Shown one piece after another: positions 1 through 64,000 of a stretch of DNA of 64,000 nucleotides; the first letter of the stretch is position 1; each line of letters begins with the position of its first letter. A model generated the notes under the pieces. The model ran no database searches. It had not been told where the DNA came from and saw only the letters and a list, made by a program, of their open reading frames with translations. Both the position numbers and the translations under genes were made by a program. Source of the stretch: an uncultured Litoreibacter sp. (GTDB taxonomy: Bacteria > Pseudomonadota > Alphaproteobacteria > Rhodobacterales > Rhodobacteraceae); contig CANLVO010000001.1 in the NCBI GenBank assembly GCA_947494645.1, positions 434,001-498,000 of the forward strand. The letters are read 5' to 3'.

Positions 1-323
1 AAGAGCGTCGAGCCCACCACATTTACGTGCAGCAACCCGCCCGGCAGTCGGCCCAGCCACGGGGCCAGCCCGGAAAACAGCGACCGGCCCAGACCGGCGG
101 CGACCAGCACCTCGCTCATCAAGATGAAGAGCGGCAGCGACAGCAATGGCGTCGGGATCACCGAGCCCCAGATGACGCCGCTGGAGAAGATGTCCATTGG
201 GATATTGGGCTTGAAGATCGACAGCAGCACATAGCCGGTGGCAAACAGCGACAGGCCGATCCAGACCGACCCCGCCAGCAAGGCCACGAACAGCAAAATT
301 GTGACGACGGCGATCTCAAACAT
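1..323 (-). CDS. dctM: TRAP transporter large permease DctM (N-terminal part, truncated by window)
   Basis: This is the start of the large membrane subunit of a tripartite ATP-independent periplasmic (TRAP) transporter, which carries an organic acid inward using an ion gradient. The ATG is at 323 and about 107 codons are visible before the window edge, so most of the roughly 430-residue protein is missing. The visible part begins MFEIAVVTILLF and is strongly hydrophobic. It contains SVIPTPLLSLPLFILMSE, typical of DctM N-termini. The start overlaps the end of dctQ by 8 bp, which indicates translational coupling. Family assignment is firm; the substrate is unknown, but the upstream hydantoinase genes suggest a hydantoin-, oxoproline- or amide-type compound. 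Confidence 0.9.
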   Translation of the reverse strand, partial: MFEIAVVTILLFVALLAGSVWIGLSLFATGYVLLSIFKPNIPMDIFSSGVIWGSVIPTPLLSLPLFILMSEVLVAAGLGRSLFSGLAPWLGRLPGGLLHVNVVGSTL

Positions 324-837
324 CTGACGGCTCCGCGTCAGCGTCGCGCCATTCGAACCTTTGCCCAAGGACGCGCCGGGCAAGCCGCGCAAACAGGTCC
401 AGCCACAGCTGCGTCAGGCCCCAAAGCACCACGGCCTGCGGCATCCAGAGCGGCGTTTTGGTGACGCTGGTGGCCAGAATATTGCGCTCGAAAGAGGTGG
501 AGACCTTGGTCCACATCGCCCAGACGATCAGCGCCACAATGACCAGAGCGACGATGTTGGCCACGATATCGAGACCCTTGCTCAGCCGCTCAGGCAGGAT
601 TTCCGCCAGCAGCGTGATGCGCACATGGGTGCCCGCACGAATGGCAGGCCCCGAGGCCAAGGCGAAGACGGCGGCCATGGCGTATTGGCTGAATTCCCAG
701 GTGAACGAAAAGCTTTGCGCCTGCGCACGCGCTACCAGCTCGGTCAGCATCAAAGCGCAATAACCGAAGATCAGGGCCACGGCGGCGGTCTCCGCCAGCC
801 GGGACAGGCGATCAATGAGGGTCAGGATAGGGGTCAT
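316..837 (-). CDS. dctQ: TRAP transporter small permease DctQ
   Basis: This is the small four-helix membrane subunit that bridges DctP and DctM. The ORF is open to 858, but the start at 837 (MTPILTLIDRL) is preferred because the extra residues MPRRTCL are charged and the family normally begins just before the first helix. Four hydrophobic stretches are visible: AVALIFGYCALML, FSQYAMAAVFALASG, IVANIVALVIVALIVWAMW and MPQAVVLWGLTQLWLDL. The central segment carries the usual DctQ pattern of a conserved aromatic-rich loop followed by GPAIRAGTHVRI. The length of about 173 residues is normal. It lies between dctP (42 bp away) and dctM (8-bp overlap) in one operon. The family assignment is secure. 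Confidence 0.9.
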   Translation of the reverse strand: MTPILTLIDRLSRLAETAAVALIFGYCALMLTELVARAQAQSFSFTWEFSQYAMAAVFALASGPAIRAGTHVRITLLAEILPERLSKGLDIVANIVALVIVALIVWAMWTKVSTSFERNILATSVTKTPLWMPQAVVLWGLTQLWLDLFARLARRVLGQRFEWRDADAEPSDV

Positions 838-879
838 CAGACATGTCCGCCGGGGCAATCTCTGCCCCGGCGGTTTGGC

Positions 880-1866
880 TTATTTGCCGACCTTGGCGGC
901 GTAGCTTTCGACCACGGCCTGCGCTTCAGGCACTTTGGCGAAGAACTCGCCCCACATTGCCTTGCCAGCCTCAGCCATTTTGGTTTTCAGGCTGTCATCG
1001 GCTTGCGAGATGGTCATGCCATTGTCGACCAGTACCTTGGTCTGCGCGCTGTCTTCAGCCGCGGATGCTGCCCAGAAATCGGCCTCCATCTTATCGGCGA
1101 GGCCCTGGATGACGCCGCGCTCCTCGTCGCTGAGCGCGTTCCACGCGTCCAGATTGACAGTCACCGCGTCAGGCGACATCGACCAGTTCAACGGGTTGAA
1201 ATGGCTGGTGAACTGATAGAGCTTCGAGTTCGCGCCGGTGGAGGTCGACGTCGCCGCCCCGTCCACGGTACCAGCGGCTACGGCAGCGGCCAGCTCGCCA
1301 AAGGGCAGCTCGACCGGAGCCGCGCCGAGGCGTTCAAGGAAGTCGAACGAGGTGGCATTGAACGCGCGGATGCGCTGGCCGTTCATGTCATCCGCGCTGA
1401 CCACGGCCTCCTTGGTATAGACGCCCGGTGACGGCCACGGCACGTAGTAGAGCACCTTTTGATTATGCTTGGCGAAGATCTCGTCATAGGTGGGGCCTGC
1501 GACCTCCAGCCATGTTTTCATCTCGTCTTGGCCTTGGATCAGGTAGGGCAGGGTGTCGACCCCCAGAAACGGCGCGTCGCCGGCTTGCAGGAACAGCAGC
1601 ATGTCGGCCATCTGGATGATGCCGTTCTCAACAGAGGACAGCTTCTCGGTGATCTTCACGCCGATCTCGCCCGACAGATGCACGGTGATGTCGACGGAGC
1701 CGTTCGTCCCCTCGCGCACGGCGTCGGCAAAGGCGATGGCGCTTTCGGCGTGGAAGTTATTGGCGCCCCAAGCGGTGCTCAGGTCCCATTTGGTCTCTGC
1801 CAAAGCGGCCCCGCTGCCGAGTACAAGGGCCGTGCTGGCGGTCAGTATGGTTTTCATCAGTGTCAT
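880..1866 (-). CDS. dctP: TRAP transporter solute-binding protein DctP
   Basis: This is the periplasmic substrate-binding subunit that delivers solute to the DctQM permease. The 328-residue product begins with a signal peptide (about residues 1-23, ending ALA before ETKWDLSTAW). The mature part shows DctP-family features: HAESAIAFADAVREGTNGSVDITVHLSGEIG near the N-terminus and PVELPFGELAAAVAAGTVDGA in the ligand-lobe hinge region. The ATG overlaps the hyuB stop by 4 bp, so it is coupled to hyuB in a hyuA-hyuB-dctPQM operon. This arrangement suggests that the imported compound is the hydantoinase substrate, but nothing in the binding protein identifies the ligand directly. Confidence 0.92.
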   Translation of the reverse strand: MTLMKTILTASTALVLGSGAALAETKWDLSTAWGANNFHAESAIAFADAVREGTNGSVDITVHLSGEIGVKITEKLSSVENGIIQMADMLLFLQAGDAPFLGVDTLPYLIQGQDEMKTWLEVAGPTYDEIFAKHNQKVLYYVPWPSPGVYTKEAVVSADDMNGQRIRAFNATSFDFLERLGAAPVELPFGELAAAVAAGTVDGAATSTSTGANSKLYQFTSHFNPLNWSMSPDAVTVNLDAWNALSDEERGVIQGLADKMEADFWAASAAEDSAQTKVLVDNGMTISQADDSLKTKMAEAGKAMWGEFFAKVPEAQAVVESYAAKVGK

Positions 1867-3518
1867 GTCGTCGTCCTCCCATTGGGTTTGAATGCGTAAA
1901 GGGATGTGGCTGCCTCGGTCGAGATCAGCCCGTCTGACAGATCGCGTGCGACCACGTCCCTGTCCCGGTCAGCGGGTATCCCAAACCCGCCACCGCCCGG
2001 CGTTTGTAGTATCAACCGCTCCCCCGCCGGAATGTCGTAAATGCCTTTATCGGTGATTTCTGTGCCATCGGTGATGGTCACGCGCCCCGCCGCCCCGTCA
2101 TGCCCCCCCTGACGGCCCGCGGGCCCGGTGGTCAGCCGTTCAAAGGCCGCCGCCGACAGCGACAGCGTTTCATGCGCACGCGCGCCGATCTCGATACGTT
2201 GTCCCAAGCCGCCGCGATAGGCTCCGGCGCCGCCCGTGTCGGGGGCAAATTCCTTGGAATGGTAGATCAACGGCGCGGCCACCTCCGCCACCTCAACCGG
2301 CACCGCGCCCACGCCAGAGGGGAAGGCCGTGGTCGACAACCCGTCCATGCCGGGCCGCGCGCCCATGCCGCCCAAAGCCACGTTCAGCGAGGTAAACGGC
2401 ACCTTGCCGGTGCCCGACAGCGACATCGTCCAAAGCGCGCCCGAGCTTTCGGCCAACACCTCGCCCGGCAAGGCTTGCTCCAGACAGCCCAGCATCAGGT
2501 CCGGCAGCGCTTGGCCAATGACGTGGCGGGCAGTGACCGGGCTGGGCCGCTCTGCGCTGACCACAAGCCCCGGCGGGGCGGTCACCCGGATGGCGTCCAG
2601 TGAGGCCTGATTGTTGGGGATATCCGGCGTCAAAAGCGCCCGGATGCCAAAGGCCGCATACGCAGCGGAGTAGTTCAGCGGGCAGTTGATCCCGCGTCTC
2701 ACCGCCTCGGAAGAGCCGCTCAAATCCACGTCGATTTGCCCGTCAGACACAGTCATCGCCGCACTCAGCTCAATCGGCGCGTCATACCCGTCGAGCAGCA
2801 GCTTGCTTTCATACCGGCCGTTGGGTGCGCGGGCGAGCGCGGATTTGGTGCCTTGTGCGGAGCTGTCAAAGATGAACTTCGACACGCTCGACAGGTCGTC
2901 CAATGCGTATTCCGTCATCAACTTACCGAGCCGCGACACACCGGTGTCGTTGCAGGTCAGAAGCGACAGGATATCGCCGCGGGCCTCATGCGGCACACGG
3001 GAATTTGTCGCGACAATGTCCAGCAGGTCCTCGTTCAGCTGCGCGCCCCGGCGCAAACGCATCACCGGGATAGTCACACCCTCCTCAAAGACGGAGGCCG
3101 CTTCCGCCGACCATCCCCGTCCGCCCACGTCGACAATATGGCTGGTCGAGGCCAGGTACCCGACGATCTTTCCGTCCACGAATACGGGTGTTACCACAAC
3201 GAAATCAAAGACATGGCCCGCACCTAGCCACGGATCGTTGGTCACCAACGCGTCGCCGGGCGACAACTGGTCAGGCGGTATGAATTGCAGCATCGCCCGC
3301 ACGGAGGCCGCCATGGTGTTCACATGCCCCGGCGTCCCGGTCACGGCCTGCGCCAGCATGTCCCCATCAGCGTTAAACACCCCCGCCGACAGGTCCCCCG
3401 CCTCGCGCACAATCGCGCCAAACGCGGCTCGCATCAGAGCATTTGCCTGCTCCTCACACACGGAAATCAGGCGGTTCCACAACACGTTGCGGGCCACGAT
3501 ATCCAGCTCGCCGCTCAT
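1863..3518 (-). CDS. hyuB: hydantoinase B/oxoprolinase family protein
   Basis: This is the B subunit of an ATP-dependent N-methylhydantoinase, 5-oxoprolinase or related acetone-carboxylase-like enzyme, which opens or carboxylates its substrate with help from the A subunit. The 551-residue protein matches the usual subunit length. Family motifs visible are NDPWLGAGHVFDFVVVTPVF near residue 90, a GRGWSAEAASVFEEG segment and a glycine-rich tail, LQTPGGGGFGIPADRDRDVVARDL. It overlaps hyuA upstream and dctP downstream by 4 bp each. The precise substrate cannot be read from sequence: hydantoinases, oxoprolinases and caprolactamases all share this pair. Confidence 0.92.
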   Translation of the reverse strand: MSGELDIVARNVLWNRLISVCEEQANALMRAAFGAIVREAGDLSAGVFNADGDMLAQAVTGTPGHVNTMAASVRAMLQFIPPDQLSPGDALVTNDPWLGAGHVFDFVVVTPVFVDGKIVGYLASTSHIVDVGGRGWSAEAASVFEEGVTIPVMRLRRGAQLNEDLLDIVATNSRVPHEARGDILSLLTCNDTGVSRLGKLMTEYALDDLSSVSKFIFDSSAQGTKSALARAPNGRYESKLLLDGYDAPIELSAAMTVSDGQIDVDLSGSSEAVRRGINCPLNYSAAYAAFGIRALLTPDIPNNQASLDAIRVTAPPGLVVSAERPSPVTARHVIGQALPDLMLGCLEQALPGEVLAESSGALWTMSLSGTGKVPFTSLNVALGGMGARPGMDGLSTTAFPSGVGAVPVEVAEVAAPLIYHSKEFAPDTGGAGAYRGGLGQRIEIGARAHETLSLSAAAFERLTTGPAGRQGGHDGAAGRVTITDGTEITDKGIYDIPAGERLILQTPGGGGFGIPADRDRDVVARDLSDGLISTEAATSLYAFKPNGRTTT

Positions 3519-5578
3519 GAGGCGTCACGCTCCATGACCAGATGGCCATGATCCGATTTGGTCACCGACCAGCCTGGCCGCACAAGAGTGGTGGTTTGCG
3601 CCTCGGGGATGACGACGGGCCCGTGATAAGTCTGCCCGTTCAATCCTTCCCGCGCGACCACGTTGTAGGACAGGCTGCCCCGCGCAGTGATATCGTAAAT
3701 GTTGCGCCGCGCAGATGGGGCGCTTGAGCCATCAACAGGCCTGTACGTCGCATTAGCTTCGTCGCGCATCTGCCGCGCCGTCACACTGACGGAGACCAGC
3801 TCCACAGCAATATTATCCAGCGTAAAGCCAATCAGCGCGCGGTAGCGGTCCTCAAACCGCTCTGACAGCCCCCCGAATTCCGCAGCCTCCCCCGTGCGCA
3901 AGGGCAATGTCAGATCCAGACCTTGCCCCTGATAGCGCAGCTCGGCCTTGATCACCGTTTCGATCTGATCTTCCGCGACCACGTCGGCGACGATGCTTTT
4001 GACATAGGTTTGCGCCGCTGCGATCCGCTTCGCCAAAGCTTCCGCGTCCAGCTCTGACAGCGGTTGCACCACCGAGAGCGCGCTTTCGAAAGCCACCGGA
4101 GAGTGCAGAAACCCAACTGCTGAGCCCACGCCCGCGTTTTGCGGCACGATGATCCGGCGGATCCCCAGCTTGTCGGCGATCCGCGCCCCGTGCAGGCCGC
4201 CCCCGCCGCCAGAGACCAGCAAATCAAAGCCGGAAATGTCGAGGCCCAACTCGACGCCATGTACTCGGGCGGCGTTGGCCATGGTCTCGTCTGCCAGCTC
4301 GATAATGCCCGCAGCCGCAGGCTCCACCGCATCCAGACCCAGCGGCTTTTGCACATGTCTTGCAATCGCCTTGGGCGCGCGGTGCGGCTCCAGTTCAATG
4401 ATGCCGCCCGCAAACCCGTCCGCGTCAATGTTACCAACCGCCAGATGCGCGTCGGTGATTGTGGCCTCGTCACCGCCTTGACCGTATGCCGCGGGGCCGG
4501 GTTCAGCGCCCGCGCTTTTGGGGCCGACTTTCAAACGGCCGAGCCCGTCAATCGCGGCAATTGAGCCGCCCCCTGCGCCGATTTCCACCAGCTCAACCGT
4601 TGGCACTTTGACGGGCAGCCCGCTGCCTTTGACGTCACGCCAAGCGCGGGCCACTTCGAACCGGCGGCTGGTCTTGGGCGTGCCGTTCTCAATGAAGCAA
4701 ATCTTCGCTGTGGTTCCGCCAATATCCAGCGACAACGTTTTGTCAGAGCCCACCTCGCGCGCAATATGCGCGGCCAGTGCGACCCCGCCCGCAGGCCCGC
4801 CTTCGACCAGCCGAATAGGAAAGCGCGTGGCCTGATCGACGGTCGTCAACGCGCCATCAGACAGCATCATCAGGAAAGAGCCGTTGAAGCCCTTGCCCTG
4901 AAGCTGCGTCTGCAACTTGCCGACATAGCGAGACATCAGCGGGCGCACATAGGCATTCGCGCAAACGGTCGAGAACCGCTCATACTCACGGATTTCTCCG
5001 GCCACGTCCGAGCTCAGGCAGATCGTGACGTCATTGCCCAGCAGCCGCTGCAGCCGGGCGGCAACATAATGTTCATGGTCAGGGTTCTTGTAGGAATGCA
5101 GAAACCCGATGGCGACAGCCTCGACCGATTGGCGCCGCAACTCGCCCGCGACCGCGTCAATCTCGGCGTCACTCGGGGCAAGCGCGACCGTGCCATCCGC
5201 CAGCACCCGCTCCGCAAGCCCCAACCGCAGGGGACGGGCCACCAGAGGTTCAGGCAGCGCGATATCAAGCGCATATTGCTCGAAGCGTTTCTCGTAGCGC
5301 ATCGCCAGCACGTCGCGGAACCCTGCAGTGGTTATGAACCCGGTCTTGGCCCCGCGCCGCTCGATCAGCGCGTTCGTGGCCAGCGTCGTGCCGTGCACCA
5401 CATGCGAGATGTCGGCATGGGTCTTTGAGATGCGCGTCAAAAGCCGCTCCACCCCGTCCAGGGCGGCCACTTCCGGGCTGCTTGGGCTGGTCAGCACTTT
5501 GACAGAGGACATCCCCTCGGCCGTCTGCGCGACGACATCTGTAAATGTTCCCCCAATGTCGATTGCAAACCGAACCAT
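3515..5578 (-). CDS. hyuA: hydantoinase A/oxoprolinase family protein
   Basis: This is the ATP-binding A subunit that pairs with HyuB. It has 687 residues and an actin/ASKHA-like fold. The phosphate-binding loop IDIGGTFTDVVA lies at residues 6-17, and a second nucleotide-binding loop, LDIGGTTAKICF, lies near residue 280. EIGAGGGSIAAID and LVSGGGGGLHGARIADKLGI follow in the central and C-terminal parts. It is the first gene of the hyuAB-dctPQM operon. No Shine-Dalgarno sequence precedes the ATG. A promoter-like -10 element ends 6 nt before the start codon, so the message is probably leaderless (see the promoter entry). The substrate is unassigned. Confidence 0.93.
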   Translation of the reverse strand: MVRFAIDIGGTFTDVVAQTAEGMSSVKVLTSPSSPEVAALDGVERLLTRISKTHADISHVVHGTTLATNALIERRGAKTGFITTAGFRDVLAMRYEKRFEQYALDIALPEPLVARPLRLGLAERVLADGTVALAPSDAEIDAVAGELRRQSVEAVAIGFLHSYKNPDHEHYVAARLQRLLGNDVTICLSSDVAGEIREYERFSTVCANAYVRPLMSRYVGKLQTQLQGKGFNGSFLMMLSDGALTTVDQATRFPIRLVEGGPAGGVALAAHIAREVGSDKTLSLDIGGTTAKICFIENGTPKTSRRFEVARAWRDVKGSGLPVKVPTVELVEIGAGGGSIAAIDGLGRLKVGPKSAGAEPGPAAYGQGGDEATITDAHLAVGNIDADGFAGGIIELEPHRAPKAIARHVQKPLGLDAVEPAAAGIIELADETMANAARVHGVELGLDISGFDLLVSGGGGGLHGARIADKLGIRRIIVPQNAGVGSAVGFLHSPVAFESALSVVQPLSELDAEALAKRIAAAQTYVKSIVADVVAEDQIETVIKAELRYQGQGLDLTLPLRTGEAAEFGGLSERFEDRYRALIGFTLDNIAVELVSVSVTARQMRDEANATYRPVDGSSAPSARRNIYDITARGSLSYNVVAREGLNGQTYHGPVVIPEAQTTTLVRPGWSVTKSDHGHLVMERDAS

Positions 5579-5584
5579 TCAAAA

Positions 5585-5613
5585 TAAGTACGTACTTAAT
5601 AAAATTGAGTCAA
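5585..5613 (-). promoter_or_regulatory. putative leaderless promoter with overlapping palindromic operator upstream of hyuA
   Basis: Read on the minus strand there is TTGACT (5613-5608), a 17-bp spacer, then TACTTA (5590-5585), and the hyuA ATG begins 6 nt further on at 5578. Transcription would therefore start at or next to the ATG. The -10 lies inside the perfect 14-bp palindrome TAAGTACGTACTTA (5585-5598), a natural repressor site. No regulator gene lies beside it in this window. Confidence 0.55.
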
Positions 5614-5692
5614 CAAAATTGGAGGAGGCTACGTGGCTGGCTTCCGTTTTGATTAGTCTTGGGCGAGAGGCGGGACACCCAACCGCCACACA

Positions 5693-5941
5693 TCAGTGCA
5701 GCCGGGCCCGCCCGATATAGCCGTCAATCATCTCTTCCCCGAGCGCCCGCATCGCTTCCAGACGGTGCAGCCCCTCCATCAGGATATAGTCCTCCCCGTC
5801 CTCGCGGACCCGAATGGGGGTGGTCTGGCTATTTTCGAGAATATCCTCGGCCAGCGCCTCGACCTTGTCGGGCTCAAGCGTTTTGCGCCGTTTCACAGGG
5901 ACACGGATGCGGGCCACAGGCAGGGGGAGTTTCACAGGCAT
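5693..5941 (-). CDS. small ParB N-terminal-domain-like protein
   Basis: An 82-residue protein consisting of little more than a ParB/sulfiredoxin-like domain. After a basic N-terminus (PVARIRVPVKRRKTLEPDKVEALAEDI) it has TPIRVREDGEDYILMEGLHRLEAMRALGEE, which matches the ParB pattern of a beta strand followed by G-x-x-R-x-x-A (here EGLHRLEAM). The start at 5941 was chosen because the domain begins there; the frame stays open to 6379, but that part is antisense to lepA and looks non-coding. It is too short to include the helix-turn-helix and dimer domains of a true ParB, so a chromosome-partitioning role is unlikely. It is divergent from lepA. Confidence 0.75.
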   Translation of the reverse strand: MPVKLPLPVARIRVPVKRRKTLEPDKVEALAEDILENSQTTPIRVREDGEDYILMEGLHRLEAMRALGEEMIDGYIGRARLH

Positions 5942-6127
5942 GGCCCCACCTTGCACCCCGCCGCCCCGGATGACCAGACCAAGCGCCGCACCCGGCCAGT
6001 GCAGACGGGTTAACAGCGGGTTAATTGGAAAACCCAACGCCTTTGATATCAGCAGCTTACAAGTTCCGGCGCATGCGCCGGGCGGCCCCGCTTGACCGCG
6101 TCTCGTTTCAGCCTCATATCCTCCCTC

Positions 6128-7942
6128 ATGACCGATCTCGCACATATCCGTAATTTCTCGATCGTGGCCCATATCGACCACGGCAAATCCACCCTCGCCG
6201 ACCGGCTCATCCAAGAGACCGGTACGGTGAAGGACCGCGATATGAAAGAGCAAATGCTCGACAGCATGGATATCGAACGCGAGCGCGGCATCACCATCAA
6301 GGCCAACACCGTCCGGATCGATTACCACGCCGATGACGGGCAGGATTACGTCCTGAACCTGATCGACACCCCCGGCCACGTCGATTTTGCCTACGAGGTC
6401 TCCCGCTCCATGCGCGCGGTCGAAGGCTCCTTGCTTGTGGTGGACTCAAGCCAAGGCGTCGAGGCCCAGACGCTCGCCAATGTCTACCACGCCATCGACG
6501 CCGATCACGAGATCGTCCCCGTTCTGAACAAGATCGACCTGCCTGCCTCCGACTGCGACCGCGTGGCCGAGCAGATCGAAGACGTCATCGGCATTGATGC
6601 GACCGGCGCCATTCAGGTCTCCGCCAAGACCGGGCAGGGCATCCACGAAACACTCGAGGCTATCGTCAACGAGCTACCCGCCCCCAAAGGCGAGCGCGAC
6701 GCGCCGCTGAAAGCCATGCTGGTGGACTCGTGGTACGATAGCTACCTCGGCGTCATCGTGCTGGTCCGTATCATCGACGGCGTCCTGAAAAAGGGCGAAC
6801 GCATCAAGATGATGTCGAACAACTCGACCCACCATGTCGACCGCATCGGCGTCTTCAAGCCCGAACGCGAGGATATCGCCGAGCTTGGCCCCGGCGAGAT
6901 CGGCTTCCTGACGGCGTCGATCAAACAGGTGCGTGACACCCGCGTGGGCGACACGATCACCCATGAAAAGAAAGGCACGACGGAAGCGCTGCCGGGCTTC
7001 AAGCCGTCCCAGCCTGTGGTGTTCTGTGGCCTCTTCCCGGTGGACTCGGCCCAGTTCGAAGACCTGCGCGACGCCATCGAAAAGCTGGCCCTGAACGATG
7101 CGAGCTTCTCCTACGAGATGGAAACCTCCGCCGCTCTGGGCTTCGGCTTCCGCTGCGGGTTCCTTGGCCTGCTGCACCTCGAGGTCATCCGCGACCGGAT
7201 CGAGCGCGAATATGACATCGAGCTGATCACCACTGCGCCGTCGGTGATTTACCACATCTACATGCGCGCCCCCGAAGGCGAGCAGGGCGAAATGATCGAG
7301 CTGCACAACCCCGCCGACATGCCTGACCTGACCCATGTCGACCACCTCGAAGAGCCGCGCATCAAGGCGACTATTCTGGTGCCCGACGAATATCTCGGCG
7401 ACGTGCTGAAGCTCTGCCAGGACCGCCGTGGCATCCAAGAAGACCTGACCTATGCCGGCTCCCGCGCGATGGTGGTCTACGATCTGCCGCTGAACGAGGT
7501 GGTGTTCGACTTCTACGACCGCCTGAAATCTGTGACCAAAGGCTACGCGTCGTTTGACTACCAGATGACAGGCTACCGCACCGACCATCTGGTCAAAATG
7601 CAAATCCTCGTCAATGACGAGCCCGTCGACGCATTGTCGGTCATGGTCCACCGCGACCGGGCGGAGATGCGCGGCCGCGCCATGGTCGAAAAGCTGAAAG
7701 ACCTGATCCCCCGCCACATGTTCAAAATCCCGATCCAAGCGGCCATCGGTGGCCGGATTATTGCGAGGGAAACCCTCGCCGCCCTGCGCAAAGACGTGAC
7801 TGCTAAGTGTTACGGCGGGGATGCGTCACGGAAGCGCAAGCTGCTGGACAAACAAAAGGCAGGCAAAAAGAAGATGCGCCAGTTCGGGAAAGTGGATATA
7901 CCTCAAGAGGCGTTTATTTCGGCGCTGAAGATGGACTCGTAA
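6128..7942 (+). CDS. lepA: elongation factor 4 (LepA), ribosome back-translocase
   Basis: This is the translation GTPase EF4, which acts on stalled ribosomes and 30S assembly. The chosen ATG at 6128 ([22 protein letters not shown]) gives 604 residues, the usual family length; the frame extends to 6092, but those residues are not conserved. GTPase motifs are intact: G1 [10 protein letters not shown]2 region [10 protein letters not shown]3 DTPGHVDF and G4 NKIDLP. The C-terminus carries the LepA-specific basic region [37 protein letters not shown]. Base composition is typical of the GC-rich core, and it forms the right edge of core DNA before an AT-rich islet begins at 7943. Confidence 0.97.
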
Positions 7943-8239
7943 CTTGCCATGTGCTGCGGCTTTATGGTGAGAGATAGCTCTTACCAGTGCCTATCGCTCT
8001 CCCAAGTTATCGAAATTCTAGGTTTATCTTAGTGCCAGCTGTCCCCGGTCAGAGACTACGATCCCAATCATCGCACCCGAGCCATGCCGAAGGCGGGGGG
8101 AGTCGGGCATGCTTCAAAATAAAAACTAGTTGGACAGTAATCCACCTCTTCCCATAGGTCTGCTCGCAAGTTTGTCTTGCGCCGATGAGGCAACTGGGTC
8201 AAGATTTAGCGGATTATTACAAATTTATTTGGGCTTGCT
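7943..8239. other. AT-richer intergenic segment after lepA
   Basis: No gene is recognisable in these 297 bases. A weak 8-bp hairpin (7966-7973 with 7978-7985, one G-U pair) could serve as the lepA terminator, but no T-tract follows. Composition falls abruptly from the lepA level, marking the start of accessory DNA. The last part presumably holds the promoter of the next gene; no clear -35/-10 pair was found. Confidence 0.5.
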
Positions 8240-8644
8240 ATGAATCCCGCCGAGCTAATTACACTTGGGCTAAATAAAGTTCCGGCAACGAAATGGGGAT
8301 TGGGTGTCGCAGCTTTAGCTGCAATGGCGATCGTAGTATTTTCGAATAGCGACGATCCAGTTGTCCCAATTGTGGGCGCTGCTCTTATTATCGCAGGCGC
8401 TTTTCTGCTAATATTGATGTCGGCTGCCGCTGGTAGTCTTGAAGGTGGTGTTGGTGATGTACTTGTCGGTCCGCTCAAGTTTCTTGTTTGGTCCCTAACT
8501 TTGTTGTTTGTGGCCTTTCTAGTGTTGTTGCTATTGTCAGCATTTGGATTTCTGCCAAATAGCCAAAGTGTTTTTCAAGGATTTGAGAAAGCAGTCAGCG
8601 GTCTATCTGGAATAGAGCCAACAATCGAGGATTTGTTTGAATGA
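8240..8644 (+). CDS. hypothetical membrane protein, three predicted helices
   Basis: An unrecognised 134-residue integral membrane protein. Three hydrophobic helices are visible: GLGVAALAAMAIVVFS (about 20-36), PVVPIVGAALIIAGAFLLILMSAAAG (about 40-65) and FLVWSLTLLFVAFLVLLLLSAFGFL (about 81-105), followed by a short acidic tail ending IEPTIEDLFE. Its stop overlaps the next ATG by 4 bp (ATGA), so the two genes form a translationally coupled pair. Codon use is AT-richer than in lepA upstream, which suggests recent acquisition. No known domain is apparent and no function is proposed. Confidence 0.7.
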   Translation: MNPAELITLGLNKVPATKWGLGVAALAAMAIVVFSNSDDPVVPIVGAALIIAGAFLLILMSAAAGSLEGGVGDVLVGPLKFLVWSLTLLFVAFLVLLLLSAFGFLPNSQSVFQGFEKAVSGLSGIEPTIEDLFE

Positions 8645-9273
8645 TTGCCCAGAGATACTTCTACCTTATTTCGTTGATTTTTGCCTTCGCGGTGGCGGAT
8701 CCATTAAGTGCTCAGAGTTCTTGTCTGGCGGGCTTGACCAAGAGTTCAAAGGCCACAGAATTGCTTTCCTGCTTAAAGAATTTCGAAAGCCGAGTAGCTC
8801 AGCTAGAAACTTTAGCCGAAAGCAACAGAAATGGGTTGGCGGGGGTTTCGACCTACGACGACTCAAAGTTAGCTTCGCGCGTTGAAAAGCTAGAAAATAC
8901 TCAAGGTACGACTGCGTTTCTTTCCGAACAAGCTGCTTCGGCGGGACTATCGGTCGTCGCATCCGGGTTAATCAAATCTTCTGAATTTCGGGACTACAAA
9001 GGAAGCTTGCGCGCGAGTGTAAAAACGGACTTGTCACAATTTGAAACCCCAAAGATATTTGTTTCAATCAAAGGGCGTGGATTCAACTGGTACGTTTCTC
9101 CATCAATCTACCCCTATCGGTATGAAGAATCGCTTCCCGCCGATTGGGACAGCGGATTCGACGTTTTTGTTTACAAGGGTTTTGGTCTCCAGCAAACAAC
9201 TGCCACGGCTGTCGAATTGGCCCGCAGCTATGATTGGCAAATAGACTGGGTTGTTGTCGCGCCTGAGGACTAG
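8641..9273 (+). CDS. hypothetical exported protein with coiled-coil segment
   Basis: An unrecognised 210-residue protein with a predicted signal peptide (about residues 1-24, ending PLSAQSS). The pattern around residues 45-90, FESRVAQLETLAES then SRVEKLENTQGT, suggests a short coiled coil. The C-terminal half is rich in aromatic residues (FNWYVSPSIYPYRYEESLPADWDSGFDVFVYKGF). It is coupled to the membrane protein upstream by a 4-bp overlap, so the two may act together at the cell envelope. Composition is AT-rich compared with the core. Three REP-like palindromes and a dead RAYT transposase follow, suggesting the islet was assembled from mobile DNA. Function unknown. Confidence 0.7.
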   Translation: MIAQRYFYLISLIFAFAVADPLSAQSSCLAGLTKSSKATELLSCLKNFESRVAQLETLAESNRNGLAGVSTYDDSKLASRVEKLENTQGTTAFLSEQAASAGLSVVASGLIKSSEFRDYKGSLRASVKTDLSQFETPKIFVSIKGRGFNWYVSPSIYPYRYEESLPADWDSGFDVFVYKGFGLQQTTATAVELARSYDWQIDWVVVAPED

Positions 9274-9285
9274 TTCTAGCAACCC

Positions 9286-9354
9286 GTAGGGTGCGTGCTC
9301 GCACGCACTATTCAACATCTACCACTTTCCGCCCACAGGTGCGTGAAATCACGC
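9286..9354 (+). repeat. REP-like palindrome pair at the RAYT 3' end
   Basis: Two short palindromes lie 32 bp apart. The first (9286-9308) has the head GTAG followed by a hairpin with arms GTGCGTG/CACGCAC and a 4-nt loop. The second (9341-9354) has arms GCGTGA/TCACGC. A GTAG tetranucleotide beside a palindrome is the hallmark of REP elements recognised by REP-associated tyrosine transposases, and a RAYT pseudogene starts its 3' end here. Confidence 0.65.
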
Positions 9355-9917
9355 CCAGGGCTCCGCCCGTTTGCGACTAAAACCCTCCACTGGAGCGTTT
9401 TCAAGACGCCGCAAACCCCTACGGTCTCGGTGAATGGAGGAAAATTCCCACGCAAGTGGATCATCCACAAACCCGTGTTTCACGGGGTTTGACCAACAAT
9501 ACTCTAGATGGGCGCGGTAATCTGCTTCATCGCGAATATGATGTTCCCAAAATCGGCGTTGCCACAAACCGACCTCTCCTTTGCACCGTAGGGCGGGGTT
9601 CACCCCGCCATTCTCGAAACCTACCGGGGCAGGCGGGGTGAACCCCGTCCTACGCATCGACATTGAAAATCGTGCTTTGATTGCCGCCATGCGTGTGGAG
9701 AAATCGCGGTCACCTGCTGGCAATGTCCACACACAATGCATGTAGTCGGGCAACACAGCACAGGCATCTATGGAAAGGGGCGTTCACGGCGTGTCACCCG
9801 GACGGCGTCGCGAAGGCGGTCGATCTCATTGACCAATAGCCGTGACCCACGCGCCGCGAGGTTGACGGTGAAGAAGACGCAGGCGCCGGTGACTTTGGGG
9901 CGGCGGTAATTTGGCAG
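9349..9917 (-). pseudogene. REP-associated tyrosine transposase (RAYT, IS200-like Y1 family), degraded
   Basis: Two adjacent reading frames together make one RAYT protein. The N-terminal part (YRRPKVTGACVFFTVNLAARG, LLVNEIDRLRDAVRVTRRERPF) is read from about 9917 to 9771. The C-terminal part (VLPDYMHCVWTLP, LWQRRFWEHHIRDEADY, YCWSNPVKHGFVDDPLAWEFSSIHRD) continues in another frame to 9349. Three lesions are visible. The expected initiator before PNYRRP is CTG; an ATG upstream in the same frame gives a long hydrophobic leader not usual in the family. One base is missing at about 9771-9777, followed by a stop at 9768-9770. The HUH catalytic motif, normally DHLH, reads DYMH. A REP palindrome is embedded in the coding frame. 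RAYTs normally mobilise REP elements; this copy is probably inactive. Confidence 0.85.
9587..9654. repeat. BIME-like inverted pair of REP palindromes inside the RAYT gene
   Basis: Two 23-nt arms (9587-9609 and 9632-9654) are reverse complements with one mismatch and enclose a 22-nt loop. The left arm is itself a palindrome (GGCGGGGT, 2 nt, ACCCCGCC) preceded by GTAG; the right arm ends with CTAC. This is the layout of two REP elements in opposite orientation. It overlaps the RAYT codons around residues GFTPP and GGVNPALR. Confidence 0.8.
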
Positions 9918-10048
9918 CCACCAAATGCCATGGGCGAGGTTGACAAAAACCAAAGCCACCCATGACACCTTACCCCATAGTTTCCCCATGAATGGCTCCC
10001 TAGGTTGGGTTACCCACGCAAAACGCAATTCTTGAGGGGACACCGCCC

Positions 10049-10336
10049 ATGTTCAAATTCCTGTTCGGCAAGAAATCCGTTGAAGCGGTTAAAGAAACCC
10101 AGCGCGAAACCGTGGCCCGCGCGATGGGGGAGGTGAATGATGTCCTCGGCCAGATGGCCGTGAAGCCGAACGTGGCTGTCGATCTCAACACCGGGCTGGT
10201 CAAGATCGAGCTGCCAGAGCAGATGCCGGACGAGGCGTTGGCCTTGCCTGCGCCCGAGAAGGCCAAGGTCAAACCGGACGCGAAGACCCCTCCGGAACCT
10301 AAGGTTAATACCAAAGCCAAGGGCAAGGCCGCCTGA
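10049..10336 (+). CDS. small conserved hypothetical protein
   Basis: A 95-residue hydrophilic protein. The N-terminal half (MFKFLFGKKSVEAVKETQRETVARAMGEVNDVLGQM) is predicted helical. A short strand region follows (NVAVDLNTGLVKIELPEQMPDEALALPAP), and the tail is rich in Lys, Ala and Pro (KVNTKAKGKAA) and probably disordered. The start is supported by GAGGGG about 8 nt upstream. The frame has core-like GC composition. The pattern resembles a small uncharacterised protein that I believe recurs in Rhodobacteraceae, but I can give no function. It has no transmembrane segment or signal peptide and stands alone between the RAYT remnant and the VPLPA-CTERM genes. Confidence 0.7.
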   Translation: MFKFLFGKKSVEAVKETQRETVARAMGEVNDVLGQMAVKPNVAVDLNTGLVKIELPEQMPDEALALPAPEKAKVKPDAKTPPEPKVNTKAKGKAA

Positions 10337-10713
10337 TCGTTCTCGGGGCGCAGAGACCGCGAAACCGGCTGCCAGCTTCGCCTCTCATGATTCTGTCACA
10401 GGGGAGGCATCCGCGGCGGATTGTCCCGGTTTTGGAACCAAGCTCGGAAACGAAGAAAAACTGACCCGTGCAGATAGGGCGCCGGACACCGTCTGAACCT
10501 GCGCTGTCCTACGCCATATGGTGTTGATATCACATCGGAACCCCACAGATTGTGTCATTTTTGCAGCGCTGGGCAGGTTTTGCGAATATCAAATTTACCC
10601 TCAGTCGCGGATGAGAGATCCTCGCTTTAGGCGATGATAACAGTCGCGTGAGACGTAGGGCTGTGTTATGGTGCAGCTAACACCTGTGTCTCCATTTATG
10701 AGTGAGGATTAAT
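10337..10713. other. intergenic region upstream of the first VPLPA-CTERM gene
   Basis: No gene is seen in these 377 bases. The final part carries the ribosome-binding site GAGGA (10703-10707) that decides the downstream ATG at 10714. A TGTGTTATGG sequence near 10661 could be an extended -10 element, but no good -35 accompanies it. Confidence 0.5.
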
Positions 10714-11340
10714 ATGACTTTCACCAAACCGATCTTCAAAGCCGCCGTGCTGCCTGCAGCTGCCGCCTTGATGATGTCCACAGCGTCGACTGAGGCCTCT
10801 GTGGTCAGCAGCTACGTTCTGGAAGTTGAAGGCAGCGTTAACTACGTTGATTTCGGCTCCGCATACGCGGTTAACAACAATAACGGTCATTACCGCTACG
10901 TCCGCAACGCGTCTTACCGCAACACGGACCGTCTTTCGATCAACAGCGGTGCGGCATGGGTTGCCGATCTTGAGGCCACCTCCGGTGCCATGCAGATTGA
11001 TATCCACGACACAGGCGATATCAGCTATGCAGGCTGCTCCGGTTTCCTGAGCACAATGTGTAACGGCGCATACCAGTTTGCCTATGGTGCAAGCCTCATT
11101 GCATCTGACGGCTACAGCTTCTTGTCGCAACTGAATAGCCACGGCTTCAACTACGTGGATGACGGCACTTACTCTTGGGATATTGGCAACCACAGCTTCT
11201 TCCAGGCAGGCTACGGCGTGCAGGTCTCCTATGACGTATCGGCCAGCTCGCTTAGCGCGGTTCCGCTTCCGGCTTCCATGGCTTTCCTGATGGGTGGGCT
11301 TGGTCTGCTACTGGGAATGCGCAAGCGCTCCAACGGCTAA
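10714..11340 (+). CDS. VPLPA-CTERM sorting domain protein (exported surface protein)
   Basis: A 208-residue exported protein with a signal peptide (about residues 1-29, ending TASTEAS) and a C-terminal sorting tail: VPLPASMAFLMGGLGLLLGMRKRSNG. The tail has the VPLPA motif, a hydrophobic helix and a basic end. This class of tail is processed by exosortase-type enzymes in alphaproteobacteria, which typically direct proteins to the surface or an extracellular matrix. The middle part is polar, with many Ser, Asn and Tyr and two cysteines (CSGFLSTMC) that may form a disulfide. The start at 10714 is set by GAGGA 6 nt upstream, although the frame extends to 10702. No exosortase gene is in this window. 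A strong terminator follows. Confidence 0.85.
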   Translation: MTFTKPIFKAAVLPAAAALMMSTASTEASVVSSYVLEVEGSVNYVDFGSAYAVNNNNGHYRYVRNASYRNTDRLSINSGAAWVADLEATSGAMQIDIHDTGDISYAGCSGFLSTMCNGAYQFAYGASLIASDGYSFLSQLNSHGFNYVDDGTYSWDIGNHSFFQAGYGVQVSYDVSASSLSAVPLPASMAFLMGGLGLLLGMRKRSNG

Positions 11341-11365
11341 ACACCGACATAATTGATTTTGAAGA

Positions 11366-11394
11366 GGCCGGGCAGCACGCCCGGCCTTTTTCTT
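11366..11394 (+). terminator. Rho-independent terminator of the first VPLPA-CTERM gene
   Basis: A perfect 8-bp stem, GGCCGGGC (11366-11373) with GCCCGGCC (11379-11386), and a 5-nt loop are followed directly by TTTTTCTT. It lies 26 bp after the stop codon. Confidence 0.9.
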
Positions 11395-11563
11395 ATGCGG
11401 TCATCTCTGCGACCGGGGCGTTAACCTGTCAAACCGCGCGTTAATCATGTTTTAAGAAATAGCGAGACATTGGCTGCCCAGCATTCGATACTTGGCCAGG
11501 TGTTGAAACGAGCGCGAGGGCGCGTTTCCCGCCGGTCCAATTGTTCAAAATATGGGGTGTACC

Positions 11564-12205
11564 ATGGCGTCTGCTCAGGCGGCTGTCTTTTCGGCATTGT
11601 TTCTCTTAGTTTCCAGCTTTTCGGCCAGTGCGGCTACGATCCAAAATTACTCGATTTACGCAGAGGGAAGCTTCACGTCGCTCGGGTATCAGCAGCTGTA
11701 CTCCCATGACCGGATGACCTCTGCCTTCTCTATGCATCCCAACATGTCCTTTGCTGAGGCGACCAGCGCAGATCTCGATGGACATTATCTGGCGAATGCT
11801 TTGCGCGCAAAAACCGGCAGCGCGCGGCTGCGTTATGACGCGGGACCGCAATCAGATGGGGAGCGTGCGACCATCACCGATTGTACAGGTTTTCTAATCT
11901 TTTTGTGTGAGGGCAGGGCGCAAGTCTTTGAAACTGAGACAAGAACCCTCCACAGCTACACTGTCAATTCAAGCATCACGAGCTTGTCGGATAATGGGTT
12001 ACTTCATCGAAGCGATGCAGCCGTTGGTTGGTCGTCAGAAAGCACGATTTTCTTTAACGCTGGCGCATTACAGACGGTCGCCTTCAACATATCCTCGCTG
12101 GATATAGATCTGGAAACGGTTCCACTGCCCACCTCGTTGGCGCTTCTATTGGGTGGCATCGCCTTCCTAGGAGGTCTCCGGACAAAACGGGCTCTTTATT
12201 CCTGA
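11564..12205 (+). CDS. second VPLPA-CTERM protein, diverged tandem paralogue
   Basis: A 213-residue exported protein with a signal peptide (MASAQAAVFSALFLLVSSFSASA) and a C-terminal sorting tail: VPLPTSLALLLGGIAFLGGLRTKR. It shares with the upstream gene the N-terminal pattern TIQNYSIYAEGSFTSLGYQQLY (compare SYVLEVEGSVNYVDFGSAY) and a paired-cysteine segment, DCTGFLIFLCEG, aligning with GCSGFLSTMCNG. The two are therefore diverged tandem duplicates. The start could be 11552 or 11564; 11564 is preferred because GGGG lies 6 nt upstream and a clean signal peptide results. It follows the upstream gene's terminator and so must have its own promoter. Function unknown beyond surface sorting. Confidence 0.8.
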   Translation: MASAQAAVFSALFLLVSSFSASAATIQNYSIYAEGSFTSLGYQQLYSHDRMTSAFSMHPNMSFAEATSADLDGHYLANALRAKTGSARLRYDAGPQSDGERATITDCTGFLIFLCEGRAQVFETETRTLHSYTVNSSITSLSDNGLLHRSDAAVGWSSESTIFFNAGALQTVAFNISSLDIDLETVPLPTSLALLLGGIAFLGGLRTKRALYS

Positions 12206-12307
12206 GGCGAGATACTCCGGTGGCTTTGCTCGGAAAGTGGAGGTCTTTGAGCCTCATTCCCCATATGAGCCACGGCTGCCGTAGCAAGAAGACTAGCGCC
12301 TAAAACG

Positions 12308-12341
12308 ACAAAAGGCCGCGGTATGACCCGCAGCCTTTTGT
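12308..12341 (-). terminator. terminator hairpin, probably the original tRNA-Gly terminator
   Basis: An imperfect stem CAAAAGGC/GCCTTTTG with inner GCGG/CCGC pairs and one bulged mismatch is followed on the minus strand by a T-rich run. It lies just beyond the stranded tRNA-Gly 3' fragment at 12357-12402. It is therefore likely to be the native terminator of the tRNA, now separated from it by the island. It could also end the plus-strand VPLPA gene. Confidence 0.65.
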
Positions 12342-12356
12342 GTCGAAGAACCAAAC

Positions 12357-12402
12357 TGGAGCGGGCGATGAGATTCGAACTCACGACCCTAACCTTGGCA
12401 AG
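12357..12402 (-). repeat. attL: 46-bp direct repeat of the tRNA-Gly 3' half
   Basis: These 46 bases are identical to 24281-24326, the 3' half of the intact tRNA-Gly(GCC) including the encoded CCA. Homology stops abruptly on both sides. It marks the left junction of an integrated element whose integrase starts 58 bp to the right. Confidence 0.92.
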
Positions 12403-12460
12403 TGATAACTGTTTAAAAACAAACGCTTACATCCACAACTTGTGTCAAGGGATGTATAAC

Positions 12461-13423
12461 ATGGCAAATATTCGACAACTCCAGTCCGGAAACTGGAACG
12501 TTCAGGTAAGAAGAAGCAAATCCGCCCCGCGTTCACAGACTTTTCACACTCAGGAGGAGGCCATTCGATGGGCAATAAGGGAAGAAGGCGTTGACCGTTT
12601 CACTCATCCAACCTTCGAAGAGGCTGGTCTAAAATTTTGTGACACCGTCTTGCAAGGAAAGCCCTCCCAACGGTTAACAAGCTTGCAGGTCAGACGCATT
12701 GCAAAGCATCCGCGAATGGCAAAGCCAATGGATAGGATTACTTCTCAAGATGTGAATTCATATAAAAAACAAAGAGCCTTGGTTGTTTGTTCTACAACCT
12801 TGCGGGATGACCTTCTCAAAGTTCGCAGAGTTTTTAGATGGTACGTGTCGGAATTATTCGCAGAATTTGGGCTCGTTCTCGACAACCCGTGTGATGCAAT
12901 CACTCTTCCTAAGGCACGAAGGCCTCGTGACAAGGTCGTTAGCCGAAGTGAACTCAAACTCCTTCTGGGAGCCATGAGCCCAGAGATGGCCCAGATTGTT
13001 GAATTGGCATTTGAAACTGCCATGCGGCGTTCAGAGATTTTGCGGCTTGTTCCAAACGATCTTTGTCTAGGGAATAGGTTTCTAAGGGTCGTGGATGGCA
13101 AAGAGGGCTCGCGGGACGTCCCCCTCACCAAACGAGCCGTAGAGCTACTGAGCGACGCTGTCAGAGGCGCTACAAGTCATTCCGCCCCTTTGTTCCCGGT
13201 AGCCGCTTATAGCGTCACACAGGCTGTGAGGAGGGCAAGGGAAACCCTTGGTATGTCATCAGACGTCAGATTCCATCAGCTGCGTCACTCTCGCATCACG
13301 GAAGTTGCGAGAATGGGTCTCAATCAGGCTCAGATAATGGTCGTCAGCGGCCACAGAGATATTCGTAGCGTGCAACGGTACACTCATTTGAACGTAAGGG
13401 ATGTCATCGGATTAATCGACTAA
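12461..13423 (+). CDS. int: tyrosine recombinase/integrase of the tRNA-Gly island
   Basis: A 320-residue site-specific recombinase that would integrate and excise the island at tRNA-Gly. The C-terminal catalytic residues are all present: R189 in AMRRSE, H272 and R275 in HQLRHSR, H298 in SGHRD and the nucleophile Y307 in VQRYTHL. The N-terminal part (about 45-150) is the helical core-binding region. The start at 12461 (MANIRQLQSGNWNVQVRRS) follows AAGGGA with good spacing; the open frame to 12323 is spurious, since it reads through the terminator and the tRNA repeat. A position just inside the att repeat is usual for integrative elements. Confidence 0.93.
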   Translation: MANIRQLQSGNWNVQVRRSKSAPRSQTFHTQEEAIRWAIREEGVDRFTHPTFEEAGLKFCDTVLQGKPSQRLTSLQVRRIAKHPRMAKPMDRITSQDVNSYKKQRALVVCSTTLRDDLLKVRRVFRWYVSELFAEFGLVLDNPCDAITLPKARRPRDKVVSRSELKLLLGAMSPEMAQIVELAFETAMRRSEILRLVPNDLCLGNRFLRVVDGKEGSRDVPLTKRAVELLSDAVRGATSHSAPLFPVAAYSVTQAVRRARETLGMSSDVRFHQLRHSRITEVARMGLNQAQIMVVSGHRDIRSVQRYTHLNVRDVIGLID

Positions 13424-13714
13424 GATGTGTCACACGAGATGGCGCGGACGGCCCAAAGCCGCCGTCTGGTCGGCGTAGCGGATGCTGCGCTCGCAGCTCG
13501 CAGAGCTGACATTCGCGTCAGGGTCCGATGTTGCCTCTCGGCCTTGCGAGAGCAGACACTTCCCTTGGTTCCCACCCGGCAATATGTGTTGGAGCATCAG
13601 GCCTTTACTGGGTCTTTATGCCGATCTAACGTTCGTCAGTCGATGCACGTGTATTATGCTACACCGCAGAAACTCCTACTCCGTAGTATTCCGACTTTAT
13701 GCCGAAGGTTAGAC

Positions 13715-14707
13715 TTGAAATTTAAGCGCCGCACCTTGGAACAGATTGCAGACATGATCTGCGGCAATTTCGAAAGCGACACTTCTGTTTTTCCGTATCG
13801 CAGTAGCTCCTATCTGACCGAGTTCTTCGCCGACGCCGAGACCGACTACGTTCATGACGGCTCCACGCGGAAATGGTGGGTTGCGAGTACCCTGGAGACC
13901 ATCTTGGCCGAGCCGAGCTCTGATCCACGTTCGCCGCCGGACAGCTTCCTACGCGTAATTGAAACGCTCATGGACCAAGGCGATGCCCAAAACGAGGCGG
14001 GCGACCGGCCGAAGGCTCTGGAGATGCTAAACGCGGCTCTCGCGCGGGAAAACTTCGAAGCCTTCTACGGTGATGACCGTATCTGCTATCTCCGCCACAC
14101 CGGGACTAACCAAGCCCTCGCGCCGCAAGCCAATCCGCACCGCCCGCTTTCCGCGGAAGAGCTACAGCGCCGCGAGCGGCTGGAGGCATTTTTGGAAAAA
14201 TGCAGTGAAGATCAGCTCATCGAGGATGTGCTCGTCCCGCTCTTCCGGCAGCTTGGCTTCCACCGGATCAGTGTCTCTGGGCACAAGGACAAAGCGTTAG
14301 AATACGGAAAGGATTTGTGGATGCGCTACGTCCTGCCGACGCAGCATGTGCTTTACTTCGGGCTGCAAGCCAAGAAGGGCAAGCTGGATGCCTCAGGGCG
14401 CTCTGGCGCGACGAATGCAAATATCGCCGAAATCCTCAACCAGACGACCATGATGCTGGGCCATGAGGTCTTCGATCCCGAAGTCTCGCGCCGCGTCCTG
14501 GTCGATCATGCCTTCATCGCCTGCGGCGGTGAAATTACCAAGGCGGCGAAGAATTGGCTCGGCACCAAGTTGGACGCGACCAAGCGCTCCCAGGTCATGT
14601 TCATGGACCGGGATGATATCTTGAATCTTTATGTCGTAACGAACACGCCGCTTCCCGCCGCTACGTTGCCGCCGGAGCCAGAGTCAGACGACGAAATCCC
14701 TTTCTGA
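13715..14707 (+). CDS. putative defence nuclease: helical N-terminal domain plus PD-(D/E)xK-like (QxK) domain
   Basis: A 330-residue protein, or 426 if the unlikely GTG at 13427 were used. The TTG at 13715 is preferred: GAAGG lies 6 nt upstream, and the 96 codons before it look like translated non-coding DNA. Residues 1-130 (FKRRTLEQIADMICGN, FPYRSSSYLTEFF, DGSTRKWWVASTLE) resemble N-terminal domains of abortive-infection proteins such as the AbiJ type, a tentative match. Residues 160-310 look like an Mrr-type restriction endonuclease fold: E170 (QLIEDVLVPLFRQLGF), D200 (EYGKDLWMRY) and Q218-x-K220 (FGLQAKKGK) form a plausible catalytic triad. It sits between the integrase and the retron and may act with the retron or alone. 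Confidence 0.75.
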   Translation: MKFKRRTLEQIADMICGNFESDTSVFPYRSSSYLTEFFADAETDYVHDGSTRKWWVASTLETILAEPSSDPRSPPDSFLRVIETLMDQGDAQNEAGDRPKALEMLNAALARENFEAFYGDDRICYLRHTGTNQALAPQANPHRPLSAEELQRRERLEAFLEKCSEDQLIEDVLVPLFRQLGFHRISVSGHKDKALEYGKDLWMRYVLPTQHVLYFGLQAKKGKLDASGRSGATNANIAEILNQTTMMLGHEVFDPEVSRRVLVDHAFIACGGEITKAAKNWLGTKLDATKRSQVMFMDRDDILNLYVVTNTPLPAATLPPEPESDDEIPF

Positions 14708-14725
14708 TGGTCGCTAGACCAGCAC

Positions 14726-14755
14726 TTGTTAGCGTGGGAATTTTCTTGCTATAGT
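14726..14755 (+). promoter_or_regulatory. promoter of the retron RNA
   Basis: TTGTTA (14726-14731), an 18-bp spacer and TATAGT (14750-14755, preceded by TGC as an extended -10) predict transcription starting at about 14761-14762. That is exactly the first base of the a1 repeat of the retron RNA. Confidence 0.7.
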
Positions 14756-14760
14756 TGAAG

Positions 14761-14898
14761 GGCTTACGGGCAGACTTCCTGCTGCGCATCGCGGCAAATG
14801 ACAACAATGGTAGGCAGGCTGCTTACCTTCAGGTTCCCTTGCGGTATTTCGATTATTCGGTGTATCGCCGACGCTCGCATAAGAGTGCCCGTAAGCAC
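14761..14898 (+). ncRNA. msr-msd: retron msr-msd non-coding RNA
   Basis: This is the template RNA of the retron, reverse transcribed by the downstream enzyme into RNA-linked multicopy single-stranded DNA. The diagnostic a1/a2 inverted repeat is present: GCTTACGGGCA (14762-14772) and TGCCCGTAAGC (14886-14896), 11 bp, perfect. Directly after a1 is a candidate branching G (14773). Three hairpins lie between the repeats: a short msr stem (14780-14796, CAT loop); a 9-bp stem (14809-14817 with 14819-14827); and an 11-nt-arm stem with ATTATT loop (14841-14851 with 14858-14868), the last two probably in msd. The a2 repeat ends 16 nt before the reverse transcriptase ATG, the normal retron order. The exact msr/msd boundary cannot be fixed from sequence alone. 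Confidence 0.85.
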
Positions 14899-14912
14899 CT
14901 GAATCAGAGTAC

Positions 14913-16703
14913 ATGCATTTGAGTTCATTAGAAAAATTACAAGAAGCAAATAGCCTCACAGACCTTGCCAAGCTGCTTGGCTTCACCCCGAAAGGCGTCA
15001 GCTACGTCCTCTACAAGATGGACTCAGCCAAGAAGTACCGCTCTTTCGATATCCCGAAGAAATCGGGCGGTGTGCGCGCTATTCATGCACCTGAGCCGCA
15101 GCTTGCCTTGCTACAGACCCGCCTTGCCGAATTGCTCTATGCCTGCGTGCACGAGAAAAAGAAGACTGACCGGCGTTTCTGGTTTGCCTCGCATGGCTTT
15201 CATCAGGGGCGCACCATCGTCTCCAACGCCGAAGTACACAGGCGGCGGCGCTTCGTCTTCAATCTCGATTTGGAGAACTTCTTCGGCACGATCAATTTCG
15301 GTCGAGTTCGCGGCTTTTTCATCCACGACTCTATGTTCTCCCTGGAGCCGAAAATTGCCACGATCATCGCCCAGATTGCATGCCACGATAATGCTCTGCC
15401 GCAGGGTAGCCCCTGTTCGCCGGTCATATCGAACTTGATCGGAAATATCCTGGATTCGCGGCTTCTCGCGCTCGCGCGCGATGCGCGCTGCACATATACG
15501 CGCTACGCCGATGATCTAACCTTCTCGACCAACGAGAAGCTCTTCCCGACCGAAATTGCCGTGAACGTACACGGCGCTGATTGGGAGGTCGGAAAGAAGC
15601 TTAGGAAGGAAATTGAGAAGTCCGGGTTCTTCATTAATCCGGTGAAGACGCGCATGTCTTTGCGCCGCTCGCGCCAGACCGTCACAGGGCTGGTGGTGAA
15701 CGAGAAAGCCAATATCAATCAGGACTACTACCGCGCTGCGCGGTCCATGTGCAATTCGCTCTTCCAGACAGGATACTATTTCAAGCCGAGCGATGACCCT
15801 GCAGATGTCACTGACAATCTGAACCCCTTGGAGGGGACGCTATCGCACATCTATTTCGTTAAGGCGCGGCGAGACCGTAAGCCAAGGGTTAACAAGCTGG
15901 CCAAAGCCGCAGGTGAGTTTAACCCACCGCGCGCGCCCGAAAACCTCTATCGGAAGTTTCTGTTTTACAAGTACTTTGCCGCGCCCAATGCGCCGCTCAT
16001 CGTGACCGAAGGCATCTCGGATATCACCTATCTGCAATGCGCTATCCGCACGCTGGTCAAGAAATTTCCGCTCCTTGGAAAAGAGGAAGGCGGCAAGGTT
16101 GTCCGTCTGGTGCACTTCTTAAAGCCCACCGGCACGTCGCGGGATATCTTGAACCTCGGCCACGGCGCTGCCGGGCAATCCTCGCTGTTATCCAGCTACA
16201 CAAATAACCTGAAGAACTACGCTCACAAGCCGATGGCCAACCCCGTGATCATCCTCTGTGACAATGATGATGGCCCCAAGACGGTCTTCAAGAACGCTGA
16301 AAAGAAGTGCGGCACCAAGATCACAACGGCAACGACTGAACCTTTCTATTATCTCGGCGAAAACCTGTACCTCGTGAAGGTGCCGGAAGGCGCTACGCCC
16401 CATCCGCGAGAAATCGAAGACTTGTTCCAGCCAGCCTTGCTGGCAACCAAGCTGAACGGGAAATCCTTTGATCCGAAGAAGGATCATGGTGATGACACGC
16501 ATTACGGCAAGGTGGCCTTTGCGGAATCGGTCGTGCGGGCGAATGCCAGTACCGTCGATTTTTCTGGCTTCGAAGAACTATTGGAGCGCATTGAAGCTGT
16601 TTTAAAGCACTATGCAACCATTCTGGCGGCTCCGAGCGCAACGCCAGCGCCGGCAGCCGCTGCGGCATCTGCGCCGCCACCCACGGGCACTGCAACACCG
16701 TAA
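14913..16703 (+). CDS. retron reverse transcriptase fused to a TOPRIM domain (Ec67-like)
   Basis: A 596-residue fusion protein. The RT domain covers about residues 40-330. It has the catalytic aspartates in FNLDLENFF (D119) and YADD (198-201), LPQGSPCSP (162-170), and the two retron hallmark motifs NAxxH (NAEVH, 105-109) and VTG (257-259). Residues about 345-560 form a TOPRIM domain with the metal-binding glutamate in TEGISD (E366) and the acidic cluster DNDD (450-453). The tail is Ala/Pro-rich and probably flexible. The RT would make msDNA from the RNA gene 16 nt upstream, and the TOPRIM domain is the likely nuclease-type effector of an anti-phage abortive response, by analogy with retron Ec67. 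The start at 14913 has only a weak Shine-Dalgarno sequence. Confidence 0.93.
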
Positions 16704-16883
16704 TCTCTCACCGACAATCTCATTGAGAATGGCCCGCCGTAGCCCCAATTCATCCTCGGTCCAAGACGCCCCATTGCGGCTTTTGATTGCCTCCGTTCGA
16801 TGGACCCGCGCAGTCATGATTTGCGTCTTCAGACCCGCGATTTCACATGCGACTTGTCCGAACCGAAGATCGAGGGACAACAC
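16704..16883 (-). pseudogene. possible gene remnant downstream of the retron
   Basis: On the minus strand a frame beginning with GTG at 16883 reads plausible protein (VACEIAGLKTQIMTARVHRTEAIKSRNGASWTEDELGLRRAILNEIVGE). It then degenerates into arginine- and cysteine-rich nonsense where it runs antisense into the retron coding end. It may be a gene truncated by arrival of the retron. The family is not recognised and no start signal is clear. Confidence 0.35.
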
Positions 16884-16928
16884 AGTCTCGGTTTACCGGT
16901 CGCTAGGGAAATTGCTAAAGGCGCTGCA

Positions 16929-17243
16929 TCAAGAGATCTCAGAATTGTTAACTTCGTACCAATCCCTGATGGTTTTAGTGAGAGTTGATAATGCAAAGCC
17001 CCGACTCATACGCACATCCAGCGAAGCGAATTCTTCCGTAAACTTGACCGTCTCTTCGCCAAGAGCGGTGAACTCAAACCTGCCGCTAGAATACTCATCG
17101 TTGGGGTCGTACCCCATCACACACCAACTGCCTATAACCTCGCCGTCACGTGTAATGACGTCGCCCTGCGACAAGCTTGGCTCGTACCCGCTGTGCAGCC
17201 ACTCATCGTGGCCGATGAAGTTGATCGGGTAAGTTAGTTCCAC
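16929..17243 (-). CDS. hypothetical protein, last gene of the XRE-ImmA operon
   Basis: An unrecognised acidic 104-residue protein without signal peptide or membrane segment. The first half (INFIGHDEWLHSGYEPSLSQGDVITRDGEVIGSWCVMGYDP) suggests small beta strands, and the second half (EETVKFTEEFASLDVRMSRGFALSTLTKTIRDWYEVNN) suggests helices. Its start lies 15 bp after the end of the preceding 68-residue gene on the same strand, so it is probably the fourth and last gene of a minus-strand operon led by the 239-residue hypothetical protein and the XRE-ImmA regulator. No function is proposed. Confidence 0.6.
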   Translation of the reverse strand: MELTYPINFIGHDEWLHSGYEPSLSQGDVITRDGEVIGSWCVMGYDPNDEYSSGRFEFTALGEETVKFTEEFASLDVRMSRGFALSTLTKTIRDWYEVNNSEIS

Positions 17244-17258
17244 CGGCCGGACCCGTCC

Positions 17259-17465
17259 TTATCGGTTTACATTGTCTTTCTTGGATTTGTCTGGATTATC
17301 TCGGGCGTATTCGCGGCCATTTATCTTCACGACGTGTGCATCTTGATGCTCGCCTCTCTTGATTTCGGCCACAACGTTTCTGCGAGGAACGTTCTTTCGC
17401 CTCCCGATGTCGTAGTGTTCGTTGCGCCCACCAGGGCCATCGTTCTTGCCTTTAATTTTGGTCAT
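17259..17465 (-). CDS. small basic protein, possibly DUF3892-like
   Basis: A 68-residue, very polar and basic protein: GPGGRNEHYDIGRRKNVPRRNVVAEIKRG, then VKINGREYARDNPDKSKKDNVNR. The end, GREYARDNPD followed by DNVN, recalls the DUF3892 pattern of a short beta-rich protein closing with a YxRxxPD motif and a polar tail; I regard this as tentative. Only 2 bp separate its ATG from the stop of the XRE-ImmA gene, so the two are translated together. It could be a small DNA- or RNA-binding partner or an antitoxin-like factor; nothing in the sequence decides between these. Confidence 0.6.
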   Translation of the reverse strand: MTKIKGKNDGPGGRNEHYDIGRRKNVPRRNVVAEIKRGEHQDAHVVKINGREYARDNPDKSKKDNVNR

Positions 17466-17467
17466 CT

Positions 17468-18616
17468 CTACTCCTGCCTTGCGTTCTTTAATTGGATGAC
17501 ATTCGAGCCCGTTGTCTCCAATACACGCCCAAAAATCTCTTGTTCTGCTCGACGCGACAAAGAAAGCCTGCGACGAACTTGCTGCAGCAAGAGCTCGCCT
17601 CCACCCTCGACTGCATCAATTGCCCTTCGAAGCATGCGCGGTTTTTCCAAAGGCATCTCCTTGTCGAAAGGCTCGCCGCGCTTTCCTCGGTAACCGTTCT
17701 TAGACGCACGAATGTTCAGCGCACGGGCCCAGTCTGAGTCACAAACGCCAAGGTCCTGAGCCCGTTTGATCTGAGCAAGAATAGAAATGCCCCACTCTTG
17801 TTTGTGTGATGCGAATTCCTCCAGTGACGGATACTGGACTGCCTTCAGGAAAGCGTCTCTTGGAAACAGCAGCGCACCAGCAAATCTGTGGGCTTGTTTC
17901 TCGATAGCTTGGTAGGTTTGCGGGTGACGAACTTCCTTCTCTGTTACTGAACCGAAGTGCGCCAGCACATGATATAGCTCGTGCGCAAGGTTAAACCGCA
18001 TACGCACTGCAGATGATTCAAGGGTATTCGCACCGACGACAGGCCGCTCAATGTGATCTGCCCAGCGGGAATACCCAGACTGTTTACTGTTCTCGATTTC
18101 GAAGGCGAGAACTGGGATACCCATGTTTTCCAAGGCGAGGCAAACATCCGGGATAGGGTATGAGCCCAATCCCCAAACGTTTCTGCAATGATCGGCTAAA
18201 TCCTCAATCTGCTCATTTGTGACACTGGCCCAGTTCCCCGGCCATTCTGCCAACCGGGGAAGATCGAAAGCCGGGAAGTCAACATATTCAGAAAGAACCG
18301 AGAAAGCCTCCGCGGCCCATTCAATTCTCTGCGATGTTTTACCTTGGGAGCGCAGTGGTTCTGAGGCTTGCCGCCGCCAAAACACTGGCCCGCTCATAGG
18401 GGGTGGAGCGGGACGCAAGAAGAACTGCCTCGGGAACGACGTTTTTTCCGCAATAGCTTCAAATGTCTCTGCTCGCGGCAACGACACCCCTGTTTCCAAT
18501 GCCGTCAGCGCATTGGGCGAGATCTCCAGCATGCCGCTCAGCGCTGCTTTCGTAAGGCCATGGGCCTCTCTAGCTTGCGTCAGTCTTTCGCTGACGAAAC
18601 CTTCCACTCTTTTCAT
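17468..18616 (-). CDS. XRE-family regulator with ImmA/IrrE metallopeptidase domain
   Basis: A 382-residue two-domain protein. Residues about 5-65 form an XRE-type helix-turn-helix (ERLTQAREAHGLTKAALSGMLEISPNALTALETGVSLP). Residues about 150-290 form an ImmA/IrrE peptidase domain with the zinc motif HELYH at 212-216. In phages and integrative elements such proteins relieve repression by cleaving a repressor, and in toxin-antitoxin modules they act as antitoxin or toxin sensors. Here it lies in an operon: it overlaps the upstream 239-residue gene by 4 bp and is followed 2 bp later by a small basic protein. It may control island excision or a defence module. Confidence 0.88.
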   Translation of the reverse strand: MKRVEGFVSERLTQAREAHGLTKAALSGMLEISPNALTALETGVSLPRAETFEAIAEKTSFPRQFFLRPAPPPMSGPVFWRRQASEPLRSQGKTSQRIEWAAEAFSVLSEYVDFPAFDLPRLAEWPGNWASVTNEQIEDLADHCRNVWGLGSYPIPDVCLALENMGIPVLAFEIENSKQSGYSRWADHIERPVVGANTLESSAVRMRFNLAHELYHVLAHFGSVTEKEVRHPQTYQAIEKQAHRFAGALLFPRDAFLKAVQYPSLEEFASHKQEWGISILAQIKRAQDLGVCDSDWARALNIRASKNGYRGKRGEPFDKEMPLEKPRMLRRAIDAVEGGGELLLQQVRRRLSLSRRAEQEIFGRVLETTGSNVIQLKNARQE

Positions 18617-19332
18617 AGCTCAATGTCTCTTTCTCCCAAACCGCGCTTCAACGAAACGACGACCCGGTCCTCCTGTTTCGGGCGGGCTTCTCCAACCTTC
18701 TCAACTTGGGTCCATCCTAGAACGGAGCCCAACTCACCATTCATGACGTTTGCTTGGAAAAGCCACGATCCGAATGATGCATCTGGTACGGCAAGACGCA
18801 TCATGGCGAGCGAGGTGTCGCGCCGGTTGAAGCCGCCCACCCTCATGCCGTGCTGAATGACCACAAGCATTGTGTTTCGCGCATCTATTCTTTGCCGCCA
18901 GCCGTCACCCAGATCCATTTCAAGCTGGCGCACGGCGAAATGTGATGCAGCGAGATCCGCTTTGTAAGCTGCGTGCTCCGGTCGCGCCCTCAGATTGTCG
19001 ATTGGTTCTGCCAGGACGAGCAGTTGACCAAGCTGGCCAACCACGATCTTCTGCCCGTTACAGGCCAGTGTTTTCACCTGATACGGCGCGCCATGGTCGC
19101 TGCAGGACCTCATCAGAGCTTTCATGCCGTTATCTCGACGACCATCACGAACGGCTTGGAGATCCACGGGGTCCCATTCTGCACTGGGACGCTGGATCAC
19201 GAAACCTCCTGGCGGTTGCGATATGTCATCGTAGGCAGCGGCGTAGGCACCGCGCAATGCATCGAACATTGTCTCAATGAACGGCTCGCGAAGGTCCCGC
19301 TGGAGCAAGCTGAGAATTTCTTTGTCGTACAT
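18613..19332 (-). CDS. hypothetical protein, first gene of the XRE-ImmA operon
   Basis: An unrecognised 239-residue soluble protein. It begins MYDKEILSLLQRDLREPFIETMFDALRGAYAAAYDD. A charged central part follows, with NGQKIVVGQLGQLLVLAEPIDNLRARPEHAAYKADL and RQLEMDLGDGWRQRIDARNTMLVVIQHG. No signal peptide, membrane segment or catalytic signature is obvious. Its end overlaps the XRE-ImmA start by 4 bp, the kind of coupling seen for partner genes such as toxin-antitoxin or sensor-effector pairs. Composition is intermediate between the GC-rich core and the AT-rich helicase gene next to it. An effector or toxin role is possible only by position. Confidence 0.7.
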   Translation of the reverse strand: MYDKEILSLLQRDLREPFIETMFDALRGAYAAAYDDISQPPGGFVIQRPSAEWDPVDLQAVRDGRRDNGMKALMRSCSDHGAPYQVKTLACNGQKIVVGQLGQLLVLAEPIDNLRARPEHAAYKADLAASHFAVRQLEMDLGDGWRQRIDARNTMLVVIQHGMRVGGFNRRDTSLAMMRLAVPDASFGSWLFQANVMNGELGSVLGWTQVEKVGEARPKQEDRVVVSLKRGLGERDIEL

Positions 19333-19570
19333 AAGTCAGCCTGTGAATCAAAGTTACGCGGAATATTTCACAAAAAATACCAAGTGACAAGACTCTTGGC
19401 GCGTGAAAAGGTAACTGACGCCCTCCGACGATACCCTCGGTGCTTGGCAAGATCCTGCAATGTTCAGGCCCTACTGGCCACTCAACGACGAATGGCTGCT
19501 TCCGTGTCGAGAAGCTTGCCATTGGGCAAACGCAGCGAATGACGGCTTCCCGCCCGCTGCGGTGACCAGT

Positions 19571-20995
19571 TCACGCCGCGAGCAAGGAGGTCTGCTCAAC
19601 GTTCTGATCAGTATTACCGTCTGCCAGCCAATTAGAAAGCAGGTTGCGCATTCGCTCGCAGGGAATGAAGACCGTTGTGGGCTGGCGGTTGCCACGCTGC
19701 CCATATTCCCCGTTTGAAAGCCTTCCGAACCCGCCCTTTCTGATTTGAAATCGAAACAACCATTGCACTAGCTCAGCCAAGGCATACGCTTCACCGAAGT
19801 TCGGATCATGATTACAAGAGAGGAAGTTCGCAATTTGGGGATTTGGGTGTTGATCATATAAATAGACAGCATGGGATAGCTCTGAATGCTTGTTAGTCCC
19901 GCGAGTAGTATTCGCGATCCAGCTTACTCCAGATGTCGTCCAAGCCCCGTACTGATCCTTTTGGGGGTGGCCAAACATTCTGCTGTTCTTCGACCAATAT
20001 GAACTGTGAGGCTTCTCACCTTCTTTGTTGGAGAACCAGTTAATTTTTGCACAAGTGAGCCCTATCTTCTCCTTAGCAACTTTCATGATCGCGGGCTCTC
20101 TGTTTCTAAAATTCATAAGGCTCACTCCGACCGAATTGCCTGCTCTTAGGCGCATTGGCTTACCTACATACTTGGTTTGAGCTGTATAGCTCATACCGGT
20201 ACTTTCCAGGGCTGGGATACTTAAGATGGTGAGAGCGCTGGCAACATCACTCTTCCAAGCTCTCAGCGACTCTGAAGGGAGTTTGTCAATGACTAAAGTA
20301 ATATCCTCTTTGCTACGATCAAGCTGCTCAAGATAGTAACGAAAGAAGCTTCCTTCATTTAGAAAAGTCAGGACAGTCACTGACTTTGACTTCGTCAACA
20401 GTTCAAGGGGTATAGTTGAAACGAAGAGGTCTCCCTTTGTCTGGTATAACGATCCAGATTTGGCGCGGTAATAGAGATTGGGGTCAAAGGTCTTGCTGCC
20501 TTGCGCTACGCGATCATCCCAGGCCATTGTCGGGCTAATGAGACCTGTTTGATCTATACTCACGAGACCAAGCCCCAAGTAATCGGAGTTAAACTCGTGC
20601 GCGCTCACGCCTTGAAACTGCTCAAAGGGGTTTAAGACTTCATCTATTATGAGATGATAGTCGCAGAGCAGAGAAACTTGTTTGTGACCTTTCGGAACTT
20701 GTTCCGTAGCGAACGAGCCAAGCCGATAAAAGAGTTCGTGTGTGCAAACAATGTTCTTGCCGGCTTGGATTAACGTGCGCAGGTGGTCTCCCTTTGTGCC
20801 GCTTATTGGCTCACCATGCTCAAAACCCGGTCGAGAAAACAAGATGCCGATATCTGCGGCCTCGGTTTCTATTCTTTGTGTTTCAGTCAAGTATGGAACG
20901 ACAACAATATAACGTTCCTCGGGTTTAAATGACTGGATCATAGCTGTTGTCTTGCCCCATCCACAGGGTCGATCTTTAATTGTAACTGTTGGCAT
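19571..20995 (-). CDS. helicase-like P-loop ATPase (phage/plasmid SF2-like)
   Basis: A 474-residue protein with a Walker A loop at residues 12-17 (CGWGKTT) and a Walker B at 116-120 (LIIDEV), giving an SF2-like DExx box. The stretch THELFYRLG lies between them. Near the C-terminus SWIANTTRGTNKHSELSHAVYLYDQHPNP followed by VQWLFRFQIRKGGFG resembles the motif V-VI region of phage and plasmid replication helicases. The Walker A starts almost at the N-terminus, so there is no accessory N-terminal domain. It is AT-rich relative to the core and stands alone, with more than 1 kb of non-coding DNA upstream. It could be an old replication helicase of the element or a defence ATPase. Confidence 0.7.
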   Translation of the reverse strand: MPTVTIKDRPCGWGKTTAMIQSFKPEERYIVVVPYLTETQRIETEAADIGILFSRPGFEHGEPISGTKGDHLRTLIQAGKNIVCTHELFYRLGSFATEQVPKGHKQVSLLCDYHLIIDEVLNPFEQFQGVSAHEFNSDYLGLGLVSIDQTGLISPTMAWDDRVAQGSKTFDPNLYYRAKSGSLYQTKGDLFVSTIPLELLTKSKSVTVLTFLNEGSFFRYYLEQLDRSKEDITLVIDKLPSESLRAWKSDVASALTILSIPALESTGMSYTAQTKYVGKPMRLRAGNSVGVSLMNFRNREPAIMKVAKEKIGLTCAKINWFSNKEGEKPHSSYWSKNSRMFGHPQKDQYGAWTTSGVSWIANTTRGTNKHSELSHAVYLYDQHPNPQIANFLSCNHDPNFGEAYALAELVQWLFRFQIRKGGFGRLSNGEYGQRGNRQPTTVFIPCERMRNLLSNWLADGNTDQNVEQTSLLAA

Positions 20996-22179
20996 AATAA
21001 GCCCTTCTTATGATTGATGTTAATGAATCGCTGTGCTTGACGAACTGACTGTTCGATTGCCAAATCAGGAGTGCTTGATACGTTTGGCGTGCATCACAGG
21101 TACCACAAGCGCCATAAAAATAAGGTGCTTTAGGCGTTCAGACGTATAGAAATGTTATTGAAATGAAACATACCCATGCAGGAGATACCACGATGCGCTT
21201 GGCTGTTCTAAGTGCAAAAAACTCCGCGGGATAAAATACATATGGGGGCGATCTTGAGAATTTCAAGGGTAAGGCCAAGAATTTAATCGATATTTTGGAC
21301 GTTTCCATAGTGATGGTCGTAACGAACAAGCAGCGGATGCTGCATGCTGTATGATATTTTGTTTTTAACAACAATAACTTAGATCATTCTTCGTCATGTC
21401 GGGAAAGAATTTGAAATGTTGTTCAAGAAATCCAGTCAATAGCTGTGGTTTTGCCAGCGCTTATGAGCGTTGTTGTGCGGATGGCTAGTGTTCTGGATAG
21501 GCAAACAAGTGTCTTCGCTTGTCACTGACGAAGAGCGTCTTGGAAACAAGATCTAGTATCGGACTGCTTATCAAGAACGAAGTAACTATGATCATGAGTT
21601 TTTCTTTTGGAGTGTTAATAGGACTGCGTAGGCGTCAGGGGCTTTGCCCCTAACAACCCCAACTTCTTGAGATGAGAAAACTCCTAGAACCCGTGCGGAG
21701 CGAACTATGTGAGCGTGAGCACTGATCGGCCGATCACTCGGCTCAACAAACAAAAACATCCAGCTACTCACAATAGGATAGTTACGTTGTCCGATCATCT
21801 TTCTGATCCAATCAGAGATTTCAGCATAGGTTACAGGCCCCTATACCGGCTTGCTGGACCGTTGGTTAGGTTTCAGACCAACTAGAACCGATTTCCAATA
21901 ATTTCGGCTAGATTTTGTAGAGCCACCATGCACCATCGTTGTTAACCCTATGCCCCCCGGGGCGGGCCCTTACCGCCATCGTTAACATTGTCAGAGTGTT
22001 TTTTGGCCCTGCGATCTCTTCGTTATTCTTTGAGCACAACCTCACCTAGGTTAGGGTCAGGTGAGTTAAGCATTTGTTTTATGGTCGTTTTGCTGGCGTT
22101 TGTAGGGCTCGTTCACACAACGTCACTGTGAACCGGATGTGGCTGTACTATCTGGAGCGCCCCTCATGGTAGGATGTGG
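20996..22179. other. AT-rich gene-poor stretch of the island
   Basis: No intact gene is convincing in these 1184 bases. A minus-strand frame at about 21592-21843 reads protein-like sequence (EISDWIRKMIGQRNYPIV, RPISAHAHIVRSARVLGVFSSQEVGVVRGKAPDAYAVLLTL). It lacks a proper start (a stop lies just upstream), so it may be a relic. A perfect 14-bp palindrome, TGATCGGCCGATCA (21723-21736), lies within it. AGGGGC/GCCCCT forms a small hairpin at about 21638-21651. Confidence 0.5.
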
Positions 22180-22407
22180 TTACTTGTCTCGAAGTAAGGT
22201 CCAGCTATCAACCTGGAGTGCTTCTGCGATACGGTAAAGGTTGTCCACCGAAATATTCTGTTCGGATCGTTCAACTGCGCTTAGGTAAGTGCGGTTCAGT
22301 CCCGCTTCGCCAGCTAACCGTTCTTGAGACCAGCTTCGTTCAGCACGCAGAAGACGCATGTTCCGTGCGATAGTATCTCTCAGAGGGCTTTTTGGCGTCC
22401 GTTTCAC
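22180..22407 (-). CDS. small XRE-family transcriptional regulator
   Basis: A 75-residue protein consisting of one XRE/Cro-type helix-turn-helix: DTIARNMRLLRAERSWSQERLAGEAGLNRTYLSAVERSEQNISVDNLYRIAEALQVD. The recognition helix is around GLNRTYLSAVERSE. Such small proteins act as dimeric repressors in restriction-modification systems (C proteins), phages and integrative elements. It is divergent from the small membrane protein at 22499, and the 91-bp gap between them probably contains the operator. No restriction-modification genes are adjacent in this window. Confidence 0.88.
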   Translation of the reverse strand: MKRTPKSPLRDTIARNMRLLRAERSWSQERLAGEAGLNRTYLSAVERSEQNISVDNLYRIAEALQVDSWTLLRDK

Positions 22408-22498
22408 CGGGAAATCTATTGTGCTTTGATCTCCCCTGGGCTACCTGTTTTAAGATACATTCGACTACCGCAAGTCAGGGTAAGAAGGGAGCGTTCGA

Positions 22499-22708
22499 GT
22501 GCTTGTCATATGGAGTATGCTTAAGCTGTGGATGGGGCTTGCGCTGTATGCGGTTCTTGGTTTCGCAATTTACCTCTGGATCGTCGGCAATATTACGGTT
22601 GTTCAGCTTGTCGCTGCGTTCGTAGGATTTTGGGTTTTGGGTTGGATCATTGTCTTAGTGACAAGCGTTGTCGAGAAACTGTTAGGCTATTCGCATCCCT
22701 TGGACTGA
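22499..22708 (+). CDS. small hypothetical membrane protein (two helices)
   Basis: A 69-residue, very hydrophobic protein with two predicted helices: LWMGLALYAVLGFAIYLWIV (about 10-29) and LVAAFVGFWVLGWIIVLVTSVV (about 37-58), then a short polar tail. The GTG at 22499 is supported by AAGGGAG 7 nt upstream; an internal ATG at 22517 is the alternative. It is divergent from the XRE regulator at 22180-22407, which may repress it. Small two-helix proteins under XRE control occur as toxins, holin-like effectors or defence membrane effectors; none of these can be asserted here. Confidence 0.6.
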   Translation: MLVIWSMLKLWMGLALYAVLGFAIYLWIVGNITVVQLVAAFVGFWVLGWIIVLVTSVVEKLLGYSHPLD

Positions 22709-23222
22709 AAGCTCGGTTGAGATGGACTCCTTTCAAACTCGCAGCCAGTTGGAGTCATGACGCGCGGGGCTTCACGAGAGTTTCGTAGTGCACAGCCTAC
22801 GAATTTCTCTCAAAATTCACGCTCACTGTCATCATAGCACCATGATTGCATTGAGTCGGGAGGTACGATGATGATTGGTCGGATTCAATCGTCCCCGAGC
22901 ATCCTTCAATTGAGGGCGAACGAAACGTTCCCTTCTCTTTCGCCAAAGAGGGTTTGCTGTAGGGTCAACAACATCCCTTAAACACGAGGGGGTCGAGCCG
23001 GTGGTTCTCGGTTGGCTTCGAAAGCAGCAGCGTTTGCAGTAGGTATGCGCTTCAAACAGACACTTGGACGCCTTGGTAGGGGCGACGGGGGTACAAACTA
23101 TCCGAAGTAATCAGTGCGGACGAAGCTGCACTTATGGTGCTGTTCTTGGAGCACCGCGTCAGATCAAAATTTGCAATCTACTCTTGAGCTGTTCCACCGC
23201 CACCACTCACGTTGCTATTGAG
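22709..23222. other. gene-poor segment of the island
   Basis: No recognisable gene lies in these 514 bases. A hairpin TTCGTAG/CTACGAA (22782-22788 with 22797-22803), followed by TTTCTCTC, may terminate the small membrane-protein gene. A 37-codon ORF at 22868-22981 has a good Shine-Dalgarno sequence (GGGAGGT) but no protein-like composition. A frame near 22980-23041 (KHEGVEPVVLGWLRKQQRLQ) may be a gene relic. Confidence 0.45.
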
Positions 23223-23801
23223 CTAGCGAACCCAAAGAAGCTTTGAGCCTTGCGAGATTGGGACTAGCGAAAACCGCGTGATGCCTCGCCCGTCCAATCC
23301 ATTTCGTGTCAACCAATCCTCGACCTCACCAGAATAACCAATTCGGTAAAACGTAAAGAGTGCTCGTGGTTCGATAGGTATGTCTGTCCGCATTTGCATT
23401 TCATGACAATCGGACGGAATTGGCGTGGCGCTGCACACTGGGCTAACGAGAGGTACCTGAGCATCAACCTTGCTTGCCATTGCCAGTCTTACAGTGCCTT
23501 TCGGAAGCACTGTACTTCCATCCCAGTTTTCTGGGTATCCGTTCAGCTTGAGCCAGCTCTTCCGCGTCCTAGAATGATAGTATAGCTCACGCAGCGTAAC
23601 AGTGCCGTCTTCGATCCGTTGTTCGGTAATTGCCTTGAGGTGTTCAGGTGCGGTGTCAACGTCATAGTAGTCCTCAAGGACGCAAATGACTCTATCTGTG
23701 AGGCACGCCGGTGACGTTTTGCTAAGCAACTCTTGAGCGCTAGCGCCTGAAGAAAAGCTCAGGGAAACGACTAAGATCCAAATCCATGCGACTTTTTTCA
23801 T
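23223..23801 (-). CDS. hypothetical exported protein
   Basis: An unrecognised 192-residue protein with a clear signal peptide (MKKVAWIWILVVSLSFSSGASAQE), so periplasmic or secreted. The start at 23801 is chosen because it opens the signal peptide; the frame extends to 23846. The mature part has six cysteines: two near the N-terminus (SPACLTDRVICVLEDYYD), two in the middle (SPVCSATPIPSDCHEM) and none after residue 150 apart from those, consistent with two disulfides. The C-terminus contains FYRIGYSGEVEDWLTRNGLDGRGI. It is the last cargo gene before the right end of the island. No known domain is recognised and the role is unknown. Confidence 0.65.
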   Translation of the reverse strand: MKKVAWIWILVVSLSFSSGASAQELLSKTSPACLTDRVICVLEDYYDVDTAPEHLKAITEQRIEDGTVTLRELYYHSRTRKSWLKLNGYPENWDGSTVLPKGTVRLAMASKVDAQVPLVSPVCSATPIPSDCHEMQMRTDIPIEPRALFTFYRIGYSGEVEDWLTRNGLDGRGITRFSLVPISQGSKLLWVR

Positions 23802-24280
23802 ACTTGTGTTGTCCTTCTGAAACCTAAACCCGTGCCCCTGTGCCACATCACCATGAGTTATCCAATAACATCACAGGTGTGAACAACACTTCGTCGACTA
23901 CAATTTCTTACCATTTTGCCTCTTGTTTGACTTGCTAGTGAATAGGCGAATGGGACTGCTGTGAGATGGAAGCGAGACAAATGGGCTCAAAGCGGTCGTC
24001 TGTTGCTCTCGACAGCATGTTACTTCTTAAGGAGGTTGTTTCTACGATTCCAGAGCGATGGTTTTCAAAAAGAATTGCCGAGAAAGGACAAATGGATCGT
24101 AAATCCACCCAGCTTCGGGCGTAGCTCAGGGGTAGAGCAAAGGGCCAAAGCAACGCTTTGAGCACCTTGCCAACCGAACGTTCACACAAAAACTGTGAAT
24201 GAAACTGCACATTCTTGAATGTTCATGCTCGGAACGCTAAGCTTGAATGGCGTAAGCTCTTGTTTTTACAGATTTACCAT
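23802..24280. other. right end of the island, non-coding
   Basis: No gene is seen in these 479 bases. They hold the upstream region of the exported-protein gene, an inverted partial tRNA-Gly copy at 24116-24139, and small dyads TTCACA/TGTGAA (24181-24199) and CATTC/GAATG near 24211-24222. The latter are possible accessory sites for the recombination machinery at the att end. Confidence 0.5.
24116..24139 (+). repeat. orphan copy of the tRNA-Gly 5' segment, inverted relative to the tRNA
   Basis: These 24 bases are identical to the 5' portion of the intact tRNA-Gly (acceptor strand through the D-arm, minus strand 24354-24331) but lie on the plus strand about 190 bp away. The sequence after it does not fold into an anticodon or T arm, so this is a fragment, not a second tRNA. 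It sits inside the island close to its right end. Confidence 0.8.
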
Positions 24281-24326
24281 TGGAGCGGGCGATGAGATTC
24301 GAACTCACGACCCTAACCTTGGCAAG
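24281..24326 (-). repeat. attR: 46-bp direct repeat within the tRNA-Gly 3' half
   Basis: Identical to 12357-12402 over 46 bp. It covers the anticodon arm, variable loop, T arm, acceptor 3' strand and CCA of tRNA-Gly. It is the right junction of the roughly 12-kb integrated element and keeps the tRNA gene intact. Confidence 0.92.
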
Positions 24327-24355
24327 GTTATGCTCTACCCCTGAGCTACGCCCGC
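24281..24355 (-). tRNA. tRNA-Gly (anticodon GCC)
   Basis: A complete 75-nt cloverleaf with encoded CCA. The acceptor stem is GCGGGCG paired with CGCCCGC. The D arm is GCTC/GAGC with loop AGGGGTA, and the anticodon loop TTGCCAA (anticodon GCC) is closed by AACC/GGTT. The T arm contains GTTCGAATC. The discriminator is T, followed by CCA at 24283-24281. The 3' half is duplicated at 12357-12402 by integration of the island. Its native terminator hairpin appears to remain on the far side at 12308-12341. Confidence 0.97.
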
Positions 24356-24460
24356 ATCCGTTGGTGAGCCGTGAGATATAAACTCTCACCCTGTCCTGCA
24401 AGGCTTAATTCACATGAGCCGGAGATTTTTTCGGCAAGCCTGCAAACCCAGGCCCTTCGA

Positions 24461-24775
24461 TCAGATATCAATCGCGCCTTCATCCTCGGGGGCCAGCTCG
24501 GCCGGGGTCTTGCGGCGGATGATGATGTCGCCATTGGGCAGAACCTCGGGCGGGTGATACGCATTCAGCCCGCGCAACTGGTCAGAGAGGTCCTCCATCA
24601 GCGGGGCCACGTCGTCCTGAATACCCTCAAGCAGCTTGCGCATCCCTTCCGCCAACTCGTCCAGCCCTTCAAACAGCGGCGGCTCTGACGGCGCACCCTC
24701 TTCCTGCGGCAAGGTTTGCGACAGGGCAGGGGCGGCAAGGGTGCCTAACAAAAGAACGAGGAAAACATGTCTCAT
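24461..24775 (-). CDS. hypothetical exported acidic protein
   Basis: A 104-residue protein with a signal peptide (MRHVFLVLLLGTLAAPALSQ). The acidic helical middle is LFEGLDELAEGMRKLLEGIQDDVAPLMEDLSDQLRGL, and a conserved-looking tail, PPEVLPNGDIIIRRKTP, follows. The helix pattern suggests an amphipathic or coiled-coil periplasmic protein. No P-loop or other catalytic motif is present. Composition is core-like, and it lies directly outside the island's right end, so it was probably the native neighbour of tRNA-Gly. It ends the minus-strand run that includes the EEP phosphodiesterase and TerB-DnaJ genes. I believe it is a common Rhodobacteraceae protein of unknown function. Confidence 0.75.
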   Translation of the reverse strand: MRHVFLVLLLGTLAAPALSQTLPQEEGAPSEPPLFEGLDELAEGMRKLLEGIQDDVAPLMEDLSDQLRGLNAYHPPEVLPNGDIIIRRKTPAELAPEDEGAIDI

Positions 24776-24792
24776 GACCCCAATATATGGGC

Positions 24793-25818
24793 TCAGAGGT
24801 CAATGTCCAAAGTAACCGGGAAATGGTCGGATGCGGTCAACAGCGCCGCGCAGAGCTCTTTGCGCCGCCAGCAGTCGGGGTCATCGAACGGGTGCCAGAT
24901 ATGCCATTTGGGCTGCCGGGCGGCCAGATCGGGCGAGACCATGATATAGTCCAGCAACGCGTTAAGGTATCGGTTCTCGCGGCGCACGAAAAAGCGCGAG
25001 GTCGATAGCCGTGCGCCCATGCGTTGGGACAGCGCGTGTTGTGCATGGGGATCAAGCATTTGCTGCGCGGCAGGCAACCCCACGCCCATCACGATCTCCA
25101 CGCTGGAGCGGCCAAACAGCTTTTCATATTCGTCCAGCCCCGGACCGTCATTGAAATCGCCCAGCACGATCAAAGGGTCAGCGGCGCTTAGATGGGCATC
25201 TACCCGCTCGCGCAGCCAGATACATTGCGCCAATTGTTTACGGCGATTGGCAATCGACAGGCGCATCACCGCATCTTCATTCCGTGCCCCATGCGGGGCT
25301 TTGGACTTCAAGTGCGCCCCAATTAGCCGCAACGCGGCACCGGATTTCAGCGTGAGATCCACCTCCAAAGGAGGTTTGGAGAATTTCACATGGTCCTGGC
25401 GGTCATCCACATCCAGATCTATGTGAAACGCCCCGTCAAAGCGCGGCCCGTCTCCCTTGCCGCCGGTTTCGGGGCCCTGCGGGTCATGCGTCGCCTGCAT
25501 CTTGTCAGGGTCATACATCAGCGCAATCTCTTGCTGCGTGTCGTTGGTGAACCCGATCAGCGATTTGCGGGCCCGCAATCCGAACCTCTTGGCGAAATGT
25601 TCCAACGCGGCGGTGCCGTCACGGCGCGGGCTGGTATCAGGGGCCTCGATCACCATGACCGCGTCGGCGTCCAACGCTTGAAAGACAGCGCCCAAGGCCG
25701 CCGTCTGCTGCGCCTTGGTCACGTCGCGGCGGCTTGACCAGCTGTCATCGTCGATGAGCCGTCCGGTGTCGTCAAAGAGGTTGGAAAACCACTCGACATT
25801 ATAGGTCGCGATCTTCAC
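24793..25818 (-). CDS. endonuclease/exonuclease/phosphatase (EEP) family hydrolase
   Basis: A 341-residue metal-dependent phosphodiesterase of the DNase I/exonuclease III/sphingomyelinase fold. Catalytic motifs are visible: ATYNVEWFSNLF at the N-terminus, MVIEAPD (metal-binding Glu), LIGAHLKSKAPHG, LGDFNDGPG (Asp and Asn) and SDHFPVTLDI (the catalytic Asp-His pair) at the C-terminus. The start is the GTG at 25818, which overlaps the stop of the TerB-DnaJ gene by 4 bp; the frame open to 25953 is antisense-like sequence. There is no signal peptide, so it is cytoplasmic. The substrate could be a nucleic acid or a phospholipid/inositol phosphate; it cannot be chosen from sequence. Confidence 0.88.
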   Translation of the reverse strand: MKIATYNVEWFSNLFDDTGRLIDDDSWSSRRDVTKAQQTAALGAVFQALDADAVMVIEAPDTSPRRDGTAALEHFAKRFGLRARKSLIGFTNDTQQEIALMYDPDKMQATHDPQGPETGGKGDGPRFDGAFHIDLDVDDRQDHVKFSKPPLEVDLTLKSGAALRLIGAHLKSKAPHGARNEDAVMRLSIANRRKQLAQCIWLRERVDAHLSAADPLIVLGDFNDGPGLDEYEKLFGRSSVEIVMGVGLPAAQQMLDPHAQHALSQRMGARLSTSRFFVRRENRYLNALLDYIMVSPDLAARQPKWHIWHPFDDPDCWRRKELCAALLTASDHFPVTLDIDL

Positions 25819-26495
25819 GCGGCGGCCTGCGAGATCTCGTCCCAGGCGCGGTTGATCTGCACCAGCTTCTTCTCGGCCAGTTTCACCGCCTCTTCCGGCA
25901 CCCCGCGGGCGGCCATGTTGTCGGGATGGGTCTCGCGTACCAACCTGCGCCAAAGCGCGCGCACCTCCTCCAGCGTCATATCCGGGGTCGCGCCCAGAAT
26001 ACAGTACGGGTCGTGGTCGGCATCGGGCACATAGCGTGCCCGCAGGGTCGAGAACTCCGCTTTGGTCATGCCGAAAATCTCGCCGACAATCGACAGGAAC
26101 TGATCCTCGGCATCGTGGTAATTGTCATCCGCAACCGCGATGTGAAACAGCCCCTCCATCAGGTCCAGAAGGGTGTCATGGCGATCGTCAAACATCGATG
26201 CAATCTGCCGGGCATAGCTGTCAAACCCGGTCACATCCTGCCGCGCGAGGTTGAAGACGCGGGCTGCGTTCTCTTCGTCACGTTCCGAGATGGTAAACAC
26301 CTCCCTGAACGCCGCCACTTCGTTGCGGGTCACGATGCCGTCGGCCTTGGCCATCTTGGCCCCCAACGCGATAACGGCGATGGTGAAGGCGACCGTGTCT
26401 TGCGGCTCAGCGCGCAGCTTCTCAAAGACCGCCATCAGCCCTTCGCCATTGGCGAGGGCGGCGAGTGCTTCTGCGATGCGTTGCCAGATGGTCAT
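25815..26495 (-). CDS. TerB-like and J-domain protein (DjlA-like)
   Basis: A 226-residue co-chaperone-like protein. Residues about 30-145 form a TerB-like acidic helical domain (AFTIAVIALGAKMAKADGIVTRNEVAAFREVF and LFHIAVADDNYHDAEDQFLSIVGEIFGM). Residues about 160-226 form a C-terminal J domain with the diagnostic HPD in ETHPDN, preceded by DPYCILGATPDMTLEEVRALWRRL. This order is that of DjlA, but no N-terminal transmembrane anchor is evident, so it is probably soluble. It would stimulate DnaK ATPase activity on particular clients. It is coupled by a 4-bp overlap to the EEP hydrolase downstream. Confidence 0.9.
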   Translation of the reverse strand: MTIWQRIAEALAALANGEGLMAVFEKLRAEPQDTVAFTIAVIALGAKMAKADGIVTRNEVAAFREVFTISERDEENAARVFNLARQDVTGFDSYARQIASMFDDRHDTLLDLMEGLFHIAVADDNYHDAEDQFLSIVGEIFGMTKAEFSTLRARYVPDADHDPYCILGATPDMTLEEVRALWRRLVRETHPDNMAARGVPEEAVKLAEKKLVQINRAWDEISQAAA

Positions 26496-26526
26496 GCCCG
26501 CACGCTAGCTCATGTCACCGGGAATG

Positions 26527-27012
26527 TCAGAGGGTTTTCTGCATCAGCACAAGATCAATGGCGCGCCCGAATTTTCGCCCAATCTCAGGCAGATGGCCTA
26601 CTTTTTCGTAGCCGTGGCGCGCATGAAACGCCAGCCCTGCGGCATTTTCCCCTGATACACCCGCGATCATGTGGGTCACGCCTTGCGCGCGCGCCGCAGC
26701 TTCCAAAGCGTCAAGCAATTGCACACCCAACCCGTTGCCGCGCGTGGATTGCGCCAGGCAAATGGAATGCTCTTTGACACCCGCATATCCGGGGCCCTTT
26801 CGAAAGGCAGAGAAACTTGCAAAGCCAAGAACCTCGCCGCCGTCACAGGCCACAAGATAGGCGTCGGCCTCGCCAATCATGGCGGTGATATCAGCTTCGG
26901 ATTTCTCATCGGGGGCGAAGGTGATTGTGGTATCGCGGATGATCTGGTTGTAGATCACGGCAATTCCGCTGGCGTCTTCAGGCGTCGCGACGCGGATTTC
27001 AGGCGTGCGCAT
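26527..27012 (-). CDS. GNAT family N-acetyltransferase (phosphinothricin/methionine sulfoximine type)
   Basis: A 161-residue acetyltransferase. The acetyl-CoA loop is seen in CLAQSTRGNGLGVQLLDALEAAARAQGV, and the N-terminus (PEDASGIAVIYNQIIRDTTITFAPDEKSEADI) is typical of the Pat/MnaT subgroup, which acetylates small amino-acid analogues such as phosphinothricin or methionine sulfoximine. HARHGYEKVGHLPEIGRKFGRAIDLVLMQ near the C-terminus matches the same subgroup. The ATG overlaps the stop of the VOC gene by one base. The true substrate is probably an endogenous metabolite and is not determined here. Confidence 0.88.
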   Translation of the reverse strand: MRTPEIRVATPEDASGIAVIYNQIIRDTTITFAPDEKSEADITAMIGEADAYLVACDGGEVLGFASFSAFRKGPGYAGVKEHSICLAQSTRGNGLGVQLLDALEAAARAQGVTHMIAGVSGENAAGLAFHARHGYEKVGHLPEIGRKFGRAIDLVLMQKTL

Positions 27013-27635
27013 TATTCAAGCCGCAACAGGCCATCCGGGCCGTTGAACATCGCCACCAGCTTGGCCGTCTCATCGGGCATGAACAGCGCCGTGTCGGGTG
27101 CCATCAAGGGCCCGAGCGTCCGCGCGATCACTTCTGCCTCTGGGTGGTGCAGCGTCAGACTGGCCAGCCGCAACCCGCTATCGGGCAGGCTTTGCGTCGG
27201 GTGCGCGTCACCTTCCCATTGAATAACCGCAGGGGCCCAGCCGCCCCAAGGCAAAACGCCCGTCTCAGGCACCGCCATGCGCCATTTGAACGGCCCGCGC
27301 TCCAGCTCAATCGGCGCGCCGAAGCCCGCGGGCAGGGCGGCCAAAGCGGCCTCCATATCATCGGTGCGGACAATCCAGTTGCCCAGCCGGGGCGTGCCTG
27401 AAAACGCGTCGAGGTTGAACCAACGGGGCCGGTTCACAGGCCCTGCCTCAGGATCAATCGAGATCACCTCGAAATACAAATCCGGCCCCATGCCCGTCAG
27501 CAGGTTATGCGTCCCCATCACCGGGTGCTTGCCGCTGGCGGGCAGCGCGACGCCCAGCGTGTCGCGCACCGCCTGAGCACCGTGCTCAAGCGTCTCGCAG
27601 GCCAAGGCCAGATGATCCAGTTCGAGTAATGCCAT
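27012..27635 (-). CDS. VOC/glyoxalase-like domain protein
   Basis: A 207-residue protein of the vicinal-oxygen-chelate superfamily. It begins MALLELDHLALACETLEHGAQAVRDTLGVALPASGKHPVMGTHNLL, with a metal-binding-type His in the first repeat; YFEVISIDP and a second repeat, LTLHHPEAEVIARTLG, follow. The start at 27635 is chosen because the conserved domain begins there; the upstream frame runs antisense through the folate gene. The family includes glyoxalases, dioxygenases and many enzymes of unknown substrate. It overlaps the GNAT gene by one base and is divergent from the 5-formyl-THF cyclo-ligase gene. Confidence 0.82.
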   Translation of the reverse strand: MALLELDHLALACETLEHGAQAVRDTLGVALPASGKHPVMGTHNLLTGMGPDLYFEVISIDPEAGPVNRPRWFNLDAFSGTPRLGNWIVRTDDMEAALAALPAGFGAPIELERGPFKWRMAVPETGVLPWGGWAPAVIQWEGDAHPTQSLPDSGLRLASLTLHHPEAEVIARTLGPLMAPDTALFMPDETAKLVAMFNGPDGLLRLE

Positions 27636-27699
27636 ACGTCCAAACCTAAGCGGCGGATCCCGGCTTGCCAAGCAGGCTTTGCCGCGCCAGACAGGGCGC

Positions 27700-28266
27700 A
27701 TGCGTGATATCCAAAGCCTCAAAGCCGTTGCCCGCAAAGCCGCTTTCGCCCGCCGCAAAGCGGCCCGCTCCGCCACAGCCGATGCCCAAGCCGCGGCCCA
27801 CCTCATTGCGGCCCTGCTGCCTTACAAAGGTGCTGCGATCGCGGGCTATATGCCCATCCGCACAGAGATCGACCCGCTGCCCGCTATGGCCGCCCTGCAA
27901 GCCTTCGGCCCCGTTGGCGTGCCCGTCATTCAAGGCGAGGGGCAGCCGCTGACATTTCGCGAATGGTCGCCCGAGGCAGAGATGGTCGACGGGCCTTTCG
28001 GCGCGAAAATCCCCAAACACGGCGATGACATCACTCCGCGTGTCCTCGTCGTGCCGCTTGTGGCCTTCACCGCGCAGGCGATGCGGCTGGGCTATGGCGG
28101 CGGCTTTTATGACCGCACGCTTGAAGGGCTCCGCGCGCAAGGCCCCGTCACCGCCATTGGCTACGCCTATAGCGCCCAGCTTGCCGAAGACCTGCCGCTT
28201 GAACCCACAGACCAGCCGCTCGATCTGATCGTGACGGAAAACGGCCCGCTGACGCCCTCTCGCTGA
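27700..28266 (+). CDS. 5-formyltetrahydrofolate cyclo-ligase
   Basis: This enzyme converts 5-formyl-THF to 5,10-methenyl-THF with ATP, returning storage folate to one-carbon metabolism. The 188-residue frame carries the signature LGYGGGFYDRTLEGL near residue 125, an N-terminal basic helix (SLKAVARKAAFARRKAAR) for nucleotide binding, and AGYMPIRTEIDPLPAM. The ATG at 27700 is taken as start; a TTG at 27679 is possible and would add seven residues. The next gene is a YmdB-like phosphodiesterase; 5-FCL genes often lie near such metallophosphatases in alphaproteobacteria. Confidence in function is high. Confidence 0.92.
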   Translation: MRDIQSLKAVARKAAFARRKAARSATADAQAAAHLIAALLPYKGAAIAGYMPIRTEIDPLPAMAALQAFGPVGVPVIQGEGQPLTFREWSPEAEMVDGPFGAKIPKHGDDITPRVLVVPLVAFTAQAMRLGYGGGFYDRTLEGLRAQGPVTAIGYAYSAQLAEDLPLEPTDQPLDLIVTENGPLTPSR

Positions 28267-28307
28267 GAGCCATTGCGCCAGCACACCGGGGCGCATAACA
28301 CTGCTGC

Positions 28308-29129
28308 ATGAAACTTTTGTTCCTCGGCGATGTCATGGGCCGCTCCGGCCGCACCGCAATCACCACTCACATCCAGAAGCTCCGCGAGGCGTGGAAGCTC
28401 GATTTCGTGGTGGTAAATGGTGAAAACGCCACCAACGGCGCGGGGCTGTCTCCCGCCCATGCGACCGCAATGCTGGACGCGGGCGTCGACTGCCTGACTT
28501 TGGGCGATCACGCCTTCGACCAAAAGGACATGCTGGGTTTCGTCAATCAGGAGCCCCGCATCATCCGGCCCCTCAACTTCGCCAAAGGTGCCCCCGGCGC
28601 AGGTGCGCGGGTGTTCGAGGCCACGCGAGGGCGCAAGGTCCTCGTCACACAAGTGCTGGGTCAGGTCTTCATGAAACGCGCTTTCGAGGACCCGTTCGGC
28701 CAGATTGAGCAAGTCCTGAAAACCCATGTTCTGGGCGGCGGTGTTCAAGCCGCCATCGTCGATATCCATTGCGAGGCCACGTCAGAGAAAATGGCCATGG
28801 GCCATTGGTGCGACGGCAAGGCCTCCATGGTTGTAGGCACCCACACCCATGTCCCAACCAGCGACGCGATGATCCTGCCGGGCGGCACCGGCTACCAAAG
28901 CGACGCAGGCATGTGCGGCGACTACCTTTCGGTGATTGGGATGGAAAAAGCCGAACCCATGCGCCGCTTTGTGACAGGCATGGTCAAAGGCCGCTTCGTG
29001 CCCGCCGGGGAGGAGGCGACGCTCAGCGGTCTCTATGTCGAGACCGACGACCGCACAGGCAAGGCCACCAAAGTGGTCTCCGTCCGCCAAGGCGGGCGCT
29101 TGCCCCCGTCCGGCCCGCAAGAGGCGTGA
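28308..29129 (+). CDS. YmdB-family metallophosphoesterase (TIGR00282 type)
   Basis: A 273-residue calcineurin-like phosphoesterase of the YmdB class, some members of which hydrolyse 2',3'-cyclic nucleotides or cAMP. Metal-binding motifs are intact: LFLGDVMGRSGR (Asp), VVNGENATNGAG (Asn, Glu, Asn), LGDHAFDQKD (Asp, His), DIHCEATSEKMAMG (His) and GTHTHVPTSD (His, His). Length is standard for the family. It follows the 5-formyl-THF cyclo-ligase gene by 41 bp on the same strand and probably forms an operon with it and the EamA gene that follows after 12 bp. The physiological role in alphaproteobacteria is unclear. Confidence 0.92.
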   Translation: MKLLFLGDVMGRSGRTAITTHIQKLREAWKLDFVVVNGENATNGAGLSPAHATAMLDAGVDCLTLGDHAFDQKDMLGFVNQEPRIIRPLNFAKGAPGAGARVFEATRGRKVLVTQVLGQVFMKRAFEDPFGQIEQVLKTHVLGGGVQAAIVDIHCEATSEKMAMGHWCDGKASMVVGTHTHVPTSDAMILPGGTGYQSDAGMCGDYLSVIGMEKAEPMRRFVTGMVKGRFVPAGEEATLSGLYVETDDRTGKATKVVSVRQGGRLPPSGPQEA

Positions 29130-29141
29130 GCCAGTCCTAAG

Positions 29142-30050
29142 ATGCGCAGCACGGTTTTTCTCTTCGCCGTTCTGGTGGCGATGGGGGCAGGGTGGGGGAT
29201 CACCCAGCCGCTCACAAAGATTGCCGTCAGCGAGGGCTATCGCCAGTTCGGACTAATCTTCTGGCAAATGGCCATTGGGGCGATGCTGATGGGCGGACTT
29301 TGCCTTGCGACCCGCCGCAGATTGCCGATGCACGCCGGAGCAGTGAAGACCTATCTCGTTATCGCGCTGGTCGGCACGGTTTTTCCCAACGCCGCCTCCT
29401 ATCAGGCGGCGGTCTATTTGCCTGCGGGCATTCTGTCGATCCTGCTGTCGCTGGTGCCGATGCTGGCGCTGCCCGTCGCGCTGGCCTTGGGCAACGACAC
29501 GTTCGAGCCGCGCCGCCTGCTGGGGCTGGCCTTGGGTCTTGTCGCTGTGTGCCTCATCGCCGCCCCTGAGGCCAGCCTGCCGGACCGCGCCATGCTGGTC
29601 TTCCTGCCCCTCGCGCTCATCGCGCCGCTGTTTTATGCCTTTGAGGGCAATTACGTTTCTCGCTGGGGCACGGCGGGGCTCGACCCAGTGCAAGTCATGA
29701 CCGGAGCGTCGCTCTTTGGTGTGGCCATCACCCTGCCGCTGGCGCTCTTGAGCGGTCAATGGATCGACCCACGCCCCGCATGGGGCCTGCCAGATTTGGC
29801 ACTTGTGGCCAGCTCGGTAGTCCACGTCGTGGTCTATACCGGCTATGTCTGGCTGGTCGGCCGCGCAGGCGCGGTCTTTGCGGCACAAGTGGCCTACCTT
29901 GTTACAGGCTTCGGCGTATTTTGGGCCATAGTGCTTCTCGGAGAGCGCTATTCCCTCTGGGTCTGGGCGGCGTTCGGTGTCATGATCGTGGGGCTGATGC
30001 TGGTGCAGCCTCGGCCCCGGCTGCAGCAAGATGCCGACCTAAAGACATAA
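29142..30050 (+). CDS. EamA/DMT-family transporter
   Basis: A 302-residue integral membrane protein with about ten helices arranged as two EamA repeats of five. Visible helices include VFLFAVLVAMGAGWGITQPL, LIFWQMAIGAMLMGGLCLA, LSILLSLVPMLALPVALAL, LGLALGLVAVCLIAAP, MLVFLPLALIAPLFYAFEG and LWVWAAFGVMIVGLMLVQP. The repeats carry the usual GxGxxxxxxxxxK near helix 1 and the EPR-like FEPRRLLGLALG. The family exports amino acids and metabolites or drugs; the substrate cannot be inferred. It begins 12 bp after the YmdB-like gene and ends 17 bp before an SLC13 permease. Confidence 0.88.
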   Translation: MRSTVFLFAVLVAMGAGWGITQPLTKIAVSEGYRQFGLIFWQMAIGAMLMGGLCLATRRRLPMHAGAVKTYLVIALVGTVFPNAASYQAAVYLPAGILSILLSLVPMLALPVALALGNDTFEPRRLLGLALGLVAVCLIAAPEASLPDRAMLVFLPLALIAPLFYAFEGNYVSRWGTAGLDPVQVMTGASLFGVAITLPLALLSGQWIDPRPAWGLPDLALVASSVVHVVVYTGYVWLVGRAGAVFAAQVAYLVTGFGVFWAIVLLGERYSLWVWAAFGVMIVGLMLVQPRPRLQQDADLKT

Positions 30051-30067
30051 GGCCATAAGACAGCGCC

Positions 30068-31846
30068 ATGGACCTATTCGGATTTGATCAAACCACACAT
30101 GCCATCATCGCGCTTTGCGTGGTGGGTGGCATGTTTGTGCTGTTCTTGCGCGAATTCTACCCAACCGAGGTGGTGGCCATCGCGGGTGTCTCCACGCTGC
30201 TGATCACAGGCGTTTTACCTTATGACGCCGCTCTCATGGTGCTGTCGAACCCCGCGCCGTGGACCATTGCCGCGATGTTCATCGTCATGGGCGCTCTGGT
30301 CAGAACCGGTGCGCTCGACTGGTTCACCCAAATCGCCAACCGCAACGCCGCCGCGCGCCCAGCCTTGGCCATCGGTGCGCTGATGGCGTTCGTCGTAATT
30401 TCCTCTGCCATCGTGTCCAACACACCTGTTGTGGTGGTAATGATCCCGGTCTTCGTGCAACTGGCCAAGACCATGGGGATGCAGGCCTCAAAACTGCTGA
30501 TCCCGCTCAGCTACGCCGCCATCTTGGGCGGCACGCTGACCTTGATCGGCACCTCCACCAACCTGCTTGTCGACGGTGTGGCCCGCGCCAACGGACTTGC
30601 GCCCTTCACCATCTTCGAGGTCACACCCTTGGGCATCATCCTCGTGGCTTGGGGTATGATCTACCTGCGCTTCATCGGCCCGCGCTTGTTGCCGGACCGT
30701 GCCAGCATGGCCTCCCTTCTGACCGACGGCTCCAAGAAAAAGTTCTTCTCCGAGGCCGCGATTCCGCCCGACAGCAACCTCATCGGTCGCGAAGCCCTCG
30801 ACGTCCAGCTGTTCAAACGCCCCGGCGTGCGCCTCGTTGATGTGGTGCGCGGCGACACCTCACTGCGCCGCAATCTCAAAGAGGTTACCCTGAAGGTCGG
30901 CGACCGCGTCATCCTGCGCACCGAAATGGCAGAGCTGTTGTCCCTGCAAGCCGACAAGCAGCTGAAACGCGTCGACCAGCTTTCCGCGGTCGAGACCTCC
31001 ACCGTCGAGGTGCTGATCTCACCTGGTGCCCGGATGATCGGGCGCACGCTCGGCTCCATGCGGCTGCGTCGGCGCTACGGGGTCTACACGCTGGCCGTCC
31101 ACCGCCGGAACCAGAACATCGGCCAGCAACTGGACGAGCTGATCGTGCGCGTCGGCGACACGCTGCTCTTGGAAGGCGCGCCCGAGGATATCGCGCGCCT
31201 TGCCGCCGATATGGGGCTCGTCGATGTCGCCCACCCCACCGCGCGGGCCTTCCGTCGCGGCCATGCGCCGATTGCCATCATCACGCTGCTGGGCCTCGTG
31301 GGCCTCGCAGGCCTCGGTGTGGCGCCGATTTTCCTGCTCTCCGTAATCGCCGTGGCCACGGTGCTGATCACCAAGTGTATCGACGCCGAGGAGGCGTTTT
31401 CCTTCGTCGACGGCAGGCTTTTGTCGCTGATCTTCGCCATGCTGGCAGTCGGCGCAGCCCTTGAGGCCTCCGGCGCTGTGTCGCTCATCGTCGAGGCGCT
31501 GGCCCCCGTCATGCTCGGCCTGCCGCCCTTCTTTGTGATCTGGGGCATCTACCTGCTGACCTCCGTTCTTACGGAGCTGGTCTCCAACAACGCCGTCGCC
31601 GTCGTGGTCACCCCGATCGCCATCGGGCTGGCGGCGGCTGTGGGCATCGACCCGCGCCCGTTGGTGGTGGCCGTCATGGTCGCGGCGTCGGCCAGCTTTG
31701 CAACGCCCATCGGGTATCAGACCAACATGCTGGTCTATGGCCCCGGCGGCTACCGCTTCACCGACTTCATGAAGGTGGGTATTCCGCTCAATCTCAGCAT
31801 CGGTATATTGGCCTCTGCGGTCATCCCGATGATCTGGCCGCTCTAG
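30068..31846 (+). CDS. SLC13/DASS-family anion permease with two TrkA-C domains
   Basis: A 592-residue permease that would couple sodium or protons to uptake of an anion such as sulfate, a dicarboxylate or a related compound. The first membrane half contains the diagnostic SNTPVVVVMIPVFVQLAK and GGTLTLIGTSTNLLVDG; the second half contains the repeat-related ELVSNNAVAVVVTPIAIGLA and FATPIGYQTNMLVYGPGGY. Between the halves (about residues 215-385) lie two regulatory TrkA-C domains, each ending in a pattern such as KVGDRVILRTEMAEL and RVGDTLLLEGAPEDI. Such domains bind small ligands and gate transport. A convergent relative of the same architecture lies at 32321-34102. Confidence 0.9.
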   Translation: MDLFGFDQTTHAIIALCVVGGMFVLFLREFYPTEVVAIAGVSTLLITGVLPYDAALMVLSNPAPWTIAAMFIVMGALVRTGALDWFTQIANRNAAARPALAIGALMAFVVISSAIVSNTPVVVVMIPVFVQLAKTMGMQASKLLIPLSYAAILGGTLTLIGTSTNLLVDGVARANGLAPFTIFEVTPLGIILVAWGMIYLRFIGPRLLPDRASMASLLTDGSKKKFFSEAAIPPDSNLIGREALDVQLFKRPGVRLVDVVRGDTSLRRNLKEVTLKVGDRVILRTEMAELLSLQADKQLKRVDQLSAVETSTVEVLISPGARMIGRTLGSMRLRRRYGVYTLAVHRRNQNIGQQLDELIVRVGDTLLLEGAPEDIARLAADMGLVDVAHPTARAFRRGHAPIAIITLLGLVGLAGLGVAPIFLLSVIAVATVLITKCIDAEEAFSFVDGRLLSLIFAMLAVGAALEASGAVSLIVEALAPVMLGLPPFFVIWGIYLLTSVLTELVSNNAVAVVVTPIAIGLAAAVGIDPRPLVVAVMVAASASFATPIGYQTNMLVYGPGGYRFTDFMKVGIPLNLSIGILASAVIPMIWPL

Positions 31847-31856
31847 GGAGGGGCCA

Positions 31857-32324
31857 ATGCGGGCATTACTTATCGGACTGGTTGGCTGTCTTGGTGCGGC
31901 GTCCTGCGGGTTGATCGAGGACAGGGTCGTCGACCCCGTGCTGGACCGCGTCTTGGAACGCCCCTCAGGCGAGATCACTCTGCCGCCGCCACCCCCAAGC
32001 CGGCTGGCCCGCCCGGTCTTCGTGGTGGTTGATGGTGACCGGCTGGTCGTGGAGATGGATGACGGCGCGCAATGTATCGGCGGGGCGCGGGGCACATTCT
32101 CGGCAGCTGGCTGGACCGGGCAGCTGACCGAATGTCCCTACACCTACGGCTATTCCGTCGCGCTGGCGGCGGGCAGCCCTGCGGGCGCGCTGGAATTAAA
32201 CGAGGTCACGGGTCCCATCCTGCCGGCCCCCGAGGGCGAGGTGCCGTTCCGCCCCATCGCCACGGCGCAGATCACCGACACCAGTGGCTTCACCTACCGC
32301 TACGAATCTGCGGCAGGCTTCTAA
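31857..32324 (+). CDS. hypothetical lipoprotein
   Basis: A 155-residue protein with a lipoprotein-type signal peptide: hydrophobic MRALLIGLVGCLG, then AAS before Cys17, a slightly unorthodox lipobox. A proline-rich linker follows (LPPPPPSRLARP), then a small beta-rich domain with VVVDGDRLVVEMDDGAQCIGGARG and TGQLTECPYTYGYSVAL, whose two cysteines may form a disulfide. No function is recognised. It starts 11 bp after the SLC13 gene and overlaps the end of the convergent SLC13 gene by 4 bp (TAA/CTA), leaving no room for a classical terminator between them. Confidence 0.7.
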   Translation: MRALLIGLVGCLGAASCGLIEDRVVDPVLDRVLERPSGEITLPPPPPSRLARPVFVVVDGDRLVVEMDDGAQCIGGARGTFSAAGWTGQLTECPYTYGYSVALAAGSPAGALELNEVTGPILPAPEGEVPFRPIATAQITDTSGFTYRYESAAGF

Positions 32325-34102
32325 AGCGGCCAGAACACCAGAATGGCCGGGATCGACACCGCGACCACCAGAATTTCGAGCGGCAGCCCCATCCGCCAGT
32401 AATCCCCGAAGCTGTAGCCGCCGGGTCCAAGGATCAGGGTGTTATTCTTATGGCCAATCGGCGTCAGGAACGCGCAGCTGGCGGCGACAGCGACGGCCAT
32501 CAGAAACGGGTCCGGGCTGACGCCCAAGGTCTGCGCCATCTGAATGCCAATTGGCGCTGCCACAATCGCCGTGGCCGTGTTGTTCAGCACGTCCGACAGG
32601 CTCATCGTCACCACCATGAGGATCGTCAGGATCGCCCATGGCGGCATGCCGTCCGTCAATGACACAAGCGAGCCCGCGATCAGTTCTGTACCGCCCGACG
32701 CCTCCAACGCCTGGCCCAGCGGGATCATCGAGCCCAGCAACACCACAACCGGCCACTCGATATGGTCATAGAGCTCGGCAATCGGGATGATCCGGGCCAG
32801 AACATAGGCCACGACCACGATGCCCAAGGCCACTGGCAGGTAAACCAGCCCGATGGAGGCCGCCAACACCGCAGCACCAAACAGCCCAATGGCCAGCCAC
32901 ACTTTCTTGTCGTCGGTCACCACAAGGCCGCGGTCGGCCAAAGGCAGACAGCCTAGCCATTCCGTCACCGAATTGGCATTTTCCGGGGCGACGAGCAGCA
33001 ACAAGATGTCGCCCGTTTGCACCGTGGTCTTGCGCATCTGCGAGCGTACGGTTTTGCCTTGCCGCGAGATGCCCATCAGCACCGCCTGCTGGCGCCATGT
33101 CAGCCCGACGGCCTGCGCGGTCTTGCCATTGATGCGCGACTGATCGGTCACGACCACCTCGATCACAGTCAGCCCTTCGCCTTCGGCGCGCAGAATGTCC
33201 TCGCGCTTGTCGTCTGCAAATTGCAGCGATTTGGCTGCGCGAAACTCGTCGAGCGCGTCTGGGGTGGCCTCCAGCACCAGCGCGTCGCCCGCGCCGATCA
33301 CCCGGTTCTGCCCCGATCCGTAGCGCCGCTGCCCGCCTTGAATGATGCCGATCACGGCCACATCGGCCTTTTCGGCGTCGTCGTTCAGGCTGCTGACGCG
33401 TTGGCCGATGAGCTTGCTGTCTTCTGGCACGACCAGCTCGGCAATATATTCGGCGTAATCCTCCATCGGGTCGCCCGACTGGTGCTCCCCGGTTTTTTGC
33501 GGGATGAACCGCCAGCCGATCAAAGCGACAAAGGCCAGCCCCGCAATCGCGGTCACGCCACCCACCGGCGCGAAGTCAAACATCTTGAATGGCTCGCCCA
33601 GATTGTCTTGCCGGATCGAGGCAATAATAATGTTCGGAGGCGTGCCGATCAGTGTCACCATACCCCCCAGAATGGTCGCAAAAGACAGCGGCATCAGCGA
33701 CAGTGACGGCGCACGTCCCGCCTTGCGGGCGGTCTGAATATCCACCGGCATCAGCAAGGCCAAGGCCGCGACGTTGTTCATAAATGCCGACAATACGCCG
33801 CCCACCACGCCCATCAGCGCAATATGCGCGCCCAGCTTGCGCGACGCGTCGACCAGCGTGCGCGTGATCAGAAACACCGCGCCTGATCGTACCAGCCCCG
33901 CCGAGACCACGAGCACCAAGGCCACCACCAGCGTGGCCGAATGCCCGAAGCCCGCAAAGGCGTTCTTGGTCTCCACGACGCCCAGCACGACACCCAGCAT
34001 CAAAGCGGCAAACGCCACCAGATCATAGCGCCACCGGCCCCAAAGCAGAAACACGAACACGCCGCCAAACAGCGTAAAGAGAATAATCTGGTCTGTCGTC
34101 AT
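32321..34102 (-). CDS. second SLC13/DASS-family permease with TrkA-C domains
   Basis: A 593-residue permease of the same architecture as the gene at 30068 but clearly diverged in sequence. Signature segments are FMNNVAALALLMPVDIQTAR and ATILGGMVTLIGTPPNIIIAS in the first half, and SDVLNNTATAIVAAPIGIQMA and CAFLTPIGHKNNTLILGPGGY in the second. Two TrkA-C domains occupy about residues 200-370 (ELVVPEDSKLIGQRVSSLNDD and QTGDILLLLVAPEN). The start at 34102 (MTTDQIILFTLFGGVFVFLLWG) opens the first helix; the frame extends to 34165 without conservation. The pattern TPPNI is common in the sulfate/silicon-type branch of the family, but the substrate remains unproven. Confidence 0.9.
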   Translation of the reverse strand: MTTDQIILFTLFGGVFVFLLWGRWRYDLVAFAALMLGVVLGVVETKNAFAGFGHSATLVVALVLVVSAGLVRSGAVFLITRTLVDASRKLGAHIALMGVVGGVLSAFMNNVAALALLMPVDIQTARKAGRAPSLSLMPLSFATILGGMVTLIGTPPNIIIASIRQDNLGEPFKMFDFAPVGGVTAIAGLAFVALIGWRFIPQKTGEHQSGDPMEDYAEYIAELVVPEDSKLIGQRVSSLNDDAEKADVAVIGIIQGGQRRYGSGQNRVIGAGDALVLEATPDALDEFRAAKSLQFADDKREDILRAEGEGLTVIEVVVTDQSRINGKTAQAVGLTWRQQAVLMGISRQGKTVRSQMRKTTVQTGDILLLLVAPENANSVTEWLGCLPLADRGLVVTDDKKVWLAIGLFGAAVLAASIGLVYLPVALGIVVVAYVLARIIPIAELYDHIEWPVVVLLGSMIPLGQALEASGGTELIAGSLVSLTDGMPPWAILTILMVVTMSLSDVLNNTATAIVAAPIGIQMAQTLGVSPDPFLMAVAVAASCAFLTPIGHKNNTLILGPGGYSFGDYWRMGLPLEILVVAVSIPAILVFWPL

Positions 34103-34245
34103 GACGCCGAGACTGCCCTGTCTGGGCGTCCGGTGAAAGAGGGATTTCACCTTGCGTCGCGGCATGCCCGGCCAGCGCCGTATTGCAGGCCGCCGCTGCC
34201 TTGGCTAAGAGGGTCTGCGATATCCAGACGAAGAGGGAACATCCC

Positions 34246-34989
34246 ATGGCAGGCCACTCAAAATGGGCAAATATTCAGCACCGCAAGGGGCGGCAGGACA
34301 AGCTGCGCTCGAAGCTGTTTTCCAAGCTCGCCAAGGAAATCACCGTGGCCGCCAAGATGGGCGACCCCGATCCCGACAAGAACCCGCGCCTGCGCCTTGC
34401 CGTGAAAGAGGCCAAGAGCCAGTCCGTGCCCAAGGATGTGATCGACCGCGCGATCAAGAAATCGCAAGGCGGTGACGCGGAGAACTATGACGAGATCCGC
34501 TACGAGGGCTACGGCCCCGGCGGCGTGGCGGTGATCGTCGAGACGATGACCGACAACAAAAACCGCACCGCCTCAACCGTGCGCTCGACCTTCTCCAAAA
34601 ATGGCGGCAACCTTGGCGAGACCGGCTCCGTGGGTTTCATGTTCGACCGCAAAGGGCAGGTGATGTACCCCGCCGATGTGGGCGACGCCGACACCGTGAT
34701 GATGGCCGCAATCGAGGCCGGCGCCGAGGATTGCGAAAGCTCCGAGGAGGGCCATGTCATCATCTGCGCGGACACGGATCTGAACACCGTATCCACCGCG
34801 CTGGAGGCCGAGCTGGGCGAGTCGGAATCGACCAAGCTGATCTGGCAGCCCACCACCACAACAGAGCTGGATCTCGAAGGCATGACCAAGCTGATGAAAC
34901 TGGTCGACGCGCTGGAAGACGACGACGACGTCCAGACCGTGACGGCGAACTTCGAGGCCTCTGACGAGGTCATGGCCCAGCTTGAATAA
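34246..34989 (+). CDS. yebC: YebC/PmpR family DNA-binding regulatory or translation factor
   Basis: A 247-residue protein of the YebC/PmpR/TACO1 family. Members act as transcriptional regulators near ruvC or as factors that relieve ribosome stalling at proline runs. The N-terminus is canonical: [32 protein letters not shown], then [28 protein letters not shown]. The C-terminal part has [14 protein letters not shown] and [20 protein letters not shown]. The ATG at 34246 matches the family start; the longer frame to 34183 is not conserved. It is divergent from the SLC13 gene at 32321 and, unusually, not adjacent to ruvC in this window. Confidence 0.95.
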
Positions 34990-35043
34990 GCGCATCGCTC
35001 GGTTGCCCGGCACGGATTTAGGTATTTTTGCCAAGATGAAGCT

Positions 35044-35652
35044 GTGAGCCTCAGCGCTCTCGGGGCCGGCTACGCGATTGGCTTTTCCCTCATCCTCGCC
35101 ATCGGGGCGCAGAACGCTTTTGTGCTGCGCCAGGGCTTGCGCCGCGCCCATGTGTTTGCGGTTTGCCTGACATGTAGTCTGTCCGAGGTGGTGCTGGTCA
35201 GCATCGGCGTGTTCGGCTTTGGACGTCTGACCGAGCTGGCGCCGTGGTTCTCCACCGCAATGCTGTGGGGCGGGGCGCTGTTCTTGTTTGTCTACGGCGC
35301 GTTCTGTTTCCGCTCTGCCTGGCAGGGCAGCGCCGGGTTGCAGGCAGACGGCGCGGCAGAGACAAGCCTGAAGGCCACCATACTGGCCTGCCTTGCCTTC
35401 ACCTGGCTGAACCCGCACGCCATTTTGGACACCGTGGTGCTGCTCGGCGCGTTGTCGGCGCAATATGGCGAGGCGCGCGGATCGTTCGGGGCAGGCGCCA
35501 TTCTGGCCGCAGCGAGCTTCTTCTTTCTGCTTGGCTACGGTGCCCGGCTGGTGGCCCCGGTCTTTGCCCGGCCCTCGGCTTGGCGGGTGCTTGATACGGT
35601 GATTGGCCTGACGATGTGGGCCATCGCGCTGGCGTTGCTTTTGCGGCACTGA
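35044..35652 (+). CDS. LysE/ArgO-family amino acid exporter
   Basis: A 202-residue inner-membrane exporter with about six helices. Family signatures are seen in GFSLILAIGAQNAFVLRQGLRRAHV, followed by a charged-to-membrane transition SLSEVVLVSIGVFG, and AFTWLNPHAILDTVVLLG in the middle. The close match to the ArgO/LysE sub-branch (GAQNAFVLRQG, TWLNPHAxLDT) suggests export of basic amino acids such as lysine or arginine. Translation starts with GTG at 35044. The gene stands alone between yebC and an EamA-family gene. No LysG/ArgP-type regulator is adjacent. Confidence 0.9.
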   Translation: MSLSALGAGYAIGFSLILAIGAQNAFVLRQGLRRAHVFAVCLTCSLSEVVLVSIGVFGFGRLTELAPWFSTAMLWGGALFLFVYGAFCFRSAWQGSAGLQADGAAETSLKATILACLAFTWLNPHAILDTVVLLGALSAQYGEARGSFGAGAILAAASFFFLLGYGARLVAPVFARPSAWRVLDTVIGLTMWAIALALLLRH

Positions 35653-35700
35653 CCGCGATTGCGCTTGCAGCCGCAGGCCGCGCGCTGTCTGAATGCCCCC

Positions 35701-36603
35701 ATGGATGCGCATAAACAAAACCCGGTCCTTGGCGTCTTCTGGATGCTCATCACCGGTGCGCTGTTTGTGGCGGTCACGGCCGTGGTCAAATATGTGGGCG
35801 ACGGGCTGCCAGCGGCCGAAGCGGCCTTCCTGCGCTACCTTCTTGGCCTGGTTTTCCTGATCCCGATGCTACCGGCCATGCGGGCGGCGAAACTGACGCC
35901 GCGCATCTACAAGGTCTTCGCGTTTCGCGGCGTGGTGCATTCGCTGGGGGTGACGCTTTGGTTCTATGCAATGACGCGCATTTCCATCGCGGAAGTCACC
36001 TCCATGAATTACCTCAACCCGGTCTATGTCACCATCGCCGCCGCCGTATTTCTGGGTGAGAAGCTGGCCTTTCGCCGCATCCTCGCGATTGTAGCGGCGC
36101 TCATCGGCGCGATGATCATCCTGCGCCCCGGCTTTCGGGAGCTGAACTCCGGCCATGTGGCCATGCTCTTTGCCGCCGTGCTCTTTGCGGGTTCTTACCT
36201 CAGCGCCAAAATCACCGCCGACGAGGTGTCGCCGTCCGTGGTGGTGTTCATGCTGTCGGTCACCGTCACCATTGGGCTGGCACCCATGGCATGGGCCGTC
36301 TGGGTGCCGCCCACATGGGCGCAGATCGGCTGGATGTTCGTTCTCGCCATATTGGCGACAGGCGGGCATTATACCATGACGCTGGCCTTCGCCTGCGCCC
36401 CCTTGACGGTCACTCAGCCGGTGTATTTCCTACAACTGGTCTGGGCGGTGCTTCTGGGGTGGCTGGCCTTCAACGAGCCGGTTGATATTTACGTGGTGCT
36501 GGGCGGGCTGTTGATCGTCGCCGCCGTCAGCTTCATGACGTGGCGCGAACACGTGCTCAAACGCCGCGCCACGACACCTGCGCCGCCTGCGACGAAGGTA
36601 TAA
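35701..36603 (+). CDS. EamA/DMT-family transporter
   Basis: A 300-residue membrane protein with about ten helices and two EamA repeats. Visible helices include GVFWMLITGALFVAVTAVVKYVG, AAFLRYLLGLVFLIPMLPAM, ISIAEVTSMNYLNPVYVTIAAAVFLGEKLAF, ILAIVAALIGAMIILRPGF and WMFVLAILATGGHYTMTLAFACAP. The motif LNPVYVTIAAAVFLGEKL is the usual end of the first repeat (xxPlfxxllaxlxLgExl). The start at 35701 (MDAHKQNPVLGVF) is chosen because the extra upstream residues are not conserved. It is separated by only 34 bp from the choline-sulfatase gene on the same strand. The substrate is unknown. Confidence 0.88.
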   Translation: MDAHKQNPVLGVFWMLITGALFVAVTAVVKYVGDGLPAAEAAFLRYLLGLVFLIPMLPAMRAAKLTPRIYKVFAFRGVVHSLGVTLWFYAMTRISIAEVTSMNYLNPVYVTIAAAVFLGEKLAFRRILAIVAALIGAMIILRPGFRELNSGHVAMLFAAVLFAGSYLSAKITADEVSPSVVVFMLSVTVTIGLAPMAWAVWVPPTWAQIGWMFVLAILATGGHYTMTLAFACAPLTVTQPVYFLQLVWAVLLGWLAFNEPVDIYVVLGGLLIVAAVSFMTWREHVLKRRATTPAPPATKV

Positions 36604-36637
36604 GCGACACGGAAGAACTCTGAACCAAGGTGCCCCT

Positions 36638-38155
36638 ATGTCAAACTCCGGCCAGTCCAACATATTGATCATCATGGTCGACCAGCTGAACGGCACGCTG
36701 TTTCCTGACGGCCCTGCGGATTGGCTGCATGCGCCAAATCTCAAAAAGCTCGCCGCCCGCTCAACCCGGTTTCAAAACGCCTACACCGCGTCGCCGCTTT
36801 GCGCGCCGGGCCGCGCCAGCTTCATGTCCGGGCAATTGCCCTCGCGCACCGGGGTCTATGACAATGCAGCCGAGTTCTCCTCCGCCATCCCGACCTATGC
36901 GCATCACCTGCGCCGCGCGGGCTATCAGACCTGCCTGTCGGGCAAGATGCATTTTGTGGGCCCCGACCAGCTGCACGGGTTCGAGGAGCGTTTGACCACC
37001 GACATCTACCCCCCTGATTTTGGCTGGACGCCGGATTATCGCAAGCCCGGCGAGCGGATCGACTGGTGGTATCACAACATGGGGTCGGTCACGGGTGCGG
37101 GCGTGGCGGAAATCACCAACCAGATGGAATATGATGACGAGGTGGCCTACCACGCGACCCGCAAGCTCTATGATCTGTCGCGTGGCCATGATGAGCGGCC
37201 TTGGTGCCTGACGGTCAGCTTTACCCATCCGCATGACCCATACGTGGCGCGCAAGAAATTCTGGGATCTCTACGAGGACTGCGACCACCTGATGCCTGAG
37301 GTCGGCCCGATCCCCTATGCCGAGCAAGACGCCCATTCCCAGCGTATTCTCGACGCCAATGACCGCGACAATTTCAACATCACGGATGACCATGTCCGCC
37401 GCGCGCGGCAGGCCTATTTCGCCAATATCTCCTATCTCGACGACAAGGTGGGCGAGGTGTTGCAGACGCTGGAGGACACCCGCCAGGAGGCCACGATCCT
37501 GTTCGTGTCCGATCACGGCGACATGCTGGGCGAGCGCGGTCTGTGGTTCAAAATGTCCTTTTATGACGGCTCCGCCCGCGTGCCGCTGATGATCAGCGCC
37601 CCGGATATGGAGCCCGGCCTCGTCACGACCCCGGTTTCCAATATCGACGTCTGCCCGACCCTGTGCGATCTGGCGGGCGTGGACATGTCAGAGGTGATGG
37701 ACTGGACCGATGGCGAAAGCATTGTGCCCTTGGGCCAGGGCGGGGCGCGTGACACGCCGGTGGCGATGGAATACGCCGCCGAAGGCTCCTACGCGCCGCT
37801 GGTGTCGTTGCGCTATGGTAAATGGAAGTTCAACCGCTGCGCGCTAGACCCCGATCAGCTGTTCGACATGGAGGCTGACCCCCATGAGCTGACCAATCTG
37901 GCCAATGATCCCGCACATGCCGGCACGTTCAATTCGCTCTCTGCCAAAGCAGATGCCCGCTGGGATCTGGCGCGGTTTGATGCAGATGTCCGCCACTCGC
38001 AGGCTGGCCGATGGGTCGTCTACGAGGCCCTGCGCAAAGGCGGCTATTTTCCGTGGGACTACCAGCCATTGCAAAAAGCGTCCGAGCGCTACATGCGCAA
38101 CCACATGGACCTCAACGTGCTGGAAGAAAACCAACGTTTCCCGAGAGGGGAGTAG
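36638..38155 (+). CDS. betC: choline-sulfatase
   Basis: A 505-residue type I sulfatase that releases choline from choline-O-sulfate, feeding glycine betaine synthesis. The sulfatase signature with the cysteine converted to formylglycine is at C55-A-P-G-R59 (ASPLCAPGRAS). The N-terminal metal site is in LIIMVDQ (D15), and a second metal site is in FVSDHGDMLGERG. YDNAAEFSSAIPTYAHHLRRAGY, FTHPHDPYVARKKFWDLY and the C-terminal RYGKWKFNRCALDPDQLFD are strongly choline-sulfatase-like. It is about 11 kb from betIBA in this window, separated by the urt and phoX genes, not in the bet operon as in some relatives. Confidence 0.93.
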   Translation: MSNSGQSNILIIMVDQLNGTLFPDGPADWLHAPNLKKLAARSTRFQNAYTASPLCAPGRASFMSGQLPSRTGVYDNAAEFSSAIPTYAHHLRRAGYQTCLSGKMHFVGPDQLHGFEERLTTDIYPPDFGWTPDYRKPGERIDWWYHNMGSVTGAGVAEITNQMEYDDEVAYHATRKLYDLSRGHDERPWCLTVSFTHPHDPYVARKKFWDLYEDCDHLMPEVGPIPYAEQDAHSQRILDANDRDNFNITDDHVRRARQAYFANISYLDDKVGEVLQTLEDTRQEATILFVSDHGDMLGERGLWFKMSFYDGSARVPLMISAPDMEPGLVTTPVSNIDVCPTLCDLAGVDMSEVMDWTDGESIVPLGQGGARDTPVAMEYAAEGSYAPLVSLRYGKWKFNRCALDPDQLFDMEADPHELTNLANDPAHAGTFNSLSAKADARWDLARFDADVRHSQAGRWVVYEALRKGGYFPWDYQPLQKASERYMRNHMDLNVLEENQRFPRGE

Positions 38156-38238
38156 GTCTACGCCGAAGCCGTCCAAGGCTGCCGGGTTGCCCTGTTGGCA
38201 CGGCCGTCGAATGCCGTCAGCGCGACGCGAAACCTAAG

Positions 38239-39306
38239 TCAGACCGCTGGCATCTGTTGGGTTGCGCAATGGATGCCGCCGCCCATCTCTCCCAACGGGT
38301 CAACGTTCAGCGCAATGATATCGCGACCCGGATAATGGCGGGCCAGAGCGTCCACCGCGACTTGGTCCGTTTCCGGATCACCAAACTGCGCCGCGATCAC
38401 GCCACCGTTGCAAACGTAGTAATTGGCGTATGACGCGACAAAGTCGATGCTGCGGATGCGTCGGCGGTGAGGCTCCGGGATGACCTCAACCTCAAGCCCC
38501 TTGGCGACCAGAATGTCATGGGTCTCGAGCGCGGCCAGATGAAACGGGTCACTCATATCAGGCGCATCTGGCAGGTTGATCAGAAACCGCCCCGGCCCGG
38601 TGCAGCGCGCAAGGCTGTCGATGTGATAGTCGGTGATGTCCTCGCCCCAAACGCCATCAGACCAGATCATCCGGTCTGCGCCATAGGCTTGTAGCAAACG
38701 TCGTTCGATCTCGTCGCGCGACAATCCCGGGTTGCGGTTGTCATTCACCCAACTGCTTTCATGAGCGATCAGCAGGCCATGCCCATCCTGCTCCACGCCC
38801 CCGGCCTCACCCTGCAAACCAGTCGGCAAAAGCGGCAGCCCAAGCCGGTCCGCGACGCGGCCTGCGATCTGGCTGTCGCGCCGGTTCACCTGCTTCTCGC
38901 CCCAGCCGTTGAACTGAATATGGCTTACCGCCAAGCCGCCTTGGCCATTCACAACGAAGATCGGGCCCGCGTCGCGGCACCACAGGTCCTCGGTCGGAAT
39001 ATCCCACAGCTCTACCGCGTCTGACAGCTTAGACCGTGCCTTCGCATGCTCATTTCCATCGGCCAACATCGTGACGGGCTCAAAGTCTGAAATGGTATTG
39101 GCGATGTCGGCAATGGTCTGCTGCGTCATGTCCAGAAACACGGGGTCAGGATGCACTTTCCGACTGACCGGCCACTGCATGAACGTGCGCTGATGCGGCG
39201 CTTCTTCCGGCGGGACGAAATATCCTGAGCCACTCTGTGCGGCCGTCCCAAACAGTCCCGACATTCCGAGCGCCCCTCCACCCAACAGAACCTCACGTCT
39301 GTGCAT
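38239..39306 (-). CDS. agmatine deiminase-like (PPAD family) protein, exported
   Basis: A 355-residue member of the agmatine deiminase/porphyromonas-type peptidyl-arginine deiminase family, which hydrolyses guanidino groups to ureido groups and ammonia. The catalytic cysteine is near the C-terminus in GGGIHCATQQMP (C347). The substrate-binding acidic residues appear in DLWCRDAGPIFVVN and LLQAYGADRMIWSDGVWGEDITDYHIDSLARC. The N-terminus MHRREVLLGGGALGMSGLFGTAAQ looks like a twin-arginine-type signal with RRE rather than the ideal RRxFLK, so the protein may be exported. Together with the adjacent urea transporter it suggests a nitrogen-scavenging theme; the genes are not in one tight operon. 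Confidence 0.85.
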   Translation of the reverse strand: MHRREVLLGGGALGMSGLFGTAAQSGSGYFVPPEEAPHQRTFMQWPVSRKVHPDPVFLDMTQQTIADIANTISDFEPVTMLADGNEHAKARSKLSDAVELWDIPTEDLWCRDAGPIFVVNGQGGLAVSHIQFNGWGEKQVNRRDSQIAGRVADRLGLPLLPTGLQGEAGGVEQDGHGLLIAHESSWVNDNRNPGLSRDEIERRLLQAYGADRMIWSDGVWGEDITDYHIDSLARCTGPGRFLINLPDAPDMSDPFHLAALETHDILVAKGLEVEVIPEPHRRRIRSIDFVASYANYYVCNGGVIAAQFGDPETDQVAVDALARHYPGRDIIALNVDPLGEMGGGIHCATQQMPAV

Positions 39307-39410
39307 GACAATGGTCCCCCCGTCCGTGTGAACATCAATGAAGCTCTGTTTACATCAGCCAAGGGGGATCGAAAAGCGGCGCTCCCACGCCTTTGAAACA
39401 AGACCCGACG

Positions 39411-40106
39411 CTACAGCGCCAGATCCGCCATCAAAGCGTCTTTGGTGTAATCTGGCTTGGTGGCGCGTCGTTTGACGCGGCCTTGCTCCATGACGGTGAA
39501 GGCGTCGGCGATGCGGAAAGCGAAATCGGCGTTCTGCTCCACCAGAATGATCGCCATCTTGCCCTGCGCGCGCAGCGTCTCAAGCGCGTCTCCGATCTGC
39601 TGGATGACATTGGGTTGAATGCCCTCGGTCGGCTCGTCCAGAAGCAGGACTTTGGGCTGGGTGATCAGCGCCCGGGCAATGGCCAGTTGCTGCTGCTGCC
39701 CACCGGACAGATCGCCCCCGCGCCGCGATTGCATGTCCTTCAGGACGGGAAACAGGTCGAACACATAGTCCGGGATGGCATGCTCGGATGTCGGCAGGCA
39801 GGCGAAGCCGGTCTCAAGGTTTTCCAACACGCTCATCATCGGGAAGACCTCGCGGCCCTGTGGCACATAGGCGATGCCCGCGCGCGCGGCATGAAATGCC
39901 GAGGTCAGACCGACCGCGTCGCCGCCCACCGAAACCGTCCCACCGGCCAATGGATGCCGTCCCGAGATGGCTTTCAACAGGCTGGTCTTGCCGACCCCGT
40001 TATTGCCCATCACCGCCGTGATTTGCCCGACCGCCGCGTCAAGCGAGACGTCAAACAGGATTTGGCTCTGGCCATAGGCGAGCGTGACGTTGCGGGCCTC
40101 AAGCAT
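39411..40106 (-). CDS. urtE: urea ABC transporter ATP-binding subunit UrtE
   Basis: A 231-residue ABC ATPase of the branched-chain/urea type. Walker A is GNNGVGKTSLLK near residue 35, the signature is LSGGQQQQLAIARAL, and Walker B is VLLLDEPTEGIQPN. NVIQQIGDALETLRAQGKMAIILVEQNADFAFRIADAF is characteristic of UrtE. It is the last gene of urtABCDE, and its start overlaps the urtD end by 8 bp. It powers uptake of urea at low concentrations. No urease genes are in the window; they may lie elsewhere. Confidence 0.93.
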   Translation of the reverse strand: MLEARNVTLAYGQSQILFDVSLDAAVGQITAVMGNNGVGKTSLLKAISGRHPLAGGTVSVGGDAVGLTSAFHAARAGIAYVPQGREVFPMMSVLENLETGFACLPTSEHAIPDYVFDLFPVLKDMQSRRGGDLSGGQQQQLAIARALITQPKVLLLDEPTEGIQPNVIQQIGDALETLRAQGKMAIILVEQNADFAFRIADAFTVMEQGRVKRRATKPDYTKDALMADLAL

Positions 40107-40848
40107 GCGACCGCCCCAGATAGACGTCGATCACCGTCTGGTTAGACGTCACATGATCCAGACTACCCTCCGCCAATACCGCGCCTTCATGCAGCACCGT
40201 CACCTTGCAATCGAGCCGACGGACAAACTCCATGTCATGCTCCACCACGACGACGGCCCGGGTCTTGGCGGCCTCCTTCAGAATGTCGGTGGTTTTTTCC
40301 CGCTCCTCCGGCGTCATCCCGGCGGCGGGCTCGTCCACCAGCATCAGACGCGGCTCTTGCGCCAGCAGCATCCCGATCTCCAGCCATTGCTTTTGCCCAT
40401 GGCTCAGCTCTCCGGCGTTTCGGGTCAGGCTGTCTTGCAGGCCAATCTGCTCCGCCACGGCCTCGATCCGCTGCGCGTTCGGTTTGGTCTTCTTGTGCAT
40501 GAGCACGGCAAACGGCCCGCGCGGGGTCTTCAGCGCCATGGCAAGGTTCTGGCGCACGGTCTGCGCCTCAAACACGGAGGGCTTTTGAAACTTTCGGCCG
40601 ATCCCTTTGCGGGCGATCTCGCTTTCCGACAGCCCCAGCAAAGAGGTGTTCTTGTCGCCCCAGATTACCTGACCCTCGTCAGGCTTGGTCTTGCCGGTGA
40701 CGATATCCATGAAGGTCGTCTTGCCCGCGCCGTTCGGCCCGATAATGGCCCGCAGCTCGGCTTCGGCAAAATTGATCGACAGGTTGTTGATGGCGCGAAA
40801 CCCGTCAAACGTGACGGACACCCCGTTCACCTCCAAAAGCATGCTCAC
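40099..40848 (-). CDS. urtD: urea ABC transporter ATP-binding subunit UrtD
   Basis: A 249-residue ABC ATPase and the partner of UrtE. Walker A is IGPNGAGKTTFMDIVTGKTKPDEG, the signature is LSHGQKQWLEIGMLL, and Walker B is LMLVDEPAAGMTPEE. The phrase MTPEEREKTTDILKEAAKTRAVVVVEHDMEFVRRL is typical of UrtD. The ATG overlaps urtC by 4 bp and its end overlaps urtE by 8 bp. The start is unambiguous, with MSMLLEVNGVSVTFDGF opening the ABC fold. It acts at the cytoplasmic face of the inner membrane. Confidence 0.93.
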   Translation of the reverse strand: MSMLLEVNGVSVTFDGFRAINNLSINFAEAELRAIIGPNGAGKTTFMDIVTGKTKPDEGQVIWGDKNTSLLGLSESEIARKGIGRKFQKPSVFEAQTVRQNLAMALKTPRGPFAVLMHKKTKPNAQRIEAVAEQIGLQDSLTRNAGELSHGQKQWLEIGMLLAQEPRLMLVDEPAAGMTPEEREKTTDILKEAAKTRAVVVVEHDMEFVRRLDCKVTVLHEGAVLAEGSLDHVTSNQTVIDVYLGRSHA

Positions 40849-42011
40849 GATGGCTTCCTCACCAGATAGTCAAACGCCCCGCCGATGCCTTTCGGGAAGA
40901 ACAGCGTCACCACGACGAAAGACAGCCCCAGAAGCACCAGCCACCAATCGGTCCATTGCACGGTGTAGAACCCGAGGTTGATGTCGGGCGCACCGCCGCC
41001 GGTAAACCAGCTTGAAAGAAGGGACACGAAGGTCGCGCCAATCACCGCGCCATAAAGCCTGCCGCGCCCGCCAATCGCCACCCAGACGGCCAGATAAATC
41101 GAGGCAATCGGCGCGATCTCCCCCGGGTTGATGATCCCCGCCTGCGGGTAATAAAGAGCCCCGGCAATGCCCGCGACCACGGCGGTGGTGGTGAAGATGA
41201 ACAGCTTGTAGCTTTCCACGTGGTAGCCCAGAAACCGGACCCGGGCCTCGTTGTCGCGGATCCCTTTGACGACGCTGCCCATCTTGCCCGACACGATCCA
41301 CGCGAAGAACACGTAGCCCGCGGCCAGAGCCACGGCGGAGGCCAGAAAGAACAGGATCGAGATCGTCGCCTGCGAGGTCTCTTCAAAGCCCGGGATATTC
41401 TGCAGCCCCGAAAGCCCGTTATTGCCGCGCAGCCCGCTGTCATTCTGAAACAGGTACAGCGCAAGGGCCAAGGTCATCGCTTGGGTCAGGATCGACAGGT
41501 AAACCCCTGTCACGCGGCTGCGAAAGGCCAGCCACCCGAAGACCAGCGCCAACAGCCCCGGCACCAGCACCACCATCACCAGTTGCACAAACAGGTTGTC
41601 AGCAAAGGCCCAGATCATCGGAAACTCCGAGCTGCCAACCACGCCGAAAATCTGGTTGCCAATGGCGTCCGATATCTCGGCGGGCGTGGGCGGAATGGGC
41701 TGACCCGCAAGGCTGTCGAGCACAATTCCCTCGGTCCGCGCATACATCAGCCACATGCCGATCGCATAGCCGCCAATCCCGAAAAATGCGAAATGCCCGA
41801 GGCTCAGAATGCCGCAATAGCCCCAGACCACGTCCATCGCGATGGCCACAAGGCACAGGCACAACGTCTTGCCCAAGGTCTTGACGAATGAGGTAGAGAT
41901 CAAACCGACCCCGGTCACCTCGGACAACAACGTGACTGCTATGGTAAAGACGGCCAACAAGGCGATGAACCACAGCATGGAGGGGTTCTGGGCCAGAAAA
42001 GAGTTTCGCAT
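40845..42011 (-). CDS. urtC: urea ABC transporter permease UrtC
   Basis: A 388-residue inner-membrane permease of the LivM type. Helices are visible in WFIALLAVFTIAVTLLSE, VWGYCGILSLGHFAFFGIGGYAIGMWL and LFVQLVMVVLVPGLLALVFGWLAF. GYCGILSLGHFAFFGIGGY and ISILTQAMTLAL-type segments match urea permeases, as do VRFLGYHVESYKLFIFTTTAVVAGIAGALYYPQAGI and the ending FFPKGIGGAFDYL. It overlaps urtD by 4 bp and lies 3 bp downstream of urtB in the operon. It forms the transmembrane channel together with UrtB. Confidence 0.93.
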   Translation of the reverse strand: MRNSFLAQNPSMLWFIALLAVFTIAVTLLSEVTGVGLISTSFVKTLGKTLCLCLVAIAMDVVWGYCGILSLGHFAFFGIGGYAIGMWLMYARTEGIVLDSLAGQPIPPTPAEISDAIGNQIFGVVGSSEFPMIWAFADNLFVQLVMVVLVPGLLALVFGWLAFRSRVTGVYLSILTQAMTLALALYLFQNDSGLRGNNGLSGLQNIPGFEETSQATISILFFLASAVALAAGYVFFAWIVSGKMGSVVKGIRDNEARVRFLGYHVESYKLFIFTTTAVVAGIAGALYYPQAGIINPGEIAPIASIYLAVWVAIGGRGRLYGAVIGATFVSLLSSWFTGGGAPDINLGFYTVQWTDWWLVLLGLSFVVVTLFFPKGIGGAFDYLVRKPS

Positions 42012-42014
42012 AAC

Positions 42015-43955
42015 TTAGTCCGCCGCCGCGCGACCCTTGAGGGCGACGATGCCCTTGGGTCGGAATTGAATGAAGAGGATGATGAACAGGATCATGTAGG
42101 TCTGCGCCGCCAAGGTGTTGGACGGGTTCAGCCACTCGATCCCTTTTTGAAGGAAGCCGATCAGCGAGGCGCCCGCCAGCGTGCCCCAGACATTGCCCAC
42201 GCCGCCCACCACGACGGTCATGAAGCTTTGCACGATGTAATCCGCCCCCATCTCAGAGGTCACCTTGGCGTAAAGCCCGATGGCCACGCCAGCGATGCCC
42301 GCAATGCCAGACCCCAGCCCAAAGGTCAGCATGTTGATGCGGTCCGGGTTGATCCCCATAGAGGCCGCCATGCCTGGGTTCTGAGTGACAGCGCGCACCT
42401 CCAGCCCCAGCCGCGTGCGCTTGAGCACGAACAGGATCAGGATCAGAAACAGCACCGCCAGCACGAAGATCGCGATACGGATGTAGCTGATGGCAATTAC
42501 GTCGTTGAACACCAGCGCCCCGTCCAACCACTCCGGCGAGGTCAGGGGGCGGGCCTGCGTGCCAAAGATGTTCTTGGCCAGCTGCTGAAGGGCAATCGAT
42601 ATCCCGAATGTTGCGAGCAATGTCTCAAGTGGGCGGTGATAAAGATGGCGGATCACCAGCCGCTCCATCGCGACCCCGGCCCCGAAGGTCACCGCAAAGG
42701 CCAAGGGCAGGGCGATGATGATCGACAGGGTGTAATCAGGCACGAATTGCTGCACGACAAAGCCGGTATAGGCGCCCATCATGATGAACTCGCCATGCGC
42801 CATGTTGATGACGCCCATGACGCCAAAGGTGATCGCAAGCCCGATGGCCGCCAGGAAATAAATTGAGGCCAGCGACAGCGCATCAAGCCCCAGATCAACC
42901 GTCTGGCTCAACGCAACGCGGCTCTCAATGTCGTTCAGGGCTTCGCGGGCGGCGTCGGTGATCGCAGGGTCAGGCTCGGCATATTCCAGATAGAACACAT
43001 GGTCTGCCACGGCCTCCGCCTTGTTGGCGTCTGGCACGCGCGCAGCCACGCTGCCAGTTGCGGCCAGACGGTCATAGGCCTGCGCCCGCGCAACGTCGCT
43101 GCCCAGCGCCGAGACAGCAACCCCGCCCACGGTGTCGCCTTCGATATTGGCGACAAGCGCCGCGCGGATTTGCGCGGGCGTCACGGGGGCGGGCGCAAGC
43201 TCCGCCTCAACCAGCCGCGCGTAAGCCTCGTCGGCGCTCAGATCAGCGCCCACCTCAAGCGTCTCCGCCAGATTGACGCCTTCGGGTATCGCCACGCCGA
43301 CCTTCGTTGTCGTGGCCAGCACGGTGTTCAGCACGGCACGCACATCCACCGACAGATCACCCGACAGCGCGTCAATGGCCTCTATGCGCGCCTCGGGTGT
43401 CTCGCCAAACGTTGCAACCAGCATACCCGCTAGCCGCTGCTTCTTTTTCAACAGCTCCGCATCAGTCTCCCCCTCGACAGAGGCCTGCAACGGCCCAAGC
43501 TGGCTCACATCCATGCTCCGCGCGATGGCATCCACCGCCGCGCGGCGTTTGGCGATATCGGGGTCAGAAAGTTGGAATTGCACCAAGGCGTTGCCGATCG
43601 CACGCCGCACGCCGCCATTGGGGCGCAGGTCTTTGAATGCACCGGCATCCGCTTCGATCATCTCGCCGCTGTCGAGATCTTCCAGACGTGCGACGTCACC
43701 CTCTTCGATCAGTCGGAAAAACTGCCCGTCCGGGCTGCGCTGCACGATCTCGCGGTCCCGCCAGCCCTCAAGGAAGGGCACCACCTGCGGCAGTCCGCTG
43801 GCCACCAGATCGTCCAGAACCACCCCGACACTGTTGCGCGAGGGCTTTTGCACCTCATCTGCATGTGTCTGCAGGATATCTTGTAGCGATTGGGCCTGCA
43901 GGGCGGTGCAGAGAAACAGCCAGAAAGACACGGCCAGTGAAAGCAGTCGCAGCAT
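42015..43955 (-). CDS. urtB: urea ABC transporter permease UrtB with long periplasmic N-terminal domain
   Basis: A 646-residue permease of the LivH type. An N-terminal signal-like segment (MLRLLSLAVSFWLFLCTALQAQS) is followed by about 330 residues of soluble, probably periplasmic helical sequence, longer than the domain in many UrtB proteins. The C-terminal 290 residues are the permease: SLASIYFLAAIGLAITFGVMGVINMAHGEFIMMGAYTGFVV, TFGISIALQQLAKNIFG, VTQNPGMAASMGINPDRINMLTFGLGSGIAGIAGVAIG and VVGGVGNVWGTLAGA. It pairs with UrtC and is co-transcribed with it. A hairpin in the 88-bp gap to urtA may lower its expression relative to the binding protein. Confidence 0.93.
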   Translation of the reverse strand: MLRLLSLAVSFWLFLCTALQAQSLQDILQTHADEVQKPSRNSVGVVLDDLVASGLPQVVPFLEGWRDREIVQRSPDGQFFRLIEEGDVARLEDLDSGEMIEADAGAFKDLRPNGGVRRAIGNALVQFQLSDPDIAKRRAAVDAIARSMDVSQLGPLQASVEGETDAELLKKKQRLAGMLVATFGETPEARIEAIDALSGDLSVDVRAVLNTVLATTTKVGVAIPEGVNLAETLEVGADLSADEAYARLVEAELAPAPVTPAQIRAALVANIEGDTVGGVAVSALGSDVARAQAYDRLAATGSVAARVPDANKAEAVADHVFYLEYAEPDPAITDAAREALNDIESRVALSQTVDLGLDALSLASIYFLAAIGLAITFGVMGVINMAHGEFIMMGAYTGFVVQQFVPDYTLSIIIALPLAFAVTFGAGVAMERLVIRHLYHRPLETLLATFGISIALQQLAKNIFGTQARPLTSPEWLDGALVFNDVIAISYIRIAIFVLAVLFLILILFVLKRTRLGLEVRAVTQNPGMAASMGINPDRINMLTFGLGSGIAGIAGVAIGLYAKVTSEMGADYIVQSFMTVVVGGVGNVWGTLAGASLIGFLQKGIEWLNPSNTLAAQTYMILFIILFIQFRPKGIVALKGRAAAD

Positions 43956-44004
43956 AGGAAAACGTGCCGATCTCTAGAGTGGGAGCGAGCTCAGAAAGCA
44001 CCAA

Positions 44005-44030
44005 GGGCGCATGCAGTTTCGCACGCGCCC
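44005..44030 (-). terminator. hairpin between urtA and urtB (attenuator or mRNA stabiliser)
   Basis: GGGCGCATGC (44005-44014) pairs with GCACGCGCCC (44021-44030) with a single mismatch and a 6-nt loop. It lies 14 bp after the urtA stop, with no T-run beyond it, so partial termination or 3'-end protection of an abundant urtA message is more likely than full termination. Confidence 0.6.
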
Positions 44031-44043
44031 CCGGATCATTGGC

Positions 44044-45324
44044 TTAGTAGTTGGAGGTCAACTGAACGCAGGTCTCGGTCTGCGTGTTGTACATCCCGCA
44101 GCCCAGTCCCTTCCAGTCGGAGGTCAGGATGGCCGAGTCGGGCAGGAAGTCCGTCCACGCATCGCCGGGCACCTCAGCCGTCTGGCTGACAATGTCGAAC
44201 TGACCCTCAGCGGTGATCTCGCCGATCAGCACTGGCTTGGCCAGATGGTGGTTTGGCAACATCACGGCGGTGCCGCCTGTCAGGTTCGGGAATTCCTGGC
44301 CATACATGGCCTCCCGTACCGCGTCCACGTCAGTGGTGCCTGCGTCCTTGACCGCGTTCACCCACATGTTGAAGCCGATGTAATGCGCCTCCATCGGGTC
44401 ATTGGTCACGCGGTCTTCGCCCATCTTTGCTTTCCATGCGGCGACCCACGCGTCATTGGCCTCGGATTCGGCGGATTGGAAGTAGTTCCACGCCGCAAGA
44501 TGGCCGACCAGATCGGATGTATCGAGGCCCGACAACTCTTCCTCACCTACGGAGAACGCGACGACCGGAATGTCATCCGCCGACACGCCAGCGGCGGCGA
44601 GCTCTTTGTAGAAGCCGATATTGGCGTCCCCGTTGATGGTCGAGATCACGCCCACCTGCTTGCCATCCGCGCCCAGCGCCACGACGTCAGCCACGATGGT
44701 GGCCCAATCGGAATGACCAAAGGGCGTGTAGTTCACGAAGATGTCTTCCTTCGCGATGCCCTTGTCGATCAGGTAGGATTCCAGAATGTTGTTGGTCGTG
44801 CGCGGGTAGACGTAGTCGGTGCCCAGAAGCGCAAACTTTTCAACGCCAAGCTCTTCAAGGAAGTAATCCGTCGCAGGGATCGCCTGCTGGTTCGGCGCGG
44901 CACCAGTGTAGAACACGTTGCGCGAGCTTTCCTCGCCCTCATATTGCACCGGGTAGAACATCAGCCCGTTCAGCTCTTCCAGGACCGGCAGCGCGGATTT
45001 GCGGCTCACAGATGTCCAGCTGCCAAAGATCACGTCGACCTCGTTGACGGTCAGAAGCTCGCGCGCTTTCTCAGCAAAGAGCGGCCAGTCAGAGGCCGGG
45101 TCAACAACAACAGCCTCGATCTGGCAATCCAACAGACCGCCCGCGGCGTTCTGGTTTTCAATCAGCAGCTCCATGGTGTCTTTCAGCGTCGTCTCCGAAA
45201 TCGCCATGGTGCCCGAGAGGGAGTGCAGAACGCCCACTTTGATCGGGTCGGCGCATTCGGCGGCGGCAATCGCGGTGGTGCCGAGCATAACAGCCATCGC
45301 CAGAGCAGAAGTTTTCATTTTCAT
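44044..45324 (-). CDS. urtA: urea ABC transporter substrate-binding protein UrtA
   Basis: A 426-residue periplasmic urea-binding protein. The signal peptide (MKMKTSALAMAVMLGTTAIAAAE) precedes DPIKVGVLHSLSGTMAISETTLKDTMELLIENQNAAGG, the classic UrtA start. FGSWTSVSRKSALPVLEELNGLMFYPVQYEGEESSRNVFYTGAAPNQQAIPATDYF is highly characteristic, as is the C-terminal CGMYNTQTETCVQL. It is the first gene of urtABCDE, and the 381-bp region upstream must hold the promoter. In many bacteria this operon is nitrogen-controlled; no unambiguous sigma-54 site was found here. Confidence 0.95.
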   Translation of the reverse strand: MKMKTSALAMAVMLGTTAIAAAECADPIKVGVLHSLSGTMAISETTLKDTMELLIENQNAAGGLLDCQIEAVVVDPASDWPLFAEKARELLTVNEVDVIFGSWTSVSRKSALPVLEELNGLMFYPVQYEGEESSRNVFYTGAAPNQQAIPATDYFLEELGVEKFALLGTDYVYPRTTNNILESYLIDKGIAKEDIFVNYTPFGHSDWATIVADVVALGADGKQVGVISTINGDANIGFYKELAAAGVSADDIPVVAFSVGEEELSGLDTSDLVGHLAAWNYFQSAESEANDAWVAAWKAKMGEDRVTNDPMEAHYIGFNMWVNAVKDAGTTDVDAVREAMYGQEFPNLTGGTAVMLPNHHLAKPVLIGEITAEGQFDIVSQTAEVPGDAWTDFLPDSAILTSDWKGLGCGMYNTQTETCVQLTSNY

Positions 45325-45705
45325 AGGTCATGTGTCCCCGTTAACGTCGCGGGTCGTCGAGAAGACACACGTGCCCCTTTTCAACGGTGGACCAACCAAA
45401 TAGGCAGGACCCGCAACAGTGATGTTGTAGTCGCGTGGCGGGGTTTATCTGTCAGGATGGCCCGCCGCGTGACGCTCGACTCATTCGAGCCTCTGTAGAC
45501 CATGCTGCGGCGCGGAAAATGGCGAGGGATTAATGCCCTGTTCACCTGCAGTAAAATAATTTGCCTAATTATTGCGCAGAACTTGGGGGCGATGCCCGCT
45601 TTCCGAACACACAAAACGCCCACGAAATGCGCGCTTGTGAATTGTGGTCGCGGGGTCTGAGGGTCTCAGGCGCCCGGGGGAAGCGCCTGAGACCGGGGGT
45701 CCAAC
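45325..45705. other. intergenic region: urtA upstream DNA and phoX 3' flank
   Basis: No gene is seen in these 381 bases. It contains an AT-rich inverted repeat AATAATT/AATTATT with a 5-nt spacer (45555-45573), a plausible regulator or UP-type site for the urt promoter, and the phoX 3' hairpin at 45662-45694. The exact -35/-10 of the urt operon could not be fixed. Confidence 0.5.
45662..45694 (-). terminator. strong hairpin after phoX
   Basis: GGTCTCAGGCGC (45662-45673) and GCGCCTGAGACC (45683-45694) form a perfect 12-bp stem with a 9-nt loop. It lies 11 bp beyond the phoX stop, without a clear T-run, so it is a termination or 3'-end stabilising structure. Confidence 0.7.
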
Positions 45706-47631
45706 CTATCCGACCAAAGCGTTATCCGTGCGCTTCACCGTCACGATGGAGGACCGGGGGAGGGCCCCTTCACCGTCGGGGAAAGGTGCGGCCGGGTGTT
45801 GGATGCCGACAAACATGGTGCGTTTGTCCGCCGACCACGTCAGGCCTGTGACCTCCGAGCCATTGGGGCCTGTCATGAACCGACGAATTTCGCCCGTCAC
45901 CGGGTCGCCCGCCAGCATCTGGTTGTTGCCCATTCCGAGGAAGTCGCCCTCGTTGTCGTCATTGCCATCCGTCTGGATCCAGACCAACCCGGAGCTGTCG
46001 AACTGCATCCCGTCAGGCGAGTTGAACAGGTTGCCCGCGTTGATGTTGGCCGTCCCTGCATAGAGCCCCTCGCTGTAAACGGTTGGGTTGCCCGCCATCA
46101 CGTAGAGGTCCCACTCAAAGGTCGCGGCCGCGTGGTCGCCATTATGAGGCCGCCACCGCACGATCTGACCATACCGGTTGATCTCGCGCGGGTTCGGGGC
46201 GTTGACCACCATCGGCTCGCCCGCCGCGTTGGTCTTGATCGAGCCATCCTCGTTCTTGTCGCCCCGCCGCGAGTTGTTCGTCAGGCAGCAATAGGCCTCT
46301 GCGGCGGTCGGGTTCACGGCAATCCACTCGGGCCGGTCCATGGTGGTGGCGCTCACCTCGGTGGCCGCGATGCGGGTGAAAACCGCGATCTCCGCCTCTG
46401 ACATGCCGGTGTCTTCGGGCGTCAGCGCGATCCACGTCCCGGTCATGTCGTCATTGAACTTGGCGACAAACAGCTGCCCCTCGCTCAGCAGGGTCGAGGT
46501 GTCCCCGCCCGGCGTGTACGTGTCGCGGCTGACCCATTTATACATGTACTCGCCGCGCTCATCATCGCCCATATAGACAACCACACGCCCGTCAGGTGCC
46601 ACGACAGAGGCCGCGTTCTCGTGCTTGAACCGCCCCAGCGCGGTGCGCTTGATCGGGGTCGAGGCCGGGTCTGCCGGGTCAATCTCGACAATATATCCCG
46701 CCCGGTGCGGCTCGTTTGGCTCTTTCGACAGATCAAAGCGCGGGTCAAACCCGTGGTAGTTATAGCGCCCCGGGTCGACCTCCATGCTCACGCCGTAGCG
46801 CGAAAAGCCAGCGGCGGTGGTCTCGTCCAGCGACAAATCGGCGGTGGTGCCGAAATAGCCGTTGAAATTCTCTTCGCAGGTCAGATATGTCCCCCACGGC
46901 GTCCGGCCGGAGCCGCAATTGTTGAACGTGCCAAGCGAGGCGGTGCCGCTCGGATCCGCGCTGGTCTTCAGCAGATCATGGCCTGCCGCAGGACCTTCAA
47001 TCTGCATCGGTGTGCGGTGGTGAATACGGCGGTTGTAGGGGCTGTCCACGACAACCTCCCAGCCATCGTCGCCCTCGGCCACTTCCATGACGGTCACGCC
47101 CTGAAAATTCTGCAACCGCGTCACATCATCGGCAGAGGCGGGCTGGCCTTCCTGATCTGGTGGCAGGTTGATCTTGCCGTTTACATACTCCGAATTGACC
47201 ACAAGCAACTCGGTGTCGCCCACCAGAAACAGCTCCATCCCGTCGGTATTCTCGCCAAACACGCGGTCTGAGCCTGCGGTCGGGATGCCAGTGGACGCGT
47301 CAAACGCAGGCGCGTCCGAGAACAGCGGATCGCCCCAGCGCACCAGCACGTCCCACTCATACCCACCGGGCACATGCACGGTCCCGTCGGTCTGCGGCGC
47401 AAGTTGCTCGAAGGCAAAGCGCGACGCCTGTTGCGCCTGCGCCGATGTACCTGACAAAAGCCCGGTTCCCATCACAGCCGCGCCAGAGCCAAAGGCCAGT
47501 GCACCGCCCAGAAACCCGCGCCGCGAGATCGCGCGGTCCACCACATCGTCAAATTCCTGCCGATGGGCGCGAGGGTATTTCATCTCGTCTTCATCATCGA
47601 AGGACAGTTCATCATAGTTAATTTGGGACAT
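45706..47631 (-). CDS. phoX: PhoX-family alkaline phosphatase (DUF839), Tat-exported
   Basis: A 641-residue calcium-dependent phosphatase-type protein that releases phosphate from organic phosphoesters in the periplasm. The N-terminus contains a twin-arginine signal, AISRRGFLGGALAFGSGAAVMGTGLL, following a 38-residue acidic leader. PhoX-type segments include GSGRTPWGTYLTCEENFNGYFG, KHENAASVVAPDGRVVVYMGDDERGEYMYKWV, FTRIAATEVSATTMDRPEWIAVNP and GLTWSADKRTMFVGIQHP. A PHO box is present upstream (47678-47711), so phosphate starvation control is likely. PhoX members in marine bacteria are common; some paralogues with this domain have no proven phosphatase activity. Confidence 0.88.
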   Translation of the reverse strand: MSQINYDELSFDDEDEMKYPRAHRQEFDDVVDRAISRRGFLGGALAFGSGAAVMGTGLLSGTSAQAQQASRFAFEQLAPQTDGTVHVPGGYEWDVLVRWGDPLFSDAPAFDASTGIPTAGSDRVFGENTDGMELFLVGDTELLVVNSEYVNGKINLPPDQEGQPASADDVTRLQNFQGVTVMEVAEGDDGWEVVVDSPYNRRIHHRTPMQIEGPAAGHDLLKTSADPSGTASLGTFNNCGSGRTPWGTYLTCEENFNGYFGTTADLSLDETTAAGFSRYGVSMEVDPGRYNYHGFDPRFDLSKEPNEPHRAGYIVEIDPADPASTPIKRTALGRFKHENAASVVAPDGRVVVYMGDDERGEYMYKWVSRDTYTPGGDTSTLLSEGQLFVAKFNDDMTGTWIALTPEDTGMSEAEIAVFTRIAATEVSATTMDRPEWIAVNPTAAEAYCCLTNNSRRGDKNEDGSIKTNAAGEPMVVNAPNPREINRYGQIVRWRPHNGDHAAATFEWDLYVMAGNPTVYSEGLYAGTANINAGNLFNSPDGMQFDSSGLVWIQTDGNDDNEGDFLGMGNNQMLAGDPVTGEIRRFMTGPNGSEVTGLTWSADKRTMFVGIQHPAAPFPDGEGALPRSSIVTVKRTDNALVG

Positions 47632-47677
47632 TTTCCGACTCCTGCTGGGAACCCGACGCGGGTCCTGACTGGTCCAA

Positions 47678-47711
47678 ACGCTAGGGGTCGAAACCGACAG
47701 TTTTGTAACAG
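47678..47711 (-). promoter_or_regulatory. putative PHO box and -10 upstream of phoX
   Basis: On the minus strand CTGTTAC (47711-47705), AAAA, then CTGTCGG (47700-47694) form two 7-bp direct repeats with 4-bp spacing, the layout of a PhoB binding site. TAGCGT (47683-47678) follows 10 bp later as a possible -10, again the normal PHO promoter geometry. It is 63 bp from the phoX start. Confidence 0.65.
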
Positions 47712-47763
47712 AGATGTTGGGGTTTGATGAAGTTTCCGAGACCAGTTATTCACAGCCCCCCGA

Positions 47764-48540
47764 TCACGGCTTGACCGCGCTCATGCAGTAATAGGTGAGC
47801 GAGAAAAAGAACCGTCCCTGCTGGGCAAGCTCCACCTGTTCGTCAAACCACGCCTGCGTGTCCGCCTCGGTCATATGCCCGTTCTCGGCGGCATAACGCG
47901 ACATCAGATGCATCAGCATAAAGGCGATGCCATCAGGCCTGAGGGTGACATCGCAAAAGGTGAACGGCGCGACCTCGATCGCAGTAAACCCGCAATCCTG
48001 CGTTAGCTTCGGCCAAAGGGCGGCCACGCGCGGCTCTATATAATGGTGATCCCAAGCGGCCAGCACGGCCTGCATCCGGTCGGGATTGTCCGAAAACCAG
48101 TCCAACGTCTTGCACCCGGTATCCACGGCCACAAACCGACCGCCCCGCCGCAGAACGCGGTGCGCCTCCCGAATGGCGGCGGGGATATCTGAAAGATACT
48201 CCAGCACCTGCACAGCGGCGAGTTTGTCAGCGGCGCCATCCTGCAAGGGCAGGGCGTCGGCAAGCCCGTCCTTGATCACCGTATTGGCAAAGGCCGCGCA
48301 GCGATCTTTCGCGGGCCCCCGCATGTCCTCACTCGGGTCAATGCCAGTCACGTGGCCGTCGGGCCCAACAGCGCGGGCAAGCTCCTCTGTCAGCAACCCG
48401 TTCCCGCATCCGACATCAACCACCCGGTCCCCTTGGGCCAGATGCAAAGCGTCAAACGCCATGCGCCTGCGTCTCGAGACATCGCCCCCTTGATAGGCAA
48501 TCTCAAGCAGCGCGGTCGTGGCCTCGTCAAACTTCAACAT
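47764..48540 (-). CDS. class I SAM-dependent methyltransferase
   Basis: A 258-residue methyltransferase. Motif I is DRVVDVGCGNGLLTEELARAVG (about 38-59), followed by the acidic residue in HVTGIDPSEDM, LPLQDGAADKLAAVQVLEYLSDIPAAIREAHRVLRRGGRFVAVDTG (motifs II-III) and a C-terminal helical cap. This arrangement is that of the UbiE/arsenite/small-molecule methyltransferase group, but no substrate signature is recognised. It has no tight operon partners; the 5' end is 47 bp from the betI end on the same strand, and phoX lies beyond its 3' end. Confidence 0.85.
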   Translation of the reverse strand: MLKFDEATTALLEIAYQGGDVSRRRRMAFDALHLAQGDRVVDVGCGNGLLTEELARAVGPDGHVTGIDPSEDMRGPAKDRCAAFANTVIKDGLADALPLQDGAADKLAAVQVLEYLSDIPAAIREAHRVLRRGGRFVAVDTGCKTLDWFSDNPDRMQAVLAAWDHHYIEPRVAALWPKLTQDCGFTAIEVAPFTFCDVTLRPDGIAFMLMHLMSRYAAENGHMTEADTQAWFDEQVELAQQGRFFFSLTYYCMSAVKP

Positions 48541-48587
48541 GACCCAAGCCTATCCGAAAACCTGATCCTTGAACATCGGGCGCGGCG

Positions 48588-49154
48588 TCAGGCCAGCAGA
48601 CGGTCCAGCACGACCAGCGCCTCCCGCCGTGCGGCCCCGGCGTCGCACAGACCCGATTGCGCGGCTTCCAGCCAGACACCGTCCATATAGGCCTGCAACA
48701 TGGCAGTGACGCTGCGCACCTCTGTCGCGGGCACCAGCTGACGCAGTTCTGCATGCAGATGGCTTTGCACCCGACCCCGGTTGATACGGTGCAGCCGGGC
48801 AAGCGTGGCGGAGTAGGGGGCGTTTGACCAGAATTGCACCCAAAGCGAGCATTGCGCTGGCGCAAACAGGCGGTCGTCGAAATTGGCGGCAACCAGCCCG
48901 CTCAGCCGGTCACGCGGCGTCTCGGCGCGGTGCAGCCGCTCTATCGTGGCATGGCGCAGCTCGCCCAGAAGCCTGCGCATCGTGGCTTCCATCAGCTTCT
49001 CTTTGCTGCCGAAATAGTAGTTGATCGAGGCGGCAGAGGCCTTCGCCTCCAGCGCAATGTCATTCATCGTCACCTGCGCGTAGCCATGGCGGTGCACGGC
49101 CCGTATGGCGGCGGCGGTCAGCTCTTCATTGCGGATATCTCGGATGCGCGACAT
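48588..49154 (-). CDS. betI: TetR-family repressor BetI
   Basis: A 188-residue TetR-type repressor of choline-to-betaine genes, released when choline is present. The helix-turn-helix is in RNEELTAAAIRAVHRHGYAQVTMNDIALEAKASAASINYYFGSKEKLMEATMRRL (about 8-62). The later part contains LFAPAQCSLWVQFWSNAPYSATLARLHRINRGRVQSHL, characteristic of BetI. The start at 49154 (MSRIRDIRNEEL) fits the family; the frame to 49250 reads through the operator. It is divergent from betBA, and the dyad at 49190-49211 lies between the two starts, giving autoregulation and control of betBA. Confidence 0.9.
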   Translation of the reverse strand: MSRIRDIRNEELTAAAIRAVHRHGYAQVTMNDIALEAKASAASINYYFGSKEKLMEATMRRLLGELRHATIERLHRAETPRDRLSGLVAANFDDRLFAPAQCSLWVQFWSNAPYSATLARLHRINRGRVQSHLHAELRQLVPATEVRSVTAMLQAYMDGVWLEAAQSGLCDAGAARREALVVLDRLLA

Positions 49155-49189
49155 GGCGCCAACATGGCACGTCCGGGCGCCCGGCGCAA

Positions 49190-49211
49190 AACTTGAATGA
49201 GCATACAAGTT
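49190..49211. promoter_or_regulatory. putative BetI operator
   Basis: AACTTG (49190-49195) and CAAGTT (49206-49211) form a perfect inverted repeat with a 10-bp centre that itself begins AATGA and ends CATA. It lies in the 116-bp gap between the divergent betI and betBA genes, where BetI sites occur. Confidence 0.65.
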
Positions 49212-49270
49212 TTCTTGCTGCGTTGATGCATTTCTGCTAATACGAGGCAAATTATTGCAGGAGAGCCCCC

Positions 49271-50722
49271 ATGCGCGCGCAACCCACCGCCAGCCATTTC
49301 ATCGACGGCGCCTATGTCGAGGATACCGACGGCGCAGAGATCACCTGCATCTACCCCGCCACCGGAAAGCCCGTCGCCAAGCTGCATGCCGCCACGCCCG
49401 CGGTCATCGAACAGGCGCTGGCCTCCGCCCAGAAGGGGCAGAAAATCTGGGCCGCCATGACCGGCACAGAGCGGGGCCGCATCCTGCGCCGCGCCGCGCT
49501 CATCATCGAAGACCGCAACCGCGAGCTGTCAGAACTTGAAACCCTCGACACCGGCAAGCCCATGTCCGAGACGCTGTATGTCGACGCCACCTCCGGCCGC
49601 GAGGCTCTGGAATATTTCGGCGGGCTGGCAGGCAGCCTGACAGGCGAGCATATCCAGCTCGGCCAGGATTGGGTCTACACCGTCCGCGAACCGCTCGGTG
49701 TTTGCGTGGGCATTGGCGCATGGAACTACCCCACCCAGATCGCCTGCTGGAAAGGCGCCCCCGCGCTGGCTTGCGGCAACGCAATGATCTTCAAACCGTC
49801 GGAGACCACACCCCTCTGCGCCCTCAAGGTCGCCGAGATCCTGCACGAGGCGGGCGTCCCCGCAGGCGTCTATAACGTGGTGCAAGGCTACGGCGATGTT
49901 GGTGCCGCTTTGGTCACGGACCCGCGTGTGGCCAAGGTGTCCCTCACCGGCTCCGTGCCCACGGGCCGCAAGGTCTACGCCGCCGCCGCCGAGGGCATGA
50001 AGCACGTCACGATGGAGCTTGGTGGCAAGTCCCCCATCATCATCTTCGATGACGCCGATATCGAAGACGCCGTCTCCGGCGCGATCCTCGGCAATTTCTA
50101 TTCTTCCGGTCAGGTCTGCTCCAACGGCACGCGGGTCTTCGTGCAAAAAGGCATCAAGAAGGAATTCCTCAAACGCCTCAAGGAGCGTACCGAAAGCGCC
50201 ACCCTCGGCGATCCGATGGACGAGGCCACGAATTTCGGCCCCATGGTCTCTGCCAACCAGATGAACATCGTGCTGGGCTATATCGACAAGGGCGTGCAGG
50301 AAGGCGCAAAGCTGATCACCGGCGGCAAGCTCGCCGACCGGGAGGGCTACTTCATCGAGCCCACGATCTTTGCCGACGTCACCGATGACATGACCATCGC
50401 GCGGGAAGAAATCTTCGGCCCCGTCCTCTCGGTCCTCGATTTTGAGACCGAAGAAGAAGCCGTCGCCCGCGCCAATGAGACGGAGTTCGGCCTCGCCGCA
50501 GGCGTCTTCACCGCTGATCTGACCCGCGCGCACCGCGTCTCCGCCGCGTTCGAGGCAGGGACATGTTATATCAACACCTACAACCTCGCCCCGGTCGAGG
50601 CCCCCTTCGGCGGCGTCAAAGCCTCCGGCGTCGGGCGTGAAAACTCGAAAGAAGCGATCAAGCATTACAGCCAGGTCAAATCCGTTTACGTCGCCATGAC
50701 ACCCGTCGAGGCTCCGTTCTAG
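49271..50722 (+). CDS. betB: betaine-aldehyde dehydrogenase
   Basis: A 483-residue aldehyde dehydrogenase that oxidises betaine aldehyde to glycine betaine with NAD(P)+. The catalytic glutamate lies in [10 protein letters not shown] and the catalytic cysteine in [33 protein letters not shown]-type and [32 protein letters not shown] motifs match BetB. The N-terminus ([21 protein letters not shown]) follows GGAG 7 nt before the ATG. The betA ATG follows the stop codon directly (TAG then ATG), giving a coupled betBA unit controlled by divergent betI. Confidence 0.96.
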
Positions 50723-52381
50723 ATGCAGGCCGATTACGTTATCGTCGGCGCGGGCTCCGCAGGCTGCGCCATTGCCTACCGCTTGGCAGAGGCGGGCCAG
50801 TCCGTCCTCGTCATCGAGCATGGCGGCTCCGATATCGGGCCGTTCATCCAGATGCCCGGCGCGCTCAGCTATCCGATGAACATGGCCCGCTACGATTGGG
50901 GCTACAGCACGGAGCCCGAGCCCAACCTCAACAACCGCCGCCTCGTTACCCCGCGCGGCAAGGTGATCGGTGGCTCCAGCTCGATCAACGGCATGGTTTA
51001 TGTGCGCGGCCACGCGGGCGACTTTGACCATTGGGCCGAACAAGGCGCGGACGGGTGGTCCTATGCCGACGTGCTGCCCTATTACAAACGCATGGAAAAC
51101 TGGGACAGCGGCGGTCGCGGTGGCGACCCCGAATGGCGCGGCAAGGACGGCCCGCTGCATGTCTCTCGCGGGCCGGGACGCAACCCGCTGACCCAAGCCT
51201 TCATCGACGCAGGCGTGCAAGCCGGCTACCAGATGACGCCCGACTATAACGGCCAGCAGCAAGAAGGCGTCGGCCCCTTTGATGCGACGATCAAGAAGGG
51301 CCGCCGCTGGTCCGCCGCCAACGCCTATATGCGCCCCGCGCTAAAGCATGAAAACTGCAACCTGATCAATGCCTTCGCCCGCAAGGTGACCATCGAAGAG
51401 GGCCGCGCCACTGGCGTCGAGGTTGAAAGAAAAGGCCAGATTGAGACCATCCGCGCCAACCGCGAGGTGATCATTTCGGCCTCCTCCATCAACTCTCCCA
51501 AGCTGTTGATGCTGTCCGGCATTGGCCCCGCCGCGCATCTGCAGCAGCACGGTATTGAGGTCGTCGCCGACCGCCCCGGCGTGGGTCAGAACCTGCAAGA
51601 CCATCTGGAGCTTTACCTGCAGATGGCCGCGTCCAAACCCGTCAGCCTGTATAAATACTGGAACATCCCGATGAAGGGCTTTGTCGGCACGCAATGGCTG
51701 CTGGCCAAGCTGGGCCTCGGCGCGTCCAATCAGTTCGAAAGCGGCGGCTTCATCCGCTCCAAACCGGGCGTCCGCTACCCTGATATCCAGTTCCACTTCC
51801 TGCCCATCGCCGTGCGCTATGACGGCCAGGCGGCGGCAGAGGGCCACGGCTATCAGGCCCATGTGGGCCCCATGCGGTCCAAGTCGCGCGGGCAAGTGAC
51901 GCTGAACAGCGCAGACCCCAATGCCGCGCCCAAGATCGAGTTCAACTACATGTCCCACCCCGAGGATTGGGAGGATTTCCGCACCTGCATCCGCCTGACC
52001 CGCGAGATTTTCGGGCAAGAGGCCTTCGCGCCATATTCCAAGCACGAAATCCAACCCGGGGCAGAGGTGCAATCTGACGACGCGCTCGACGCCTTCATCC
52101 GCGAACATGCCGAAAGCGCCTATCACCCCTGCGGCACCGCCCGCATGGGCCGCGCCGATGACAAAATGGCCGTGGTCGATCCCGAAACCCGCGTCATTGG
52201 CATAGACAACCTGCGCCTCGCCGACAGCTCCATCTTCCCCCGCATCACCAACGGCAACCTCAACGCGCCGTCCATCATGGTCGGTGAGAAAGCCGCGGAC
52301 CACATTCTGGGCAAACATCCGCTGCCAAAAGACAATGCGCAGCCATGGGTGCATCCCAATTGGGAGACAGAGCAGCGTTAG
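50723..52381 (+). CDS. betA: choline dehydrogenase
   Basis: A 552-residue GMC-family FAD enzyme that oxidises choline to betaine aldehyde at the membrane. The FAD dinucleotide loop is at the N-terminus ([20 protein letters not shown]). GMC motif 1 is [41 protein letters not shown]; the second is [18 protein letters not shown]; the active-site histidine region is [11 protein letters not shown]; and the end is [29 protein letters not shown]. Length is normal. It is coupled directly to betB, and its stop overlaps the convergent pccR stop by 4 bp. Confidence 0.97.
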
Positions 52382-53760
52382 TCGCCGACCTTGTAGGGCA
52401 GGGTGCCGCGCAGGTTGTGATCCACCGTCAGCTTGCTCTCCAGCGGTGGGACAGAACGTTGGTGGCAGTTGACCCGCTCGCAGATGCGGCATGAAATCCC
52501 GATAGGTTCAAACGCCTGCGGCTTAGCGGGCAGCAGGTCGTCGGCGTAGATCAAAGCCTCCGCATGGCTGATCTCGCAGCCCAGACCAATGGCAAACCGC
52601 CGCGTTGGCGCGGCAAAGCTGCCCCCCGGTTTCGAGACGTCCCGCGCCAGTGAGATATAGCGCACCCCATCCGGGGTTTCGGCCAGTTGCCGCAGGAAAC
52701 GCCCCGGCGTCTCGAAAGCCTGATGCACATTCCACAACGGACACGCGCCGCCAAAGCGGGCAAATTGCAACCGCGTGGCCGAATGCCTCTTGGTGATCGT
52801 CCCTGCCTGATCCACCCGCACAAAGAAAAACGGCACGCCCTTTGCGCCGGGGCGCTGCATGGTCGACAGCCTATGCGCCACCTGCTCAATCGAGGCCCCA
52901 AACATATCCGCCAGCCGTTCCAGATCGTGGCGCGTCTCCTGCGCGGCCTCCAGAAACCGCGTGTAGGGCAGCAAAGCGGCCCCGGCGAAGTAATTGGCCA
53001 GCCCGATCTTGGCAATTTGGCGCGCTGCATCGGATTGAAACCGCGCCAAATCCAGCGTGGCGTCCAAAAGGTCGTCATGTGCGATCAGGGCAAGCTGATG
53101 CAGCACCTGAAACCGCTGGGTCGGCGCCGAGGCATGGGCCGACAGGCTCAACGTGGCACTGCTCGCGTCAAAGCGGCGAAGGTTCGGCGTATCAACGAAT
53201 TGCACGTCAAAGCTCAGACCGTCCGCGCGCAGTACGTCGCCCCGCATCTGCGCCGAGACACGCTCCGCCGCGCGATCCACCGCGTCGATGTAATTGTCGC
53301 AATAATGAAAGAAGTCGCGCACCTCTTCCCACGGGCTGGGCTGCAACGCCGCGTCCTCGCGCCCCAATGCCTCGTCCAATGAGGCCAGCCGCTCATGGGT
53401 GTACCGGTAAGCCCGGTGCAGGCTCAGAAAGGCATGCGCCAAGCCCGGCGCGTTCGACGCCGCCAGCTGCAAATCAGACAAGGGCGGGGTCTGGTCGTCA
53501 AAGACCGGATCGCTCAACGCCTCGCGCATGTCGGTGACCATCCGTTCGGCCTCCCCGGGGCGCAGCTCGGTGATGTCGAAGTCAAATTCCTGCGCCATCG
53601 ACAACACCACGCCGGTCGAGACAGGCCGGTTGTTGTTCTCCATCTGGTTGAGATAGGGCAGCGACACGCCCAGCCGGGCAGCAAAGGCCTTTTGGGTCAG
53701 CCCAAGCCGGGTGCGCAGCTCGCGCAGCTTGACGCCGACATAAAGTTTCTGTGCTGCCAT
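52378..53760 (-). CDS. pccR: short-chain fatty acyl-CoA regulator PccR (XRE family)
   Basis: A 460-residue transcription regulator of propionyl-CoA metabolism. An XRE helix-turn-helix occupies about residues 8-62 ([37 protein letters not shown]). A central helical ligand region follows, and the C-terminus ([42 protein letters not shown]) has the cysteine-rich end of the ScfR/PccR family. In Rhodobacter sphaeroides PccR controls pccB through TTTGCAAA repeats; the same octamer occurs upstream of this gene and of pccB. The start at 53760 ([15 protein letters not shown]) fits the family. It is likely to autoregulate. Confidence 0.9.
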
Positions 53761-53770
53761 CTCAGGCCCC

Positions 53771-53808
53771 TTTGCAAATTTGCTAATCGCGCTTCTACAA
53801 TTTGCAAA
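53771..53808 (-). promoter_or_regulatory. TTTGCAAA operator cluster upstream of pccR
   Basis: TTTGCAAA at 53771-53778 is followed directly by TTTGCTAA (53779-53786). A second perfect TTTGCAAA is at 53801-53808. The cluster starts 10 bp before the pccR ATG and fits the octamer reported for PccR binding, so autorepression is likely. Confidence 0.75.
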
Positions 53809-53838
53809 CTTATCTGGCAACGGGGCCGTGGGCGGGGC

Positions 53839-55056
53839 TCAGCTCCGTGACAATTGCCGGGTGCGGCGCAGCACATAAAGAATCGCCAGCCCGCCCATGA
53901 TGGCGCTGACAAACATGATCCACTGCAACGGGAAGCTGCCGTCGCCGCCTTCCAGCATCGCGCCAGCCAAGGCCGCCAGCAACGCGCCGCCGCCAATCAT
54001 GATCGCGCCGCCAATTCCGCTGGCCGTCCCCGCCAGATGCGGCCGGACTGACAAAAGCCCCGCATTGGCGTTGGGTAGAACCAGCCCGTTGCCCAGCCCC
54101 ACAAAGGTGACAAAGCCAAAGAACATCCAAGCGCTTCCGAACCCCAGATAGGAGACCACCAGCGACAGACCCAGCCCCACAACCTGCACAATGCTGCCCG
54201 CCACGATCATCCGGTCAATGCCGTAGCGCACGGAGTATCTGCCCGACAAGAAATTGCCCAAAGCATAGCCCAGCGCAGGCACGCCCAGAAAGAACCCGGT
54301 CATCGCCACAGGCTGGTTGAACACCTCCGTCGCCACGTAAGGCGCGCCGCCCAGAAAGGCGAAAAACGTGCCCGAGGAAAAGGCCGCGGCGAAGGCGTAA
54401 CCCCAAAAGCGCGGCGATTTGAACAGCTCGGGATATTCTGTGACCTGCTGGCGGAAGGTGACCCCTTGCGTCTTGGCAGTCTCGCCCTGATCCGCCCAGC
54501 ACAGCAAGGCCATCGCGCTGCCAAAGAGCATCAAAAAGACGAACGTCGCCCGCCAGCCAAAAGCCGTGTCCAAAGCGCCGCCAATGGAGGGCGCGATCAT
54601 CGGCACAATCGACATGCCCATGGTCACATAGCCAATCATCGAGGCCGATTCCTCTTGGCCGTACATGTCGCGCACGATGGCCCGGCTCAGCACCATCCCC
54701 ACCGCAATCGTGGCCTGTAACATCCGGAACGCCAGAAACATCTCGACGCTGGTCGAGAAATAACAGCCCGCCGTCGCCAGCACGAAGACAACCAGCGACA
54801 CCAGCGTGACAGAGCGCCTCCCGAACCGGTCTGACAAAGGCCCGATCATCACCTGCAACAGGGCGGTACAGCCCAGATAGACCGACACCGACAGCTGCAT
54901 CACGGCGTAATCCGTTCCAAATTCGCGCGTCATGGCAGGCAGCGAGGGCAGGAAAATGCTCATGCTCATCGCCGACATGCCCGCCATCAGCACCAGGGTG
55001 AAGATATGGGGCGGGGTGGTGCGGTCTAGAAATCGGGTATGGATGCGGTCGGCCAT
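53839..55056 (-). CDS. Bcr/CflA-type MFS multidrug transporter
   Basis: A 405-residue major facilitator with about 12 helices. The Bcr/CflA signature is present: SIFLPSLPAMTREFGTDYAVMQLSVSVYLGCTALLQVMIGPLSDRFGRRSV, including the loop 2-3 motif GPLSDRFGRR. FRMLQATIAVGMVLSRAIVRDMY and GLVLPNANAGLLSVRPHLAGTASGIGGAIMIGGGALL are also diagnostic. The start at 55056 (MADRIHTRFLDRTTPP) is preferred to 55098, which would overlap the operator region. It lies between pccR and pccB, divergent from pccB, so it may be controlled by PccR and could export an organic acid or acyl derivative. This role is an inference from position. Confidence 0.88.
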   Translation of the reverse strand: MADRIHTRFLDRTTPPHIFTLVLMAGMSAMSMSIFLPSLPAMTREFGTDYAVMQLSVSVYLGCTALLQVMIGPLSDRFGRRSVTLVSLVVFVLATAGCYFSTSVEMFLAFRMLQATIAVGMVLSRAIVRDMYGQEESASMIGYVTMGMSIVPMIAPSIGGALDTAFGWRATFVFLMLFGSAMALLCWADQGETAKTQGVTFRQQVTEYPELFKSPRFWGYAFAAAFSSGTFFAFLGGAPYVATEVFNQPVAMTGFFLGVPALGYALGNFLSGRYSVRYGIDRMIVAGSIVQVVGLGLSLVVSYLGFGSAWMFFGFVTFVGLGNGLVLPNANAGLLSVRPHLAGTASGIGGAIMIGGGALLAALAGAMLEGGDGSFPLQWIMFVSAIMGGLAILYVLRRTRQLSRS

Positions 55057-55126
55057 CCCTTGGGTGTAGACCCATTTCACGGATTGTCCATGAGCCACGT
55101 CGCGCAGGGCATGTGCGGGGTCAGAA

Positions 55127-55182
55127 TTTGCAGATTTGCAATTTGATGCGAAAGTGGGTCAATAAATTTGCAAATTTGCGGC
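55127..55182 (+). promoter_or_regulatory. TTTGCAAA-type operators between the MFS gene and pccB
   Basis: Two tandem pairs occur: TTTGCAGA-TTTGCAAT (55127-55142) and TTTGCAAA-TTTGCGGC (55167-55182), 24 bp apart. They sit in the divergent gap upstream of pccB and match the repeat used by PccR in relatives. They could control both directions. Confidence 0.7.
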
Positions 55183-55257
55183 TTTCCGCTTTGTTGCACC
55201 GCAGCAATTGTCTACATTGCGCCAACTCCAGAGCAGAACTCCAAGGGGGAGGCCTCC

Positions 55258-56790
55258 ATGAAAGACATTCTCGCAGAACTCGAAGCGCGCCGGGACGTGG
55301 CGCGGCTGGGCGGCGGGCAGCGCCGCATTGACGCGCAGCACGCCAAAGGCAAGCTGACCGCCCGCGAGCGGATCGAGCTGCTACTCGATGAAGGCTCTTT
55401 CGAGGAATTCGACATGTTTGTCGCCCACCGCTGCACGGAGTTCGGCATGGAAGGCGAACGCCCGCCCGGCGACGGCGTCATCACCGGCTGGGGCACGATC
55501 AACGGCCGTATGGTCTATGTGTTCTCTCAGGATTTCACCGTCTTCGGCGGCTCGCTGTCGGAAACCCACGCGCAGAAGATCTGCAAAATTCAGGACATGG
55601 CCGTCCAGAACGGCGCGCCCATCATCGGCATCAACGACTCAGGCGGTGCCCGTATTCAAGAAGGGGTGGCCTCCCTCGCAGGCTACGCGGAAGTGTTTCA
55701 GCGTAATATCATGGCCTCCGGCGTCGTGCCGCAGATCAGCCTGATCATGGGGCCATGCGCAGGCGGCGCGGTCTATTCGCCCGCCATGACCGACTTTATC
55801 TTCATGGTCAAAGACACCTCCTACATGTTCGTCACCGGCCCCGACGTGGTCAAAACCGTGACCAACGAGGTCGTGACCGCAGAGGAACTTGGCGGGGCCT
55901 CGACGCACACCAAGAAAAGCTCCGTCGCTGATGGCGCGTTTGAAAATGACGTCGAAGCGCTGGCCGAGGTCCGCCGTCTGGTCGACTTCCTGCCGCTGAA
56001 CAATCGAGAAAAGCCCCCGGTGCGCCCGTTCTTTGATGATGTCGCGCGCCAAGAGGCGTCGCTCGACACGCTGATCCCCGACAATCCGAACACGCCCTAT
56101 GACATGAAAGAGCTGATCCACAAGCTCGCCGACGAGGGAGATTTCTTCGAAATACAGGAAGATTTCGCAAAGAATATCCTGACCGGCTTCATCCGTCTGG
56201 AAGGCCAGAGCGTCGGCGTCGTGGCCAACCAACCCACCGTCTTGGCGGGATGTCTGGACATTGACAGCTCGCGCAAGGCCGCGCGGTTCGTGCGTTTCTG
56301 CGACGCCTTTGAAATCCCGATCCTGACGCTGGTCGACGTGCCGGGCTTCCTGCCGGGCACAAGCCAGGAATATGGCGGTGTCATCAAGCACGGCGCGAAA
56401 TTGCTGTTTGCCTACGGCGAGGCCACGGTGCCGAAAGTCACGGTCATCACCCGCAAAGCCTATGGCGGGGCCTATGACGTGATGGCCTCCAAACACCTGC
56501 GCGGTGATTTCAACTACGCCTGGCCCACCGCTGAGATCGCGGTGATGGGCGCAAAGGGCGCGGTGGAAATCCTGTATCGCTCCGAGCTGGGCGATGCCGA
56601 CAAGATCGCCACCCGGACCGCTGACTATGAAGACCGGTTCGCCAACCCGTTCGTGGCCGCCGAAAAAGGCTTCATCGACGAGGTGATCATGCCCCATTCC
56701 ACCCGCCGCCGCGTCAGCCGCGCCTTTGCCTCGCTCAGGGGCAAACAGCTGAAAAACCCGTGGAAGAAGCACGACAACATCCCGCTTTAG
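55258..56790 (+). CDS. pccB: propionyl-CoA carboxylase beta subunit
   Basis: A 510-residue carboxyltransferase subunit that moves CO2 from carboxybiotin to propionyl-CoA, giving methylmalonyl-CoA. The start is ATG at 55258 ([44 protein letters not shown]), preceded by GGGGGAGG. N-terminal acyl-CoA site motifs are [24 protein letters not shown] and [17 protein letters not shown]-terminal carboxybiotin motifs are [50 protein letters not shown]. It partners PccA at 59982. Regulation by PccR is likely from the octamers upstream. Confidence 0.96.
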
Positions 56791-56866
56791 CGCGGCACAG
56801 GGACGACGCGGAGCGTATCTGGCAGATGTCGGACTTGAGTATTTTGAACCAAATGGAGACAGGGCG

Positions 56867-57265
56867 TTGAGCACAATCTGGAAAAACCAGTCCTTTACCA
56901 TCGCCCATGCGGATAGCGGCGCGTTTGAAGGGCAGGGGCTGCGGCCATTCTTCGAGTACCGTCAATTGGGCATCTCGGAGGCCACGCAAGGCAAGTTCGG
57001 CGCGCATGTCATCCGCGCCGTGCCCGGCATGGAAAGCCCGGCAACCTGGCACAGCCATGACCTCGATTTTCAGATGGTTTATGTCACGCGCGGCTGGGTC
57101 GTTTTTGAGTATGAGGAAACCGGCGAGCATGTTCTGCGCGAAGGCTCCTGCGTGCTGCAACCGCCGGGCATTAAACACCGGGAGGTACGTCACTCCGACG
57201 ATCTTGAACTGATCGAGATCGTCTCTCCAGCCGCGTTCGATACGCAAGAGGAACCCGCCCCTTGA
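56867..57265 (+). CDS. cupin-domain protein
   Basis: A 132-residue single-cupin protein. The metal-binding motif region reads TWHSHDLDFQMVYVTRGWVVFEYEETGEHVL, with His-x-His and a later Glu, and the second conserved strand is SCVLQPPGIKHREVRHSDDLELIEIVSP. The start is TTG at 56867, with AGGG 4 nt upstream. It lies between pccB and the DUF6497 gene and overlaps the latter by 4 bp, so it is translated with it. Function is unknown: cupins of this size bind metals and small acids and often act as isomerases, sensors or minor dioxygenases. Confidence 0.85.
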   Translation: MSTIWKNQSFTIAHADSGAFEGQGLRPFFEYRQLGISEATQGKFGAHVIRAVPGMESPATWHSHDLDFQMVYVTRGWVVFEYEETGEHVLREGSCVLQPPGIKHREVRHSDDLELIEIVSPAAFDTQEEPAP

Positions 57266-57759
57266 GCACCGCAATGGGCCTCTGGGCGCTGACCTGCGCC
57301 ACCATCGGTCTGGGCTGTGAAGACAGCCCTGAAACCTTTGCCGAGCCCGAGAACGAGCTGCGCGCGGACCAAGCGGAAGCGACCGCCCCCGTGCCGCTGA
57401 GCATGGCCGAAGATGGCACCATCACGCTGCCCTCCGGGCTGGTCCTGCGGCAACACGAGCTGCGCCTCGAGCCGCAAGGCGCGGTGTCTCATGGGGTCCA
57501 CACTGTCAGGTTGCGCTATGTCTCAGAACAATTGGGTGACAGCGCCGCATTTGGCTTTGAACGGATCGAGCAGGATTTCTCGCATCTGTGCCATCAGTTC
57601 GGCTTGGCGGTGCAGGGGCGATCCGCCCCCAATGCAGAGCAAATCATTATCTCAATGGCGTCCGCCCCCACCGCTTTCGGCGAAACTGCGCCGGAGGTGG
57701 TGCAATATTTTGACAGCTTCCGCATCGAAGATGACCGCTGCATCTGGGAAGGGTTATGA
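57262..57759 (+). CDS. DUF6497-like exported protein
   Basis: A 165-residue protein with a short signal-like N-terminus (MSTAMGLWALTCATIGLG) that ends near a cysteine. The mature part matches the pattern I associate with the DUF6497 family of Rhodobacteraceae: LPSGLVLRQHELRLEPQGAVSHGVHTVRLRYV, FERIEQDFSHLCHQFGLAVQ, EQIIISMASAPTAFGETAPEVVQYFDSFRIEDDRCIWEG. The cysteines at LC and DRC probably pair. The TTG start overlaps the cupin stop by 4 bp. No function is known. Confidence 0.75.
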   Translation: MSTAMGLWALTCATIGLGCEDSPETFAEPENELRADQAEATAPVPLSMAEDGTITLPSGLVLRQHELRLEPQGAVSHGVHTVRLRYVSEQLGDSAAFGFERIEQDFSHLCHQFGLAVQGRSAPNAEQIIISMASAPTAFGETAPEVVQYFDSFRIEDDRCIWEGL

Positions 57760-57973
57760 AAAAAACACAATATATTGAGGTAGATAACACCTCCAAAACC
57801 GCGATTGATGCAAACACGTCACAGGCGCAATCAGGCAACGCTGGCAGGTATTTTTCCGCGACGAATACAGATACCTTGCATCAAGGTCGCATTTCTGTGA
57901 CCCATACATCGTGTGTTGACGGAACCAGGGGTGACTCGGGGGAGTTAACGTATGAACTTAATAGGAGACAGAC

Positions 57974-58105
57974 ATGTCCAAGAGCATCAAAGCTATCGTT
58001 GCACTCGGCTTCGTTGCAGTTGTCGCAGCATGCGGCGGCCAGCAAGAAGAAGAAGTGGTTATTGTTGAGCCAGTGGTCGAAGAGCCCACATTCAACAAGT
58101 TCTAA
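57974..58105 (+). CDS. 43-residue lipoprotein
   Basis: A very small exported lipoprotein. The peptide begins MSKSIKAIVALGFVAVVAAC, where the cysteine follows VVAA as an acceptable lipobox. The mature part is only about 24 residues long, rich in Glu and Val (GGQQEEEVVIVEPVVEEP). GGAG lies 7 nt before the ATG and a strong hairpin follows the stop, so the small gene is well delimited. A related sequence (EETVVYVEPVFDKFGN) occurs in the next lipoprotein, so the two are paralogues. It may be an outer-membrane tether. Its size puts it below common gene-calling cut-offs. Confidence 0.8.
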   Translation: MSKSIKAIVALGFVAVVAACGGQQEEEVVIVEPVVEEPTFNKF

Positions 58106-58109
58106 TACC

Positions 58110-58143
58110 TTTGCGGGGCGGCCCTCTCGGTTCGCCCCGCAAA
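58110..58143 (+). terminator. hairpin terminator after the 43-residue lipoprotein
   Basis: TTTGCGGGGCG (58110-58120) pairs perfectly with CGCCCCGCAAA (58133-58143) with a 12-nt loop, starting 5 bp beyond the stop codon. A terminator is likely in spite of the weak T-run. Confidence 0.75.
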
Positions 58144-58216
58144 ACCCCACGGCCTTTGGCCGCGATCAAAACTCCCTGAAAATTGGCACGACAAAGTCAC
58201 CATGGTCCTCACGGTT

Positions 58217-58244
58217 TTGTGAAGGCGCGGATTTCTGCTATGCT
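58217..58244 (+). promoter_or_regulatory. putative promoter of the 101-residue lipoprotein
   Basis: TTGTGA (58217-58222), a 16-bp spacer and TATGCT (58239-58244, preceded by TGC as extended -10) lie 33 bp before the ATG at 58277. Confidence 0.55.
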
Positions 58245-58276
58245 CCTCTCATTTCAACACTGAATGAGGGACAAAA

Positions 58277-58582
58277 ATGTCATTTAAAGTTTTACCCGCC
58301 GTATGCTGCGCCGCGATTCTGGGCCTCGCCGCCTGCGCCCAGCAGGAAGAGACGGTGGTTTACGTCGAACCGGTCTTCGACAAATTTGGCAACAGCGCAC
58401 CGTGTGATGACGGCACGCAAATCCCTGGCACAACCGACCTGCCACCATGCGAGCCGGAGGACTGCACCGACGACACGTCAGCCATCGCCGCCGGTGCGAC
58501 TCCATGTCCGCCCCGATTCGAAGGTGGTGACGATCCATCAGGGCGCGGTGGCTCCTCGCCAACAGGTGGCGCACGCCCATAA
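58277..58582 (+). CDS. lipoprotein related to the 43-residue lipoprotein
   Basis: A 101-residue lipoprotein: MSFKVLPAVCCAAILGLAACAQQ gives a good lipobox (LAAC). The mature N-terminus EETVVYVEPVFDKFGNSAPC is clearly related to the EEEVVIVEPVVEEPTFNKF of the 43-residue neighbour. The rest is a low-complexity, cysteine-containing tail (PCEPEDCTDD, TPCPP) with a glycine/serine end. It is independently transcribed (promoter entry upstream). Its function is unknown; a diverged duplicate of the preceding lipoprotein is the simplest reading. Confidence 0.75.
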   Translation: MSFKVLPAVCCAAILGLAACAQQEETVVYVEPVFDKFGNSAPCDDGTQIPGTTDLPPCEPEDCTDDTSAIAAGATPCPPRFEGGDDPSGRGGSSPTGGARP

Positions 58583-58647
58583 CCGGACAATGATGCAGCG
58601 GGTGCTTGCTCAGGCCCCGCTGCACAATACCCTCAGGAGGCCCCATC

Positions 58648-59010
58648 ATGCTAAAGCATAGGGGCTTCCCCTCCCGTTTGCCGGGCACTGATTTCCAGTT
58701 CACCATCCGCCGCGACAACAAGAAGGGCGCCACGCCCCTTGTGGCCCGCGAACGCTTTGCCGACCGCCGCCCGCCCGACCGCCGCGCCGATGAAGGCTTC
58801 ATGTGGGCGCTGTGGGAGCATTTCGGCCCAGAGCCGTTCGAGCGCGGCAATCTCGATGCCGGTCGGCTCAGCTGGCTTTTCGGTCGCGAGGTGGTGGCGG
58901 CTGAAGATCCCTTCGATCCAGCCAGTTACGACGCGATGCTGAGAATCGATGAGACCCGGGCCCGCGCCTCCTTTCCCGCCGCTTTTGACGGCACATTCGG
59001 GGGCGATTAA
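58648..59010 (+). CDS. hypothetical cytoplasmic protein
   Basis: A 120-residue protein with strong ribosome-binding support (AGGAGG 7 nt upstream of the ATG). It reads MLKHRGFPSRLPGTDFQFTIRRDNKKGATPLVARERFADRRPPDRRADEGFMWALWEHFGPEPFERGNLDAGRLSWLFGREVV, with basic N-terminal and acidic C-terminal parts and no membrane segment. The upstream frame to 58606 is not used. I do not recognise the family. It lies between two lipoprotein groups, and a strong terminator follows about 170 bp later. Confidence 0.65.
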   Translation: MLKHRGFPSRLPGTDFQFTIRRDNKKGATPLVARERFADRRPPDRRADEGFMWALWEHFGPEPFERGNLDAGRLSWLFGREVVAAEDPFDPASYDAMLRIDETRARASFPAAFDGTFGGD

Positions 59011-59332
59011 GCGTGTTTATGCCCCTGACTGGAAACAATAAGCAGGAATCGGCTCAAAACCGGTACAAAAATAAGGCACGCTTTGTTTGCTCTGAAACAG
59101 CGGGCAATGTCATTTCACGAGCATATCCCTCCAGCACAGTGACGTGCTCGTATGTACAAAACCGTTACCCTTCCCCTCTGAAGAGGTCTGCCTTCCAGGG
59201 CAGACCTCTTTTTTATGGCCGTACCCCGTCAGCAAGATATCGCCCAAATCTGCCCCGGCGGCAGAACAGGGAATCTTTTTGCGCGCCTATGTGGTTACGT
59301 CTTTCCAAAACCAATAAAAACGGAGAGCGGGA
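59011..59332. other. intergenic region with possible small RNA ahead of the terminator
   Basis: No protein gene is convincing in these 322 bases. It contains a small hairpin AGCAC/GTGCT (59133-59148), a 9-codon ORF (59152-59181) and the terminator at 59181-59214. A short transcript ending there could be a small RNA or the long 3' UTR of the preceding gene; no promoter was found. Confidence 0.45.
59181..59214 (+). terminator. strong Rho-independent terminator
   Basis: AAGAGGTCTGCC (59181-59192) pairs perfectly with GGCAGACCTCTT (59199-59210) with a 6-nt loop, and TTTTTT runs from 59209 to 59214. It is a textbook terminator, but about 170 bp beyond the nearest stop codon. Confidence 0.92.
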
Positions 59333-59536
59333 ATGCGGAAAACACTTACAACACTTGGCCTTATGGGCGTCATGGCACTGGTTGCGGCATGTGAAAGCGA
59401 TGCCGAACGCGGTGTGGCAGGGGCCGCAGGCGGCGCCCTCATCTCACGCGCCACAGGTGGCGATGTGCTTACAGGTGCCATTATCGGCGGCGCGGCAGGC
59501 GTGTTCTGCGACGACGCGGGCATCTGCCCAGACTAA
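59333..59536 (+). CDS. small glycine-zipper lipoprotein
   Basis: A 67-residue lipoprotein with lipobox LVAAC (MRKTLTTLGLMGVMALVAACESDAERG) and a mature part rich in small residues: GVAGAAGGALISRATGG, LTGAIIGGAAGVFCDDAGIC. The GxxxG-like repeats form a glycine zipper, which may insert in or associate with the outer membrane. CDDAGIC may form a disulfide. It is a close paralogue of the gene at 59678. Together with the other lipoproteins it forms a cluster of very small envelope proteins. Its role is unknown; it lies upstream of pccA but is unlikely to share its function. Confidence 0.8.
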   Translation: MRKTLTTLGLMGVMALVAACESDAERGVAGAAGGALISRATGGDVLTGAIIGGAAGVFCDDAGICPD

Positions 59537-59677
59537 GCGGACTATTCCCGGGGCCCACGGCCTCAACACACCACCGCGTGGCGCAGATCGACTTCTGCGA
59601 CACGCGGCTGCCAGACCTTTCGGAACAATTCCGGCCCTTGCGCGTTGTCCTGACACATTCCAGTCAGGAGAAAACCC

Positions 59678-59878
59678 ATGCGTAAATCCATCACAGCCCT
59701 CGCCCTTCTTGTCGCCGCTGGCACACTCGCGGCCTGCGACAGCGATGCGGAACGCGGCCTTGTCGGCGCGGGCGGCGGTGCTGCCGTGGCAGCCGCAACC
59801 GGCGGCAGCGCGGTCACTGGCGCCATCATTGGCGGGGCCGCAGGCGTCTTCTGCGACGACGTTGGCGTCTGTAAGTAA
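59678..59878 (+). CDS. small glycine-zipper lipoprotein, tandem paralogue
   Basis: A 66-residue lipoprotein, MRKSITALALLVAAGTLAACDSDAERGLVGAGGGAAVAAATGG, then TGAIIGGAAGVFCDDVGVCK, matching the preceding gene over its full length. The lipobox is LAAC. The paired cysteines and glycine repeats are conserved between the two. A Shine-Dalgarno GGAG lies 10 nt before the ATG. A terminator follows at 59907-59938, so this gene ends its own unit before pccA. Confidence 0.8.
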   Translation: MRKSITALALLVAAGTLAACDSDAERGLVGAGGGAAVAAATGGSAVTGAIIGGAAGVFCDDVGVCK

Positions 59879-59906
59879 CCACAACCACAAATCGTTAACT
59901 CTTCCG

Positions 59907-59938
59907 AACCGGGGTGCTGTCCAGCGCCCCGGTTTTTC
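59907..59938 (+). terminator. Rho-independent terminator before pccA
   Basis: A 13-bp stem (59907-59919 with 59922-59934, one G-U pair) of the form AACCGGGG to CCCCGGTT is followed by TTTTTC. It separates the lipoprotein unit from pccA. Confidence 0.9.
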
Positions 59939-59981
59939 TGACTCTACCGGCGCGGACGCGCAAACTTTGGGGACGTAAACC

Positions 59982-61985
<2,004 letters not shown>

Positions 61986-61991
61986 CCCCCC

Positions 61992-62840
61992 ATGCCCACC
62001 GCCCTCTGGATCCTCGTGTTTCTGGCGATGTTCATGTCGCTGAGCCTGATCACTTCAGGTGGTCAGAGCGTGGATCCACTGCTCTTGGCAATATTGCCGG
62101 TCTTTCTGCTCGCCGCCGTGGTGATCTTGTATCATCGGCGCGGCGAACGAGCGTTGCTGCACCGCCTGTCGCGCGGCGGCACCGTCGTCCTGCCGTTGCT
62201 GCTGCTCGCGCTGATCCCGATCCTCGCCGTGTTTGCCTATATCGGGTCCGATGTCCGGCTCTGGCAAGGCCTCTTGGCAGGGCTTGTTGTCGTGTTGGGC
62301 TGGCTGTCCACCTTCCTGTTTCAGGAAGAACGCGTGGCGCAAGACCGCCGCGCCAAGGAGATCGACCTGCTTCTCGCCTTGCACGCGGAAATCGGCAACT
62401 ATCTCGCCAAGTTTCAGGACGACAATTACGCTAGTAAGCTGGAAGAGTTTGAGGCGCTGAAGTCCAACCGCAAGAAACTGCCGCTCAACTTCATTCCCAC
62501 ACAGGCCGATATGGTCGTGTTTCCGGCGATGCTGGGACAGATGACCGTGGTCAATGACGTGGCCCTGCACTGGGTGGTGCAGTTCTACACACAGGTGACC
62601 GACATTTCCGCGTTCTCAGGCGATTTGCGGCAGGAGAGTTTTGCAACCTCCAACACGCGTCGCTTCAAGGTGGAAAAGTTGATCAATTTGGTGGAGATGC
62701 AGCAAACCGCGATCACCTTGGGTCGGATCGCTCTGGAGGCCATTGAGCAGGCCGTACCCGCAGACCGCCTGCAGGCAATTGAGGCGCATTACCTCGTTGT
62801 GAAAGATCGTTTGGAAATACATCAGGGGGAGGCCGCCTGA
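61992..62840 (+). CDS. hypothetical membrane protein with cytoplasmic helical domain
   Basis: A 282-residue protein. Four predicted N-terminal helices are seen: WILVFLAMFMSLSLITS, LLLAILPVFLLAAVVILYH, LPLLLLALIPILAVFAYIG and LWQGLLAGLVVVLGWLSTFLF (the last ends at about residue 110). A soluble, helical C-terminal region follows: EERVAQDRRAKEIDLLLALHAEIGNYLAKFQDD and KSNRKKLPLNFIPTQADMVVFPAMLGQMTVV. This tail is possibly a coiled coil. It starts 6 bp after pccA, so it is probably co-transcribed with it. No domain is recognised; I know of no established function. Confidence 0.75.
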   Translation: MPTALWILVFLAMFMSLSLITSGGQSVDPLLLAILPVFLLAAVVILYHRRGERALLHRLSRGGTVVLPLLLLALIPILAVFAYIGSDVRLWQGLLAGLVVVLGWLSTFLFQEERVAQDRRAKEIDLLLALHAEIGNYLAKFQDDNYASKLEEFEALKSNRKKLPLNFIPTQADMVVFPAMLGQMTVVNDVALHWVVQFYTQVTDISAFSGDLRQESFATSNTRRFKVEKLINLVEMQQTAITLGRIALEAIEQAVPADRLQAIEAHYLVVKDRLEIHQGEAA

Positions 62841-62851
62841 TGCGGGAAAGA

Positions 62852-62938
62852 TTAGCCGAACAGCCCCACGCCATACCGACCGGGCACGATCGGGGCGGGA
62901 ATGTCTTTTTCAGTCGGTTGCTGCGGAATCTTTGTCAT
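62852..62938 (-). CDS. possible 28-residue small protein
   Basis: A minus-strand ORF: MTKIPQQPTEKDIPAPIVPG then RYGVGLFG. It has AAGG 7 nt before the ATG and a good stop. The peptide is Pro-rich and polar with no membrane segment. It lies in the 214-bp gap between the convergent hypothetical membrane gene and the DUF4174 gene. Its small size makes coding status uncertain; conservation in relatives would decide it. Confidence 0.45.
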   Translation of the reverse strand: MTKIPQQPTEKDIPAPIVPGRYGVGLFG

Positions 62939-63054
62939 AATGCCACCTTACCGTTCGAGTCTGAACAATTCAACAACAAGGCCGTCGCGGCCCAAGTTGC
63001 CTGCTCTCACCCTTATATAGTTGATCCAAAGGGCATTTTCAAGGCAATGCCCGC

Positions 63055-63528
63055 TCACCCATCCGTGCTCAAAGCGTCCGCGCGACGGTCCCGCAGCTCC
63101 TGTTGCCGCATCGGCATCTTGTCGATGCTGCGCGACAGCTCCCGCACCGACCACGGGAACGGCTTGCGCAGCTTCACGTCGCCATCCTTGCCGATCAGCA
63201 CCAGCATGAACCCCCGCGGCCGCAGCTCTTCGCGCAGCTCCGACATGGTCTCGGGGTCAGTGTCGGTCAGGATCACCACATCGCGCTCCGCCAAAGCGTC
63301 CTTGCGCTCTTCCAGAAGCTCCAGCTGGCGGATGAAGGCGGGGTCACGCTCCGTGTCGGCAAACACCACAACGGGCCGTTTCTCCCACAAAAAGTCCTTC
63401 AAATTTAACTCAACCATAGGCAGAGGAGCCATCTCCTCGGCCTCAGCCTCGACCGTCTGGGCCATCATCGGGCCCGCCATGGCAGCGCCAAAAAATGCTG
63501 CAAAAACAAGGGGTGTAGTCTGGTTCAT
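63055..63528 (-). CDS. DUF4174 exported protein
   Basis: A 157-residue protein with a signal peptide (MNQTTPLVFAAFFGAAMAGPMMAQ). The mature domain reads LNLKDFLWEKRPVVVFADTERDPAFIRQLELLEERKDALAERDVVILTDTDPE and ELREELRPRGFMLVLIGKDGDVKLRKPFPWSVRELSRSIDKMPMRQQELR, which is the DUF4174 pattern, a thioredoxin-like fold without the CxxC pair. The function of the family is unknown; members are common in marine bacteria. It is the last complete gene on the minus strand in the window. Confidence 0.85.
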   Translation of the reverse strand: MNQTTPLVFAAFFGAAMAGPMMAQTVEAEAEEMAPLPMVELNLKDFLWEKRPVVVFADTERDPAFIRQLELLEERKDALAERDVVILTDTDPETMSELREELRPRGFMLVLIGKDGDVKLRKPFPWSVRELSRSIDKMPMRQQELRDRRADALSTDG

Positions 63529-63694
63529 ATCGCCTCCGGTTCCCTCTTATATAGGGGGTGTTTTGGCCATTTCTAAGTCCAAATCGCTCACAAGCCGGTG
63601 CACAGGCGCGATTAACGGCTTTCACACCGATTTACGCGAACTCTCAACCCCACATGGCGCGATACCCGCGTCGCTGCTTAAGGGGTTCGAGAAC

Positions 63695-64000
63695 ATGGAT
63701 ATCTGTCTGCATCTGGGGGCGCATCGCACGGGGTCAACCTCGTTTCAGGTCTTCATGAATACCAATCGCAAGGCCTTCCTGAAGGACCGCACCACCTTCT
63801 GGGGCCCCGGCCGCACCCGCTCGGGGCTGTTTGCAGGCCTCGTCCGCGACACCCGCCGCCTGACCCCGGGCGACCGGGAGCTGGGGCAGCGCTCCCTTGG
63901 GCGCATCAAAATGGAAATGTCGCGCGCCGCGCTTAACGGCAATGACCGGCTGGTGATCAGCGAGGAAAACACCATGGGCACGCTGGCCCAGAATTTCGCG
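63695..64000 (+). CDS. sulfotransferase-like protein (N-terminal part, truncated by window)
   Basis: The first 102 codons of a gene that runs off the right end. It begins MDICLHLGAHRTGSTSFQVFMNTNRKAFLKDRTTFWGPGRTRSGLF. HLGAHRTGSTSFQ matches the 5'-phosphosulfate-binding loop of sulfotransferases (a P-loop-like GxxRTGSTxL/F), suggesting transfer of sulfate from PAPS to a carbohydrate or similar acceptor. Only this loop and a helical region are visible, so the assignment is provisional. The ATG at 63695 has no strong Shine-Dalgarno sequence. Confidence 0.7.
   Translation, partial: MDICLHLGAHRTGSTSFQVFMNTNRKAFLKDRTTFWGPGRTRSGLFAGLVRDTRRLTPGDRELGQRSLGRIKMEMSRAALNGNDRLVISEENTMGTLAQNFA

Follow-up and report, generated by a model that had tools for sequence, protein, structure and literature searches.

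A conserved candidate operator of a HutC-type regulator over the putative -10 element of a probably leaderless hydantoinase-family operon

How is a catabolic operon controlled when its first gene, hyuA, is preceded by a palindrome instead of a Shine-Dalgarno sequence? This question is raised by a stretch of 64,000 nucleotides from an uncultured Litoreibacter sp., referred to here as the window. Read on the minus strand, the region before hyuA comprises TTGACT, 17 nt, TACTTA, TTTTGA and the ATG, in this order (Table 1). An earlier note on this DNA had placed TACTTA at only 6 nt from the ATG without a Shine-Dalgarno sequence, and this holds, with a CCUCCU pairing of 0 kcal/mol over the 20 nt before the ATG. 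The perfect 14-bp palindrome that it described, TAAGTACGTACTTA, is equally present; it spans TACTTA, and 6 nt separate it from the ATG. From these elements, the note derived that hyuA is transcribed without a leader and that a dimeric repressor could have its operator over the -10, and both proposals gain support from conservation in 15 loci. Taken literally, its remark that the window holds no adjacent regulator of this kind is correct, but it misleads. A GntR/UTRA gene ends the same operon just beyond the left edge (Table 1), and it was missed because the window edge cuts the operon. Our reading of the sequences, in which we have considerable confidence, is that an autoregulated GntR/HutC repressor would act over the -10 of a leaderless hyu promoter and would be released by a ligand.

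Table 1. Features of the hyu promoter and operon, in window positions unless stated otherwise
Feature	Position	Strand	Basis or remark
-35 element TTGACT	5608..5613	-	Read from sequence; comparative support
Operator, perfect 14-bp palindrome with GT-N4-AC core	5585..5598	.	Candidate site; sequence and conservation
Putative -10 TACTTA, inside operator	5585..5590	-	17 nt from -35; inferred from position
hyuA ATG, predicted leaderless transcription start	5576..5578	-	29 nt after -35 hexamer
hyuA-like, hydantoinase/oxoprolinase family A subunit	3515..5578	-	Pfam Hydant_A_N + Hydantoinase_A
hyuB-like, hydantoinase B/oxoprolinase family	1863..3518	-	Pfam Hydantoinase_B; overlaps hyuA end
dctP, TRAP solute-binding protein	880..1866	-	Pfam DctP
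dctQ, TRAP small permease	316..858 (start codon provisional)	-	Pfam DctQ
dctM start, TRAP large permease	1..392, continues left of window	-	Pfam DctM
gntR, last gene	L002 12321-13037, starts 964 bases left of the window's first base		ORFs, Pfam GntR + UTRA

When the reading is extended 14 kb to the left of the window, the genes follow each other on one strand in the order hyuA-hyuB-dctP-dctQ-dctM-gntR, presumably forming one transcript. The gntR start overlaps the dctM end as ATGA in the junction sequence. All three hydantoinase/oxoprolinase family domains (Hydant_A_N, Hydantoinase_A and Hydantoinase_B) are present in HyuA/HyuB, and the caprolactamase (CapAB) models score 430.4 and 176.7 bits on these proteins, below both cut-offs of 1000. 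An 82-aa ORF (5693-5941, minus strand) separates hyuA from a gene that by eye is lepA-like; this ORF has a weak ParB-like similarity below the cut-offs and no Pfam match. Two plasmid copies of the operon carry an SDR oxidoreductase gene after gntR (L024 10725-11417, L025 12692-13414), possibly for the next catabolic step in these copies. By eye, no SDR gene was recognised next to gntR in the ORF list of the own genome.

Elsewhere in the window, the stretch from about 8 to 24 kb (8001-24355) has a lowered GC content of 0.48-0.54. A phage-integrase-family gene is located at 12323-13423 and a tRNA-Gly (24281-24355) near the far edge of the low-GC stretch, which is possibly a genomic island. Two neighbouring proteins (10702-11340 and 11552-12205) have no Pfam match. 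Their C-termini consist of VPLP..., a run of hydrophobic residues and a few basic ones, which we take to resemble the VPLPA-CTERM sorting signal.

The gntR product counts 238 residues and combines an N-terminal GntR winged HTH (PF00392, 56.9 bits with a cut-off of 27) with a C-terminal UTRA effector domain (PF07702, 47.7 bits with a cut-off of 23.8). Among solved structures (PDB), YvoA/NagR provide the two best matches to it, with DasR lower in the ranking. The HutC equivalog model TIGR02018 scores 70 bits for a cut-off of 220, and the neighbours are hyu and TRAP genes; HutC proper, the histidine utilization repressor, is rejected on these grounds. None of the 24 matched NCBIfam models, HutC and PhnF included, reaches its cut-off. 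Judged from its sequence, the protein is a GntR family member of the HutC subfamily type, i.e., HutC-like but not HutC. For most HutC-subfamily sites, a distance of 4 nt between GT and AC and the consensus NyGTMTAKACNy are described (PMC4494728). Suvorova and others also report for this subfamily that an Arg at HTH position 28 is associated with a G/C beside the core, and that the residue at HTH position 39 correlates with the operator centre (PMC4494728). The candidate operator has the core spacing of the subfamily, mostly A/T flanks and a CG centre instead of TA. We take HTH position 28 from the Pfam alignment to be residue 31; across the 15 loci it is occupied by Gly, Ala, Val or Gln and by Arg in none of them (0/15). 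A residue other than Arg together with A/T flanks agrees with a pairing of this repressor and this site, without proving it.

The 15 loci (the own locus included, repeats removed) were chosen via GntR and are related, so that counts over them are not independent. All share the gene order of the window's operon (15/15). An order-wide search with the GntR protein gave matches at E 1e-20 in at least 15 of 390 genomes. At least five are clear orthologues, i.e., the own protein and four at 55-58% identity; the ten other genomes hold distant matches (26-31% identity) and were left out of the site comparison. A class-wide draw gave a match in at least one of 385 genomes, the own genome (E 1e-35). Up to seven candidates per genome were scored in both searches, and the orthologue counts are lower bounds. 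Searches for GntR in single genera hit 3/56, 2/33, 2/21 (own genus) and 4/62 genomes, and one Kiloniellaceae contig and three plasmids were added to the set. G851 was excluded as it is the same stretch as L024, with identical coordinates. No GntR relative was found in the viral contigs searched. The operon is patchy, being present in 2 of the 21 genomes of its own genus, and is plasmid-borne in three species, with all plasmids typed as non-mobilizable. The window's GntR is 73% identical to the Kiloniellaceae copy; two copies from its own family reach 71% and 75%, and nine other Rhodobacterales copies 54-59%. These identities suggest that the operon may have moved by horizontal transfer. In L046, hyuA was matched over only part of its length in the first tblastn piece and may be broken or more diverged.

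Where does the hyuA message start? TACTTA shares only two of six positions with TATAAT, and the hyuA promoter is absent from the list of a simple consensus promoter scan. Therefore, the promoter call is built on comparative evidence and not on the -10. The one promoter-like site that the scan did list (1.9 expected by chance) lies across the hyuA promoter but on the plus strand, at 5578-5605. A terminator-like site was also reported at 5624-5645 (plus strand). As ten terminator-like sites were listed with 7.3 expected, both numbers are near chance.

By promoter geometry, transcription that begins on the start codon requires a distance of 28-30 nt between the -35 and that codon. In 13 of the 15 loci, a TTGAC[A/T] box precedes the hyuA start codon by 28 nt (two loci), 29 nt (eight) or 30 nt (three); it is absent in the two most diverged loci, L025 and L026. 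Based on the window frequency, the chance of the box at three positions is about 0.06%. Among the 4067 ATGs in the 15 loci, 16 have the box at this distance; as 12 of the 13 boxed loci start with ATG, about four of these 16 represent background. The start codon of hyuA is ATG in the window and in 14/15 loci, and GTG in L020. The mean CCUCCU pairing (kcal/mol) amounts to -1.0 for hyuA (15 loci), compared to -5.9 for hyuB (14, including one misplaced start in L025), -8.3 for dctP (13) and -4.3 for gntR (13), and the own operon gives 0, -5.6, -9.9 and -5.7, respectively. The comparison excludes dctQ and dctM, whose starts are not reliably placed (7 and 5 values). The strongest pairing before hyuA is that of GGAAG in L026 (-3.9).

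The footprint of conservation was compared over 91 pairs from 14 loci, L026 being left out. Mean inter-locus identity versus that of shuffled sequence is 0.44/0.40 from -48 to -36, 0.64/0.44 from -36 to -24, 0.74/0.46 from -24 to -12 and 0.54/0.42 from -12 to 0; beyond about -48 the gap between both values never exceeds 0.01. The identity clearly exceeds that of shuffled sequence only near the start, so the conserved regulatory region spans about 36 nt. In alphaproteobacteria, messages without a leader are known to form a minority, with 171 leaderless starts in Sinorhizobium meliloti, all mapped messages of this kind starting with AUG (PMC3616915), 7% in Methylorubrum (PMC9320726) and, for Zymomonas, 119 of 2,675 start-gene pairs (PMC7566282). 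Taken together, hyuA mRNA probably starts at its initiation codon. The weak -10, the imperfect palindromes in some loci, the GTG of L020, the two missing TTGAC boxes and the GGAAG of L026 keep this claim short of certain.

The alternative that survives best accepts GntR on its operator but holds that the message is not truly leaderless, having either a leader, short or long, from another promoter or a ribosome site that is not of the Shine-Dalgarno type. The weak -10, the GTG start of L020 and the GGAAG before the ATG of L026 would fit such a situation, and 59 of the 171 leaderless starts reported for S. meliloti are accompanied by another start (PMC3616915). Yet, the distance from the -35 to the start codon is held at 28-30 nt in 13/15 loci while that from the -35 to the operator varies by 2 nt, and upstream of about -48 the loci resemble each other no more than shuffled sequence does. 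This alternative is hence considered unlikely.

The leaderless reading leaves the palindrome as the next element to be explained. TAAGTACGTACTTA is the sole match in the window at up to three mismatches; 100 window shuffles gave a mean of 0.17 matches, with at least one match in 15 of them. It is also unique in the own 3.44 Mb genome at up to two mismatches, where the reversed-pattern control occurs in three places. The earlier note had named conservation of the palindrome in relatives as a check, which comes out in part: the GT-N4-AC core is found just before hyuA in 15/15 loci, as expected for a HutC-subfamily operator with GT and AC 4 nt apart, but the perfect 12-bp palindrome, as the exact 12-mer AAGTACGTACTT, occurs only in 7/15 and is imperfect in the other 8/15. 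The 12-bp site ends 6-10 nt before the start codon, and its positions G3, T4, C6, A9 and C10 are invariant (15/15). As a rough control, GT-N4-AC occurs at a comparable place before 53 of the 4067 ATGs, hyuA starts included. Six operon-bearing genomes were searched with the 12-mer at up to one mismatch, and five have the exact sequence once each, before hyuA; two of these five also carry a one-mismatch site elsewhere. G068 has no match because its diverged site, AAGTTCGTACTA, has two differences. Of these one-mismatch sites, that of the own genome, at C2:93690, looks by eye like part of a coding frame; that of G216 is located at C8:47120.

Could the site belong to a regulator encoded elsewhere, with the linked GntR acting on other targets? 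As the loci were found through gntR, the presence of this gene is a matter of construction. The site, however, was no search criterion, and its core is nonetheless present at all 15 gntR loci; in addition, its spacing is that of the HutC-subfamily core as described in PMC4494728. With no other site in the own genome at up to two mismatches, a distant regulator is very improbable. The linked GntR might also be an activator or a dual regulator at this site, since activation is known for some GntR proteins. We hold this for equally improbable, as the site covers the -10, where binding is expected to block the polymerase, and the acuR operon of Rhodobacter sphaeroides, with its operator overlapping the promoter, is described as repressed (PMC3017554). 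A role for the palindrome within the transcript, as an RNA hairpin or another element, is hardly credible and was rejected on the basis of the alignment: a perfect inverted repeat can fold in principle, but it would be untranscribed with a start at the ATG, its centre, and thus the would-be loop, is conserved through the five invariant positions, and the outer positions of the 12-mer vary without consistent compensation.

We also searched for promoter and operator as one composite pattern, TTGACN-N8-12-AGTACGTACT, which matches 6 of 390 genomes: four of the five with the operon and two without it. As reversed-pattern controls match in five genomes and two matches are outside the operon, the composite pattern alone is no proof. 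A first version with too long gap limits matched the own genome only (1/390). One match outside the operon, L051, is GC-rich and looks like coding sequence by eye. The other, L050 (about 1500-1620; G270), comprises TTGACA, TTAGTACGTACTTTAA and an ATG at the spacing of the hyu promoter, and precedes an ORF that by eye resembles a transposase. A promoter remnant was rejected here, tblastn of the six operon proteins against the surrounding 20 kb giving nothing better than E 0.008; the L050 match stays unexplained or is due to chance.

On the preferred reading, the palindrome is very probably the on/off switch of a nutrient-use operon. It would be the operator of the HutC-subfamily repressor encoded by the last gene, whose dimer on GT-ACGT-AC would exclude RNA polymerase because the site covers the -10. 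A small molecule in the UTRA domain would free the operator; this is probably the lactam or hydantoin-like compound that the operon imports as substrate, or the product made from it. Upon release, the importer, the ATP-dependent ring-opening enzyme and the repressor would be made together; with the regulator gene in the same gene run, this would amount to local negative autoregulation. The -35 would direct transcription to begin on the hyuA initiation codon or no more than one or two bases away from it. We infer the binding, repression rather than activation, the ligand and the exact 5' end from sequence and comparison. As a wider, somewhat tentative proposal that we favour, a distinct HutC-subfamily group with the operator AAGTACGTACTT (CG centre, A/T flanks, no Arg at HTH position 28) may run a patchy, sometimes plasmid-borne operon for lactam or hydantoin-like compounds from a leaderless promoter. 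In this group, the enzyme subunit rather than the repressor would be leaderless, which would pack the -35, operator, -10 and initiation codon into about 38 nt.

The catabolic operon gains a candidate target site and a likely regulator, and the inducer, and hence the substrate of the hydantoinase-like enzyme, becomes testable. If this reading is confirmed, the operon would join acuR-acuI-dddL as a further conserved catabolic operon of this bacterial group that is leaderless and under a repressor. As gene control in bacteria goes, this kind is conserved but ordinary.

Among the matches listed from the open-access literature, none describes a GntR-hydantoinase-TRAP operon; its parts do resemble known systems. 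HyuA and HyuB share with the ATP-dependent hydantoinase/5-oxoprolinase/caprolactamase family the A and B subunits and the conserved N-terminal domain (PMC8453981). Unlike the caprolactamase of that family, they score below the cut-offs of its models, and in the hyu cluster they are accompanied by genes for a TRAP importer and a GntR regulator. The regulator matches HutC, NagR/YvoA, DasR and PhnF in its GntR HTH and UTRA domains and its palindromic GT-N4-AC operator, but the operator differs from those of HutC-subfamily repressors by its CG rather than TA centre and its A/T flanks. The best experimental precedent, and a close one, is acuR-acuI-dddL of R. sphaeroides, where 5' RACE led to the AUG and the operator of a TetR-type repressor overlaps the promoter (PMC3017554). 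Both operons lack a Shine-Dalgarno sequence before the first gene, have an inverted repeat over the promoter as operator (a candidate one in hyu), share a similar -35 (TTGATT in acuR) and encode the repressor, in hyu a putative one, within the operon (PMC3017554). The acuR transcript is mapped to the AUG of its first gene while the hyu start is predicted, and the acuR -10 (TATTAT) is better than the TACTTA of hyu (PMC3017554). The acuR operator consists of an 8-bp repeat with a 6-nt spacer, and AcuR belongs to the TetR family; acuR is the first, poorly translated gene, whereas the hyu regulator is encoded by the last gene and is of the GntR/HutC type (PMC3017554). In the hyu operon, unlike in acuR-acuI-dddL, the gene predicted to be leaderless encodes an enzyme subunit.
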